The translations under genes and the position numbers were made by a program. The notes beneath the pieces were generated by a model, which ran no database searches, was not told the origin of the DNA, and was given only the letters and a program-made list of their open reading frames with translations. This document shows, piece after piece, positions 1 to 64,000 of a stretch of DNA of 64,000 nucleotides. This DNA comes from Mesostigma viride (Eukaryota; Streptophyta; Mesostigmatophyceae; Mesostigmatales; Mesostigmataceae): assembly GCA_009746045.1 (NCBI GenBank), contig RPFO01001952.1, positions 62,001 to 126,000 of the forward strand, in the 5' to 3' direction. Position 1 is the stretch's first letter. Each line of letters starts with the position of its first letter.

Positions 1-1
1 C

Positions 2-2790
2 GAAGACGGGACGACCGTGTCGCACCAAAACGCGTTCAACGTCATCAATGACCAGGATGTGCGAGTCCAGCTGCCCTACAACGTTACGAATGGCGACGCG
101 AGTGGAATCTGTAAGTTTACCTATCGCGACTACCACACGACCCAGGCGCGCACGGGGGAGAGCGTTGTGGACGGAGAGGTAGGATATCCATACTTTTCCG
201 ACTCTTTCTATGGTCTCGGCGGATCTCGATTTAACGGCCTCCCTCTCCGCGTGGAGTTGTTGTCTTTCGCCACGATTCGCGACGACAACCGCCGCCTTCC
301 ACTAACTGGGAGATCCTTCACCATCACGCGTACATACTCGCCACTGACGGACTGGCGAATGGGTCCGATTGACCCTGTGAACGCACTCTACTGGAGCACC
401 AATCCAACCACCGCTAATTGGGAGGTCGTAGAGGGAACGACCCTCAAACAGGGCATAAAGATGACGACCCCCTTCGCATACCAACGCAAACTCCCCATCA
501 GGTGGTACATGAATTCCACCCAGCTCACGCCGACCACTCCGACCATCGGCGGAGTCTCCCTCTCGCAAAACGGGGGACTGCGCGGGGAAGACGCCGTAAT
601 CACCGCGCCAGTCGCGGCAGATAGTAACAAGTATATGAACTACGAGATAGACGTCTACAACGACTCGACCCTCACCTCCTACACCACCCACAAAGGAGGG
701 GTGATGGTATGCGTTTCAAAAATGAGCCAACTGCACTCCGGCATCCGGACACCAAGTTCCTACATTTCATATCTAAATCCTGTAAAAATCGCGATCAACG
801 GCGTCTACGCGACCATGATGTGGGGTGGGGAAAGTCGTTGCCTCCTCTCACCGGTTTTCATCTGTTGGCGAACGGAGTATCTCAAGGGGCCTTGGATGGG
901 ACGTTGAAGACAACGACGTTTCAAAATCCATCCGAAGGCGATGATGTAGAACTCAGATACAGGATCGTAACCGTAAAGGACTCGCCAAACCTGTCAGGAG
1001 AGACCGTGGAGATAGACGGCCCCGCTACGACGCTCCATTCTCTAGAATCATTCTCGCGCCACTCCGTGACCACGCTGCAAGCAGAAGCTTCGAAATACTA
1101 CTTTGAAGGGTCTCCCGAAAAATTCTTTTTTGTAAAAACAGCCACTCCGGCACCAAGCAAATGTGTTGTTTTTTCAGAGCAGCTCATCGACGGCCCATTT
1201 CTATTGTGTTTTCGGCTATATTTGGGCAGCAACGATGCTTTCGTCTCGTTTGCAGAAAATACTATGTCTTTGACGAATAAATATCACCCGGCCACGACAG
1301 ATGCCCATCAGAATTGGAGAAATGCGGCTACGACGCATTGGGGTATGCTGGGTATCAATCTGCACCATAGTGACTATGCACTCGACCTGTTTGACAATCT
1401 GAAGTCGAAGGTTCGATACACGTTAAACTCATCATGGAGACAACAAAACAGCTACTGGGTGGCATTTCGAAGAAAATCGGATGGGAAGGTGGAGCGTTAT
1501 ATATCCAAAACAACTCCTCAAGAACTTAGTGACATGACTAAAATCTCAAACTCGTCCGGTATATTTACAACCACTCCTACAGACATTCTTGACCCGTACA
1601 TTCCGATGCCCCTCCGACCAGTCTTCCACTTGAGCGGAGAGTACCACGGCGCGTATGTCTGGCCAATCAAAGATGACCTACAAGACATAGAGTTCGACTC
1701 TCTAAAAACCAACAACCCATCCGGATCGTACACAGCCGTCGGAGACGTGTTGGAGCTGCGTCACAGGTCCACCTCGTCGAGGAATTGTAGCATTTTTGGC
1801 AAATATAGCGTCACAAAACCCGTACCGGGTGTGGCGGATACTTGGTTTAAGGAGCTAACACTCACGAATGAGAGTGTCATCCGCACGGTTGTTAAGTGTC
1901 CCGATGTTCAATACGGCGTGCAAATGAACCAATATACTGCCAAAATATATGGGATTCTACCAGCTCGTCAGTCGGTAAGGAAGTTTTATGTAAGACTTGG
2001 ATTTTCAAACACCAAGTTGAGCAATGATCCGTTGCTTATCAGCGTAGTCGTTGGAGAAGCGTGGACTGGCGGTTTTTCTACAACGACAATATCAAAATCC
2101 TCGTCGTACGTTGACATAACCTGTGATCATATTTCACTGGTTGATCCTCCAGTTACTGGTATGATCCATTTGGCGACCGTGACGTTCCAGGTATTAGATC
2201 CAACAGTATCTGGCCCGACCCCGCTTTTATTTGCTTCTAGCCTAAGCTACTATTATGGTTCAAGCCTGTCGTCAATTGGCGGCAATCACGGGATGGACGT
2301 GGCCCTGTATGAAGATGTCCGAGAAACTAGGCGTATATCGCACACGATATTGGAAGCAGATTCTTTGGTCGGTCTGAGGCAGCCCATATACGACTACCCG
2401 CTTCCGCAATTTTGGCACGGCGCCCCTGTGGCCGTGATGTCTTTCCACGACCCGGCCACACAATCGGAACTAACTCTTCCGACCGCGTTGACCAATATCC
2501 TTGTCAGGTTAACATTTGATAACAACCCACCAACGATTCTCGACATATCAAACCCATATCGCTTAACGGCTAGCGGCCTGTCCGTCTGGCCGGTAAACGT
2601 TATAATTGGCAGCAACTGGAATGTTGTTTCAGGATACGAGGAGGATGACGGGGTGTTTGAAATCGCATTGCGGATTCCTCGCATCACCACTGACACGTCA
2701 ACAAACATAGCACTCTCTACGGCGTTTTGCAAGTCGCGCGCTGGAAAAATGGCCGTGTCGACTAACAAGACCCTCACTTGGACGTTATAA
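2..2790 (+). CDS. Large virion-type protein, 5'-partial and frameshifted
   Basis: I do not recognise a family. The reading frame is open from the window edge (codons start at base 2), so the true start lies to the left. It runs to a TGA at 905-907. A second frame, open from before 709 to the TAA at 2790, carries the rest, about 690 residues rich in Ser, Thr, Val and Tyr with a beta-strand-like pattern and no membrane segment. The two frames overlap at about 700-907. Protein-like sequence moves from the first frame to the second near 825-840, so I read this as one gene of over 900 codons with a single frameshift. It sits directly upstream of the capsid-gene cluster on the same strand, which suggests a structural or host-contact protein. 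The frameshift may be decay of an endogenous virus or a sequence error. Confidence 0.55.
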
Positions 2791-2793
2791 AAA

Positions 2794-2797
2794 TCTA
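2794..2797 (+). promoter_or_regulatory. TCTA motif in AT-rich gap, candidate viral promoter element
   Basis: A TCTA tetramer sits in an AT-rich 22-base gap, 16 bases before the ATG at 2813. The same arrangement recurs before three other genes of the cluster (6084, 6276, 8029). A TCTA late-promoter motif is known from CroV and mavirus; its use here is only inferred. Confidence 0.3.
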
Positions 2798-2812
2798 TGA
2801 TTATATGCAGAA

Positions 2813-3316
2813 ATGGCAAGGCGTCAGAAATCAGCACGGCGCCGTCCTTCAAGTAAAAGGGGAAAACCGAAGCGTAAGGTCGCACCCCAGTCGCAGGTGA
2901 CCGCTTCATCGACCAACACCATTGTCATCCACAGCGCGCCGGTCCGAAGAGCGGTGAACAAAGGGAAGGTCGCAGAGGCGCGAGGGTTCAAGGATGCCCT
3001 TCTCATGGCGTCAGTGATGGCGAACTCTAGACCGGTCGCGTACCCCCCATTGTCCGCGTATGCCCAACCGGCCCCTGTCGCGCCGGCTCCCGAACCGGTT
3101 GTCGTCGATGAAGCAGTGGCGGCACCCCCGGAGCCTGCGGGTGTACCTGTCGGGAAACGAGTCCAGGTGGGAGGCGCGAGGTGGAAATGCCCACAACCCG
3201 GGTGTAAGAGCACGTTCGCAAACGAAAAAAACCTCCTGCTGCATCTCAGGAGGGTCCACAACACGGTCGTGGGAATTCCAAAAGAAGGCGCTGAAAAAAA
3301 TCTCACAGAAGAGTAA
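2813..3316 (+). CDS. Basic C2H2 zinc-finger virion-type protein
   Basis: A 167-residue protein. The first 25 residues are almost all Arg, Lys, Ser and Pro, as in DNA-condensing core proteins. The middle (about 85-110) is an Ala/Pro/Val-rich linker. Residues about 124-150 form one classical zinc finger, C-x4-C-x12-H-x4-H, with the usual hydrophobic Phe and Leu. Basic tail plus finger suggests DNA binding or packaging within the virion, but the exact role is unknown. It lies 22 bases after the large upstream gene and two bases before the next small frame, typical of a compact viral gene block. The start is the first ATG after an AT-rich gap. Confidence 0.6.
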   Translation: MARRQKSARRRPSSKRGKPKRKVAPQSQVTASSTNTIVIHSAPVRRAVNKGKVAEARGFKDALLMASVMANSRPVAYPPLSAYAQPAPVAPAPEPVVVDEAVAAPPEPAGVPVGKRVQVGGARWKCPQPGCKSTFANEKNLLLHLRRVHNTVVGIPKEGAEKNLTEE

Positions 3317-3318
3317 AC

Positions 3319-3465
3319 ATGAGCAGCCCGCTGTTCACTGACGCCGAGATGCTCGAGATCTCTCAATGGATGACCCTCCATCCAAATGTCCCGCGAGAGT
3401 TCATTGAGGCAGCCATGCTCTACTGTAAGAAGAAGCCACTCACAGGGAAGACAAGCGCGCCATGA
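3319..3465 (+). CDS. Small viral ORF, 48 aa
   Basis: The frame begins with ATG AGC AGC CCG two bases after the stop of the zinc-finger gene and ends in TGA, overlapping the ATG at 3462 as ATGA. It encodes 48 residues, mildly acidic at the N-terminus and Lys-rich near the C-terminus, with a helix-like middle. I do not recognise it. Tight packing on both sides and an unbroken frame are the reasons to list it. The frame opened by the ATG at 3462 runs 66 codons to 3662 (acidic first half) and may be a decayed N-terminal piece of the next gene. Confidence 0.4.
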   Translation: MSSPLFTDAEMLEISQWMTLHPNVPREFIEAAMLYCKKKPLTGKTSAP

Positions 3466-3555
3466 AAAGGGCATCGGCGAAAATTGAGGAAGGCGTCGTC
3501 AAGGTTTTTGGGACAAACGAAATTACTTCTGAGCTATTGTCAGAAGAAGTGGCCG

Positions 3556-4419
3556 ATGAAGGAGTTCATCCAGGAAACGCTGACACTCACTCTTCGCACG
3601 GAGAACCGAACTCGCGGGACGCTAGTGGATCCGGTATGGGACATCCCGGCGGGACTCCTTGACGATTATCACGACGTCGGGCTTACCCTCATGACCATCC
3701 CGTTTGAACAGACTCACATCAGCGAAGGAAACCGATACTTCACTGTCCGTTTGTCTGGCAGCGAGTCCCCTACGAAGGTGACCTTGCCGCTCGGCTCGTA
3801 CACGACTATCGAAAACCGAAAAAACATAGAGGAAGCTTTGAAGGCGGTAGATCCTGGGTTCTCGGTCACGTACAACAGGGCGACTAGTCTTTTTACCGTG
3901 ACAAATGCCACCGAGTTCTCTGTCGCGGTGGATGAGCCCACGGGCCGGGTGTTGGGGCTCATGGAAGGATCATATCCTTTCACAGGTGTCCTCGCTAGCA
4001 ACCGGCCAGCAACGAATGGGAGACTGAGAATGGTGTATGTATACAGCGACATCGTTCGAGGAAACGTGATATCATCGTCGACAGGCACGGGATATGGAGG
4101 CCTTTTGGCCGTCTGTCCCAACATGTCGCAGTTCTTAGAACCCATTGTTTGGCAGGCAGCGACCCCTTTGTGGCAGCATCTCAAGGACTCTCCCAGCAAC
4201 ATCACGATCCGACTGCTCGACGAGGACGACGCTCCTATAACTGTCTACTCGGATTGGGCTCTTCAGCTCTCCTTCCGCATAAGCCCTCAGAAGGCGATGG
4301 GAATAGAGGCGAGGAAGATCGGGAGCGTTTTGAAGTATATGGCCCTTGACAGGACCGTCCAGCCACAAACCAGATTTATTTCTCAGCCATCTAGTACTAT
4401 CGAGGACGATGAAAGTTAA
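3556..4419 (+). CDS. Putative minor capsid / penton-like protein of a polinton-like virus
   Basis: The frame is open from an ATG at 3484, but the segment before 3556 looks unlike the rest. I prefer the ATG at 3556, giving 287 residues that start with MKEFIQETL. The protein is beta-rich. It has a stretch on the pattern 'LPLGSYTT...I..AL....PGFSVTYN...LFTVTN...F.V' followed by 'GRVLGL', a pattern I associate with minor structural proteins of polinton- and adintovirus-like elements (from memory, not a search). It lies two genes before the major capsid protein and overlaps the next gene by 11 bases. A role at capsid vertices is inference. Another virion surface protein is the alternative. Confidence 0.45.
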   Translation: MKEFIQETLTLTLRTENRTRGTLVDPVWDIPAGLLDDYHDVGLTLMTIPFEQTHISEGNRYFTVRLSGSESPTKVTLPLGSYTTIENRKNIEEALKAVDPGFSVTYNRATSLFTVTNATEFSVAVDEPTGRVLGLMEGSYPFTGVLASNRPATNGRLRMVYVYSDIVRGNVISSSTGTGYGGLLAVCPNMSQFLEPIVWQAATPLWQHLKDSPSNITIRLLDEDDAPITVYSDWALQLSFRISPQKAMGIEARKIGSVLKYMALDRTVQPQTRFISQPSSTIEDDES

Positions 4420-4765
4420 TTTTGGAGCAATCGGAAACGTGGCTAGACGCGTGGGAGAGTTTGCCGGCAACGCTATCAAGAGGGTCGGCGACGGGGCGGC
4501 CATCGTGTCAGCTGTCAAGAAAGCCGGGCACGTCGCTGGCGAAGTCATCTCAAAAATTGGCGACGGGGCGCGGGCTGCCAAACAGGCGGCGGGCATTGTC
4601 GATTCCGCGCTCGGACACATCCCATCCAACATGATCGCGAAGAGTACGCTGCTCGGGAAAGCGTACTCGGTCGCAAACACTGGTCTGAGCGCCTTGTCCA
4701 ACCTCGAAAGACGGGTTGATGGAGCGAAGGTAAAAAATCCCATACTCGGCCAGCTTCTTCAGTAA
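4409..4765 (+). CDS. Ala/Gly/Lys-rich amphipathic protein, pVI/pX-like candidate
   Basis: A 118-residue protein whose ATG overlaps the end of the previous gene by 11 bases. It is rich in Ala, Gly, Lys and Ile and reads as successive amphipathic helices (start MKVNFGAIGNVARRVGEF, then repeated 'GDGA' and 'AIKR'-type turns). It contains no Cys or Trp. Small Gly/Ala-rich amphipathic proteins next to the major capsid gene are common in adenovirus, adintovirus and polinton-type genomes, where they act in membrane disruption or inside the capsid. That role is inferred from composition and position only. Confidence 0.45.
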   Translation: MKVNFGAIGNVARRVGEFAGNAIKRVGDGAAIVSAVKKAGHVAGEVISKIGDGARAAKQAAGIVDSALGHIPSNMIAKSTLLGKAYSVANTGLSALSNLERRVDGAKVKNPILGQLLQ

Positions 4766-4780
4766 AAATATCTCATTCGA

Positions 4781-6088
4781 ATGTATACACAATCTATGGC
4801 TTCGGACAATTCCTGGTACTCGCGCGCTATCCCCAAGTCCATGCAATACCTCGTGAAGGCGCTGGGTCAGCACACGACTCAACGAGTCCATCTCAGCACC
4901 CTCTCAGCAAGCGACGGCATCAAACAAGGGTCTGTGGTCGCGGTCCGCCTCCCCACGTCCGGGTTCGTGGACTTGCACTCCTTCGCAATGTTTTTCACGG
5001 GGACCCCCACGACCACGGCGGGGTTCGCAAAGTTCCCCGCGTACACGTCCTCCATCATCAGGCGCCTCGAGGTACTGGCAGGAGGTCAGACCGTCGACAG
5101 CATCAACGACTACTCCCAGCTGTTCCATACGCTGCTCTCGGTGCACGGCGGTGTCGAGTACAATCTCGCGCAGGCTCCCGCTGGTTGGTCGAAGAATAAC
5201 AACATCGTCATTGCTGATGCGGCTGGCGCTCTCACAAACAACGTGAAGGCAAACACCGCAGTGGACGGCGTCATTGACCACTTTTTGGGATTCCTGAGTG
5301 GCGAGCCTCGGATCGTGGATCTGAGTCTCTTCCCCCCCATCGAGATCCGAATCACACTCATGGACGGAGGGGTGATGCTTCCTAGCGTGGCGCAAGCAGC
5401 TGCAGCTGGTGGCATCGTGGCCGTTCCAGCAGCGACAGGTGTTGGTTTCGAACTGAGCAACATCCACTTTAGCATCGACACGTACAGGTTCCAAGAAGAT
5501 ATCGTGGGCCAGATTTTCTCGTCCAGGCTTGCCGAGGGTGGAACTCTCTCCTTCAAGTGGCGGACGTGGCAGTCCACCAAACAGTCGCTCGGGACTCGCA
5601 CTCCCTATGCCATCAAGGCGTCGCTGTCTTCCGCGTCCGCCAGCAAACTCCTGGCGATTCAGGTTGCTGCCGGCGCGGACGTGACCAACGCATCTGGCAA
5701 TACGATGTTCAATCACATCGCGGATGGTATGACTTCCTACCAATACGACATCAACGGATCCAACCTAGCGCCTGGATACCGTACGAACGCAACGGAGGCG
5801 TGGATCAATCTGTTGTCCGCGTTCGGTGACCAAGGGAATGTTTTGTCCTGTGTCCGTGAGGGCATGACTCCTACCACGTGGCTAAACAACAACTTCACGA
5901 TGGCGTGTCACCTTAATATGCCGTGTGCCGGTCCAGAGTACATGAGCGGCCTTGACCTTCGTGGCACGGCATCGGTGGTCACGCTGCGAGTCGAGAAGGG
6001 AGCAACGGACTGCATTTCCTACATCTTCACGGAATGCGAATCAAAGATGGACATCGCTGCAGGCAGGCAGGCAGCCGTGTACCTCTAA
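4781..6088 (+). CDS. Major capsid protein, polinton-like virus type
   Basis: A 435-residue protein that would form the virion shell. Near residues 40-110 it carries a pattern I know from PLV capsid proteins: 'VAVRLPTSGFVDL' then 'TSSIIRRLEVLAGGQ.V..INDY..L...L', that is a first jelly-roll strand set followed by the loop with 'I.RLEV..GGQ.V'. The middle (about 195-260) and C-terminal half continue as beta-rich sequence, consistent with a double jelly roll. The length fits PLV capsid proteins. The ATG at 4781 follows the previous stop after 15 AT-rich bases; a second ATG lies at 4796. The frame is intact. An alternative within the same superfamily is a virophage-like capsid. A structure prediction would settle this. 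Confidence 0.75.
   Translation: MYTQSMASDNSWYSRAIPKSMQYLVKALGQHTTQRVHLSTLSASDGIKQGSVVAVRLPTSGFVDLHSFAMFFTGTPTTTAGFAKFPAYTSSIIRRLEVLAGGQTVDSINDYSQLFHTLLSVHGGVEYNLAQAPAGWSKNNNIVIADAAGALTNNVKANTAVDGVIDHFLGFLSGEPRIVDLSLFPPIEIRITLMDGGVMLPSVAQAAAAGGIVAVPAATGVGFELSNIHFSIDTYRFQEDIVGQIFSSRLAEGGTLSFKWRTWQSTKQSLGTRTPYAIKASLSSASASKLLAIQVAAGADVTNASGNTMFNHIADGMTSYQYDINGSNLAPGYRTNATEAWINLLSAFGDQGNVLSCVREGMTPTTWLNNNFTMACHLNMPCAGPEYMSGLDLRGTASVVTLRVEKGATDCISYIFTECESKMDIAAGRQAAVYL
6084..6087 (+). promoter_or_regulatory. TCTA motif, candidate viral promoter element
   Basis: TCTA overlaps the stop of the capsid gene and is followed by an AT-rich run (AAAAAATATATAC). It lies 30 bases before the ATG at 6117. See the TCTA entry at 2794. 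Confidence 0.3.
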
Positions 6089-6116
6089 AAAATATATACG
6101 TGTGTAATGACAAACG

Positions 6117-6287
6117 ATGGACTACTTTCGAGACCCTAGCATCACAGCTAATCCGTTTAACAGGTTGAAGTTGATTTTTGACATTCCTGAAATGGCAGAT
6201 TCTGGTCTGTCCATGACAATGCCAGCTAGACGAGCATTGCCCCTTCTCCCCACCTTCAAGTATCCGCTACCAAACTCTAAAAAATAA
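6117..6287 (+). CDS. Small viral ORF, 56 aa
   Basis: An ATG GAC frame of 56 residues in the short gap between the capsid gene and the adhesin. It starts MDYFRDPSITANPF, contains a Met-rich middle and an Arg/Pro/Leu-rich C-terminus, and ends with Lys-Lys. An earlier ATG at 6107 is closed after ten codons. No family recognised. The unbroken frame, the AT-rich leader and the fit into an otherwise packed block support it as a gene, but it is short enough to be chance. Confidence 0.35.
   Translation: MDYFRDPSITANPFNRLKLIFDIPEMADSGLSMTMPARRALPLLPTFKYPLPNSKK
6276..6279 (+). promoter_or_regulatory. TCTA motif, candidate viral promoter element
   Basis: TCTA followed by AAAAAATAATG, 35 bases before the ATG at 6314. 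This repeats the 'CTCTAAAAAATA' string seen at 6083. See the entry at 2794. Confidence 0.3.
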
Positions 6288-6313
6288 TGTGACGATGATA
6301 TTATATTAGCTCC

Positions 6314-8007
6314 ATGTCGTTTGATTATGGTATTTGTCCTGCTTTGATTCGCAAGAAGCGCAAACCGGCAAGGACAGCGCCGTCAATCACGTTAACAACT
6401 ACACACGGACTGTATCCTAGCGCGGTACCGATTACAATGACAGCAGCATTCAGCGAAACAGTCACCGGGTTCACCTTGGGTGATATCGTTGTCATAAATG
6501 GTACTGCATCTGGTTTAACGGGTAGCGGCGCCTCTTACACATTCTCTGTGACTCCAGCTGTAGCTTATTCACTGACAACAGTCACTGTTGGAGGAACGCA
6601 GCAAGCAGCGTGCTAGGAACCGGCAACACCGCAGCAACTCCGTTAGTCTTCACGTATTCGCCACCTCCAACGGTAACCCTCGCGACGACCGCGGGCTTGA
6701 CGCCATCCTCATCACCCGTGGACGTGACAGCCACGTTCAGCAGGTCGGTGACGGGGTTCGCGTTGGGCGACATCACCGTGACCAACGGGACCGCCGCCAA
6801 CCTGACCGGAAGTGGGGCGTCGTACGCCTTCCAAGTGACGCCAACCATCGCCAATTCTTCAACGAACGTCAGCGTGGGCGCGGGCACTGTTGTGGACGCA
6901 TCGACAGGGAACGCCAACGCGGCATCTAACACACTGTCGTTCACGTACTCGGCAAATCCGTCGGTGACTCTTGTGTCCGGAACCCCGACGGGTGCCGTTT
7001 ACCCAGTCACGGCCACTTTTAGCACGTCGGTCGCCGGGTTCGCGTTGGGCGACATCACCGTAACCAACGGAACCGCGTCCAACTTGTTGGGAAGTGGCGC
7101 CACGTACACGTTCGATGTGACCCCTACCATGTCTGACTTCGTGACGACGGTAAGCATGGGCGCGGGCACCGTGACGAGCGCGACGTCAGGGCTAGGAAAC
7201 ACAGCATCGAACGCGTTGTCGTTCACGTACAATTACAACCCGGCAACGGACCCCGCGCTGTTCGCGTGGTACGATCCGTCCGACAGCGCCACGGTGTTCA
7301 GCAACACGTCGGGCACAACCCAGCAAAACACGGCGGGCGGGAACGTGATGCGCGTGAACGACAAAGGGCCGAACGGGTACCACGTGACGCAGGCAACTTC
7401 CGCCAAGTGCCCGACACTGGATACGGCGGAGCTGAACTCGAAACGGTCCCTCCGGTTTATTAACTCGCGGTCTGGTTTGTTAGAGTCCGTGAACAATTTT
7501 TGGAATGCGGTCGGGGTAAGTGCGAGTGTTTTTATAGTCGCCAAACAGCTAGCGACTGCAACGTATCCATTGTTGGGAGATGTGACAGGTATCCGAGGAT
7601 ATATGCTTGGATCGTCGAACGGCATTTGTTACCTCATGTCTTATCAATCAGAGGTACAGACCGTTCTCCTCTTTACTCCAAACAGTGTGCGCGACACCGT
7701 CAGCAACAGGGATCAGTTCTTTGACAATAAGGCACACGTCCTGGCGCTTTCATGCAACAGCAGTACAAACGCCTTTATCACCCGCTTTGACGGACGAGCT
7801 GGCTATGACAGAGTGGGATCGGACCCTACAACTGGTTCGGGAAATCTCGCTATTGGAGGAGACGCGTCCAACGCGAGTCGTGCTTTTGATGGGTGGATTG
7901 GCGAGATCCTTATCTACAACACCGCCAAGACGTCAGCGGAACTTGAACGGATCCGCGGGTATCTTGTTGCCAAGTGGGGCACTCCCGCCGCCATCCCAGC
8001 ATATTGA
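6314..8007 (+). CDS. Fibre/adhesin-like protein: three Ig-like repeats plus LamG-like domain, frameshifted
   Basis: The first frame (6314-6616) has a basic N-terminus and one Ig-like repeat. The second (open from about 6610 to 8007) has two more repeats and a C-terminal domain. The three repeats share the pattern 'V..TATFS..V.GF.LGDI.V.NGTA..L.GSGA.Y.F.VTP', which matches bacterial Ig-like (Big_12-type) domains. After residue about 210 of the second frame comes a domain with 'ALFAWYDPSDS', 'VFIVAKQL' and 'GWIGEILIYNT', typical of concanavalin/LamG-like sugar-binding folds. I infer a virion fibre that contacts the host. The frames join at about 6600-6612, where a one-base change would fuse them; without it the product is truncated. 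Confidence 0.6.
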
Positions 8008-8028
8008 AGCTGTGGATCAACTATTATC

Positions 8029-8032
8029 TCTA
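8029..8032 (+). promoter_or_regulatory. TCTA motif, candidate viral promoter element
   Basis: TCTA inside ATTATCTCTAATAAGATG, 18 bases before the ATG at 8050. See the entry at 2794. Confidence 0.3.
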
Positions 8033-8049
8033 ATAAGATGTAATAAACT

Positions 8050-8559
8050 ATGGAATACCCCACCTATTACCAAATAGTGCTAGATTCCAATGCCTCTGAA
8101 AACATGATTGACTCCACCACCGGGTTACGTCAATTTAGAATCAAACCAGACCCGAGGGCGCCCATCATTGACAGTACATGGCGTGGTGGTGTGCATTATG
8201 CCTACGTTGACGCAGTACCTTTTGATGAGGACCATGCTATTGTCGGGCTTGTTTCCACGAGTTTCTCCGGTGGTGAGCATAACCAACAGGATTGCATTGT
8301 TTTATGCACAGAGACTGTCATGGGTGGATCAGACGGGGACATCTTTTCTTACGCCATGATCAACGAACACGCGTTTTTTAACCTAAAGAACCCACACCTG
8401 TTTAGAAACGGAGGACATATTACGGTAGGAGCGTCGTACATTGACAGACTTGACGTAAACGAGACTCAATTCCCCCCGTTGCAGACGGACGGTTTTTTGT
8501 GCATCCTACGTTTTGAAAAGATTCGCGGGTTCAATAAGTGCAATTGTCATGGCAAGTAA
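8050..8559 (+). CDS. Unrecognised viral protein, 169 aa
   Basis: An intact 169-residue frame, mostly beta-strand-like, acidic overall, with a Cys-containing tail (CNCHGK). The N-terminal 35 residues (a strand, then 'MIDSTTGLRQFRIKP') are laid out like small beta-sandwich structural proteins of related elements, but I cannot name a family. It follows the adhesin after 42 AT-rich bases and overlaps the next gene by 11 bases. It probably belongs to the virion module. No frame damage is seen. Confidence 0.4.
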   Translation: MEYPTYYQIVLDSNASENMIDSTTGLRQFRIKPDPRAPIIDSTWRGGVHYAYVDAVPFDEDHAIVGLVSTSFSGGEHNQQDCIVLCTETVMGGSDGDIFSYAMINEHAFFNLKNPHLFRNGGHITVGASYIDRLDVNETQFPPLQTDGFLCILRFEKIRGFNKCNCHGK

Positions 8560-8752
8560 TTTCTGCGCATCATATATGGGTGGTTGCTTCGGAAAATTCA
8601 CTCTCGTGGACACTCTAGAATCTTCGTTCAGGCGCTTGACAAGTGACCCAGTTGATTACTCGCACGCTTACGAGTCTTTTTACCTAAATTCACGTCCCAG
8701 AACTCGCCACGTGGTAGAGGCCACCTTAGACTTGCATCGCTCCGAAATTTAG
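8549..8752 (+). CDS. Small viral ORF, 67 aa
   Basis: A 67-residue frame starting MASNFCASYMGGCFGKF, with its ATG inside the last codons of the previous gene (ATGGCAAGTAA, 11-base overlap). The frame is also open upstream to 8513. The N-terminus has two Cys and is small-residue rich; the C-terminus is charged. No family recognised. The same 11-base overlap is seen at 4409-4419, which supports translation as a coupled small gene. Confidence 0.35.
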   Translation: MASNFCASYMGGCFGKFTLVDTLESSFRRLTSDPVDYSHAYESFYLNSRPRTRHVVEATLDLHRSEI

Positions 8753-8901
8753 CCAAGTTCGACACTTGTACAAGTCCAGCCACCTTCGCGTCCTGTCCAG
8801 GCCGTGCCAGCAGACGTAACGGACCTTGGCACATTGTGCACAAATAGGCAAAATCACGTGCAAGTCACGCATCTCACGTTGCAAGCTCTCTGCCGGTAGC
8901 C

Positions 8902-9477
8902 ATGGCTTCCCGAAACGCAGGGCCTTGCGAGAAAGCGCTGGCAATGCTTGGAAAAATCCTCGATGGTCTCGAGGACGGCCAGACAAAGATATCTGACCAG
9001 CTCGCACACCTGACGCACAAGGTCTCCCTTCTTTCCGGAAACGAAGGTGCTGTTGGAGGCACCGGACCTACCTGCGAGGTCTTCAAGATTCACGACGCCG
9101 GATATGACGATGTCGACCGCAAGACGCCAAAAATTTGCGTCGAGTGGGTCTACGAGAAGAATGCGGCAAAGCCGAGGAAGGTCGAGGACCGCTGCGAGTG
9201 GATTCGCCTCGACCAAGCCGACGGGTGCGTTAAGATGGTTGACGATTTCCTCAATGGCTTCTCCAAGTCCAAGCGCCAGCCAGGCATTTCCCCCATTGCG
9301 CTCTACAGGGCATGGGAGGAGGTAAAGAAGGGTTTCGAGGACGCAAAGACCGCCACTTCCAATGGCAGGAAGAGGAGCCGCGAGGAAGCGTCAAGCTCCC
9401 ACGGCCATGTCTACAAGAGGAAGACCGGCTCGAACGTTGTGAAGAGCCAGACTGGAAACTCCAAGGACAAGGAGTAG
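8902..9477 (+). CDS. Unrecognised protein with Lys/Arg/Ser-rich tail, 191 aa
   Basis: An intact 191-residue frame. Residues about 8-45 look helical (possible short coiled coil), about 60-105 mixed with several Cys and Trp, and the last 45 residues are Lys/Arg/Ser-rich with a nuclear-localisation-like cluster (GRKRSREEA). I do not recognise a family. It is the last frame of the virus-type block, 149 bases after the previous gene, and its GC content looks a little higher than its neighbours. A DNA-binding or regulatory role is possible but not shown. Confidence 0.4.
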   Translation: MASRNAGPCEKALAMLGKILDGLEDGQTKISDQLAHLTHKVSLLSGNEGAVGGTGPTCEVFKIHDAGYDDVDRKTPKICVEWVYEKNAAKPRKVEDRCEWIRLDQADGCVKMVDDFLNGFSKSKRQPGISPIALYRAWEEVKKGFEDAKTATSNGRKRSREEASSSHGHVYKRKTGSNVVKSQTGNSKDKE

Positions 9478-9795
9478 AGTGTCGTCTTGTTGACGACGGC
9501 AACGAGCTTGCCATTTCGCTCTTGTTGAGCTGATAACGAATGTAAACGTGATATAAATTTTAATGAATTCGTTTATGCAGTATAAAACGCGTCAATGCAT
9601 GATGAAAACAATTTTCATTTCGTCTCGAATTGCAGTTCTAACTGCAGGTTAAAAATCCAGAGTAAACCTCTTATGCATCGACACAGGTCGTGTGGGATTC
9701 TTGCATAGGTCGTCTGAGTTTCCAGATTAATAAACCCTAACACTCTGCACACCCCGCCGCGCGGCCCTCGCCGGCTCCCTCACCCTGCGAGGACA
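9478..9795. other. AT-rich spacer, nothing recognised
   Basis: The stretch after the last virus-type gene is AT-rich (ATGATATAAATTTTAATGAATTC and similar) with no convincing frame. It may hold the 3' end of the upstream transcript. No terminal inverted repeat of the viral block was found here. Confidence 0.4.
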
Positions 9796-10060
9796 TGGCG
9801 AAAAATTGGGCGGTCTTTTCTTAAGAGTAAGTACGTGCAATTTTTCGCCACATCCAACAACCCACGCCACCTCAGCGCCGGCCAGTGGGGGAAGGTGGCG
9901 AAAAATTGGGCGTTCTTTTCTTAAGAGTAAGTACGTGCAATTTTTCGCCATCACTCTCACACCTTGACAAACACCTCCTATACCCCGCGCCAAGGGGTGG
10001 CAGGGTGGCGAAAAATTGGGCGTTCTTTATATAAGAGTAAGTACGTGCAATTTTTCGCCA
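9796..10060. repeat. Three 55-bp hairpin repeats in tandem array
   Basis: Three copies, 9796-9850, 9896-9950 and 10006-10060, each exactly 55 bp. Each begins with TGGCGAAAAATTG and ends with its perfect reverse complement CAATTTTTCGCCA, around a 29-base centre containing TAAGAGTAAGTACGTG. Copies 1 and 2 have TTCTTAAG in the centre, copy 3 has TTATATAAG. The spacers (45 and 55 bases) are unrelated GC-rich sequence. They could be miniature inverted-repeat elements, replication or termination hairpins, or part of the viral end region. Confidence 0.85.
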
Positions 10061-10175
10061 TCCTTGTCACACCCCCAACACACCATCACAACTGCCGGGG
10101 TGGTGACAGATGCCAGCCTAAATCTCACAACCTGGTGAGCAGTGGTGGCAGGGGCACTTCTGTTTTTGCAAGTGG

Positions 10176-10204
10176 TTTAGGGTTTTAGGGTTTAGGGCTT
10201 AGGG
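10176..10204 (+). repeat. Interstitial telomere-like repeats
   Basis: Four consecutive units: TTTAGGG, TTTTAGGG, TTTAGGG, CTTAGGG. TTTAGGG is the plant-type and many-algae telomere unit, TTTTAGGG the Chlamydomonas unit. The array is internal, between the hairpin repeats and LINE remnants. Confidence 0.75.
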
Positions 10205-10340
10205 TGAGACCCATCCTAGGCCGCGGTCACTATAGGGTCACTATAGGGGTGGCAGATGCCAGCATAAGGGTGGTGCACTTCTCCTAGTCGCGATGACGGA
10301 ATGATGACGGAATGATGATGGAAGCTACTTAATTAATTAA

Positions 10341-10643
10341 TTGGTGCGCTCTGCTCTCGGAAAGCTGAGACGCCGGCCATCATGCCCAATCCATTGCCTA
10401 GCCATGTTTATCTTGATCAATGAGGACCTGTACCTTGGCATGCCATCTATCACAAGCACCATTAAGCAGCGGCGCCTGCAGCTAGTGGGGCACTTAGCTC
10501 GCACCAACCAGGTAGATACCTCACGTGGCCCCCCCGCGGGACTGCGCCCAGCGCAGCCTGGCCGGCACCTCGATATCCTTACCGGTGGGCCGGGCCCCGC
10601 GATGCTCGACGCCGCAAGGCCCGCACCTCCAAAGAACAGCTAG
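10341..10643 (+). pseudogene. LINE-type reverse transcriptase C-terminal remnant
   Basis: A 100-residue frame ending in TAG. Residues about 32-58 read 'LGMPSITSTIKQRRLQLVGHLAR', the conserved C-terminal segment of many non-LTR retrotransposon reverse transcriptases ('...I..RRLRW.GH..RM'). No polymerase motifs are present upstream, so this is only the 3' end of a 5'-truncated copy. Sequence after it (to about 11345) holds the repeat families listed next and probably belongs to LINE 3' regions. Confidence 0.5.
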
Positions 10644-10784
10644 TCGAGGATATGGGGGGGGCCTAGGTCTCTCCGTGATTTGGAACATATGCAAGATGAT
10701 GGACAAGGCCGGCCAAGTGGGCCCAGGTCAACGAACCCCCTCCCGTGGGGAAGCGCCCGCATGTGCAAACATACGACTCGAACA

Positions 10785-10872
10785 CGCGGACAAGATAACG
10801 GCAGGCTCGAGCTACCATGGTCCGGATTCTCCCGATTTCTGGCCTGCGCTGGTTGTCTCCTTGATACTGGAA
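10785..10872 (+). repeat. Dispersed repeat family R1, copy 1
   Basis: Contains the string from GCGGACAAGATAACGG through CTCCCGATTTCTGGCCTGCG to GGTTGTCTCCTTGATA. The same block recurs at 11095-11158 on this strand and, reverse-complemented, at about 58730-58800. Probably a LINE 3' end. Confidence 0.7.
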
Positions 10873-11035
10873 GCACGCCAGACAGGTCCCCTAGGGTAGA
10901 GAGCTTAGCCTAGTTGGCTTTTGATGTTGTAGATAGAGGCTCGAAACACACGCCCTGATCAATCAAGCTGTTTCCGGCCCCACCGTCTAGGTCATCTAGT
11001 CGCTCTAGCTACACATAAGCCAGTCATAATTTCAA

Positions 11036-11158
11036 TGCACAAGGCTACACATTTCCATCACCATTCATATTCATCATCCTGAACGACTCGTTCACGCGGA
11101 CAAGATAACGGCAGGCTCGAGCTACCATGGTCCGGATTCTCCCGATTTCTGGCCTGCC
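11036..11158 (+). repeat. Dispersed repeat family R1, copy 2
   Basis: Starts with CAATGCACAAGGCTACACAT and runs through the same GCGGACAAGATAACGG block as copy 1. The matching reverse-complement copy near 58730-58868 has both halves in the same order, so this is the fuller unit of the family. Confidence 0.7.
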
Positions 11159-11345
11159 ATTACAGTACGTAGAGGATGTCCAGCTCGGATGAGGATTACA
11201 TCCCCATCTAGTGCTTAACGGTTGGGGGATGATGCAGACGATATTTGTTTAAACTTTTGTGTAATTATTTTTCTAATGAGATTAGCGCATAGTACTCCGT
11301 GGCATGCCTTTGCGCATGACACGCAAGTACTTACTTACTTAATAA
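11159..11345 (+). repeat. Dispersed repeat family R2 with ACTTACTT tail
   Basis: Runs from ATTACAGTACGTAGAGG through CCGTGGCATGCCTTTGCGCA to a CAAGTACTTACTTACTTA tail. Related copies lie in reverse orientation at 39118-39257 and 41588-41745, each with the (AAGT)n tail at the matching end. A short tandem tail at one end is typical of LINE or SINE 3' ends. Confidence 0.75.
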
Positions 11346-11819
11346 TTAAATGGTGGTGTTATTCAAAGAGCCTCTTCTCATTCAAATTACCCAGGAAACT
11401 GTCTCAAAGTTTGCACAAAGAATAAATAAATAAATGGCACAACGTTGTTGACCTGGACAGTGCCATGCGGAAGAAGACGGCGTGAGGCACATGATTGCCA
11501 CACACATAAAAATGGAACTCGTCAATCAGCAGGACGGAAAAGCAACATACTGGTGTACAGCATGGGCGAAAAGCACCACATACATGCAGCATTTGAGGCC
11601 ATCCTCATGCACAGGGCATGCGCGGGTGCTGCGAGAAGAGCCTGGCGAAACTGCTAGGAAGGAAAATGGCGGAATGAATACAGAGAGGATAAACAAAAAA
11701 GCCGTCCTCTCAAAATGGGAGAGGAGAAGAAGTGGATGATGTAAGGAGGCTCGAAAAGAAAATTGGATGGAAGACAGTATCAGAAACCAACGCAGCTGGC
11801 CAAATGGTCGGCTGCGCCC
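11346..11819. other. Spacer, likely CAMTA 3' flank
   Basis: No convincing gene. This is immediately downstream of the CAMTA stop codon (minus strand) and probably contains its 3' UTR. I did not find an unambiguous TGTAA poly(A) signal on the minus strand in this interval. Confidence 0.4.
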
Positions 11820-14800
11820 TCAGGAACTCATGTCAGCATCTGACAGGTGGGACCCAGTGAACAGGTTGTCATGGCCACTTCTGGGAGCTGGTGGAAACGC
11901 GCCGCTCGAGTTGAGCTTGCGATGCTTCTTCTTGTTCTTCTGTCGGCCGCGGTACTCATTCTGCAAGTCCACATACACGCAACATAGTCGAAAACATGCA
12001 TTGCATTTAGTTTGCTGATACCCTACCTATCAATACTCTATCCAGGCAAGCACGCCGCGGCGCAGGTGAAGTGCGGGGCAACTGAGATAGACTTGAATAA
12101 TAAACATGAACAAACTCGCAAGCAGAGAGCATGCCCTCTCCAAGCAGAGAGCATGTCCTGGGCCCAACACCTGTGATACAAGGGTTGTTGATAGTGCATG
12201 ACAGTATAAATGACACAAGCTCGGCCACTTTGCAAGGCAGGCCTCCCCAAACTCATCCTGCACAATGCGCTTTCCTTATGCACCCTCTACGGCTCTACCC
12301 TGCTGACAACGTCCAAAACTATAAGTCTTTTAGCGGTGCAACCACCCACCAGCCCCACACACCTGTAGAACAAGAGCCGCCCGCCGCAGCCGCAGGTATT
12401 GCGCGCGTGTCTGCCGGCAGCGCACAATGGCCTGCAGCCGCGTGACGACACGCTCCAAACTGGCCTCGTCATCGCAGCGGTCGTCGCCGTAGTCGCCGCC
12501 ACCCCCCGCATCCGCCCCCTTGACTGGCACCACGCCCTTCTCCCCCGCACCCTGGTCAGCAGCACCCGCGTCGTCACTGCCGGTGCCGTACTCGCCCTGC
12601 TCACCAAATGCGTCCAGGAACGCATGCCCATCCTGCACCGCAATCGCAGCCCCAAGCTGGCTGGGCGATGAGCTTGGCTCACTGCCGTAGTCACCCACCG
12701 CCGGCTGGGACAGCTGTATCACGTGCGGCGCGTGCTTGCTGTTGGCCTCCAGGGTAACGTTCTCTGCTGCCCCCTGTGAGCTCAGGGGAAAAAGCTCACC
12801 ATGGTGGGCGGGAGACAAGCATGCCTCTGGTTGCCGCGGGGGCGTGCTGGACGGGGGCGGCTTTGTGCGCCACTGGCTGGGCTTCTTGGGGTTGCGTGTG
12901 CTCTGCTTCTCAAGATAGGCGCGGAACGAGGTCTGGTGTGGACAGGGGTGAAGTAGGGCCCACACACAAAGTTGTTGCGCACATAGACTGGCGTATCAGA
13001 ATGGAAGGCTTAATGACGTTACAGATCATGGTCCAGGCACGAACCAGGGACTGACGCCAGCGCTGCTCAGCATGAAACTGAGAATCTAACGACACACGCT
13101 GTGGAATGTGGACGCTCCAACATGTAACTCACAGTGCCTGTCATGACTTGAAATGCCTAGCAAGGCTGCCGTGTCCTGAACGAGCTTCGTAAGATGGAGC
13201 CCAAACTTGCTACATGTCATATGAGTGCATAGGTGCGACCGCAGGATGCAACCACCTAACACCCCGAAATCACGATCCATGGTCAAGCAAACACAACTCA
13301 TTGCTGCTGGCATCGATACGCTACCAAATGCATAGGCATATCCGGCCCCCCTCATCTGCAGTATCACCCCACCAAAAAACAGTGATGTTGTGACCACCCC
13401 CTCACCTGCAGCAGCACCACACGCTCATGCCACGCTACATCACGCCTATGTATTTACTATTCAGGCATACCTGTCCTATGAGGGATACCCCCCCCCCCCC
13501 CCCCCTCCGCTCACCTGCAGCAGCACCACGCGCTCCCGCAGTGACACAAAGCTGCGCCGCTCGTGCCACGTGCGGAACGCGCCCTGGATGCGCGCCGCTG
13601 CCCGCTCACGCCGCGCGGTGGCTGCCTCTGCTCGCTCGATCAGCAGCTGCACGCGGTCCACCGCGCCGCTGGCCGCCGCCACCGCCGCGCTCACCTCCGC
13701 TTCCGAGTCCAGGCCCGCAAGCTCCCCATCCAGTTCCGAAGCTGACGCCGATGCGACCCCTGAGGCAAACCGCGCGTCGCGTTGCAGATGTGCCCGGCTG
13801 CTGCCGCGCCCGGAGGGGGAGCTGTCCCCCTCCTCACCTTCCTCAGCATCGCCGTCCGTCTCGCCCTCGCCCTTGCGCCGCTTGTGTGAGGGCACGCGCA
13901 CGAGGATGGGACCGGTCGGTGGTGGGTCCGACGGGGGCGTGCCACTGGCATCTGCATGAGCAACACCCATGGGGGCCCCATCCGCATGAGACACGCTTGA
14001 GTGAGGCACCCTCCCCTCTAGCCATCTGCTCATGCCATGCTGCCCTGTGCCAGCTGGCAGTAATGCACCCGCCGCCCGTGTGGTAAACTGCGGTTGCTGT
14101 TGTGACGGGCGCTGCAGGGTCGGCGGATGCTCCTGGCCAAGCGTGGCCTTGCCCCACTCGGCCGCCCCAAAGATGTCATCCAGGCCCTCCTGATCACTGC
14201 CCAGTGCGCCGTTGGTCAGGAAGAAGGCCTCATGGAAGCCACCCGGGCCGTCGCAGTCCATTGCGACCACGCCAGCTTCGCTACCAGGGTTCCTGCTGAC
14301 CCCTTGGGTGTTATGGCCCCTGCCCAACACGTCAGGGCAAAGCAAATCGCTGCGTGCCACCCCGTCTGCACGCGCGCGTGCCAGCTGTCCGTTGACCATG
14401 CCATCATTGCCCGCACCGCCTGATGCCGCAATGGTCAACCCATGGGGCCGACACTCCTCACCACTCCGTGACGCATGACCGCCATTGCTCCCTCCCTGGC
14501 TAGAATGGCCACCTTCATCAAACGAGCCACCGTTGGCGCGCTGCCGTACGTCTCCCATCTGCTCCTGCTGGCAGATGTCATGGCCAGGTGGCAGCACATG
14601 CTGTGCTGTCCCGTTGGACAGCACCGCTGCCCCATTGTTGCCACTATGCCGACCCACGGGGCACCTGCACGAGGCTGCACCTTTCGTATCGGCGATGCAC
14701 CCCGTGGCCTCATGCGATGGATGGCTGTGCACGCCGGCCATACTAGGCCCTCCCGCCGAACCTGTCCCACCATTGCCATGCAGCACCGTCGCATCTCCTG

Positions 14801-17800
14801 CCGTGCCACCCATGATGCTGTCAGCCCACAGAGTGGCCTCCCACCCGTCCTCAAGCGGCTGTAGCGCTGGTGATGGCTGCTGGCTCAGCTCGTGCAGGTG
14901 TGAGAAAGACGACTTGCCATGCCGCCCCACCGCATTCCCCTCCATGCCCCCATCCCCCGAGGTGCACCCATCCTCGTGCCCCTTCCCCAGGGCAGTGATG
15001 GTCGAGTCGTGATCGTCACCACCCACCACGGAACCCGCCGTGCCCACCCCGTGCGGCACGTCCCTGGCATCCTGCCGCCGTCGGCCTGGCGCGCCCCCCT
15101 GGCAGGTGAGCGTGAGTGAGGCCAGGGAGCGCTCGAGCGCGGCCTCCACAATGTAGGCGGCGATGCCCCCGTGCCCGCAGGCCAGCGCCAGGTCGGCCGG
15201 CGTGCTGCCCCAGCTCTCACGCGAGGCCAGCGCGCCGGGGCACGCGCCCGCCACCACAAGTGCGCAGACCGCCTTCTCCCTGTAAACGTAAACACCAGGC
15301 ATGCACAGGTAGAAGGCGTTGTGTAAGGAGGCCGCATGCGTGTGGGGTTGGAAAGGGGAGGCTGACCAGAGAAAGAAGAGTATACTACTCAACATGGCGC
15401 AACGTGAGGAGGCAGCGGAGCAGGAAGCATGCAACACGCTGGATGGCCAAGATGGCAACCATGGATGTCTATACGAATGCCATGATGCCACCTGTCAACC
15501 TGCAACGATAAGTATTGCAAATCATATCAGAATGCCAACCGCAGTAACCAAGCTACTGTCTAAGCCATGTGTGAACAGCACATCTGCAAGAGCAATACAA
15601 CCAGTAGCATGGCTATGCTGAACGACACACTTCTGTAACACCATGACTAAGCTAAATTAACAATGGAATGAACATGGAGTGCCAGAGGCCATTGATGGAC
15701 AAACTGAGCGCCGTCCGTCCCAGCCGACCCACCCAATTCCCTCCCCCGCCCCCCCTGGCATACAGGCACACTCAGACAAATACAAAAGCAGACAACAAGA
15801 CCGATAAACATAACCATTAAACAATACATCCTCACTCCCCCCTTGGCCGTTCCATGCAAACGGCGCAATGACGCAGTATACAAAACATGGCTACCAAGGC
15901 ATGCATGCCCTCCAGGCGCAAGCATGCATGCACGCTGGCATCCACCACACACCTGCCGCGCACGGCCGCCCAGTGCAGTGCGGTCATCCCCCTCGCGTCG
16001 CGCTGGTCCAGGTCAGCACCTGCCACTGCCATGAGCCCCACTGGCCAGTCCAGCCCGAGCGCCGCCACCAGGTGCAGCAGCGGGAGGCTGCCGCCCTCAT
16101 GGCCCGCATGCCACCACCAGGGGCACCCGCCCAGGCCGCCCTGTGCTGTGCCCTGCATATCCTTGCCGCTCTCGGCGCTGTGGCGCGCCATGCCCGCCAA
16201 ACCAGCCCATCCTTGCATCTGCTGCGCATGTGTGTTTTCCTCTGTCCCACGCTCTAACTTGCTGCTCCCGTCCGTTTCGCACGCGCGCTTGGCCGGCGAT
16301 CGCGTGTCTGAGTGCCGGTCGATGGGGTGGAGCAGGTACCGCAGCACGGCTTCCAGGTGAGACAGGTCCATCTGCTGCAAGGCATGCGTGGGCGAGGGCG
16401 GGTCCTCCTTTGCATTGACATGGATGGGGAGCGGTGCCGCCCCTTGCAGCAGCGGACTTGGCAGGCGTTCTGGCCACAGCGGCCGGGCAACGTTCTTGTC
16501 ATTGCCACCACTGGCATGGTCTGTGGCCGGCCCACCAAACAGGCTTGATGCGGATGCGTCATGAGAGCCGCCCGGGTGCCTGCTGGGCTTGGCCAGCTGC
16601 ATGCAGAGTGCTAGCCGCCGCATAGCAGGCGAGCTCTTCATGCGCGCATGGCCATGACCGTGACCGTGTGCGCGGGCGTGCCCGTGGCCGTGGTGTGTGT
16701 GGCCATCCTCGCCTCCATCGTGGCCGTGCGCGTCACTGTCGGCCGCCATGCACTTGTGAACGGCGGCCGTGATGGCATCTACGGGGGCATGCGTTGATAT
16801 CATCGTGGCCAGCAGGGACCTGCGCATGGGCAATAGCAGGCAGAGCGACAGACAAAATTTAGAAAACAACCCGCGGAAAGACAGGGCATACTAATGGGAA
16901 AACTGCTGCGTTAGAACCACTGCGCCCGGGAGACTTGTAGCTGATGGCATGTGCACCTATACCCAGAAGTTTACATCGCCAAACCTGAAGTATTGCAGTC
17001 ACCGCAGAATGCCCTAGGTCAACTGGGCGCAGACGTTGGGTCATATGGCTCCAAGGCCCGTACGTGTCCTCTTTATGCAAGGAAAGGCCATATGAGCTCA
17101 GAACTGCCAGCATTATTATTGCAACCATAAACAAAGCTAAACAACCGAGTTGAGCACAAGAGGCAGCAGTGAGCCGCACAGGCCACTGCACAGGCATGCG
17201 CAAGTCCAAAACAGTGTGTACAGGCGCCAGCACAAGCAAGGAGCGGCATGACGTACATCAGGAACTTGTCGGGGACGAGGGACATCTCCGTGGACGACAT
17301 CAAGTCCAGCAGCGAGCCCGTGTGGCACGCGCTGGCGTTGGCGTTGGCGGTGACGCTGTTGTCCGTGCCGCCTGGCTGGCCGCCACAACCATGGACACCC
17401 TGGGCGTGAGGATGCTGGTCATGACCGGCATCCTTGAGATCATTGGCAGTGAATCCTTCCAGGTCGCCTCCTTGGTGGACGGATGCAGCAGGCTTGCTAA
17501 CGAGGGACGCATTTGCCGTCATGTTGCTGATCAGAGGCGTGCAGTCAGGAGGCACACGAATACAAAGCACGGAGATGACGTGAGACCAAAACAAACAATA
17601 ACGAGAATGAACGAGGGATTGCTGAAAGCCATGCGGGCCTGGCAAGACTTGTACCCTTGGCTAAGTAAATAGAGTCAATGGCCGCCAGTCGTGATAAACA
17701 TCCCTAAAATGACACCAGGTTCACAGTCCAGCTACCATAAAACAGGGCGCCGAAACAAGCCTAGCAAGTCCACCAAAGACCGCAGGAAGGCATGCAGAAT

Positions 17801-20800
17801 GTGTGTAGACTGCACCCTCCACAAGCCTCCTACCGCTCAGAAACTATAATCACACCGCATACAATCAGCGATGACTCTGAGAAGAGTATGTTTTGCTTCT
17901 CTGAGAAAAAAACATACCTATTGAGGCACGCTGCGTCAGAGACCAGAATCAGCGTCTGGCATGGATGGCAGAGGCTTTGGAACACTACGGGCGATACTGC
18001 CACCGTAACCTTGCCAAGGGCCGCTGCCCCACCGCAAGTTGTTGACACTCCCGGTGCACCGGTGCAGCAACTGGCCGTGATGGCGATGCCTCCTGATGGC
18101 AATGGAGCCGGCCGCATAAGACCGAACCGCTTGGTAGTGCTGAGGCAGCAGCCCTCCCCATTCACCAGGCACAGTGGAACGTACTCCGCACAAGTGCCAC
18201 CTGCGACGGCGAGTGGCTGGTGAGGAGGCGACTGGTAGGGCGCGGCAGAGGCATCCTTGAGCGTGTCATGCGCCAGCAGCGGTGGGGCGATGCATCGCAG
18301 CACCCCCGGCCACTGCAGCAGCTCACACCGCACATCCACCGCACCAAAGCGGGCCTTGATGCGGCAGGCAGGGGCTGCTAATGCTGGCAGCAAAGGGGAA
18401 CGCCCAGAACCAAATGAAGATTCCCTCGGTGGCCGTGTGGCGTCTGCCGGGGAGGAGCATGCATGTCTTTGCCCACTCTGGGCTCCGGCATGCGCAGCAC
18501 CACTGCCAAGGTAATGGGCCGCCTCCACCTCACACCCTGGCAGGGCCCTGATGATGATCAGCACCTGTGGTAAGGTCATGTGATCAAGCAAGAGACCATG
18601 GAGCACCAGGGCAGGATGGTCAGGAAAAGCAGGCCCTCAGTTGCACTGCACCTCAAGTGGCCAGGGAAAAGTCCACTGGGCAAACATGCACTCCTACATG
18701 GTCACACAATCTAAAGCACAAAGGTGAACATGTAGGAACAGGTGAAGGAACATGGGATAGATGAAAATGTAACAAAGTGATGCCAAGCCATGCCAGCACA
18801 TCGAACCTCATGCACCCAGAAAAAACAACCGATGCGAAGTAACCATCCGAAACAACATTTTTCTCAACACAGACACTGCAATTCGTACCTTGCTTCCCCC
18901 CTCAGGTGTCCCAGATTCGGGGCTGAAATCCAACACTTCAAATATCATGGGTGACGATGCCTGGGCCTTGGCCCCACTGGCATTCTTTCGTGGCGAAGCG
19001 CGAACAATGGGGGGAGCTGGGTCGGTCTGGTATGCCTCGCCGTGCATGTGGGCAGGAAGCTGTTGCGCTGTACTCAGATCGGCTCCACCTCTTGCAGGTT
19101 CAACTGCGACTGAGCAAGGAAGACAAACATATGCGCCACAGTCTCAGAAATCGCGAAGAAAGTTTTCAGTGGCTTCCTTGATAGCACACAAGCACGGAAC
19201 CACACAAGTGTCAACCCTTGTTACTGAACACTTCAGCATTACAAGCATATTTGCAACCAAATGCAGCCCATTTGCAACCTCCCATGTGCTGGGTGCGGCC
19301 TGCCTTAACCATCACAAGCATAAACCATCATTAGTCTTGGTTGATGTGTTATTAGACTTGGGGTAATAATTAGTCTAGCTAATGGGTCATTAGCCTATAT
19401 TAACGTGTTGATATGGAAGGCACTGCTGGGAAGGCCGCTGTATGAGAAAAGGAAAATGAAATTGCTGCGATAGTGGTGCGAGACCTGCACAGACATGGCT
19501 TGCTGACCTTCAGCATTGTGGAGGGAGACCAGGGACGAGTCACTCATACCCGCTGGCATGGCTTCCTCTGGATCCCCTCCAACACTTGAATAATCCATAC
19601 TTGAATCATGCAGCGCATCAAACTGCCCTGCCGTAGCCATGCAGGCTTCCTGGGACACGAGCGTTCCAGCACCCATCGGCTTCCTACCGATAGCGCGGCA
19701 GAAATCATACTCGAACCCCTGCAAATGTATCTGCAGCTGCGCTTGCGCTGCCATGTCCTGAACCTCCTGCCTTAAACCCAACGTCTGGCCCTGCCCATGC
19801 AGCTGTGGTTGCGGCTCGGCCTGAGAAGTGAAAAGTTGTTGCTGCTTGGACAGCGCAAGCATGAGCTGCGGCGCGGAACGGAAAGGGAAGTATGGACAGC
19901 TCTGTGGACTAACCAAGCCAGCCTCCACACTAGCACTGCGTGCAGTGCCAAGAACGCCTGCCAACATGGCCGCAGATTTGCCCTCACCTCCCACGGTGCA
20001 CGATTCCTGCGGCACAAGGGAGCCCTCCAGCACACACGCCTGACCCAATGCGGTGCCCTCGCGGTGCGCCGCCATGCCACCGCCACGCTGCCCTTCCAGC
20101 GCCATGCTCTGGGAATCCTTGCCCACCCCTTGGCTTCCAGTGAACTCCCCCATGTCCAGCTTCCCATTACTGCTAATGCGAGGTATGTCGCGAGTCACAT
20201 CGAGCGCCATGTGCCCTGATCGCATCAGATCCGCCTCCCGGGCCAAATTCCCGGAACTCAAGCTGGCACGCAAAAGACCTGCCAAGGCCGTGACACCTGT
20301 CATGTTCGTGCATACAAGTGCACACGGATGCAATCGCATACGAATGGCATCAAGTCATAGCAGCCAAGGGTAAACATGGGTTTAGCGCTAAAGCCAACCA
20401 TGAATAGTGGGCCAGGCCATGATGTGACCATGGCGCCTGGGCACGGCCAGTGCATGAGCCATCATAAGCCTCCAGACTCCCCAGAGCATCCTAATTCAGC
20501 GTAATGTCCACAGCCCAACAGGGATAGTCTCACACTGGTATAACATGACTCCACAGTTGCTTGACAATCCATTTGCCCCATCATGAATGACGAATAAATA
20601 CCTAAACCATGAGGAAACAACATTACCCCCTGCCCACCTGCATGTCCAGTACCTTCCATGCACGCCGTTGTGACCGCCCTACCAATTGCCAAGGTATCTC
20701 AAACATAACAGCTACGATTCCCAGTACCTATCATATCAACAATGAAGACGCACCATCGCCATTTCCCCAACCCAAAGCCCTATGTATGCACGCATCCTAC

Positions 20801-21897
20801 CGTCATCCCCGTCATGGTTGAGCACCACCTCCATCTCCTCCAGTGACATGTGTGCGGCTTGGTCCCGGAAACCCTCGTCCACGCCATCAAACGCGTCGGG
20901 GTGGCCCCACGCAACCATGCGGTCGCCCTCCCGACCATACTCGTCCGCACCACATGCGCCCTCCATGCTCTGCTCGCACAACAGCTGACGCGACGGCTGC
21001 GTGCGATTGCCAGCCACCACACTGTCGTCTTGCTTGATGCTGATTACTGCAGCCTGGGAGCTGCCGTTGCCATTGCAGGACACAGTAGAGATGCGTGCGA
21101 GCGAGGACGTGCTGGCAACCGCGCCGCTGGGGCCAGATGGCAGCGACACGTTCGACGCGACGTGGATGCTGGTTTTCATGTCGCCCGACGTCGCCGCCAC
21201 CTGGCGCGAGACGGACAGCCGCCTCACGCCTCCCCGCACGGGCAACACAGCGAGCGGCCCAACACTGGCCTGGCTGGCCACATCTACTGCAGGCTTCTCA
21301 TCGTGGAACAGAGGCACGCCAGCAGGTGGGCTGGCAGACGGGCAGTACTGGCACAGAGATTCCAGCGCAGGCGGCAGCATCTGCTGCGGCTGTGACTGGG
21401 ACCGGAAACTGGGATGCCGCTGCTGCAGCTGAGAGCTTGTCTGCAATGCCTGCAGCTGCAGCTGTTGCTGTTGTTGATGTTGCGGTGGCAGCGGTGGCGG
21501 CGGCTTATTTGACTGTGGTGTTGTCAGTTGCGGCGGGTCGTGCTCCAGCTGAAGCGGATGCTGCCACTCCTGTGACTGTTGCTGATGAATGACATGCAAC
21601 GACGAAGTCCGCATCAAGACCGGCGCACCACTCCTCCCTGCCTCAGCCTGGCTTGCCCATGGCCCTCGGTAGCTCTCTGGGATTGCCCCTCCTGCAGCCA
21701 AGTCCCTGGTCAGACTCACTCCGTTTGGCATTCCGTTGGGCTCCCCATCCATCGCCCGCGCGGCCCCGTTCGACACAGGTGCCCCGTTTGGCTCTGACTG
21801 CTGCATGCCATTTAGACTGCCAGCACTGAGGTCAAGGCTCATCAGCTGCATGCGCGTGGTGCTGTTAGACCGTAACTGCTGGCCTTCGCTACGCGCA

Positions 21898-21956
<59 letters not shown>

Positions 21957-24900
21957 TTGCTGTTGCGGTTGCTGTTGTTGTTGCTGTTGCTGTTGCCGTT
22001 GCTGCTGTATCTGCTGCGACTGGGCCAGTGCCGGCTTCCCATCCAACATCCCACCATTGCCAGGTGCACCGACCAGACTCCCCGCCGCATGTCGTGAGGA
22101 GCGCGCGCCAAACATGTTCATCATGTAGCTCTGCGGGTGTGCGCCCACGATGGCCGCTTTCAGCTTCTGGCACGTTTCACCTTGGCCCTGGCCCTCAAAC
22201 TTCACGCACGCGGCCTGCAGGATCTGCTCCACCTTGCTGGCTGAGCTGCCACCCGGGAGCTCGTTGGCTGACAAGTTGTTGGACGACAAGCCGCCATTGG
22301 ACGACAGATGGCCATTGCCGGACGCCCCGGTAAGGAGCAGGTTATTCAATGGCATCCCATTGGACGGGCAGTGCCGTGGATCACTTGATGGCTGCCAGAC
22401 CAGCGCATCCGCGTCTCGGTTCGAGCCATCCTGGCCCTCTTGGTCATCCCCGGTCGGCTGTCTTGCATGCCGGCGGTTCCCATTCTCCAGCAGCAACCGT
22501 GCGGACGCGGGCGTGTCTTTGACCAAGGGCGCATCCAGCGTTGCGTACGGCGGCAGCCAGTGGGTGGCGTTGCTGTTGTTCAGGCTGGTCACGCTGTTGT
22601 TGCGGCTGTGCATCGCGCTGTTGTTGTTGCTGCTGGCGGGGGACCGACTGAGTGCAGGCGAGAGGCAGGCGACCACCGACACAGAGCGTGCGCGGCTGTT
22701 GAGAGCCTCTTCGTCCTGCAAGCACACAAATACATGACCATTTGCAGGCTGACGGATGCACTATTAGGCAGAGATATGAGGGGGATGTGCAAATGGGAGG
22801 CATCGCATGAGGTGTGCAGGTGCACGTGGACTGCGTAGGCAAGCATCATGCAACGGTACATACCTACCAGGAAATCTAGGCATATCTAACAGGCTGTCAG
22901 AATCTACACATGGTGCCAGTCGGTTTCTCCATTTAGCAGACAGAGCGTGGTGAACCATGGCCCTACAATGGGCATGCCGATGGCAGAGCCCGGCATATGC
23001 AGATTTCACTGCCTCCTTCAGCAGTGGAGCTGGAGGAAGCCGCGGCATCACTTGCGCAAGAAAGCATGCACACCATAAGGTTGGTCATGGCAACGTACCC
23101 CAACGGGAACATCGCGGTAGTGGACGAACACAATGGAGTCGCTGCACGCAGGAACAAGTGGACGCAAAAGCAAGAAGACATGCAAGGACAGAAATGAAAG
23201 GAATTCAACATTCAACAACGGCAGGTCAGATGGGAGCCCCCCCCCCCCCCCCTCCCCCCCACCAACTCCCGCCCCGACCCCACCCCCCACCCCACCCCCA
23301 CCCCCCCACCCCACCCCACCCACCCCACCCACCCACCCACCCACCCACCCCACCCACCCACCCACCCACCCACCCACCCACCCACCCACCCTCCCACCCA
23401 CCCACCCACACCCCCACCCACCCCACCCCACGCCCCACCCACACCCACACCCCCACACCCCCCACCCCCCACCCCCCACCCCACCCCCCACCCCCCACCC
23501 CCACCCCCCCCCACCCCCCCACCCCCCACCCCCCCACCCCCCACCCCCACCCCCCACCCCCCACCCCCCCCACCCCCCACCCCCCACCCCCACCCCCCAC
23601 CCCCACCCCACCCCACCCCCACCCCCACCCACACCCACACCACCCCTTGTGCCTGTAACGGTGCTCTGGTGAACCGTTTCACAATTCCCAGCCTCCCTTT
23701 GAAAACCACATGCCTTGAGGTACTGGCTTGAGGTATGAGCCTACGAGGGGCACCTACACCTCTCCGCACCCACATAATTAGTATCACGGCAATCCAAAAC
23801 AAAGTACATGATTAATTTCACGTATGCATACGGTTTTCGTCTCAAAAAAAAAAAAAATCATGGCTGCAACGAGAACATGTCATAAATCTCGTCTAAGTCC
23901 AAGTAATTTACAAGCAAAAGAGCCACACTTCAGAATTTCAGCTGATAAAAGGCTTAACTTCTTCCAGTACTAGCACTAGAAAACATGCTCATAAATCCCA
24001 TGCTGAACACACATAGAACACCAATACGTACACATACCACCCTTAGCAAGGTATAATATGCCCTAAACGTGGAAATGCACACCACTAATCCGTGCATTTC
24101 CGAGCCACAGTTCATAGCCATGACCACCAACCATGCAAATGAAGCACACATCGCGTCTGACAGCGGGCAAAAGCGGACACGTCACAAGCAAGGACGGCAT
24201 GCAGCCATGGCTGTGCTACCTACTTGTTGAGAAGCCAGTAGCTGCGCCGCTGGAAGCGGTCATGCTCCTCCAGGTGTGCATAGTAGCAGTTGAGGACCAC
24301 CTCGGCGCCAACCTGGAAACCACAGCCAATGAATATTTTCAAAACTAGGATTAAATGCCACTCTTCCGGATGGATTCCACAAAGCAACCATGAAGGCATG
24401 AACCAACACGATTAAGGGGTTTTGTGTTCAGAGACGCCTCACTAGGTCACACACGATTATACCGTGGCCATCCGTTCAAAATTTTGAACAAACACACCGT
24501 GCGTGTGTGTGTGTCTCCCGGTGCATTTGTCAGGGTATATGTGCCAAGTACGCACACATCATGTCTTACGTACAGCTAACATGAAAAGGGAATGCGTCAC
24601 TGTAAACTGCGATGATGGCACACGGCCATACCGTGGTTTGCTTCACGCACATCCATATTAATACTGACATCAACACTTTTCTGGGCATAAAACAATAAAC
24701 CATCAGAACTTCGTACATCCCCGGGACCCATTTTATAGAACACCGATGCCAAAGATGCCATTCAGGCATTGTCACTTGAGCAAGCACTTGTGGGCAAGTC
24801 TATCTCTAGCTGGCCAAGCCCGGCCCGGCCCAGCCCGGCCCGGCCCGGCCCTGCCCGGCCCTGCCCCATGTGCCTACTCATTTACCTTCAACTTTTCGTG

Positions 24901-26602
24901 GGTCTCCCGCAACCTCCGGTCTTTCTTTTTCTGCCAGCGATACCCGTCCCTTCGAAATGACCGCACTACCGTCCGATCAAACAGCAAGACGGATCCGCCT
25001 GCAAGGAGCAACCAAGCCAGAGTTTAAAATAGCTGGTGGTCAGCAGGCGAAGTGCAGAGCAACCAAATGACGATACCACAGTACCAAACAGGCATTATGA
25101 CTAGTCTTCAACGCCAAGACTGACTACATGGCAGACCAAGGCAACCCCCCGTAATGCAAACCCTCCCAGACTCGCCCTCATACTTGTGGCGCACTAGTAA
25201 TGGATGCCAGTGAATACTCCATCCATGGGTAGGCAAAGAAGCAATTTTTTTTAACTCACAAATTGAAATCCAATACAGACAGCTCTTTGCCTGCGTTAAA
25301 CGTGCATCAGAGTGCAATGACGCCTGGCACCCAAGGAAATATCGAAGGTGTGATGGTCAAAATAAACTTGTGGGCAAGCTTCATCACTTCAACAATTGCC
25401 CTCACTGTCAACCGCAGCCCAAATGTGCTGCTTATCTTTCATTGCCAACATAACATTATAACTACATAGAAAGCACGTCATGCAAACAGCCACACAAAAC
25501 GGTACAGGGCAAAGGCATTGCCGATACCTGTCAAAAACTCTGCCATTCACAAGTAGCTGAAACAAAGAATAATTAAAAACCCCTAACCCATCATCCACTT
25601 GGTAAGCCCTTGCGAGTTTGACGGCAAAAAAAACATCAAAACGCTAACAGCCTTGACATCTACTGTCTTTGGCTTCTCAACAAAGTACAAAACCACTTCA
25701 GTCCAACATACACACCAATGTAGGCCATTGCTGGCGACGGGTTATCCTCAACAACTGAAAATGCAGCCATCGCAGCCTTTGCAAGGCTATCGTGCATACG
25801 CCCGCGATGTAAAAAACATTAACATTGACAGACCTTGAAAACGCACTTTCATGGCGATCGAGCGTTATTAGGCTTCGCGTCGGCTACCCCTGTCCTAATA
25901 TCGGGAGCGACAAGTTCATCTGGCCCAGAGAAGGCGACTGTAATTAGACCCGCTTTGAAGCAAAATCATGTTTCTTGGTAACGAAAGCATTTAGGGTAAG
26001 ATAGTGCGCCACGAGCGCAAAGATAAAACTTACTTGGCGGCTTGCAAGGGACCGTGTCGCTAAGTTGCAGGCTGGACGAGGCCCAACCATTGAGAATGCC
26101 AAACACTTCCGCGGCCTTGAACCACCGCCGCTTGGCCTCCCTGTAGATAACCTCTGTGAACACAGGAACGACCCAATAGACGGCAAAACATGTGGTTTTG
26201 TCATTCTCTTCGCAGTTGCAGCAAGATTCTTTCAAATGAAAGGAGTCAAAATGACGATAACTACAAATTACCTGCGTCCAGCCTAGACATGGTTTCAACG
26301 ACATTAAAAAGCTACGCATTCTCCTCACTAATTAGAAAGAAATTTACTAGCTGCATATCCCCGATAGTTCATGTGTTTGTACTGGACTCTTGGTTGGAAA
26401 TCATGATCATGGCATACGCCACCCAAACGACGTTTGGTTGCCCCGTTTATTGGAGGTCCCCTACAAACTGGTTTTTTTACGTTGTTTGCTTGGTTCTGGG
26501 CCACCAACCGCTGTTCTTGACGAGCATCAGATTTCTGACACTCGCACCTGACAACCCGCAACCCGCGAAAGCACAGGTCCCAGCCGCGCAAAACACAGCC
26601 AT
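11820..26602 (-). CDS. CAMTA: CAMTA-type calmodulin-binding transcription activator, 14 exons
   Basis: A nuclear calcium/calmodulin-responsive transcription factor. Exons in coding order: 26602-26548, 26153-26034, 24998-24886, 24312-24224, 23141-23099, 22715-20801, 20296-19508, 19109-18889, 18564-17918, 17526-17257, 16819-15953, 15279-13515, 12932-12363, 11960-11820. All introns are GT-AG, all phases agree, and the total is 7605 nt (2534 aa). The CG-1 DNA-binding domain spans exons 2-5 (REAKRRWFKAAEVFGIL, GSVLLFDRTVVRSF, FQRRSYWLLN, DSIVFVHYRDV). IPT/TIG lies in exons 8-9 (VLDFSPESGTPEGGSK, then VLRCIAPPL). Ankyrin repeats are in exons 11-12 (LPLLHLVAALGLDW, GMTALHWAAVRGR, STPADLALACGHGGIAAYI). 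IQ motifs are in exons 12-14 (ARIQGAFRTWHERRSF, VTRLQAIVRCR, and ALVLQ joined to NEYRGRQKNKKK). Long low-complexity inserts make it over twice the length of land-plant CAMTAs. Exon 1 is the least certain. Confidence 0.88.
13401..13426. repeat. Duplicate of the IQ-exon 3' end and splice donor inside a CAMTA intron
   Basis: These 26 bases match 13510-13535 with one mismatch. The second copy spans the end of CAMTA exon 12 and its donor (minus strand ...CTGCTGCAG|GTGAG). The intronic copy keeps the same donor and, read on the minus strand, the same frame (HERVVLLQ). It may be a relic of a duplicated IQ exon or a decoy donor. A run of about 20 C lies between the copies. Confidence 0.7.
21898..22020 (-). 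repeat. CAG/CAA tract encoding poly-glutamine in CAMTA exon 6
   Basis: On the minus strand a long run of CAG and CAA codons encodes an almost pure Gln tract of about 40 residues with occasional Arg and Pro, inside the linker between CG-1 and TIG. Such tracts are length-variable and often act in transcription activation. Confidence 0.9.
23229..23645. repeat. CCCACC-rich low-complexity tract in CAMTA intron
   Basis: About 400 bases of nearly pure C and A (CCCACCCCACC-type units) starting with a C run, within the intron between CG-1 exons 4 and 5. Frames across it on both strands (Pro/His/Thr or Gly/Trp/Val only) are artefacts of composition. Confidence 0.95.
24812..24866. repeat. CCCGGCCCGG short tandem repeat
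   Basis: Tandem CCCGG/CCCAG/CCCTG units in the CAMTA intron just downstream of the second CG-1 exon (minus-strand sense). Confidence 0.85.
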
Positions 26603-28217
26603 CAAACGATGGACGGAACCGACCCGTTACAGCCGATCAGAGTAGCCACCACTAAACACCTCACACTTGACAACGTTCAAGCGACCTTCGCAGAAACGTA
26701 ATGCCGCTGTTCGATCGGGAGGTCGGGACGCCGCGCTGCCTGCAGCCCTGCACAATCCCGGCTGATCGAAGTCTATGGTGGCTCCGAGGGGCTAACGTCA
26801 CGAAGATGACGAATCTCCCTTGAGGTAAAATTCGTGAAGTGTCACAGTCTGAGTGAAGAATCTTTTTTCCGTAAAGAGCTCTTTCCGTAAAAAGTGCCCC
26901 CGGCCGCGCCGGTTGCGTGGGACATGTGGCGAGCAGCCATGATACGGGCCAGATGAGTTTACGGCAACGCTATTAGATAGTGCCACGTAACAGTACCCTA
27001 GTACCATCCATCCGATATCATACTATATACCAGCCCTCGGCCACTATAGACACTTTGCAGTCTGCGGCCCATGTGCGGCGTGGGAAACAACTGAACTGAA
27101 CTGAACTGATTAGATAGTGACGCGTGGAACGGACTCGCAACACGCCGCGCCAGGCCTCCACAAAGTTTTGAACTACTAGTTTGAACTAAAGATAATATAA
27201 TATTATAAAATTTAAATTTATAATGCCGAAATCCTATACGACCCAACTTATAATTAATAATCCGACACACCTTTTTTAAATGGAAAATAATAGTTGCTTC
27301 CCGTCTTTACCGCTGCCGTACATAGTCCACGACTCCATGACAGTGTCAACAGCTGTCAAGTCAGGCCAAGTCCATCAACTCCAGTGAAGCGAGGAGCCGA
27401 GGACTGGAGTGTCAACTTGGAGCCTTCGCAGGGAACAGCGTGCCCGCTGCTAGTGTTCCGGGAGAGTGCCATCAATTCATGCTTCTTAACACCCGACGTC
27501 CCGACGACTATCATCCCTGAAATCAGGATTAATGTCCCGATGGAGCCTCACGGCCGTCGCTGTATCAAGAGCTTGAGATAAGCGAGCGCTTAGGGCATTG
27601 AAACCACATCATAAAGGAGTTTTTTTCTGCGAGATAATCCTGATCCGGTTGCTTCGGGGTTTTGTGGTCGCCGCTGAACTCATGGACTGTTGAGAGGCAA
27701 AGCCAGGTGTCCCATTTGGCACAACAGACAATGCAGTGCAGACAGCCCACCGCTTAGCCAAAAAACTATTTGAGAATGGGAGCACGTCGCCTAGTGGTCA
27801 CCCGCTTCCTGCAGTGCGCGACAATTCAAGCCCGGGGTTTCGTTGGCACTGCTTGGACACACCCAGCGCGGCTGCAGGCTGCCCCTGGCTTTACCGTTGT
27901 TGGTAGGCAAAAGAGACATTGCAATTGCAGCGAGTCAGTAGTCGACGTCTGCACTTCAATGCAGCTAGTCCATTTAGCATATCGGGTTCAGCTCACATGT
28001 TTTGATTAACGGGAGTTTTCTGCTACTTCTCATGGCACCTGGCGGTGTTATTTATTTTGTCACAATGTTCGGTGGCCACAACCAGTCGTTGCGGCCGCTT
28101 CTTGCGGCGCAGCGGCCTGATTCATAGTGGCATACTGACGCGCATGCATGTGCGAGTACATCATCAGAAGCTCCATCGGTTGTTGTGTAGATATTACGCG
28201 TACATGCCCTCATCCGT
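26603..28217. other. Divergent intergenic region, shared promoter
   Basis: This 1.6-kb gap separates the 5' ends of CAMTA (minus) and the PPR-like gene (plus), so it should contain both promoters. It includes an AT-rich patch (about 27185-27285, TAATATAATATTATAAAATT), a triple GAACT repeat near 27093 and a tRNA-like stretch at 27778. No convincing gene is present. First exons may extend into it as UTRs. Confidence 0.5.
27778..27840 (+). other. tRNA-like sequence, possible SINE head
   Basis: GTCGCCTAGTGGTCACCCGC resembles a Pol III A-box region, and about 30 bases later AATTCAAGCCC resembles a B box. No clean cloverleaf or CCA end is apparent, so this is not called as a working tRNA. A SINE or tRNA relic is the best guess. 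Confidence 0.25.
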
Positions 28218-29152
28218 ATGCCTACACCTCGTGGCCATTGTGCTTGGCTTCTTACAGAGAAAGGCACACCTTCGTACCCAGTCGGGCTACGCTCACTCGC
28301 CCAAGTTGCGACTCGTGCCCAGTCCTCCAATCTGCCACAACTTCCACGCACTGCGGAGCCATCCCCCGCCCAGGCCAGCGCCAGCAAAGGTGAGAGGTTG
28401 CCTAGAGAAGCGGTAGGGGCCTGGAACGGGCATGGTTGTTATCCGGACAGGCCAGCACCGGCAATGGTGAGCGGTTGCCTTGACACCAATGCTGGCACTC
28501 ATGCATAAACAGAGTATTCAGATAGGGTATGTTGATAGGGATAGTTCATAGGGTTTCGTACAAGCCAAAGTAATAAGGTATTCTCGTAGGGTATCCTAAT
28601 AGGACATCCTGGTAAGAACCATATCGTGACTTTCACCGACAATTGATGGAGGGACCCGGCAGCTGTTGGCTGGCGACTGGCATGGATGTGACGCATATCA
28701 TGGATGTGACGGTGGTCCCCGTTGGATGGGCGCGGGTGGATGCGATGTACCATGGACGACAGGCAAGGAAGCAAACCCCAGCACTCTTTCCCGTTGTGAC
28801 TGGGTCCCAAACGTTACAGAGGTCCTACTCGTCTACGAAGCCAAGGCCTTACAAAGGCGCTGCCTTGCAAAGCCATAGGCTTGGTGGCGTCCCAAGGGAG
28901 GCATCGGGCAGATTGATTACGCTTGGGTTCCATTATTGCTGGGTACTCTCAAGGCCACTGACTGGAATGGCTCTGCCACCATTCCTTGCTGCTGTAAGCT
29001 GCTGTTCCCAACCCACCCGTTTCGTTCCAGAGACAGTTCAAGGATCCATCTCCAGATGACACGGTCCTGCATGTAAACATAGGAATTATGCGTGTGTGCC
29101 CCCTCCCCCCCCCCCCCCCCCCCCCCCCTCTCTCTCTCTCACACACAACACA

Positions 29153-29204
<52 letters not shown>

Positions 29205-32200
29205 CACGCACACACACACACACACACGCACACAAACAACACATGCATGCACGCACACACACGCACACACACGCACGCACACACGCACACACGCATGAAC
29301 ACACACGCACACACACACACAAATAAATACTCGCGCACATCGTCCAGAATGGTTCAAGGATCCTTCGCTGGACGCCACCGCACTGTCCAAGCGGCTGCGC
29401 GCGCGCATCCAGACCAAGAACCTGCCACCTGTCACCGCGCTAGTGGAGCTGATCTGCAGGTGCCAGACACCAGAGGACATCGCCGTCGCGGCACAGGCCA
29501 CGGCAGGGCTGCACGCAGCGGTACGTGGCACTGCCTTTGGGAGCGCACTTTTCCTTCACTTGTTTGTTATTTTGTTTGGTTAACTTGTTTGGTTTTTCCT
29601 TGTCTGGGTATTTTGTTTGGTTTACTTGTTTGTCTTGTGAGACCTGTTGCGATTGGCAGGCACAAGCGTTGCCCTCTGCCTGCTCGCTCTTTGCGTGTCT
29701 CACCATTGGGCTGGATGCTACCAGGGATCCCATTATCTTAGCCAGAAATTTTGTTGCCGAGGAGTGTGGTTATGATCATAGTTCTAACGTGCGAAGATGC
29801 GATCGTTGATGGGTAAGTGTCACCGTGCCGTTCATACTCACATGTGTTCTTGTCATGTTCACAGTCGCGTACGGGACGGTTGTGGGATGTGAACCATTGC
29901 ACAGGCCACTACAGTGAGGGACTGTGAGGAACCTTTTGAGTCATGGAGCGGAGATGTGCCATTTCTCTCCCTAGCCTTTTGCAGCAGCTATGTGTCTTTC
30001 GGGTTTCATGAGACACCTGCCCCTTGCATGTGACCCTTTGCACGGGTTCTCGCCCACAAGTAACGCTTACTTTCAGACCATGTTTTGTGAGTTTGCGGGC
30101 TGTCCCTGCAGCCGGTGCATGCCCCATGCACTAGAGGAGTGTCACGTATGCAGGGGACCATCCCTACAGCCGGTGCATACCCCGCATGTAGCCACCCTTG
30201 GGCAAACTTGCAAGGCCGTAGCATCCTGTCGACACTCTGACATATGGACTAGGTACCCTACGGTACTAGTGCCGGTGCTGGCGTTCTGGAGGTTCCCCTC
30301 TCTGCCATTCCTACCCACCCATCTGCCTGCCATGCCTACCCACCCATCTGCCTGCCATGCCTACCCACCCATTCGCCTGCCATGCCTACCCACCCATCCG
30401 CCTGCCATTCCTCCGCTGTCAAAATGCCCCCTCACCCACCCCACCCTTACCCACCCCCGCCCACCTCTGCCCAACCCCGCCCACTTTCTATCCATCCCCC
30501 CTCTATGTGTGCGCCGGGCGGACAGATGTCTGCCATCGTGAGCAGCACACACCAGGCGTTTCCTGAGAATGTTACCAACCGGCTGGTGCAGGCTTGCTGC
30601 AAGGCGGGTGTGCCTCAGCAAGGTGCGCCGCCCTGTGATGGCATCTCCCTCCCCCTCACGGTCCCAAAAGGTCTGACACTCTGGATCGCATCAGTCTTTA
30701 TCGGTTGGCAACAGGCCACAGGCTGCGGTGTTGCTGGGCACACATGTGTGGCCACACTGGCCATGTGCTGCCAGTACTTTGGTTCCTACGTGTGTTTGCG
30801 CGTGTCTGTGCGTGGGCGTGGGCATGGGCGTGGGCGTGGGCGTGGGCGTGGGCGAGGGCGAGGGCGAGGGCGAGGGCGAGGGCGTGGGCGAGGGCGAGGG
30901 CGAGGGCGTGGGCGTGGGCGAGGGCGAGGGCGTGGGCCAGGGCCAGGGCCAGGGTGAGGGCGAGGGCGAGGGCGAGGGTGAGGGCGAGGGCGAGGCCGTG
31001 GCCATGGCTGTGGGCATGCGTGGGCATGTGTGCCGTCGTGGTGTGTGCACTTCCAAATGAACCATGCGGCGTGGGGAGCCTTGGCGGCAGTTTGTCTGTG
31101 ATGGGGTCTGCGAGGACCCTCGCGTGCAAGGCCTGGGCTTTGATCTTGTGGTGGGGGGGGGGAGAGGCGGGGCCAACGCTCCTGACATGAACCAGCAGGC
31201 CACATGACTATGTCATCCCTCACGCGCTGTTTTTACTATCAGTACGTGCCTTGCTGGGTGCTATGGGGTCGTTATCATTGGCATGATGTCATAGGCTCCA
31301 TGTCATGAAGTCCTGCCAGTGGGATGCTGAAAGTCCTGTCCCCACCCTGCCCTTCATCCCTCACCCCTGCCCCGCTCCCATACGGCAGCGCTTCGCATGG
31401 TGCGGGCGCGGGGAGTCTACGGGCTAGTGCTCCCACAGCCAGCGATGACCCAGCTCATGGTGAGTGGTGGATGAAGCAGCGCATGGTGATTGGTGTGGCC
31501 ATGCAATATTTGGCAGGCCATGCGTCTAGACTTGGCTATCGCATACGGCACATGGCACCAGCCGGGCTGTCGTGCCTGCACTGCTATGCAGCAAGCGTAC
31601 ACTGTCATCCTCCATCGACAGATGCCCTCCTTCCCGATGCCAACTCCTTTTAGGTGCCATCTTTACTTCTTTCAAGTGAGTTGTAGGCATGTGGTGTGTG
31701 CGTTGCTCACCTACGCCCACCGCCTTGCGCATGTACTGTCAATATCTTTCCTCTTGTCCGCGCGCTCACCTGCGCACTCATACACCTGCCGGCCCATTCT
31801 TCCGCCCACCTACCCCAACCACACATGCTTTGTGTGGGCCTGCCTCGCCTTCACGTGCCTTCCTTGGTCTTTACATGCATCTCCGTCCTTGCATGCCCTG
31901 GGTCCCCCCCTCGTCTTCACGTGTGTCCCCCCTCGTGTGTCCCCCCCTCGTCTTCACGTGTGTCCCCCCCTCGTCTTCACGTGTGTCCCCCCCTCGTCTT
32001 CACGTGCGTCCCCCCCTCGTCTTCACGTGTGTCCCCCCCTCGTCTTCACGTGCGTCCCCCCCTCGTCTTCACGTGTGTCCCCCCCTCGTCTTCACGTGTG
32101 TCCCCCCTCGTCTTCACGTGCGTCCCCCCTCGTCTTCACGTGCGTCCCCCCTCGTCTTCACGTGTGTCCCCCCCTCGTCTTCACGTGTGTCCCCCCTCGT

Positions 32201-35200
32201 CTTCACGTGCGTCCCCCCTCGTCTTCACGTGTGTCCCCCCCTCGTCTTCACGTGTGTCCCCCCTCGTCTTCACGTGTGTCCCCCCTCGTCTTCACGTGTG
32301 TCCCCCCTCGTCTTCACGTGCGTCCCCCCTCGTCTTCACGTGTGTCCCCCCCTCGTCTTCACGTGCGTCCCCCCCTCGTCTTCACGTGTGTCCCCCCCTC
32401 GTCTTCACGTGTGTCCCCCCTCGTCTTCACGTGCGTCCCCCCTCGTCTTCACGTGTGTCCCCCCTCGTCTTCACGTGTGTCCCCCCTCGTCTTCACGTGT
32501 GTCCCCCCTCGTCTTCACGTGTGTCCCCCCCTCGTCTTCACGTGCGTCCCCCCTCGTCTTCACGTGCGTCCCCCTCGTCTTCACGTGTGTCCCCCTCGTC
32601 TTCACGTGTGTCCCCCCCTCGTCTTCACGTGCGTCCCCCCTCGTCTTCACGTGCGTCCCCCCCTCGTCTTCACGTGCGTCCCCCCCTCGTCTTCACGTGT
32701 GTCCCCCCTCGTCTTCACGTGTGTCCCCCCCTCGTCTTCACGTGTGTCCCCCCTCGTCTTCACGTGTGTCCCCCCCTCGTCTTCACGTGTGTCCCCCCCT
32801 CGTCTTCACGTGTGTCCCCCCTCGTCTTCACGTGCGTCCCCCCTCGTCTTCACGTGCGTCCCCCCCTCGTCTTCACGTGCGTCCCCCCTCGTCTTCACGT
32901 GTGTCCCCCCTCGTCTTCACGTGTGTCCCCCCCTCGTCTTCACGTGCGTCCCCCCTCGTCTTCACGTGCGTCCCCCCTCGTCTTCACGTGTGTCCCCCCT
33001 CGTCTTCACGTGTGTCCCCCCCTCGTCTTCACGTGTGTCCCCCCCTCGTCTTCACGTGTGTCCCCCCCTCGTCTTCACGTGCGTCCCCCCTCGTCTTCAC
33101 GTGCGTCCCCCTCGTCTTCACGTGTGTCCCCCTCGTCTTCACGTGTGTCCCCCCCTCGTCTTCACGTGCGTCCCCCCCTCGTCTTCACGTGCGTCCCCCC
33201 CTCGTCTTCACGTGCGTCCCCCCCTCGTCTTCACGTGTGTCCCCCCCTCGTCTTCACGTGCGTCCCCCCCTCGTCTTCACGTGCGTCCCCCCCTCGTCTT
33301 CACGTGTGTCCCCCCCTCGTCTTCACGTGTGTCCCCCCTCGTCTTCACGTGTGTCCCCCCCTCGTCTTCACGTGTGTCCCCCTCGTCTTCACGTGTGTCC
33401 CCCCTCGTCTTCACGTGCGTCCCCCCCTCGTCTTCACGTGCGTCCCCCCCTCGTCTTCACGTGCGTCCCCCTCGTCTTCACGTGCGTCCCCCCTCGTCTT
33501 CACGTGTGTCCCCCCTCGTCTTCACGTGTGTCCCCCCCTCGTCTTCACGTGTGTCCCCCCCTCGTCTTCACGTGCGTCCCCCCCTCGTCTTCACGTGCGT
33601 CCCCCCTCGTCTTCACGTGCGTCCCCCCTCGTGTGTCCCCCCCTCGTCTTCACGTGCGTCCCCCCTCGTCTTCACGTGCGTCCCCCCCTCGTCTTCACGT
33701 GTGTCCCCCTCGTCTTCACGTGCGTCCCCCCTCGTCTTCACGTGCGTCCCCCCCTCGTCTTCACGTGTGTCCCCCCTCGTCTTCACGTGCGTCCCCCCTT
33801 GTCTTCACGTGCGTCCCCCCTCGTCTTCACGTGTGTCCCCCCTCGTCTTCACGTGCGTCCCCCCTCGTCTTCACGTGCGTCCCCCTCGTCTTCACGTGTG
33901 TCCCCCCTCGTCTTCACGTGTGTCCCCCCTCGTCTTCACGTGCGTCCCCCCTCGTCTTCACGTGCGTCCCCCCTCGTCTTCACGTGCGTCCCCCCCTCGT
34001 CTTCACGTGTGTCCCCCCCTCGTCTTCACGTGTGTCCCCCCCTCGTCTTCACGTGTGTCCCCCTCGTCTTCACGTGCGTCCCCCCCTCGTCTTCACGTGC
34101 GCGTGCTGACTGTCTTATGCAATCTTTTATTCTTGCAGCGGAGCCTCTCAGCTGCGGGCAATGGGATGGGCGTGCTGCGTGTGTATGCGGAGATGCGCAA
34201 GGCTGGGGTGGAGCTGCCGCCAACGTTGTGGGCGCAGGTTGCTGGGTGAGTGACGTGTGCCAGTTTTATGGTCCTTCTCTCAGGTCAATCAATATTGCTG
34301 GCCAGTCTTAGTAAAGATGGAGGTTCCTGTATAGCATGGGTGCTGTTTGTGCGGTCGTGCACAGTGGGCCTTTTCTTTCTTTTTGCCTGGGGGGCATGGC
34401 ATGGCGCGACTGATGCCCAGCAGGATGGGTTGGACCGTTGCCTGGGTGCTCTTTAATGGTCAGGTGTGCCCAAGTGCGGTTGTGCATTTGACAGGTAACT
34501 GTCAGTTCACGTAACTGCGTGCATCGACTCTGGGGGTGCGGTGGCGCCCATGATTGGGAGCCTTGGCCTTTGCCGTTGTCTCTGACTCATGCGTCTCATA
34601 TCCAAGGTGGTGGTTTGGTGCTGGGTGTCCTCCTAGTGTGGCCGGCCGACACTTCACAAGGCAGACCGGCAGAGTGTGTGCAGGGTGGGGAGACGCCGCT
34701 TAAACGAAGGCTGCATGGTCAGGGGCTAGACATGCCACTAGACCCAATAATTGTGAGTCGCTCGATTGTCGTCTGCTGGTTTTACACAGGTGAAGGAGGA
34801 CCTTAGGGCTGGGTTATGGTGGGCTCTCATGTTTCACGCACATGGACGCATCCGGAACTGTCATCTCCTCCCCGCCCCCAGTGGGTGATCTAAGCAGAAA
34901 TTGGTTGAATATGTTGGGAACAATACAACCCTTGTGATCCCATTCTGCCATTGCATCGCCCTCTCTTCCCTTCCCTCACCGCCCTTTGTCCCACTTGTCC
35001 TCCATCTCTCGCCCAACACCCCAGGGAGCTGGTGAGCGCGGGGGAACCCGAGCTCGCGCTGGCGTTTGTGGACGAGTGCGTGGCAGCGGGCAGGGACATG
35101 GGGGCCACCCTGGAGACGCAGATACACGCGGCCGCAGATGCAGGTGAGGGTTTTGGGGTCTGTGCAGGGGAGCGGCTGGGTTGAGCTTAGAGGTAACAAT

Positions 35201-38200
35201 TAAGATATAGGTGTGCTTTTGAAGAGAAACACAAATGACGCCAAGATTTCTTATCCAAGATGCTTACTCTGAAAATTGCCCTGCTTGGCCAAAGTTTCAA
35301 GTCAGCGGGTGCGCTGTTTGTTGGATGGGTCGGACAGGCCCTAGTCTTAATGGTAGCGCTTATGAGTTTTGTGTGTGATGCCTGGGCTGGTTTGGGCTTG
35401 TTTGGTACTCATACAACCCCCGGCATGCCAGTTAGCCCCAGGCGTATTAAGCTGCATGTCAGGCCCCTTTGTGTCACTTTTGATTGGCGACGGAGACCAG
35501 TGCAGTTGCTGCATGTGTTGATGTTGTTGCGGATACTCGGCCACTTGCTGGCACTTGCCCGCATACCCGCGAGTCCCTCGCTTTCCCGTGCAACGGTGGG
35601 GTGTACCCCGATCCGCATCGATAGGAGTGAGGGGGCGTGAAGTAGGCGCAAACACACTGTGAATGCTTTGCCACCTCTCCAGTTCTTCAGCCTTTCCCCT
35701 GTCAACTGGGCGTGAATGTATGTGGAGCAAGGGAAGGCGGACGCTTCTGCGGCTAATCTTGGCTAATGCTGATTCTGGCAAATACTAATCACGTTTATTT
35801 TTGCCCCAGGTCTGGTGTCGCGGGCGCAAGCACTGCTGGCGGAGCACATCCGCACGAACGCAGGAGCGCTAACCGCCGGGTTGCCATTTGCTGCGGCCAA
35901 GGTGTGCAGGGGTTTGTGCAGCGTGTTACTGAGCATAGTCTGGAGAAAAGATATGAGGGGGACGTTTACCTATGGGGATGAAGGGGCTGGGTTAGTGGGG
36001 GGGGTGGAGGGGTCAGCGGAAAGACATGCTATTCTTTGTTGGCAGCACGCAGCCGTCACTGGGGGGGGGGGGGGGAGTATGATGTTCATGTCAGCTTTGT
36101 CAGTTAGAACAAATGAAGTGTGGGTGAATGTGTAGGCATCCGTAAGACCCCTGTTGTTTCTGGATTGACAGAGCAAAGGCTGCATATGCGCTCCAGTGCT
36201 GTCAGCGACGGTCACGACTGTCAAGCAATGCCACCAGAAAACAAGCAAGAAATCCAGAAGCACCGTTGCTCCATGGCTTAGGCTCGCGTGGCCATAGAAA
36301 ACACCGTCTCTGGCGAGGTAGCCCAGGAGCTGGCGCTGGCCATCAGCCGGGAACCCGTCGATTCGTTGCCAGGGCTGCCCATGGCTCAGACTGTTTTCTG
36401 CTTCCTAAGTAAACCCACAAGTTTGTTAGGGGTGAACTGGGGAAATGCGCTAGTTGTGAGAAGCCTCCTGCCCACTTGGTCATACAGGTACGGTCTTTTA
36501 TGCGGTGCGATTGCCATGGTCAACATCCTCCCTTTCCTACAAGCTCTCGCTATCCAAGGCAACTGGCTATTGAAGGTCATGCCTTCTCTCGGTCCGCCCC
36601 ACCTCGCCCTTCCTCGTACTATCTTGTTCTCATGGGTATAGACTGTCGTCTTTTTCCTGACGTTTGCGGCTGCAGGTGCATCTGCTGCTAGGGGATGGCA
36701 AGGCCGCCGTGGAAACGCTGCGCCCTGCCATGGACAAGGTAGGTGTGGCTGCCGGGTGCTGGTATGGGAAGTCCTTTTCTGGCCTAGCCTACTACTGACG
36801 GGTATCTTGGGACACATTTGCCGCGCTTGTTGGAGGTAGCATGGATTATCTCAATCAATGATAATCATCGATATACCTCATATCATCGATGTACCTCCTA
36901 TCATCGATATACCTCATATCATCGATATACCTCATATCATCGATATGTGTCAATGATCATGGCAAGGCGTGGGAGTGGCAGTTGCCATGATTGGGCAAGT
37001 TTGTTAAGGGGGCGCATGCACGTTGAGAAGAAACCTTCTTGAATGATGCCGTCTGCGCTTTTATTTGCCTGTGGCACCCTCTGCTGCAAGACGTTTTATC
37101 CACCAAATGTTTCACCCTGGCCCTGGACGTGCAGAGGAGGTGATGTGCCAGGATGTGCCGTCCTTGTCGCAGCCGTGGCACAGAGGGTTCTCTCAGTATA
37201 CACGCAGGATACGCCTCTATGGCTGGCCTGTTCCATGTAGTGGTATGGAAGCGTTCAGCCCATCAACGTCCCTTAAATGTGCCCAAGCTTCTCTTCCTCT
37301 CGTCCTCCCGGTGCGAGTGGGATGCTGGTGCTCTGAATGATGCCTCGTGGATACTTCTGTGCCTGGGAAGTGGGATGCCAGGTACTGATTCCCAGGGTAG
37401 TAGTAGCTCGCGGACAGGAAGAGGGAGGGGTCTTGGTGGGGCCATCAGTTTCGGTGTGGTGCGCTCTGAGGCTGCACATCGGTGGGTAGAAGCAAAATCT
37501 ACAACCTTGAGTAGGCAGTCTTTTTTTTCCATTGTACGCTGTCAATCGCATAGCCACAGACGTTACTGGACTTGCTGCTGTGTTATTGTGAGATAGATGG
37601 GTATTAATGCAGGATGGGGGCTTGAGTTCGTGGATGGTAGCAAAGAACGGTGCAGGAGATAAAACGTTTTTGCTTATCCGTCCTGCCGTAGTGTAGTCCT
37701 TGTACAGCACCATGTGGGTAATGCATCGTGGCTCATCAACGGAACTGCATATAATTACCTTTTAGTTAGTGGTGTCTCTTCTCTCTTGGATGACTGTGAC
37801 ACGAGTCTGCAGAAGGATGCCAACTTCAGTGATGGTGTCGTATTCATGCTGCGCCAGCTGCTGAAGGGTTTGGCCAAGCGGGAACCTGCATCGTTCAAGG
37901 TATGCCGTTTGTGGGTTTTGTCTAGGGTGTCCGGTTCGAGCTCAGTTATGTTGGGGATGCCAGGGCTGGTGGCCGAACTCAACTCTCTTATTCTGTTGCC
38001 ATTTAAATCGTTCTCGATCGCATCGATGGTGTTGGGGGTTGGGGGTTCACCCTGGGTATTACCCTTAAAACCCTCAGGCTCCGATAGAAGCCTTTATATT
38101 CTCCTGGGCTATCGGGGGTTAGCATGCAACCTACCCCCATACCCGTCGTCATGGCGGAGCGTGCAGTCGTCTTGGATAGTCCGGATGACGTATTGCTATC

Positions 38201-38929
38201 TGCGACTCCAGCCCTGGGCGAGTGAGTTGCGCCACTTGCCTTCGCGGATGAAGTATCCGCGTAAAAAAGTTCCTCATCGGGTACTCCGTGGCATGCCTTC
38301 AGTGCATGTTCACGCACTTATGATGGTGTTTGTTGTCTAGTAAATTGGTAGGTTAGCCAAACTTTCGTCTGGACTTGTGGCTTTTGCGTGGACTCTTGTT
38401 CTTATGGTGGGCCTGCTTTCTTGAGATGCTTTGAACATGAAGCATAGCTTATCAGCACTACCGTGGGCATGGCCGCAAATCGCCAGTAAAATCAGTTAGA
38501 TGTCAACTTGCTCATCATGGCCTGTCATGTGCGTGGAAGGGGTTGCTGTATGTTGTTCTTGGAAGGTGTTGGCTTTTTATGTGCCAGCATGTTTGATGGT
38601 TTACAGGAGACTTGCCCACAACCACGAACGCATGCCTGAAGTTGATAACCTGGCGCATATGAAGCTCAAGCATTTTTTACGGGTGATGAAATTGGAGATG
38701 CAGGAAATGAGATGCTGACCTTACATGGCATGACCTGCTGTTTATCACGTGCGTGCTTGTCATTTCACAGGAATCCTCCCTCGTGAAAACGATTGAAGCG
38801 TTTGCACCGCAGCTTCAGAGCGCAGCCCTGGGCGCCCCTTCATCTGATGCAGTCAAAGATGTGGTAGAGGAAATGGCAGCTTTGTCCAGCACCCAGTCCT
38901 CCCCTGACGCAGCCGTCACAGCAAAATAA
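28218..38929 (+). CDS. PPR-like helical-repeat protein, putative organelle RNA-binding, 11 exons
   Basis: Exons: 28218-28389, 29348-29520, 30526-30622, 31389-31459, 34139-34245, 35025-35143, 35810-35901, 36282-36317 (end uncertain), 36676-36738, 37813-37899, 38771-38929. All junctions are GT-AG with matching phases, giving 1176 nt (391 aa). The N-terminal 57 residues are low in acid, rich in Arg, Ser, Pro and Ala, like an organelle transit peptide. The rest is helical pairs of about 35 residues. Examples are '[18 protein letters not shown]', '[19 protein letters not shown]' and '[20 protein letters not shown]', the A/B-helix layout of pentatricopeptide repeats. A chloroplast or mitochondrial RNA-processing role is inferred. 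A mitoribosomal or ATP-synthase-associated helical protein is an alternative. The start ATG may not be the first exon. Exon 8 has several possible donors. Confidence 0.65.
29102..29332. repeat. C-run, CT and (CA)n microsatellite in intron 1
   Basis: About 25 C residues, a short TCTCTC run, then about 180 bases of CA/CG-CA dinucleotides, ending 15 bases before exon 2 of the PPR-like gene. It is so close to the acceptor that length changes could affect splicing. Confidence 0.95.
30309..30410 (+). repeat. 25-bp tandem repeat in intron 2
   Basis: Four copies of CCTACCCACCCATCTGCCTG-CCATG with small changes, in the intron before exon 3 of the PPR-like gene. Confidence 0.85.
30806..31003 (+). repeat. 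GGGCGW hexanucleotide repeat in intron 3
   Basis: About 200 bases of GGGCGT and GGGCGA units in the intron between exons 3 and 4 of the PPR-like gene. Three long frames cross it on each strand, as expected for a repeat whose unit is a multiple of three; none is taken as coding. Confidence 0.95.
31902..34103 (+). repeat. 2.2-kb minisatellite, about 95 units of 22-24 bp, intron 4
   Basis: The unit is CCCCCTCGTCTTCACGTGYGTC with five to seven C. Y is T or C and varies from unit to unit. Two units (near 31930 and 33630) lack the CTTCAC part. The whole array lies in the intron between exons 4 and 5 of the PPR-like gene and ends 36 bases before the acceptor. Every full unit contains CACGTG (G-box/E-box). 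Unit length is not a fixed multiple of three, yet all three forward frames stay open for 800-900 codons; these are artefacts. Confidence 0.95.
36862..36952 (+). repeat. ATCGATATACCTCATATC tandem repeat, intron 9
   Basis: About five copies of an 18-19-base unit (ATCATCGATATACCTCAT) in the intron after exon 9 of the PPR-like gene. Confidence 0.85.
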
Positions 38930-39117
38930 AGAATGCGATGTTGGAACTTTGAGATCCAAGTGCAACTAATGACAAATCAACTTGGAATATGGGCAATTTA
39001 TCAATTAGACAATGAGCACAGGCCTGAAGTTTGAGACCTGTAGGTACCATGGAAGTGCAGGCCCAGCTGGCCACCCCGCTTGATCGCCCGTCTAACCTAG
39101 AGCATACACATGATCAG

Positions 39118-39257
39118 CAAATGTAAGTAAGTACTTGCGTGTCATGCGCATGCCTGGGCTTGCCGCGGAGTACTATGCTATAATCTCATTAGAGAAAAGT
39201 GTAGTCACTAGAGGGGGGATATAAACATCATCGGAGCTGTCCTCTACTGTAATGGCA
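39118..39257 (-). repeat. Dispersed repeat family R2, inverted copy
   Basis: Reverse orientation relative to 11159-11345: AAGTAAGTACTTGCGTGTC, then GCCGCGGAGTACTATGC, then CTGTCCTCTACTGTAAT. It is diverged from the other copies. It lies about 190 bases after the PPR-like gene; the gap 38930-39117 shows nothing else and probably holds the gene's 3' UTR. Confidence 0.7.
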
Positions 39258-39810
39258 GACGAGGCGGTAGTGTAGCGGCTATCCTCAGGGGCGAGAACCT
39301 CCACCTGTGGACTTCTACCTTGCTAGCAATGGGCCGTGGCCTGTCCAGGGAGAATTCATTAATTAATTAAACTCGTGCTCCCATTGGGGAGTCACGGAGC
39401 ACCGGAGTGCTTTTAATCCCTGTATGCATGTGTACAACGTGTACCGGAGTGAGTTAATCCCTGTATGTGCACCACGAGCCACGAGTCACGAGCCACGAGC
39501 CACGAGGTAGCAATGACTGACGGCGGAGCTCATAACTTTCAAGTTTGTGCACCAACTTCGGCTGTGAATTATATCACAATCGCTTCGTCTTTCTAAGACG
39601 CACACGCTGATATAATTTTCCGAAGCTATTACGCAATATATGACGAGCAAAAGCTCTTCCACGCAGCCTGGCGAGGCATGAAGCCCTGAAAATATCAAGC
39701 CCTGAAAATATATAATAGGCCATATATATTAAAAATATAATTACTTACAGCAGAGTGAAATCACTCAAACCAAAGCAAACGCCCAGCTATAAACCTATAT
39801 ACAGAGCCAT
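39258..39810. other. Intergenic, short repeats only
   Basis: Contains TTAATTAATTAA (39359-39370, also seen near 10331), a fourfold CACGAGC-type repeat (about 39473-39507) and AT-rich sequence. No convincing gene. Confidence 0.4.
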
Positions 39811-40743
39811 GTCAAACCTATATACAGAGCCTGAAAATATATCTGCAGCTCCGGCTGCAGCTTCGCCCTCAGGTCCGGCAGGCAGCGGCGACACTAGTCG
39901 CGCACTGGTGGTCGCCTCGAAATCGAACCTTACCGGGCTTAATGCCTCGCCCTCTGCATCGCCTGAGCCCTTGGAAACGCAGCCGCCCAGCCGTACCTAG
40001 CTGGTCTGAGCGCGACTTTGACGTTGACAGGTTATTTTCCACCTTTGACGTCGACAGACCCAGCTATTTCGACATGCCACCCATCAAGATCCTGGAGCTC
40101 GTGTTCTATGGGTCGTACGCCTCCCTTCTTGACCTGTGACGGCGCCTCCAAGCCCACCACCGCCACCGCAATGGACCTGACGGCCGGTTTTCTCATCGCG
40201 GACCTGACTACCTTCCCCAACTGGTCCCGAACGCGCCTTCAGCTCGCCGCCCTCTTTACCATCCTTCAGCGCTCTGCCGAAGACCTCTGGGTCCCCTCCC
40301 CCTTGACCGAATCCACCTTCCTCCTCCACCTTCAAGAAGCCATCTCACAGCACGTGACGTGCCCCTAGCTGCAGATGTGGCAGCCGTGGGCCGCACGCCG
40401 GCTGCTGAGCTCCCCGCCATCCCCACCTACCGCCACCGCCACCCTCCTCGCCTCCCCCCCCCCCCCCCCCCCCCCTCCGCCTCGATCCACCAACGACATC
40501 ACCGCCCAGCTCCGCGACATCGACAAGCGCCTCCAGGACAACGCCATCGCCATCGGATGCCTGCAAAACACCGCAGGCATCACCGCCCAGGCGGTGAAGG
40601 ACATTGCCGCCAAGCCAGCCCCCGCTGGCCTGGCTGGCGATGCTCCTTCCGGCACCCAGACCTGGGCGGACATGCTTAAGCAACACACCACGTACCTCCA
40701 CCACCTCCGCCGTCGCAGCACAGCTCCAGCGGCAGACGCTTGA
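39811..40743 (+). pseudogene. Decayed retrotransposon ORF1/gag-like gene
   Basis: Protein-like sequence continues through three or four frames. 39811-40000 starts MSNLYTEPENISAAPA. Then 'SERDFDVDRLFSTFDVDRPSYFD' follows in another frame to about 40139, then 'LTAGFLIADLTTFPNWSRTRL' to 40368. Last comes 40375-40743 with 'ITAQLRDIDKRLQDNAIAIG' (coiled-coil-like) and 'TWADMLKQHT'. The layout of an Ala/Pro/Ser-rich start, a coiled coil and a 'WAD.LK' segment resembles ORF1 of non-LTR elements. A run of about 24 C interrupts the last frame. CTATATACAGAGCC is directly duplicated just at the start. Function lost. Confidence 0.4.
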
Positions 40744-41587
40744 CCTCCGCGAGGAGGCCGAGCTCGCCGAGCGCAGGCTGCCTGTTAAAATTGAGTTCGA
40801 ATTTTATTAAATGATAATTTACGGTAATCAGGTTACAAACTCAGAGCCAAGCCCCCAGCTTAAAATTTACCAGCGCAACCATAGCCATTGCCAGCATAGC
40901 AGCAACAACCGTTGGACCGCTGCAACACAACGCTTGCTTTTGGATCATCATCGTCTGTCAGGCGCCGGCTAGGCTAGCCTACGGCGCTAGGCACCGGCGT
41001 GCGCAAGCCTGGGAACGCATCTAGCACTCACCAATCAGACCACATCTCCGTTACAACACACCAGCCGAGTACCGACCAATCGACGCACACCAGTATCCCG
41101 CCACTTGTTGCACGCCAGCCATGCAGCAGTACCCAGAATCCTAGTCCATACCTCAGTACCGGACCAGTGCTGCACAGCCAAAGTCTAGGGCGTAACTCAC
41201 GAGGCATGACGCACACAGCGTATCTTAAATCGTCGTAGCTCACACAAGCCAAAATTCAGCCGAACCTCAAAATGGCAAACTCCCAATGCGCCGAATTAAC
41301 CCAAACGCCTCGAACCACAAAATGGCCCAGCACACAATCATTAATTATTGTTCTCACGTGACTGCGAGCTGAATCGAAACCTCAAACCAGCCGCTTAGAT
41401 ATAACACCAGCCGCTTTTTCCCGAGCAGTCACACATCCCACCAATCATTACCTCACTCAGCTCGAGAGTAACCAACAGACATCTCATCAGGAAGCACTAA
41501 CACAGGACGCTATGTACTAGGGGAGTCGACACCCCTCACTTGGCGCCCATTCACGCCCTGGCATGGTACAACCAGCATCTGTCAGTA
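40744..41587. other. Intergenic, no gene seen
   Basis: AT-richer, repeat-like sequence without a convincing frame. It probably belongs to the decayed retrotransposons on both sides. Confidence 0.35.
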
Positions 41588-41745
41588 AGTCAAGTAAGTA
41601 AGTAAGTAAGTACTTGCGTGTCATGCGCAAAGGCATGCCACGGAGTACTATGCTAATCTCATTAGAAAAATAATTACACAAAAGTTTAAACAAATATCGT
41701 CTGCATCATCCCCCAACCGTTAAGCACTAGATGGGGATGTAAGTC
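41588..41745 (-). repeat. Dispersed repeat family R2, inverted copy, close to 11159 copy
   Basis: Starts with (AAGT)n and CTTGCGTGTCATGCGCAAAG, then reads as the near-exact reverse complement of about 11203-11340, including ATCGTCTGCATCATCCCCCA. The two copies are far more alike than either is to the 39118 copy, so one or both moved recently. Confidence 0.85.
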
Positions 41746-42150
41746 AAGTAAGCAAGCAAGAATACAAGACTGATCAAAAGACCACCCTCAGCTCCAACCA
41801 CACCCTGAACCGGCCACGGACTTTCACACATCACCAACCACAGTCCCCGCATCCGATCAAGTCCTCAACCCAGGACCATCCCATTGGGTCCCCACCAAGA
41901 TAGAGTACTGATCCAGCCGTACTGGGTCATCCTGAGATGTGCTCAATCCAGGGGTCATTCCCAGCCCACATGTAGTAATGCGTGGATCCCAACGCCTGCC
42001 AGCCTGAAAATTTTCATGCCACATGGTCCATCAGTTGCCAAGATCTATTTCAAACCATCCAGCAGTCCTTGCAGATCCCCAAGAGAGCCCCCCATGACCA
42101 TCCGCAGGAGGCGATACTGGTCTCGCGCCCCAGCGAACAGCTTGGTCAGC
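41746..42150. other. Unassigned flank of the gypsy element
   Basis: No gene recognised. The gypsy LTR begins at 42151, right after GGTCAGC. Because the right LTR runs off the window, the target duplication cannot be checked. Confidence 0.4.
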
Positions 42151-42362
42151 TGTCACGGACGCGCGCTATGTCATCCGGGCGCCCACTATGCACAAGACCG
42201 GTGACGTGCGCAAGGAATTTGTCTTCTACGCATTTTCGACAAAGGCTAGTGACCGGGGGGGGACACTAGCACTTGCAGCATAAGAGCGGACGAAAGTGTA
42301 CGTGCACGCGCGCCGGGCCAGGCACAGCTGGGCGCGCAGCACTGACTTGAGCGGACGGCAGC
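42151..42362 (+). repeat. Left LTR of gypsy element (matched part)
   Basis: Start of the 5' LTR, defined by identity with 63790-64000 (one G more in the run near 42255). The LTR continues to the right, but its end cannot be fixed because the partner is cut by the window. It includes AATAAA at 43143 if the LTR extends that far. Gag begins near 43583, so the LTR plus leader is at most about 1.43 kb. Confidence 0.85.
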
Positions 42363-43582
42363 ACAAGTGTGCAGCGTCGAGAGGATCATACGCGTGTTAG
42401 TGGACAGCTGGAGCTGAAGCTGTACTGCTGGACTTCAACAGCGCCGAGGCTATTGACAGGCCAGGTGTCTTTGTGGTGTAGAATAGCGGGTCAACGTTAT
42501 GAGGACTGGACAGAAAATGGAAAAGGACAATTTGCGGTGCGGAGCCAGATCGCTGGAATGAATGCGAAATCGCTGGCAGCCCTAAAAAGGGATTTCTTCT
42601 AGAAAGGAACGATTAGACGCAATGTTTGCTGGGCCACTCACACGCAAGGTGTGAGCGTGCAGATTGTCTGAAGGATATTATGCTTCGACCTTGCTGGACG
42701 TGACTCAATGTCGGACATTCCCAGGGACAGAAATGCCGGAGCCTCTAGGAGATGAGATCGGCAACAGGGTAGCAATTTAGATTTGTCGGGATGCCTTCCT
42801 GCTTTTGTTGGCATGTGTGGTAGAAAGCCAGGACGGCAACTGGAATGCGGTTTCTATTCGCATGGTTCAGGCAGCAAGATAGTTTTGGCATTCCTGGCTG
42901 GACTGACAAGTGTGGCGTGTGTCATGCGTGTGGCATGACGAATGGTTTGGTTCATAGTCGAAGAGGACTCTCACGCAGCGTGTAGTCTCTTCGAGTCTCT
43001 CGTTAGTGGCCTTCGTGTTTCTCCCTTTCCTTGGGAGCAAGGCCGGTAGCATGTCATGGAGCGCTGCCTAACTGCGGGCTCGTGAGCATGGAGTGCATCG
43101 ATATTGAGACTATCAACGTGTTGTAATTGTATTAACTTTCTCAATAAATCCGCATGTGCGGCTTCATCATCAGACTGTGCAAAGTGTGTGTTGTGAAAGC
43201 ATTATTCTATAGCAGGGGAGGCAATAAGGTGGTCATCAGGCACGAGGGACAGTTCCTTGTCCTCGGCTGAGAGCCCTCCTTTCTTTACTCGAAGAGACTA
43301 CCCGGTAGTCTGCTTCCTTCTGTTCGAAGCCAAGACGTTGGCTTTAGTGTTTAGCAACCATCAGCAGTACAGGGAACGGCCTGGCTGACAGTTTGTAAAG
43401 GAAGTGTCTTGAGACAGATTTTAAGAAAATAGAACTAGCCAGAATTTGCTGGCTCTTGTCTTTTTCTGGCAGGCTAGTCGAGTCGTTATCCTTGACACCT
43501 GTTATAAAGCCTTTGGTTGTTGCTTCTTCTCAGCGAAACCTAGGCTTGTTGGTTCTTGTTTTGCCCATCGGTCAGCTGGTGC

Positions 43583-45391
43583 ATGCCACTGACGCGAGCG
43601 CAGACTCGAGCCATGGCAGATGCAAATAGAGCAGATGCCGACACGTCCGCTCCGGGGTCGAATGGCGGGATTCCTCCCGCCGTACCCGCAGTGGGTGAGA
43701 GTCGCGACCAAGAAGCGCCGCTGAGTATGGTGGCGCTGTTCGCGCAGATGCAAGCGCAGATGCAGCAACAGTCGCAACAGTTGCAGCAGCAATTGGCGCT
43801 GCAGATGCGGGAAGTGACCGACAGATTGGTGGCCGTAGAGGGTCGTCATCTGCAGTCCACACCATGGGACGGGCAGGCATCGATGCCGGGCCCCAGTGGT
43901 GTTGCCGCGGAGCCGAGGGAGCGGGACCAGCCGCCAACCTCAGGTAATGCGGCGGGAAGGGCTTCGATGGAACCGGGGGTTTTGGCTGGGTCGCTAACCC
44001 AACACGACTTGCTTGGTGAGGCGGATGGTCAGCCACGGGGCGAGTATACGCTGGCGCCCAGGCGCCTGCCTTTCGATCAAGCGCGAGACGGATTGCACGA
44101 GGAGAACGGGGCAGGGCTGGCGCGCGCGATGGACCCACACAGGGGTGCACCAGGACGCATGCTGCCAGGCGGGGCCTCAATTCCGTTTGGGCGAGGCGGT
44201 GGGGCGCTGACCGGCGGGTCGACTGCACGGTGGTCAAGTGTGCCAATCGGGCGCATTCCGCCCATGGAGGACATAACCACGCCGCTGGCTTTCCGAGTAC
44301 GGGAGGCAGCACGACCAAGCACGCTGGCGCAGGGACGCGCAGCTCAGCGACCGCCGGAGGATGCCGATGGGGTGCAGTACCCGCAAAGGGTGCGCCTCAT
44401 ACCGGAAGGCGCGAAGATGCCCACCCTACCACGGGTGGACATGCGCGAGAAGTTCTCCACAACCGGCAATCTGGCCACGCTGGCGCAGGCCTACAACGCG
44501 TACAAGTCATGGATTGATCTGCAATACATGACTACGCAAGGCGCTGTAATGCATGAGTTTGTGATGAACAACATGCATTTTTTCTTTCACGGCCTTACGC
44601 TGAGGCGAGTGGCTAGGCTGGTGGAGCAGTGGAGAGAGGTCTCGCTGTACACGCGTCACACGGACGTGTGGTTCGGCTTCGACGGGCGTGGCCAGCCCGA
44701 CTATGACAACATCATGTATGGTGTCGACCCTGCCGAGGAACTGTGGGGCCTCCTTCGCCAGGAATACCCGGTGGAGACCATCAAGGCAGAGCGTGAGTGG
44801 CGCAGTTTCAAGATAGCCGAGGGTGAAACCCCGGAGCAATCTTACGAGCGCCTCATGGAGTTCGCCGGCGAAGTGGAGGACTGGTCCGAAAAGCTGGCGT
44901 GTCAGAAATGGCTGCAAGCGCTAGGCTCCAAGGAGATGGAGCTGCCCACGCCGCCCAACGGCCAGCCGTGGCGATTGCGGTCACTGTGCATTGAGGTCAG
45001 GGCCATGATGCGACGACACGCGCAAGGCCGGATCTCGGTAAGCACGGTGGTGGCCGAGCTGCAGGCCAAGGTCGACGCGCTGACCAAGGCCAAGTCGGGT
45101 GAGTCGTCTGCCACAAGACAAGCGCGCCCGCAAGGCGGCCACGGTGCTAGCAGGAACCAAGGGGGGTCTCGCAACGCCTCATCGCATGATGCAACCCAGG
45201 GTAACGCCGCTGGCGGCAACAAAGACGCTGCCGCCCCGACGCGAGCTGGGGGGGCACGTCCTCACAGACGGGTACTAGGACGGATGCGCGCAAATCGGGC
45301 TGCTTCCTTTGCGACAAGGATGGGCACCTTAGTCGCGAGTGTCCAAGCCGCTGCACGAAGCCGCATGGGGCAGACACGAAGTGGCACCTGA
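43583..45391 (+). CDS. gag: Gypsy Gag
   Basis: The frame is open from 43556. The first ATG after the leader that gives a sensible start is 43583 (MPLTRAQTRAMADAN), with another at 43613. About 600 residues: a Gln-rich coiled coil (about residues 55-95, 'MQAQMQQQSQQLQQQLALQM'), a Pro/Gly/Arg-rich linker, then a helical capsid-like region from about residue 290 with 'AEREWRSFKIAEGETPEQSY' and 'EKLACQKWLQAL', which matches the Retrotrans_gag pattern. The zinc knuckle expected at the C-terminus is not in this frame: it is in the -1 frame from 45301. The frames cross at a run of seven G (45248-45254). Gag forms the particle that packages element RNA. Confidence 0.8.
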   Translation: MPLTRAQTRAMADANRADADTSAPGSNGGIPPAVPAVGESRDQEAPLSMVALFAQMQAQMQQQSQQLQQQLALQMREVTDRLVAVEGRHLQSTPWDGQASMPGPSGVAAEPRERDQPPTSGNAAGRASMEPGVLAGSLTQHDLLGEADGQPRGEYTLAPRRLPFDQARDGLHEENGAGLARAMDPHRGAPGRMLPGGASIPFGRGGGALTGGSTARWSSVPIGRIPPMEDITTPLAFRVREAARPSTLAQGRAAQRPPEDADGVQYPQRVRLIPEGAKMPTLPRVDMREKFSTTGNLATLAQAYNAYKSWIDLQYMTTQGAVMHEFVMNNMHFFFHGLTLRRVARLVEQWREVSLYTRHTDVWFGFDGRGQPDYDNIMYGVDPAEELWGLLRQEYPVETIKAEREWRSFKIAEGETPEQSYERLMEFAGEVEDWSEKLACQKWLQALGSKEMELPTPPNGQPWRLRSLCIEVRAMMRRHAQGRISVSTVVAELQAKVDALTKAKSGESSATRQARPQGGHGASRNQGGSRNASSHDATQGNAAGGNKDAAAPTRAGGARPHRRVLGRMRANRAASFATRMGTLVASVQAAARSRMGQTRSGT

Positions 45392-47838
45392 TGAACAAGT
45401 GTCCAGCCGCGGGCATCAAGACGGTCCACTTCGCCGAGATGGCGGGCAAGACCGACTCGATGGAAGCCCAGGTGGCTGCCATCAAGCATGGTGAGGAGGC
45501 GACGGCGCCCCCCAACCAATTCGAGACGGTGTACCGGGAGGACCCATTCTGGGCGCCCATGCCGGGTGACGTCGAGATCAACGCTGCGGAGGCTACCAAA
45601 GGCAAGCAGGCACGCAGCCCGCTTTCTTTTCAGCAGGCACCCATGTTGCCTGCCGGGCAGTTGCCCGCGTCCTTTTCCATGCCGCTGGCTGGGGTGCAAT
45701 CTGCTTTTGAGCATGCGAACCCTGCTGGGCTGGAGCAGCGTAGGCGATTGGCGCCTGTGTACCCAATGCCGTTCATTGTGGACGTACCCATGTTTTCAGC
45801 ACGGCAGGTGGTCGACACCTTCGGGCAGAAGGGGGTTGAGTGGCTGGGGTCGGTTGTGTCCGAGATCCAGTTGTTCGCAGATGGGCATGATGTGCGCACC
45901 TTGCGCAATTCTGAGTCCGTCACCTACGGGCGCCAGCCGGTAGAAGCCGCAGTGCCCGTGGTGCAAGCGGGAGTGGTCAGCACAAGTAGCCAGCAGCGCA
46001 CTAGTGCAGTCCCCCAGGTTCCCACGGTGGTTCCATACCCCAATGGTGAGCCGTCCATGGCGTTCCAAGCAGTTGGAGCCTGTGGAGATGTATGGAGCGA
46101 CATGGTGACATGTCCGTTGGTTGGCGCAGTCAAGCTTGATAGCGGTGCTCAGCCGCTAGTCATCAGCACGGACTTGGCCACCATGCTGAACCTGACCTAC
46201 GAGAACGGTGGCTTAGTGGAAAGCCCCGTGTCTGTGTCAGGTTGGCAGGGTCCGGCTAGTAAGCCGTACGCTATGACGGCGGTTAAAGTCAACGTGATTT
46301 TCAATCCGTTGCGCGCCTCTAGCATGACCACCGTGTCCGCGTATGCGCTGGTGGTCAACAAGTGTGGATATTCCGCACTACTCGGGGTGGATGTCCTTGC
46401 TCGCGCCATGGTTCAGGTGGACTATAGGGCGGAGGAGGCATCTTACATCCCTGATTGGGATGGGGCTGGCCTGAAGCGGGCCAGCGTGCCGGTCTCATGC
46501 TTCAGTTCTTCAGCCGGGGCTGCACGCCTCAACCCTTCCGCGGCTGCGGGCGTGGTGGAGGTCAGCATGGTGGAGGTACGGGCGGCGGGCTCATCGGCGT
46601 GGGACAAGCATCGGACGGTGCTGCCCCAGCCAACGGCGAGCATTGCCAAGATGCGCACACAGTGGTCGCTGGATGCTGTGACGTCCACGCGGCAGCTGGC
46701 TATGCGCAAGCGGGTAACTGAAGCCGTCATCACCATTCCTCAGATGGCCAGCCATGGCCTCACTTTGCTGCAACCGGGTGTCTCGGAGGCCCAAGGTAAT
46801 TTTTCTGCTGCAATCTTACCGCAGGCCCCTGATTTTGCCAAGGGTGCGGTAGTGTTGGAACTGTTTGCGGGGATCGGAGGGGGCATTGCAGGCTTTTTGG
46901 CCGCAGGCGGCGTGTGCCGTAAACTCATCGCGGTAGAGCCATCGCACAAGGCGCGTCAGGTGTACTTCAGTCACTGTGGCGTGTTGTCGCGAGAGTATCC
47001 CGCGCAGTTTCCGCCATCAGCATGGCGTGACCCGTTTGGGGAATGTCCTCAAGATATCCGAGCCATCGGTGAGGTGCAGGTGCAGCAGTTGTTGCGCAGG
47101 CATCATGCCATCGACTTGGTAATTGCGGGTTGGGAGTGCCAGGGCCTGAGCCAGGCAGGGCAAGGGCGGGGGCTAGCCGATCCGCGTAGCGCGCTGTTCT
47201 GGGAACTGTTGCGTGTGGTGGGACTGTTGCAGTCGCGTCAGCCCCATCCGCCTGCGTATCTGTTTGAGAACGTTGTGGCGGGTGACAGCCCACATCAGGC
47301 GGTGCGGGAGGACTGGGCTACAATCGTGGCACTCCTGGGGGAGCCCATCGTGTGTGACAACGCAGGGCTGGGTGGGCTCACGCATCGTTTGCGTGCCTAT
47401 TGGACCAACGTGGCGTGTGCGACCGATGTGCAGGCGGTCTTGGGGGCCGTAGCAAGGCAGCATCCGAGTGTGTCTGCGGAGGTAGCATTGCCTTCCCACC
47501 TAGTCACGCAGAAGGTGGATAGCGAGGATCGCCCACCGTATGCACGCGTCAACCGGGTCGGGAGCCCCATGTGTGCACTGCCGACCCTGGTCAGTTACCA
47601 AGGGTCGACAGCATACCGTGATCGGGGTAAGGGTCTCGTTTGGGACACTACCACCGGTCTGTTGGTGCAGCCACCCGCAGAATTTCGTGAGGCCAGCATG
47701 GGTTTTCATGTCGGGGCCTCGGCGCTGCCGGGCGTGCTCGAGAGTGAGCGCTGGTCTTTGATAGGCCAGGCTATGTCGGTGTTGCAGGTCGGGTATGTGC
47801 TGCTTGCATCGGTTGCCGTGCGCCAGTCTGGGGGGGCG
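45244..47838 (+). CDS. Gypsy Pol, N-terminal part: zinc knuckle, retropepsin, C5-cytosine methyltransferase
   Basis: The frame runs on into the copia LTR to 48276, but the element's own part ends at 47838. A CCHC knuckle (C-FL-C-DKDG-H-LSRE-C) is at 45301-45342. A retropepsin-like domain has LDSGA (catalytic Asp codon 46138-46140) and ends with 'YSALLGVDVL'. From about 46840 to 47815 lies a full C5-MTase: motif I VVLELFAGIGGGIAGF, motif IV GWECQGLSQAG (catalytic Cys codon 47137-47139; the usual Pro before Cys is Glu). Motif VI is YLFENVV, motif VIII is THRLRAYWTNV, then a target-recognition-like part with 'PPAEFREASMGF', and a motif X-like 'IGQAMSV'. It would methylate cytosine in DNA. Retrotransposon-borne C5-MTases have been reported in Klebsormidium and Symbiodinium. 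No internal stop is seen. Confidence 0.88.
45248..45254 (+). other. G7 run at the gag/pol frame change
   Basis: Seven G inside GAGCTGGGGGGGCAC. Gag is read GCT GGG GGG GCA, and the zinc knuckle and protease are in the -1 frame. This may be a programmed -1 slip on the G run, or a one-base indel that split an originally continuous Gag. Confidence 0.45.
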
Positions 47839-48440
47839 TGTTATATTGTGGGCTCGCAGTCACATAAAGTATTGGAATTTGGTTATGCTCGGAATTGGCT
47901 AAGTCCGGAGGTCAGCCGGCAGCGCCGCGCTGAGGTTTATTTGCTGGGCCGGCGGTCAGTGGGAATTTATGTGTACGGTCAGGCAACGGGTCGTAGGTTC
48001 TGGCTGTGGGCTATTTTGGGTTCTGGCCATTACCGTTCGTTCCGTGGGCAACCTTGGTTCCGTACCGTTTGTCCAGGCATGCAGTGGGGAGGATCTCGGT
48101 TGCGGTGCGTTATGTTGTGGAGTGTCGTTTGGGAATTATGTTGGTGTATTTCGGTTGGTTTGTACTTGGGTACGTTCTCAGGCCCACGCCGTTGCTCAGC
48201 GTTGGGTGAAGCCACAGAGCTACTCGCAGTGATGACCTACAGCGGAGCATTGAGTCAAAGCTGTTTGGCGGCGTGAAAGGCCGACACGCAGGAGAAAGCT
48301 TTGAATCACGTTGCAGCAAATGCTGTCAATGGCCGACGTTGTCGACATGTCCGGGGCTGGGCGCTGAGCGAGTAATCTATTTTGTTACGTCTTTATTATT
48401 ATTCGGAAATACAATACACCTAAAGAATTTTATTTTAACA
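47839..48440 (+). repeat. Copia left LTR, 602 bp
   Basis: TGTTATATTG...TTTTAACA, identical to 54157-54758 except at 48080. Small frames within it are present in both LTRs and are not genes. A primer-binding site should follow at 48441 (TGTACTAGGTTGGGGCC), but I cannot match it to a tRNA. Confidence 0.97.
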
Positions 48441-48477
48441 TGTACTAGGTTGGGGCCGTAATTTTACAGCATAAAAC

Positions 48478-49707
48478 ATGGCAGCGTCAGCTGGGAGAAA
48501 ACGGAAAGCAATTCATAGTGATCCGTCGACATGGGCCGCTGACCTACGAGCTGAAAAGGATCTGTTAGAACTATTTCGAAAGCGTGTGGGAACTCTTGCT
48601 AGCGACGCACCCACTCTCGTGGTGCGTGACTATATAGAGAGAATAGAGGCTTTTCTGAAGGACCATGGTGAGAAGATCAGCAGCGTTTATTCGCTTTTCC
48701 GAGATGCCGGTTTGCTGAGCTGCGACAATTTCATTCTCGCATTTACTCTTCGAGCATGCAAGGATGAGAAGGTAAAACGGCGTCACATCCCAGGTAAGCT
48801 GCGTGAGGCTTTGTTGGAGTCGAAGGAGGGCACGACCTCTAGGCTATGCAGCATTTACACCTGGGTGCCACAACGGCCTTACTCACTCGATTTACTCAGC
48901 CTTCGCAATTTGCGGAATGAGTCTGTGCTCAATGGACTAGAGGTGTCTGAGACAGCGGTGATAGACCGTTACGTGAGGATGGCCAAGGACCTGAATTTCC
49001 AGACTGTGATGGGAGCCCTGCGTGCAGGCCAAGCCAAGGATGACCTTACCAAGGCAATAGAGATCATTACCGGCCTGGTAGAAGGGGAGGAGAGGGACAT
49101 GATTGCACAGCTGAGAGCCCAGGGCAAGCTGACCGAGTCTGGGTTGATGGCCCCTGCCCCTCCCCCAGCCGCTCCCAATTCTGTGCCCCTCCCTGCACCC
49201 TCTGTGCCAAGCACTGTTACCCCTGCCAAGCCACAGGATGCAACGGGCAAGGTTGCCGGTGTCAACAACAGCAAGCCTGCTGGAGTAGGCAACGGTGGCA
49301 AGCAGCGTGGTGGAGGCCGTGCCCGTGGTGGCGGGCGCGGTGGCAGACGTGGGCTGTGGCAGGGCAGGCCATTGGTGCAGCAGCAGAGACAGCAGCAGCA
49401 TTATGCCCCAGCACAGCAGGCAGGACAGCCGCATTATGCTTCACAGCCGCCGCAGCCGCAGCAGCAGTTTGCACAGCAGCAGCAACAGCGGCAGCCACAG
49501 AGGCAGGAGTCTGGTGCATGCTTCATATGCGGGAGAAAGGGTCACCTGGCACGCACATGCTACAATAGGCACGCTGACAGCATGCCAGCTCGCAGCAATA
49601 GCAATGCACAGGGCCCTGCCGTGTGTAACCGCTGCAAGCAGCCAGGACACTTTGCACGTGACACGCACCTGTGCCCGGCGGCCCAGAGTGGGGGCCGTAG
49701 GCAGTGA
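48478..49707 (+). CDS. gag: Copia Gag with RGG box and two zinc knuckles
   Basis: 409 residues, starting 37 bases after the LTR in a good context (AACATGG). Residues 1-225 are helical and capsid-like. About 225-265 is Pro/Ala-rich, then an Arg/Gly box (GGGRARGGGRGGRRG) and a Gln-rich stretch of about 55 residues. Two zinc knuckles follow near the end: C-FI-C-GRKG-H-LART-C, and a second variant one (CNRCKQPGHFARDTHLC). The frame ends in TGA CTA GGG and continues open in the same frame into integrase. TGA followed by CTAG is a known leaky-stop context, so Gag-Pol may be made by readthrough. The RGG box and knuckles should bind RNA. Confidence 0.85.
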   Translation: MAASAGRKRKAIHSDPSTWAADLRAEKDLLELFRKRVGTLASDAPTLVVRDYIERIEAFLKDHGEKISSVYSLFRDAGLLSCDNFILAFTLRACKDEKVKRRHIPGKLREALLESKEGTTSRLCSIYTWVPQRPYSLDLLSLRNLRNESVLNGLEVSETAVIDRYVRMAKDLNFQTVMGALRAGQAKDDLTKAIEIITGLVEGEERDMIAQLRAQGKLTESGLMAPAPPPAAPNSVPLPAPSVPSTVTPAKPQDATGKVAGVNNSKPAGVGNGGKQRGGGRARGGGRGGRRGLWQGRPLVQQQRQQQHYAPAQQAGQPHYASQPPQPQQQFAQQQQQRQPQRQESGACFICGRKGHLARTCYNRHADSMPARSNSNAQGPAVCNRCKQPGHFARDTHLCPAAQSGGRRQ

Positions 49708-49711
49708 CTAG
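49705..49711 (+). promoter_or_regulatory. UGA CUAG leaky stop between copia gag and pol
   Basis: Gag codon CAG, then TGA, then CTA GGG in the same frame. UGA-CUAG is an efficient readthrough context in several eukaryotic and viral genes. The frame after it is open for 421 codons and encodes the integrase. Confidence 0.5.
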
Positions 49712-50735
49712 GGTCCGGTGGTGAGGGTGAGGCAGCTGGTGATGTGCCAAATATGCGAGCTAGTGCGGGGCAGCACGGCTCGACCCCCCAGGCTAGCTCA
49801 CCCCGCCTGGGTGCTCGCGTGGCAGCGCTAGATGAGAGCGCTGGTGAGGAGGGGGACCATGCAGAGCAGGGGGCAGTTGCAGTAGGGGATGAAGCACTGT
49901 CTCAGGGAACGAGGGAGAAGGGGGTTGGAGGAGGTACTGCAGGTGTACACACTGCAGTTCTGGACGGGCCACCGGTACGAAGGTCCTCCCCACACCCGGG
50001 ACCTCAGGCACAACAGTCTCAATGTCCATTGGAGGCAGGTGGTACACTCAGTGTACTTAACATGGCAATGAGGTTACACACACGGTTGGGTCATGGCCAC
50101 GCTGCAGAGCATTGGGCAGCATCACTGGGGTTTTCGGAGCTGGTGGCGACGTGCAGAGAGGTCTGGCAGAGGTGTAAGCATTGTCAGCGCAATGTGCCTA
50201 AGCCGCACAAGTTTCATGCACGTAGACCGGTGCTAGAGAGGGGCCCGGTGCAAGTGGATGTGCTCAAGTACGATGACAGGGAGTATGTGCTAGCGGTGGG
50301 GCGGTTCTCCAGGTTCAAGGCACTAGAGGTGTTGCCACGCAAGCACAAGGAAGAGCTGCTCACCAGCCTGCGCTTGGTAAAGGCCAAGTTTGCCGTGGTG
50401 TCAACTTTAGAGTGTGACCAGCAGTTCGAGTGTTGCATGAAGGAGCCGGGGTTTGAGCAGATTGTGGTGGCGGGTGCGGCAGATCACGAACATCAAGGGT
50501 TAGTGGAGAGACATATCAGGACCTCCAAGTTTGTGATGAGTGCTATGGCCAGGATGCGCTCGCTGTCGTACCGCGATCAGGCTCTGTTGTGCAGGCAGAT
50601 AGAGGAGCACATGAATCACAGGGTGATGGTCAGGGTACATGTGGATGGTGAGGAGGTAGCCGTCACGCCCCATGGGTTGGAGATGGGCCTGCTCCCGCTG
50701 GAGGCGGTAGAAGCATACGTGATTGGCTGTGTGAC
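49708..50735 (+). CDS. Copia integrase (same frame as Gag, after UGA)
   Basis: After the gag stop the frame stays open to 50973, with first ATG at 49744. A linker of about 100 residues leads to an HHCC-type zinc domain (LHTRLGHGHAAEHW ... CKHCQRN). The catalytic core follows: Asp in 'VQVDVLKYDD', Asp in 'LECDQQFE' and Glu in 'HQGLVERHIRT', spaced by about 30 residues rather than the usual 35. It inserts element cDNA into host DNA. Coding similarity passes to the -1 frame between about 50700 and 50735 ('RDWLCDRYLRLVDMD'). The rest of this frame to 50973 looks random, so there is a frameshift here, probably a mutation, since no slippery heptamer is seen. Confidence 0.75.
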
Positions 50736-53669
50736 CGGTACCTCAGGCTGGTGGACATGGACCTGCGCAGGGGTGATGTGTACGTGCCTAGCGAGGGAGC
50801 AAGGGTGTGGGCGTACCGGGAGGGAAGTGCTTTGGAACAGGGTTTGTGGGAGGGCCCTGTTGTGGTCAAGTCAGTGGACGGTGACCACATGTTGGCGAAG
50901 GTTGGGCGTGAGGACCGCCGCTTCGACCGACTACTGGCGTGGAAACACTTGCGGCCGTACTACGAGGGGCTAGGTGCGCCAGCAGACCTGCCCCATGAGG
51001 AAGGTGCGATGGGCTCCAGCGCGCAGGCTGGAGGTGAGGCGGGGGACCCAGGGACGGCCGCAAGGGGGGTGAGAGAGGAGACGGGGCCTGATCAGCCTGC
51101 GCCCTCTCTTCCGTCGGATGGTGGGTTGCCACTGTCCAATGGCGGTCCAGCCAGTGTGGGACCAGGCGGGCTGGGGGTTGCCCCTTCCGCTGATGGTCAG
51201 GAGGTGCAGCGCGCGACAATGTTTGCCCGTGTCATTGAGCGGCTGCAGGAAGCCCGGCGGGCAATCGCGGAACGCGAGCAGCCGGGGGGCACGTTACCAC
51301 GGGCCGGCGGGGCGGGCAGGCCGTCGGCTGTAGGTGGGGCGCCTCAGGCCGGCGAGGGAGCCGTAGGAGGGCCACCACAGTCCAGCGAGGCCAATGCAGG
51401 GCCAGCCGCAGGTGGAGAGGCACAGGCCGGCGATGCTGGCGCATCGACCGCAGGTGCGGGGCTACAAGCCGATGGCGTTGATGGGTCGGCTAGCACCCGG
51501 CGCGAGTCACTGAGTGGCGGTGATGGCTCCGAGGGCGGCGGCGACGTCGCAATGGAGGCTGGTAATGAGGTAGCCTCGGTGTCTAAGCTAGTGGATTTTC
51601 AGCAGGACGGGCTGGCTGGGTGTCGGTTGGAGGTGGATACTAATGCGGTGGTGTGCTTGCTAGGTGAAGGGGTAGCTAGGCACTTCCCGCTACAACCGTC
51701 CAAGTGGAACTTTGTGGAGGACTTTTCTGGGGTGGTGCGCATGCCGGTAGTGGGCGAGGTGATGCTGACCATTCTTGGGCGTGACACTCCTTTCTGCGTG
51801 CTTGAGGGCTATGATGGGCCGGCGATTCTGGGGCTGCCATTTCTTAATCACCCTGATGTTGTGATCCAGAGCTCTAGTTTGACCAGGGAGGGCCATGGGT
51901 CGATAGAGTTGGAATCGTACAAGGCAGTGCAACCTCTCAGTCTCGTCTCAAGCACCGTGGCTAGGCTAGCAGCACTGACAGGGACAGAGGGTGTGGCGTG
52001 GGGAAAGGATCTCCCGCCAGCGGTAGACCTGGTCATGCCTGCGTTGTTGCATCCATCCAGCATCGGTATTACCAAGCGGGACATCGCTGCACATTCTCCG
52101 ATTGGCTATGAGAGGCTGGTACTAGAGATGTCGACGCAGAGTGGTTTCTCCAGCTGGTGGTGCGCGTTTCACAGGGCGCTGGAGGAGTGGCAGGGGTATG
52201 GTGTGTATGAACCAATGGACAGTGTGCCCAAGGGGGCCAAGGTACTTCCTCTCAAGATGGTGTTGTCTCACAAGGTAAAGGCTGGGGTGGAGGTATGCTA
52301 TGTGAGGCCGGTGTCGCAGGAGTTTTCGGGAACCAGTGAGCTGGCCAAGGAGGAGCTGTACACCCCAGGTCTGGCGTGGGATAGCTTCAGGATTATCACC
52401 ATGCTGTATCTCGGTTTCCTGGATGAGGGCAGAGACTATGGGTGTGCGTCTATTGATGTCAAGCGTGCTTTCCCTAACTCTAGCGAGGAGGTGGCGCGTG
52501 AGGTGTGGGAAGGCACGTCACCCCTGGTGGTCCAGACACCCTCGTTTTGGATGGAGGAAGTGAGGGCAGAATTCATGGGCTTGTTGAAGGCCATAGAGGG
52601 ACTGCAGAGTGCCTCGATTGTGTGGCGTATCACTTTGATGCGTGCTCTGTTTGAGCTGATGACATTCGAGGTATCCCCGTACGACCCTTCGTTGTTTGTG
52701 GCACAGACTCCCTCAGGTCCCTTGTTTGTACAATTGCATGGGGATGACCTGCGAGTGGTAGCACCCCGTGCTGTTCTGCATCAGTTCTATGCAGATCTCG
52801 CTAAGCGTTTCCCTGTGGGCGAGCTGCAGGTGGTGGACCAGCAGACTCCGCGTGTCTTCTGCGGTGTAGTGCAGACCCTGCGAGTGACGTCTGGTAGGCA
52901 TCAGATGCACCTGGGTATTCCTGACAAGTATCGGGAGGAGCTGATGGGCTCGGTGGATGAGCTGTGTGCTAAGGGCCTGTGGAGCCGCCTGCGTGGCAAG
53001 CTAGGCTGGATGGCGGCAGTGTGTGCGCCCGATCTGGTGGTGCTGAGTAGGACGGTAGATGACGTGTTGTCGCAAGTCCATCCGTCGGTTGTGAGGCAGT
53101 ATGTGGCCGAGAGCCAAGGTGTGGTGCTTTCTGGCCTGTCGGTCTCTCAGCCCGCTGTTCTTCACTGCTTTGCAGATACGTCGGGTGAGGGCAGGGAACT
53201 GACCAAGCTGAGGGCACGGATGGGTGGTCTGTTTGTGCTCTGTAACCCAGGGGGTCGGGGATCGCTGTGTGGGTGGTATTCGAGACTGTGCAGGCGTGTG
53301 GCAGTTGGCTCTGACACTAACGAGTGCCGTGGTGTGTGTGAGTGTATCAAGGCTTCGCTGTACCTCGAGCAGTTCTTGCGCTGGATGGGCAAGTGGATGG
53401 GTGTCCGTTTGGTGCTGACGACAACTGTGCATACGGATAGCCAGCCGCTTGTGAGCTTTATCCTCAACAGCTTGTCCAGGACGCGTGACCTCGATTTCCT
53501 GCTGTTGAAGGAGCTGTCTTACGCGGTGAGCGTTCTCCATCTGCCGGGGAGGCTGAACCCGGCGGACGCGGTGACCAAGCTGTTTGCAGCAGCGCGAGAG
53601 CAGTATCGCATCTTGCGGATGGTGATGGCAGGTTCTCTTGGGGATCTGCGGGAGTTGTTGGTTGTTTGA
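50710..53669 (+). CDS. Copia Pol: retropepsin-like domain, reverse transcriptase, RNase H
   Basis: The first ATG in frame is 50751, but the frame is open upstream and continues the integrase C-terminus. Residues about 1-75 (from the ATG) are an integrase C-terminal, SH3-like segment (GDVYVPSEGARVWAYREG). A Gly/Ala-rich linker follows. About 290-370 looks like a retropepsin (LEVDTNAVVCLL ... GPAILGLPFL) with Asn in place of Gly after the catalytic Asp-Thr. Reverse transcriptase spans about 450-740: CASIDVKRAFPNS carries the first Asp and VQLHGDDLRVV the catalytic pair (His-Gly in place of the usual Tyr-Val). RNase H follows (FADTSGEGREL, HTDSQPLVSFI, LPGRLNPADAVTK). It ends at TGA 53669, 487 bases before the right LTR. 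Confidence 0.8.
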
Positions 53670-54138
53670 GCTTGGACCCTGTGGAATTTTAGCCTGTGGC
53701 CAATTTGAGAACGTTGTTTGGGCCGGGGGTGATCCTTATGCCTGCCCTATACTGATGGTGACCCGGCACGGTTGGATAATTTGCTCCATAATTGATTTGG
53801 TGGGGGAGTGTCCTTGGTTGAGGACTGGTGCGGTTGGAACGGGTTTGTAATGTGTATGGGTCGTGTGGGTGTGCCGGGGTCAAGGGTGGTCGTTTAGATC
53901 AGTCTTGTATTCTCGCTTGCTTACATGACTTACTTCAGACACTGGCAGTATGTGCAAGGCGTGAATGGGCGCCAAGTTAGAGGGGTTGGAGCTCCCCTAG
54001 TACATAGCGTCTTGTGCGTACTGTCTCCGAGAGTGTTTGTGAGTAACCCTTGGGTGGTGGTGGATATTGTGAGGATTGTTGGCATGTATGTCGACTGTGG
54101 GTTGTGGTTAAGTGGCCGAGTGGTGGATGTGACTGCTC
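53670..54138. other. Copia 3' untranslated region
   Basis: About 470 bases between the pol stop and the purine tract. No convincing frame. It may hold packaging or export signals, none recognised. Confidence 0.5.
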
Positions 54139-54156
54139 GAAAGAAAAAGGGGCTGG
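54139..54156 (+). other. Copia polypurine tract
   Basis: GAAAGAAAAAGGGGCTGG directly before the right LTR, the usual primer site for plus-strand DNA synthesis. Confidence 0.75.
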
Positions 54157-54758
54157 TGTTATATTGTGGGCTCGCAGTCACATAAAGTATTGGAATTTGG
54201 TTATGCTCGGAATTGGCTAAGTCCGGAGGTCAGCCGGCAGCGCCGCGCTGAGGTTTATTTGCTGGGCCGGCGGTCAGTGGGAATTTATGTGTACGGTCAG
54301 GCAACGGGTCGTAGGTTCTGGCTGTGGGCTATTTTGGGTTCTGGCCATTACCGTTCGTTCCGTGGGCAACCTTGGTTCCGTACCGTTTGTCCAGGCAAGC
54401 AGTGGGGAGGATCTCGGTTGCGGTGCGTTATGTTGTGGAGTGTCGTTTGGGAATTATGTTGGTGTATTTCGGTTGGTTTGTACTTGGGTACGTTCTCAGG
54501 CCCACGCCGTTGCTCAGCGTTGGGTGAAGCCACAGAGCTACTCGCAGTGATGACCTACAGCGGAGCATTGAGTCAAAGCTGTTTGGCGGCGTGAAAGGCC
54601 GACACGCAGGAGAAAGCTTTGAATCACGTTGCAGCAAATGCTGTCAATGGCCGACGTTGTCGACATGTCCGGGGCTGGGCGCTGAGCGAGTAATCTATTT
54701 TGTTACGTCTTTATTATTATTCGGAAATACAATACACCTAAAGAATTTTATTTTAACA
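54157..54758 (+). repeat. Copia right LTR, 602 bp
   Basis: Matches the left LTR at 601 of 602 positions and is followed by the target copy GGGCG at 54759-54763. The gypsy pol frame resumes at TCC, 54764. Confidence 0.97.
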
Positions 54759-54763
54759 GGGCG

Positions 54764-55965
54764 TCCCCAGCCAATCCGCCTCAGCAGGTTGAGGCGCGCG
54801 CAGCCAAACTGAAGCGCCCTGCAGCGACGGGGACTTCATCAGCATGGGGGTGGCGTCTGCGACAGGTGTGGACTATCATTCTCATGACCGCCCTGCTGAC
54901 CAGCACCGTGCTGGCCGGCGAGCCCACGCTGCATCGGGTAATACACCGTGCGGAACGCGAGGCTCCGGCGGTGGGTGTCACACCAGGCGTGGCAGCCTTT
55001 TCCTTGTTCCACGACGATGCGGCTAGGGCGCCGCATCTTGAGGCACATGCGGTAGCTGTGGGTGATCCCGCGGATACGCACCCCTGGGCTATTGGCGAAC
55101 ACCTTTCTGATGCGCAGCGCTCAGCCATGCTAAAGTGGCTAGGCACTGCAAGGGGGGCCTTCGCTTTCACAAATGATGAACTGGGGTGTTTCAATGGTGG
55201 GACCATGCGTGTTCCATTGGACACTGACACCCCTTTGTTCCGACGCCAGCATCGCCTGAGTCAGGCCGAGTTGGAATTTGTCGCCGAGCAATGCAAGGAG
55301 TTAGAGGATGCCGGTATCATCAGGCAATCTTCCTCCAGCTATGCCGCTGCCGTTGTCGTTGCGCCCAAGAAGGACGCTATTACCGGGGCATGGACGGGTA
55401 TGCGCATGGCCACCGATCTGCGGTTGCTGAATGCACACACACCCGTGGACCGTTACCCCATGCCACGTGTGGATGATGTCCTGGATAAGATATCTCCTCA
55501 TGTGAAGTTTGTGTCCTCGCTGGACCTGCGTAGCGGCTTTCATCAGATCGCAGTTGCGCCGGAGGATCAGCGGAAGCTTGCATTCTGGGGGGCGGCAATT
55601 TGTATGAGTGGGTGCGCATGCCCTTTGGGCACCGCAACGCTAGTGCTGTTTTCCAACGAGCTATGGACAAAGTGCTTGCAGGTCTTCCTTTCGCCGCTTG
55701 TTACATTGATGATGTAATCGTCTTTAGCGCGACATTTGAGGAGCACCTGGCGCACTTGGAGCAGGTTCGCTTGGCTCTCGAGGAGCATAATATGCGGCTG
55801 CACCCTGAGAAGTGCAAGTTCGCCCAGCGGACCCTCTCATTCCTTGGTCATCAGATTGTGCCGGGTGGCCGGACGCCTGATGCCGCCAAGGTCGAATCCA
55901 TTGTGCAGGCCGCCGTACCCACGGATGTCTCAGGGGTGCGGGCGTATTTGGGTTTGGCTGGCTAT
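54764..55965 (+). CDS. Gypsy Pol, middle part: reverse transcriptase
   Basis: This is the direct continuation of the methyltransferase frame once the copia element is removed (codon GCG 47836-47838 followed by TCC 54764). A linker includes a hydrophobic stretch (VWTIILMTALLTSTVLAG). Reverse transcriptase follows: 'DLRLLNAHTPVDRYPMPRVD', 'FVSSLDLRSGFHQIAVAPED' with the first Asp, 'LYEWVRMPFGHRNASAVF', and the catalytic YIDD (55702-55713), then 'EKCKFAQRTLSFLGHQIV'. At a run of six G (55587-55592) the frame changes; one more G would restore it. The frame then stops inside the TIR element at 55969-55971, after 'AYLGLAGY'. Confidence 0.85.
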
Positions 55966-56011
55966 TCATAGCAATACCCCACCACACTCATCGAAAATGG
56001 CTGTGTTTGAG
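55966..56011 (+). repeat. Left terminal inverted repeat, 46 bp
   Basis: Perfect reverse complement of 61188-61233. Confidence 0.97.
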
Positions 56012-56779
56012 CCCCCCCGGAAAATACCGGTTCCATCAACCTATGTTAACTTTGTTCGTCCGATTTCGGCCGTTTTTTCAATCGACGCACCTGGCACTGC
56101 GAGATCCACCCTACTTCAGATCTGGACTTAAATGCCTCGGAAGAAAACGGGGGGCGAAACGGTAAAAAACGGTCAACCGACGTATAGAAACGGAAACGCG
56201 ACCGGGGGTTACTGACTGACAGACCGGGGGTTACAGGGGCGGACACGCGACGGTCACTGCCGGTTACGAGCTGGGCATTACAGTGACCGAGACTCGGAGG
56301 TCGTCATCTCGATTTTTCCCGCGACCCCAGAGACGAAAACGACGAAAACACCCATGGCGGTCGAGTATCAGCTAGCGTTTTGAAACTTGCGTCACTGCAG
56401 CCGCTCGAGGTGTCAAAACGAAGCTTACATCACGGTTAATCCATGGAATAATTTTGGAATGATATGAGCTGTGATTGCGACGAGGGAATTGAACGGGACA
56501 AATTGTTTTTTTGCAGCGCACCATTTTTTTTCGCGAAAACCAGATTTCTCGGTGGTACGTGTCTAAAAGTCCTGGTTACGAGAGGAGATTAAAATCCCGG
56601 CTCGATAGCTCAGATTATGCGTTACAATATCCCCGAAAACGTTAGTGTTTTCGTTTTCTGAGTTTCGCTTTTTTTTCTCCGGCATTCGCCTGAATAAATA
56701 TGGGGCGCGAAATCCGTCTGTTTCTTGCTTCGTACAATACATGTCTTTGTCGTCAGATAATTAGCTCTTTAGGCTATGC

Positions 56780-56920
56780 CCGACCTTCCTGTACTGCCCA
56801 GCCTGCGGCAATAAGCCAGCAGGACATATGGCGTGCCCAAGATTCCGCGCAAAGGTCGCTAATGGTCTTCCGGATGTGCAGTAAGTGCGGTAAAAGCTGC
56901 GAAAATTGCTTATAATGCCT
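56780..56920 (+). pseudogene. Cys-rich zinc-binding-like fragment
   Basis: One frame reads FLYCPACGNKPAGHMACPRF (C-x2-C-x6-H-x2-C). After a stop, another frame reads CSKCGKSCENCL. Together they look like a broken Cys-rich zinc-binding segment, such as those at the N-terminus of some DNA-transposon proteins. Too short and damaged to assign. Confidence 0.25.
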
Positions 56921-57419
56921 GTAGAAAGCTCTTTGCGACAGTGTTTTCCAAGCGAGTTTATTGTTCCTTTGACGCTAGATACAAAAGGCAAAGGGGTTCA
57001 TCATTTTTTATTAGCCGTCAATGCGGTTTCGAGATGTGATGGGTTGGGCAGACGACCTCGCCACGACCCGCTGGGCTCACGCTTCGCATCTCCCGGCAGC
57101 CATGAAGAAGCGCAGATTAAGCGAGGTGAGCGAGCTAGAGGTCCCAGAATCGTTGCTAAGGGGCAAGGCAGCTTCTCAAAGGGTAGAGAGCTGGATTAAT
57201 AAGACTTTCTCAAGGGCATTATGCAGTGGTTATTGCCACCTTGTCCAGATATTTTCCCTTGTCTTTCTGATTTATGTACTGCTTCAAAGAGGGCAAGGAG
57301 AGCGTTTGCGACGTTGTTTCTCATTCATTACTATGAAGAAAATGCCTTTGCAATTGCTTACCACGAGATGGAAGCTGCCTCATGCAAATTAGCCAGGCAA
57401 TGCAAGTGATGCAAGGTGA

Positions 57420-58660
57420 GGCCATGCATGGCTGATATTGCCTTCATGCGTGAGTTGAGCAGGTGGCTGGCTGGGCGTGTGGCTGGCTAGGTGAGCGGGG
57501 CGTTTATGGGGGGTTGCGATGGTGCGGGCATGCGAGGGCAAAAGGGCGGGCTCATGCCTGGCTGGTTTGGGTGTTGGGTAGTTAGGTGGTTCGGTAATTG
57601 GGTTGTCGAGTGTTTAGGTGGTTAGGTGGTTGTGTTGCTGGGTGACTGGTTGGTTGGTTGGTTGCCCAGGAAGTCTTGTGTGGGAGGCTTAGGCTATAGA
57701 TGCTTCAAGGGATGCCTAGGCGTAGGTGGGTTCAATGGGAGGTGGCTGGCTGAAAGGTGGATGCCTTGGTAAATGGCTGGCCGAGTAGCTGGGAGCACAG
57801 GCAGCTGGAGAGGGTGGCTGGCTGGCTGGCTGGTCATGGTGGGTGGATGAGTACAAGGGTGGTCGGTCATAGGTAGATGTCCAGGTGGCTGGGTGATTGA
57901 TAGGCTTTGGGGACTGCCAAGTGGGTGGGTTGTTGGATTTGTGAGTGAAACAATGCACAGTATTGAGGGTGGTGGGTTGGTGGTTGGTTGGTTAGGGATG
58001 CGTGTGGGTGGGTGGGTTGGTGGGTAGGCCATTGGTGGTTGGTGGATGGTGGATGTGTAGATGACTGTGTGGGTGGGTGGGCGAAGGGACGGGTAGATGG
58101 ACAGGTGCGCGCACAGATATGGATGCGTGGATGGGTTTATGGTTGGGACCGTCTCACCTATCGCAGGTGAAGGGCTGTGCACGTTGGGGGTGAGGTAGGT
58201 GGCTGGCTGGCTGAGAAAATGCATGTGTGGGTGGGTCAGTGGGTATAAGGGTGTGGGGGGAGTGAGTGGTTGAGTGGGTACTTGTAGGTGCGTGGGTGGG
58301 TCAAGGGTGGGCGGCCGCATGGGTGCATATGGGGCCAGCTGGCTGGGTGTTTAGGTGGCTGGGTGATTGGGTAGTTGGCGCATCGGATGGGTGAATGCCT
58401 CCTCATTACCTGATTGGTACGTGGGTTGCGCAGGTGCCTTGGTGGGTGGGTGGATGTCCAAGTGGGTTGGTAGGTGGTTGGGTGCCTAGGTGCACGCGTG
58501 GTTATAAAAGGTGGGTTAGCACGGGCGCAGCTGGCTGGGTGGGTGGGTCACTGGGTGGGTGGACGGGTGGGTGTTTAGGTGTACGGGCACGTGAGTGTGT
58601 GAGTAGTTGTGTGGGTGGGTGGCCAGGTGGCTGCATGGGTGGGCGACTGCATGGGTGGCT
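57420..58660 (+). repeat. GT-rich low-complexity tract
   Basis: About 1.2 kb dominated by TGGTTGG, GTGGGTGG and GGCTGGCTGG units without a fixed period. Pro/Thr/His-rich minus-strand frames here are composition artefacts. Confidence 0.8.
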
Positions 58661-58729
58661 CGGTGCGCACAAAGTGCAAGTGATGGAGACATGGGATATT
58701 CCAATGCCGTATCATGTGAGCATACCAAA

Positions 58730-58893
58730 GAGACAACCAGCGCAGGCCAGAAATCGGGAGAATCCGGACCATGGTAGCTCGAGCCTGCCGTTATCTTGTC
58801 CGCGTGTTTGAGTCGTTCAGGATGATGAATATGAATGGTGATGGAAATGTGTAGCCTTGTGCATTGCAATTATGGCTGCCTTACGTGTAGAGA
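58730..58893 (-). repeat. Dispersed repeat family R1, inverted copy
   Basis: Reverse complement of 11036-11158 and of part of 10785-10872: CGCAGGCCAGAAATCGGGAG through GATAATGGCAG-type sequence to TGTAGCCTTGTGCATTG. Confidence 0.75.
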
Positions 58894-58908
58894 CTAGATG
58901 CTGGTTGT

Positions 58909-59303
58909 CTCCTTGATATGATTTCTGGCCTGCGCTGGTTGTCTCCTTGATAAGAATAATATGTCTGATTGTCTCCTTGATATAAGGCCTGCATGCCATC
59001 TAAGCTCAATTACTGATCTGAATTGATATACATTATTCCAAGTAGTAGTTAGCGTGAGTCGCGAGTTGCACTCCTGTGTCAAAGATGCTAACTAATCCTG
59101 CTACCACCCATTTGTCTCCTTGATATGATTATTGGCCTGCGCTGGTTGTCTCCTTGATAATAATAATATATCTGGTTGTCTCCTTGATATAAGGCCTGCA
59201 TGCAAGCTAAGCTCAATTACTGATCTGAATTGATATACATTATTCCAAGTAGTAGTTAGTGTGAGTCGCGAGTTACACTCCTGTGTCAAAGATGCTAACT
59301 AAT
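58909..59303. repeat. 190-bp tandem duplication with TGTCTCCTTGATA units
   Basis: 58909-59096 and about 59117-59303 are near-identical (GGCCTGCGCTGGTTGTCTCC ... CAAAGATGCTAACTAAT). The 13-mer TGTCTCCTTGATA occurs about three times per copy and also near 10856, at the end of an R1 repeat. Probably LINE 3' sequence duplicated after insertion. Confidence 0.85.
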
Positions 59304-61187
59304 TTTCCTCCTTGATAATACTGCTACCACCCATAACATCATTACATCGGAATAGCCAATGTCCATGAATAAAAAATAAATGCATACCACCTAGCTAGCT
59401 AACTAAATAATACATGAAGAGAGCTAGGGTAGAGAGCTTAGACTAGAGTTGGCTTGATGTCGTAGATAGATTAGACCGGTAGGATTGTGTGTCCCCACCC
59501 ATCGATCCATCAGGGTCAGAGTTCCACTATACGTAATACACGCTTATACGCACAGGGTCCGTATAAAGTATAATACGGTATAATACGGTAGAGTACACGA
59601 TCGTAAGTGACCACTAGATTTGATGGTTTTCAGGGCTGTTTCAACCATTTCTCACTCACTGACATGTTTGTGACACTAATAAGCATAGAATACACAGTTG
59701 GCTCACTGGCTCACTGCCCTGCATACAAGAAACATGATTTTACTGTCGTTCAACGAAGCAATCATACACGCATGCCGCATGGAGTCTAGTATCGCTGGAC
59801 TCACGATAAAACATCGCACACATGCACGTTGAAGACACTTACCATGCAAAGAAATACTCATGCATGCAATATATAGGCAAATAATGTATGAGCCAGCTGT
59901 GCATCGTGCAAGTTGCTGCCCTTTGCAGTGAAAGCATACCGACTCTGCCTGACCCCTGTATGCCGGTTAGCCATACCATATTGCTATACCTACTTATTGA
60001 TAGAAAAAAAGGGCCAAGAAACTGGGGAACAAATCGAGCTTCCACAATGCTGCACAACCATGCCAATATCTGACTTCCAGAAGGTTTGCACAGCTTTGCT
60101 ACCATCAAGTAAACAAAGAAAGCTGCAGCAATGATGTCCGCAATTCTCACTGCACAGGTCCGGTATGTGCTGCAGTCACGCTGCATTGATAAATCGGCAT
60201 CAACTTGGCTCATAAGAGCTATCCTGAAGACTGCGTGAGCAGCCAAGGTAATCCACAAACTATCGTGGCGAATGGTTACACGAGCGGCCCTCTTCATGTA
60301 TATAACAACCAAACCTTGACGCACCACTGGAACCGCGGCCGTCGTGACGCTTTGCAGCTGTAAAATATTCGAAGCCTCGGATTCGTGAGTACACGATAAA
60401 GAATAGACACCTTCGCACGGGGCACCAGAAGCCATACAGTCTGCAAGCCTACACTAATACTAACAACGACCTGAGAGCCCTACAGCTGGCCTCAATCCGT
60501 ACCACTAAAGGTGCAAATGAAAGCCTGCCCCATTTTCTGACGCTTCTTAAACTGCGCATCATCGTCATGACCAACCAAGGCTGCGATTCTTGATGAAATT
60601 TTAGAGTGCCTGCCGCTTCAAATTTCGATATTCCCATAAGTTTGTTCACCTTCCAGTTAACTCTCACCTTCCTGTTAACAAGTGTCCATATCTGACCATG
60701 CCCGAGGCAATGGCCATCAAATTTTGCACGCCTCCCAGCGCCTCCTAAGTATTTGCACCTTAGGGATACAGTAAACCCACAGTACGCCCTGTCGGCTTTG
60801 AACAAGCCATGAGGCAAGTATTTTACTCCTTTTAGGTACCCACCGAAAGTCGTATGTGAGCACGCACGTTGCACGTTCGGCGAAATTTCCCCTTGGATTA
60901 ATATTAACGAGTGCCATAGCCTCTACCGTCCCTGCCTGCCCTGCTACGGAGGCAGGTGGTCACTATAACTCGCGGTTCCATCGTACGGTTACGGATACGG
61001 TCCATGACAACTCCTCGTACGGTGCGTCAAATCCCTCGTACGGGCGACAAAATTCCTTCATACGGTCCATGACAACATCCTACAGTTTCGGTTCTTTCAG
61101 TTTCCGTTACGCAATTTTAGGTACCGCGCTGTGGTTCGACGGTACTTGGGGACCGAAAAGGACTGAACCGGTCGCGAAAAATATACA
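59304..61187. other. Right internal part of the TIR element, no gene seen
   Basis: Mixed sequence with only short frames on either strand (up to about 200 codons near 59839-60435, minus, without recognisable motifs). Near the right end a TACGGTCCATGACAAC string occurs twice (about 60995 and 61057). Confidence 0.4.
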
Positions 61188-61233
61188 CTCAAACACAGCC
61201 ATTTTCGATGAGTGTGGTGGGGTATTGCTATGA
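61188..61233 (-). repeat. Right terminal inverted repeat, 46 bp
   Basis: Perfect reverse complement of 55966-56011. Confidence 0.97.
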
Positions 61234-63619
61234 CCGAGGTTACATTGAGAACTTCAGCAGCAAGGTGAAGCCCTTGACCGAGTTACTCAAGAAGCGGTGC
61301 GTGTGGGCGTGGGGTCCCGCACAGCAACGCGCCATCGAGACAATCAAGCAGGAGCTCACGTCGGCCCCGATTCTGCGCGCCCCTGACTATGCTTTGCCGT
61401 TTGTGTTATATACCGACTGGTCCAAGGTAGGACTGGGTGCGGTCTTGGCGCAAAAGGATGGTGATGGGCGCGAGCACGTTATTGCTTATGCTAGTCGCAG
61501 CAACAACCCAGCGGAGAGCCGGTATTCTTCCTATGAGGGGGAGGCACTGGCTGTGGTGTGGGCCATCAAGCACTTTCGCCCGTATTTAGTTGGGCGCGTG
61601 TTTACTCTGGTGACAGACCACCAGCCGCTTCAGTGGCTTATGACCAACACCAACCTGACGGGTAAGCTCGCCCGATGGGCCATGATTATCCAGGAGTACC
61701 ACATGACCATTGTGCATCGGGCCGGCAAGGACCATGTCAACGCCGATGTGCTATCCCGATACGCCATGCCTACCACTGTTGACCACACTGGAGCCCGGGC
61801 CATGGGTGCCGAGGGCTCGTCGGGTTCTGTGGTCTTTGTGAACGCTGCTGGGTATGCGGCCGACGATGAGGAGGAGGCGTGGTGGCGCAGTGTCGAGTAC
61901 TCTGTGGCGGACTTCGGCATCAGCGACGACCCGGTGCGGCCGTCGCCATTCACGCCATCCAAAGCTGTGTGCGCTATGGAAGAGGGTAGGTCTCTGTCCT
62001 TTGACATTGATCCTTCTCTGCAGCAGCTGATCGCTGTGCAGGCTCTCTTAGCGCGTAGCTCTCTTGCTGATTGCTACACCGCTGATATCTGGCTAGATGG
62101 TCGAGTTTTGGAGCAAGTGCAGGGTGCTGTCTTGACTCCTACTCCAGTCGATTGGACTCCTGCTCAGAAGGCGACGGAGTTGAACAGGGTGCAGCACAGG
62201 GCTGCAACCTATGGTTGGGAAGATGGGGTTTTGTACAAGCTGTTGGGCAAGCGTAGGGTGGTCGTCCCACCGCCTGACAAGCGCGTTGCTATAGTGCAGG
62301 CGTACCACGAGCGGTATGGTCACTTGGGTGGCAATCGCACGCTCAGCCTCGTACGGACCAGCTATTGGTGGAATAACATGCGACACACAGTGGCCCAGGT
62401 AGTGGCCAGCTGTGTCCCGTGTGCTCGAACCAAGGCTAACTTTAGCGCAGATCATGGTGCCAAGGAGCTGATGTCGCTTCCCATCAAGGGCTTGTTTTAT
62501 CGCTGGCACGTCGATCTGTGCGGGCCGTTTCAGGAGAGCCCTGACGGCAACCTCTATGTCATGGTATGCGTGGAGAGCTTTAGCAAATGGGTTGAGTTGA
62601 TCCCCATTGCTGACAAGCATGCCGCTACCACAGCGAAGCATTTTGCAGACATCATCACCAGGTTTGGGGCTCCCGCGGAGGTAGTCACGGACCAGGGTGG
62701 TGAGTTCAGGGGTGAGTTCCAGGAGTTGCTGGATGGATGTCTTATTGATCACCGTCGCACTTCTCGGGAGCATCCTCAGGCCAATGGTTTGGCTGAGAGA
62801 TTGGTGCAGACCGTCAAGCAGGCGCTGCGCAAGTGGAGCCTGCAGGTGCCGGAGTCGGCCAGGTGGGATCGCGAGTTGGCATGGATTGCCATGGGTTATC
62901 GCATGTCTCCCCAGGAGTCTCTCGCTACCTTCTCCCCGTATTTCCTTCTGTTCGGGCGTAATCCTCTTTTGCCTACGGAGGCACAGGTTGCGCACCCCGA
63001 ACCCATGGCCTTCGACAACGCTCAGCAATTTTTGGTTGAGGTGCTGGCCAGGGCAGAGACTTTTAAGAAGGTCATGCCCATCGCGATGAACAACTTGTTC
63101 ATTGCTCAGCACAGGGACTCCCTGCGTTACGCTCAGCGCCGGGGGGGCGCATACATGGCTCGCCAGCTGCGGTTTAGGCCAGGGCAGTATGTTTTCCTGC
63201 GCACTCAGCTGAAGCACACTTTGGATGTGGAGGCGGGGCCCACCATTTTGCGCATTGTGGCTATCAAACCATCGGGAGTGGCAATTTTGGAGGGCGCCGA
63301 CGGGAGCCGTACGACAGACAACCTCAGCAATCTCAGTCCCTGCTCACTGCCCAATTTGGTCCACGACCTCCAACCGCACACATCTCGCCGAGTCAAGGAC
63401 GCCCAGTGTCAGGTTTGTCACCGGGTCGATCAGGCGGAGTCCATGTTATTGTGTGATCAGTGTAACTGTGGTTGGCACATGCAGTGCTTGCAGCCCGTGG
63501 TCACCAGCATTCCGGAGGGGGATTGGTTTTGTCCAGTGTGCACCGCTGCGCAGTTTACCTCCCGCAGCTTGACTGCGGTCACCGCTGCCCTTGTCTTGGT
63601 ACGATCGCTGTCTTCGTGA
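61229..63619 (+). CDS. Gypsy Pol, C-terminal part: RNase H, integrase, PHD finger
   Basis: Resumes the reverse-transcriptase connection region ('DRGYIENFSSKVKPLTELL'). RNase H follows, with FVLYTDWSKVGLGAVLAQ, YSSYEGEALAVVWAI and LVTDHQPLQWLM carrying its acidic residues. Integrase has an HHCC domain (YHERYGHLGG ... CVPCARTK) and a D,D,E core: 'WHVDLCGPF', 'VVTDQGGEF', 'PQANGLAERLV', with about 34 residues between the last two. At 63407-63541 comes a PHD finger, C-x2-C-x11-C-x2-C-x4-H-x2-C-x14-C-x2-C, with the usual Trp two residues before the seventh Cys. PHD fingers read histone tails, so it may steer integration to certain chromatin, like the chromodomain of chromoviruses. An upstream ATG at 61208 lies in the TIR element and is not original. 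Confidence 0.88.
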   Translation, partial: YDRGYIENFSSKVKPLTELLKKRCVWAWGPAQQRAIETIKQELTSAPILRAPDYALPFVLYTDWSKVGLGAVLAQKDGDGREHVIAYASRSNNPAESRYSSYEGEALAVVWAIKHFRPYLVGRVFTLVTDHQPLQWLMTNTNLTGKLARWAMIIQEYHMTIVHRAGKDHVNADVLSRYAMPTTVDHTGARAMGAEGSSGSVVFVNAAGYAADDEEEAWWRSVEYSVADFGISDDPVRPSPFTPSKAVCAMEEGRSLSFDIDPSLQQLIAVQALLARSSLADCYTADIWLDGRVLEQVQGAVLTPTPVDWTPAQKATELNRVQHRAATYGWEDGVLYKLLGKRRVVVPPPDKRVAIVQAYHERYGHLGGNRTLSLVRTSYWWNNMRHTVAQVVASCVPCARTKANFSADHGAKELMSLPIKGLFYRWHVDLCGPFQESPDGNLYVMVCVESFSKWVELIPIADKHAATTAKHFADIITRFGAPAEVVTDQGGEFRGEFQELLDGCLIDHRRTSREHPQANGLAERLVQTVKQALRKWSLQVPESARWDRELAWIAMGYRMSPQESLATFSPYFLLFGRNPLLPTEAQVAHPEPMAFDNAQQFLVEVLARAETFKKVMPIAMNNLFIAQHRDSLRYAQRRGGAYMARQLRFRPGQYVFLRTQLKHTLDVEAGPTILRIVAIKPSGVAILEGADGSRTTDNLSNLSPCSLPNLVHDLQPHTSRRVKDAQCQVCHRVDQAESMLLCDQCNCGWHMQCLQPVVTSIPEGDWFCPVCTAAQFTSRSLTAVTAALVLVRSLSS

Positions 63620-63789
63620 TGGGGCCGGTCGCCAGCGAGGGGGGAATCATGGGACAGGTCCTCGCCCACCCCACAGGGCATGCAGTTAAGGCAGGCACAT
63701 CAGCTCAGCTCATTTGGGTTTTACCAAATTAAGCTGAGTGGCCAGCCGCCATGGTGGCGCCGGAGATTGTGGCACGCAGACGCGACAGC
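63620..63789. other. Gypsy 3' untranslated region
   Basis: Between the pol stop and the right LTR. A purine-rich stretch (GCGAGGGGGGAATCATGGGA, about 63636) could be the polypurine tract but is about 130 bases from the LTR, farther than usual. Confidence 0.4.
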
Positions 63790-64000
63790 TGTCACGGACG
63801 CGCGCTATGTCATCCGGGCGCCCACTATGCACAAGACCGGTGACGTGCGCAAGGAATTTGTCTTCTACGCATTTTCGACAAAGGCTAGTGACCGGGGGGG
63901 ACACTAGCACTTGCAGCATAAGAGCGGACGAAAGTGTACGTGCACGCGCGCCGGGCCAGGCACAGCTGGGCGCGCAGCACTGACTTGAGCGGACGGCAGC
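63790..64000 (+). repeat. Right LTR of gypsy element, cut by window end
   Basis: TGTCACGGACGCGCG... matching 42151-42362 with one G fewer in a run. The rest of the LTR and the target duplication lie outside. Confidence 0.9.

Follow-up and report, generated by a model that had tools for sequence, protein, structure and literature searches.

A predicted DNMT3-type C5-cytosine DNA methyltransferase in the Pol polyprotein of a multi-copy Ty3/gypsy element of Mesostigma viride

Results

A Ty3/gypsy element with a methyltransferase module

The window, as we call the whole stretch of 64,000 nucleotides of Mesostigma viride DNA that was analysed, contains a Ty3/gypsy element whose pol gene includes a C5-cytosine DNA methyltransferase (MTase) module, together with two nested inserts. 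Some features of this interrupted copy were mapped from L030, another copy in the same genome. The features are:

42151..43247, + strand: 5' LTR of the gypsy element, about 1.1 kb, beginning TGTCACGG
43556..45391, + strand: gag-like ORF of 611 aa, no Pfam match at E 0.01
45298..45348, + strand: zinc knuckle (CCHC) in the pol frame, 5' of the pol ATG; PF00098 E=0.0018, below cut-off; mapped from L030 pol aa 32-48
46132..46404, + strand: retropepsin-like region (D-S-G; L-L-G-V-D-V-L), from its position and weak PF13650 and PF13975 matches (E=0.1 and 0.13); mapped from L030 pol aa 310-400
46783..47823, + strand: C5-cytosine DNA methyltransferase module with a predicted DNMT3-type fold, motifs I to X in order
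47137..47139, + strand: motif IV catalytic Cys, within G-W-E-C-Q-G (Glu for the usual Pro), from reading the sequence
47839..54758, + strand: Ty1/copia element nested in the gypsy pol, LTR starts at 47839 and 54158; RVT_2 E=5.7e-12
55364..55858, + strand: gypsy reverse transcriptase (RT), mapped from L030 (RVT_1 E=1.7e-27 there); frame broken in the window copy
55967..61226, strand not assigned: second insert, about 5.26 kb, between RT and RNase H
61385..61699, + strand: RNase H domain; PF17917 E=6e-39
62267..62776, + strand: integrase, H2C2 zinc domain and catalytic core; PF17921 E=8e-17, PF00665 E=2.3e-11
63407..63541, + strand: PHD finger at the end of pol; PF00628 E=3.6e-9
63790..64000, + strand: 3' LTR, extending past the window end; the repeat reaches C778:126886

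Window positions 42147-43247 were 99.7% identical to the 3' LTR in a further copy, L035 (1102-column alignment), indicating that the repeats are direct LTRs. The pol gene lies downstream of the gag-like ORF in a different frame, with its ATG at 45391. When the flanks of the window copy were inspected by eye, neither a clean target-site duplication nor a standard tRNA primer site was seen. The copia element is bordered by a target duplication of 5 bp (GGGCG, at 47834-47838 and 54759-54763), has LTR pieces that are 99% identical and carries no MTase domain. It begins 15 nt 3' of the MTase module and cuts the gypsy pol, while the second insert splits the part encoding RT and RNase H. Because of these two inserts, the pol frame of the window copy stays open up to the end of the MTase, and the whole frame is found only in other copies.

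In L030, pol is a single open frame of 2074 aa that contains the zinc knuckle (aa 32-48), the protease-like region (about 310-400, weak), the PF00145 match (550-690), RT (1079-1243), RNase H (1331-1435), the integrase zinc domain (1625-1681) and core (1702-1794) and the PHD finger (2005-2049). L029 and L031 have the same order from knuckle to PHD finger; at the E limit applied, the protease-like region was not among their matches. Ty3/gypsy elements are recognised by the order RT - RNase H - integrase, which is present in L029, L030, L031 and L033. The preliminary description of this DNA had placed retropepsin, MTase and RT in one open frame, with the MTase at 46840..47815. The location was right, the conserved module being slightly wider, and the single frame exists in the other copies but not in the window, where it is interrupted by the copia element just after the module. 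Its retropepsin is a putative one, identified by the position before RT, the D-S-G triad and the weak Pfam matches. In subfamily B (described below) the protease-like region (L033 1639-4881) has D-G-G in place of D-S/T-G.

The methyltransferase domain

The frame 45391-48276 matched PF00145 with E=1.9e-11 and 44.4 bits (cut-off 22), in an alignment that spans just model positions 3-111 of 324; the remainder of the domain is supported by an alignment with 23 viral C5-MTases and by the structure model. The characteristic motifs of C5-MTases (I, IV, VI, VIII and X) occur in order and in frame, as had been described from the sequence alone, with the catalytic Cys, E-N-V and R-x-R. Motif I reads F-A-G-I-G-G-G, E-N-V lies at 47266-47274, H-R-L-R at 47383-47394 and the G-Q of motif X at 47764-47769. 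Thus, the claim of a full C5-MTase domain in a Ty3/gypsy element was borne out by the Pfam match, the alignment, the structure and the domain order in other copies.

Note that the usual Pro before the catalytic Cys is absent: motif IV reads G-W-E-C-Q-G in subfamilies A (that of the window and L030), B and C, and Glu-Cys was found in every copy read. In C, the motif, read as far as Gln, was G-W-E-C-Q in 10/10 copies, one of which (L148) is without a few residues directly after the catalytic Cys. Among the viral relatives, P precedes C in 71 of 76, as counted by a simple pattern scan (3 without a match; 2 with other letters, possible mis-hits). This Pro is unneeded for passing the Pfam cut-off and was not taken as defining.

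Profile and fold rankings, along with similarity to phage proteins, point to a DNMT3-type enzyme to which phage enzymes are close. A profile search of the PDB ranked DNMT3A first (E=2.5e-7), followed by a DRM chain, DNMT3C, HhaI and DNMT3B; with the single sequence, the DRM chain 4onj came first (E=4.1e-5). The structure model built with the 23 viral rows added had pLDDT 62.4 and pTM 0.72, its residues 10-347 superposed on DNMT3A, and DNMT3A/B ranked first in the structure search. In this model, residues 240-315 had pLDDT <50, so the target-recognition part is poorly modelled. An earlier model based on three rows had a low pLDDT of 48 and a Foldseek list that mixed DRM, HhaI, DNMT3A and unrelated dehydrogenases, and was set aside. 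By profile and predicted fold, then, the MTase is an unrearranged enzyme of DNMT3 type. A permuted DRM-type enzyme was ruled out by the motif order I to X and the unrearranged structure. As in the catalytic domain of DNMT3A and DNMT3B, motif order and fold are unrearranged; unlike these, with which it shares about 24% identity, the domain has Glu for Pro in motif IV and is embedded in Pol.

An unrooted tree of 15 rows and 155 columns separated three groups: the gypsy domains, the phages with DNMT3A (support 96), and host MET1 with other host MTases (100). The gypsy domains are therefore distinct from host MET1 and the other amplified host C5-MTases, which were rejected as close kin, and an unrooted tree of this size is silent on which two groups are nearest. 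The eukaryotic DNMT3 in this tree consisted of pieces of DNMT3A alone, placed among the phages weakly (54-74). The nuclear DNMT1 of the host scored far higher with one set of DNMT1 chains (745 bits) than with the others (about 480). The better-matching set is, we presume, plant MET1.

Besides these, the genome holds an unrelated group of C5-MTases, which are about 300-360 aa long and have PCQ in motif IV where read. Its many equal-scoring copies often lie on short contigs (L002-L008, L042-L047, L049-L053, L056 and L057). This group is another amplified element with its own methyltransferase.

A young family and two diverged subfamilies

Comparison of the MTase domain with the 440-Mb genome gave at least 118 near-identical matches including the window copy, each covering residues 1-341 with no stops. 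This number is a lower bound biased towards the best copies, since 118 of 517 candidates were scored, in a search seeded by the MTase domain. The open frames at these matches were 2074 aa long in 39 cases, 2073 aa in 1, 1042 aa in 21 and 1195 aa in 10, others being scattered. The 1042-type frame ends about 0.5 kb past the MTase, at the same point in the 8 read of the 21 (L012, L014, L018, L020, L022, L024, L025 and L027). These copies may form a genuine sublineage, or their frame may reflect a base-calling slip that recurs; a base difference that sets them apart falls on the very site where the frame changes and is no independent marker.

Internal parts of four 10-kb stretches were 99.3-99.99% identical to the window or to one another, and the LTR pieces of L029 showed 98.0-98.4% identity. 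When 19 of the 4-kb loci were compared with L010, 16 differed by 12-15 substitutions; the three more divergent ones (L009, which is the window itself, L011 and L023) include the copia junction. This near-identity suggests a recent burst. The gypsy family is thus young and multi-copy, and the MTase is a standing Pol domain between the protease-like region and RT.

Two further subfamilies, B (L033, L034 and L036; L033 with 65% identity) and C (L037; 73%), have the MTase immediately 5' of RT, in B by Pfam. Twenty-seven PF00145 matches fell within 43.4-45.1 bits at model positions 3-114, and all 3 that were read were B. Subfamily C gave 22 matches of 96-100% identity, 3 with stops and several partial. 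Between MTase and RT, A, B and C share a hydrophobic, membrane-like stretch (ILMTALLTS-like; about aa 912-929 of L030 pol). The place of the frame change differs: in A it comes before the zinc knuckle and in B (L033) between the protease-like region and the MTase. A G run lies in the gag/pol overlap of A (L030 3072-3255) and in the overlap of the two B ORFs (L033 4695-4881); these runs may reflect programmed frameshifting or a systematic base-calling error.

Between subfamilies, the MTase had pN 0.19-0.27 and pS 0.75-0.78, with synonymous sites saturated. It evolves faster than RT (pN 0.11-0.12); the protease-like region had pN 0.37 (A-B). Within C, the summed pN/pS of ten copies was 0.18, single pairs with few changes ranging from 0 to 1.33; these ten were the best-scoring C matches, which biases the value towards intact copies. 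Identity of A vs B per 40 residues was 0.40-0.80 in the MTase, compared with 0.17-0.23 in the part immediately before it and 0.38-0.42 after it. These troughs flanking the MTase would be the borders of the module and the expected processing sites.

The PHD finger

The nearest solved relatives of the PHD finger are BAZ2B, Lid, BAZ2A, CHD4, WSTF and ATXR5, several of which read the unmodified H3 tail. The finger was seen in A, the B and C stretches that were read stopping short of that place. Chromoviruses are gypsy elements whose integrase is followed by a chromodomain. The present element resembles them in having a domain of histone-reading type at this position, and differs in that it is a PHD finger and not a chromodomain, and in having an MTase. 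Given the H3-reading relatives, the finger may direct where the element integrates, a role that chromodomains have in chromoviruses.

Discussion

Relation to known elements

Retrotransposons with Dnmt domains have been described. The available portions of de Mendoza et al. (2018, PMC5890265) report a Dnmt3 within the Pol ORF of a gypsy element of Klebsormidium nitens (KnitGypsy-Dnmt3), which gave no methylation in yeast, a result inconclusive per its authors. For Symbiodinium, they report LINE and DIRS elements that carry a Dnmt, of which SymbioDIRS-Dnmt3 was active on CG in yeast. The phenomenon is therefore already known, and the element described here is a strong new case. Both algae had been named as precedents in the preliminary description; Klebsormidium is an apt one, and those of Symbiodinium are LINE and DIRS elements, not gypsy. 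Like KnitGypsy-Dnmt3, as presented in those portions, ours is an LTR gypsy element of a streptophyte alga, with an intronless Dnmt3-related domain in the Pol ORF, several copies and purifying selection on the domain. According to a figure legend there, the repeats of KnitGypsy-Dnmt3 are DIRS-like, whereas here they are direct LTRs of about 1.1 kb; we consider the element to be of the same kind and do not file it in that named family. In the main text of that paper, the words 'PHD' and 'protease' do not occur. With SymbioDIRS-Dnmt3 and SymbioLINE-Dnmt, which are DIRS and LINE elements of other hosts, it shares a retrotransposon-borne C5-MTase, many copies and purifying selection.

Other reports, likewise consulted through the portions available, bear on the subject. 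Dam- and Dcm-bearing gypsy and DIRS elements are described in several groups, including green algae and charophytes, with antiviral roles suggested (PMC6338049), which lowers the novelty of our finding further. Retrotransposon DNMTs of streptophytes and dinoflagellates are cited in PMC12344493, which writes Copia and DIRS; PMC9998398 reports no DNMT3 in MMETSP green algae; and PMC12477816 describes algal DNA transposons with ParB-methyltransferase proteins, another type. In M. viride, 5mC is widespread and mostly CG, and LTR elements are the largest repeat class (PMC6947507); the portion available mentions no methyltransferase-bearing elements, and 'DNMT3' is absent from the main text. Among titles and abstract beginnings in the open-access literature, a weak form of search, no report of such an element in Mesostigma was found.

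What the domain may do

Why a mobile element carries the kind of enzyme that silences mobile elements has been a question since 2018. The overall best explanation, to which we give about even credence, is a Pol-borne enzyme that methylates the new DNA of the element and its insertion site, steered by the PHD finger. The MTase would be made with Pol and packaged in the particle, then cleaved free, as the preliminary description supposed, or kept tethered. It would methylate cytosines de novo, probably in CG, on freshly made element DNA and at the insertion site. In a widely CG-methylated host, new copies would then resemble resident DNA and their expression would be tempered, and the PHD finger after the integrase would direct insertion into chromatin whose H3 tail is unmodified. 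Against this explanation, the copia element, which lacks the domain, also moved recently here, the MTase evolves faster than RT, motif IV has Glu for Pro, and the yeast assay of KnitGypsy-Dnmt3, inconclusive to its authors, showed no methylation. CpG observed/expected ratios gave no imprint of heavy self-methylation in element A (0.856 in L030, compared with 0.785 and 0.783 in B, 0.72 in the nested copia element and 0.62-1.12 in 6-kb pieces of the window background); the copies are young, however. A bolder version, which we regard as unlikely, is a self-contained de novo silencing kit, in which one polyprotein combines a DNMT3-type MTase whose active site is remodelled (Glu-Cys) with a PHD finger of H3K4me0 type. 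The element would thereby mark its own new copies in chromatin of its choice, a selfish early self-methylation possibly as old as streptophyte algae.

That the MTase is a private insertion or an assembly chimera in one copy is next to impossible: the two nested inserts do break the window copy, but the domain has 118 matches spread over many contigs, 39 of them within full frames, and recurs in two diverged subfamilies, which rules this out. A viral or phage source of the domain in place of a cellular Dnmt3 gene, with its present role a leftover of that origin, is rather unlikely. Here the viral family phrog_116 matched with E=3.9e-18, better than any Pfam or NCBIfam match in libraries that differ in size, phage proteins reached 38.7% identity across a third of the domain, and DNMT3A fell inside the phage group of the small tree, with the low support given above. 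On the other hand, pieces of just one eukaryotic DNMT3 were in that tree, DNMT3A/B came top by structure, and no close viral relative turned up when viral contigs were scanned twice, using the domain or its alignment as query, near relatives being what these scans could detect. Similarly, a scan of genome contigs, whose reach is near relatives only, confirmed no close bacterial source.

The domain could instead have been kept while no longer being a methyltransferase, serving in DNMT3L-like DNA or partner binding, in the architecture of the particle or as a decoy for host methylation factors. The Glu of motif IV, shared by all three subfamilies where the viral relatives mostly have Pro, speaks for this; a dead enzyme, however, would be expected to lose some of its catalytic residues, and the subfamilies, at 65% identity, still share the catalytic Cys, E-N-V, R-x-R, the glycines of motif I and motif X, leaving this reading rather improbable. 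We also consider it unlikely that the enzyme acts on host DNA or RNA and not on the DNA of the element, so that the host methylome is shifted or the packaged RNA modified. Effects of DNMT-bearing retrotransposons on host methylomes or RNA have been proposed (available portions of PMC5890265), and the widespread 5mC of M. viride (PMC6947507, likewise in part) would fit, but a MET1-type DNMT1 is present in the host and could account for its CG methylation, and the similarity of the domain is to DNMT3 and not to DNMT2. For methylation of the element's own DNA, as for its rivals, a young near-identical family and diverged subfamilies in one genome with a published bisulfite methylome make direct tests feasible. 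Mesostigma viride is an early-diverging streptophyte; if a shared origin with the Klebsormidium element is true, the arrangement would be ancient.

Other observations

Window positions 1-9500 contain a run of intronless ORFs of 301, 720, 171, 317, 440, 493, 170 and 209 aa, which by eye looks like a fragment of an endogenous DNA virus. Pfam searches with 5 of these 8 ORFs gave one bacterial Ig-like domain (PF19078, E=1.7e-18) and no match for the other four. A long minisatellite with a unit spacing of about 22-23 bp runs from about 31870 to beyond 32950 of the window. The plastid rbcL is a green-type one, with 1gk8 as its best PDB chain. Finally, a plastid tmRNA gene (L152 2861-3216), whose tag corresponds to that of Mesostigma viride, was seen near rbcL and a tRNA-Met gene.
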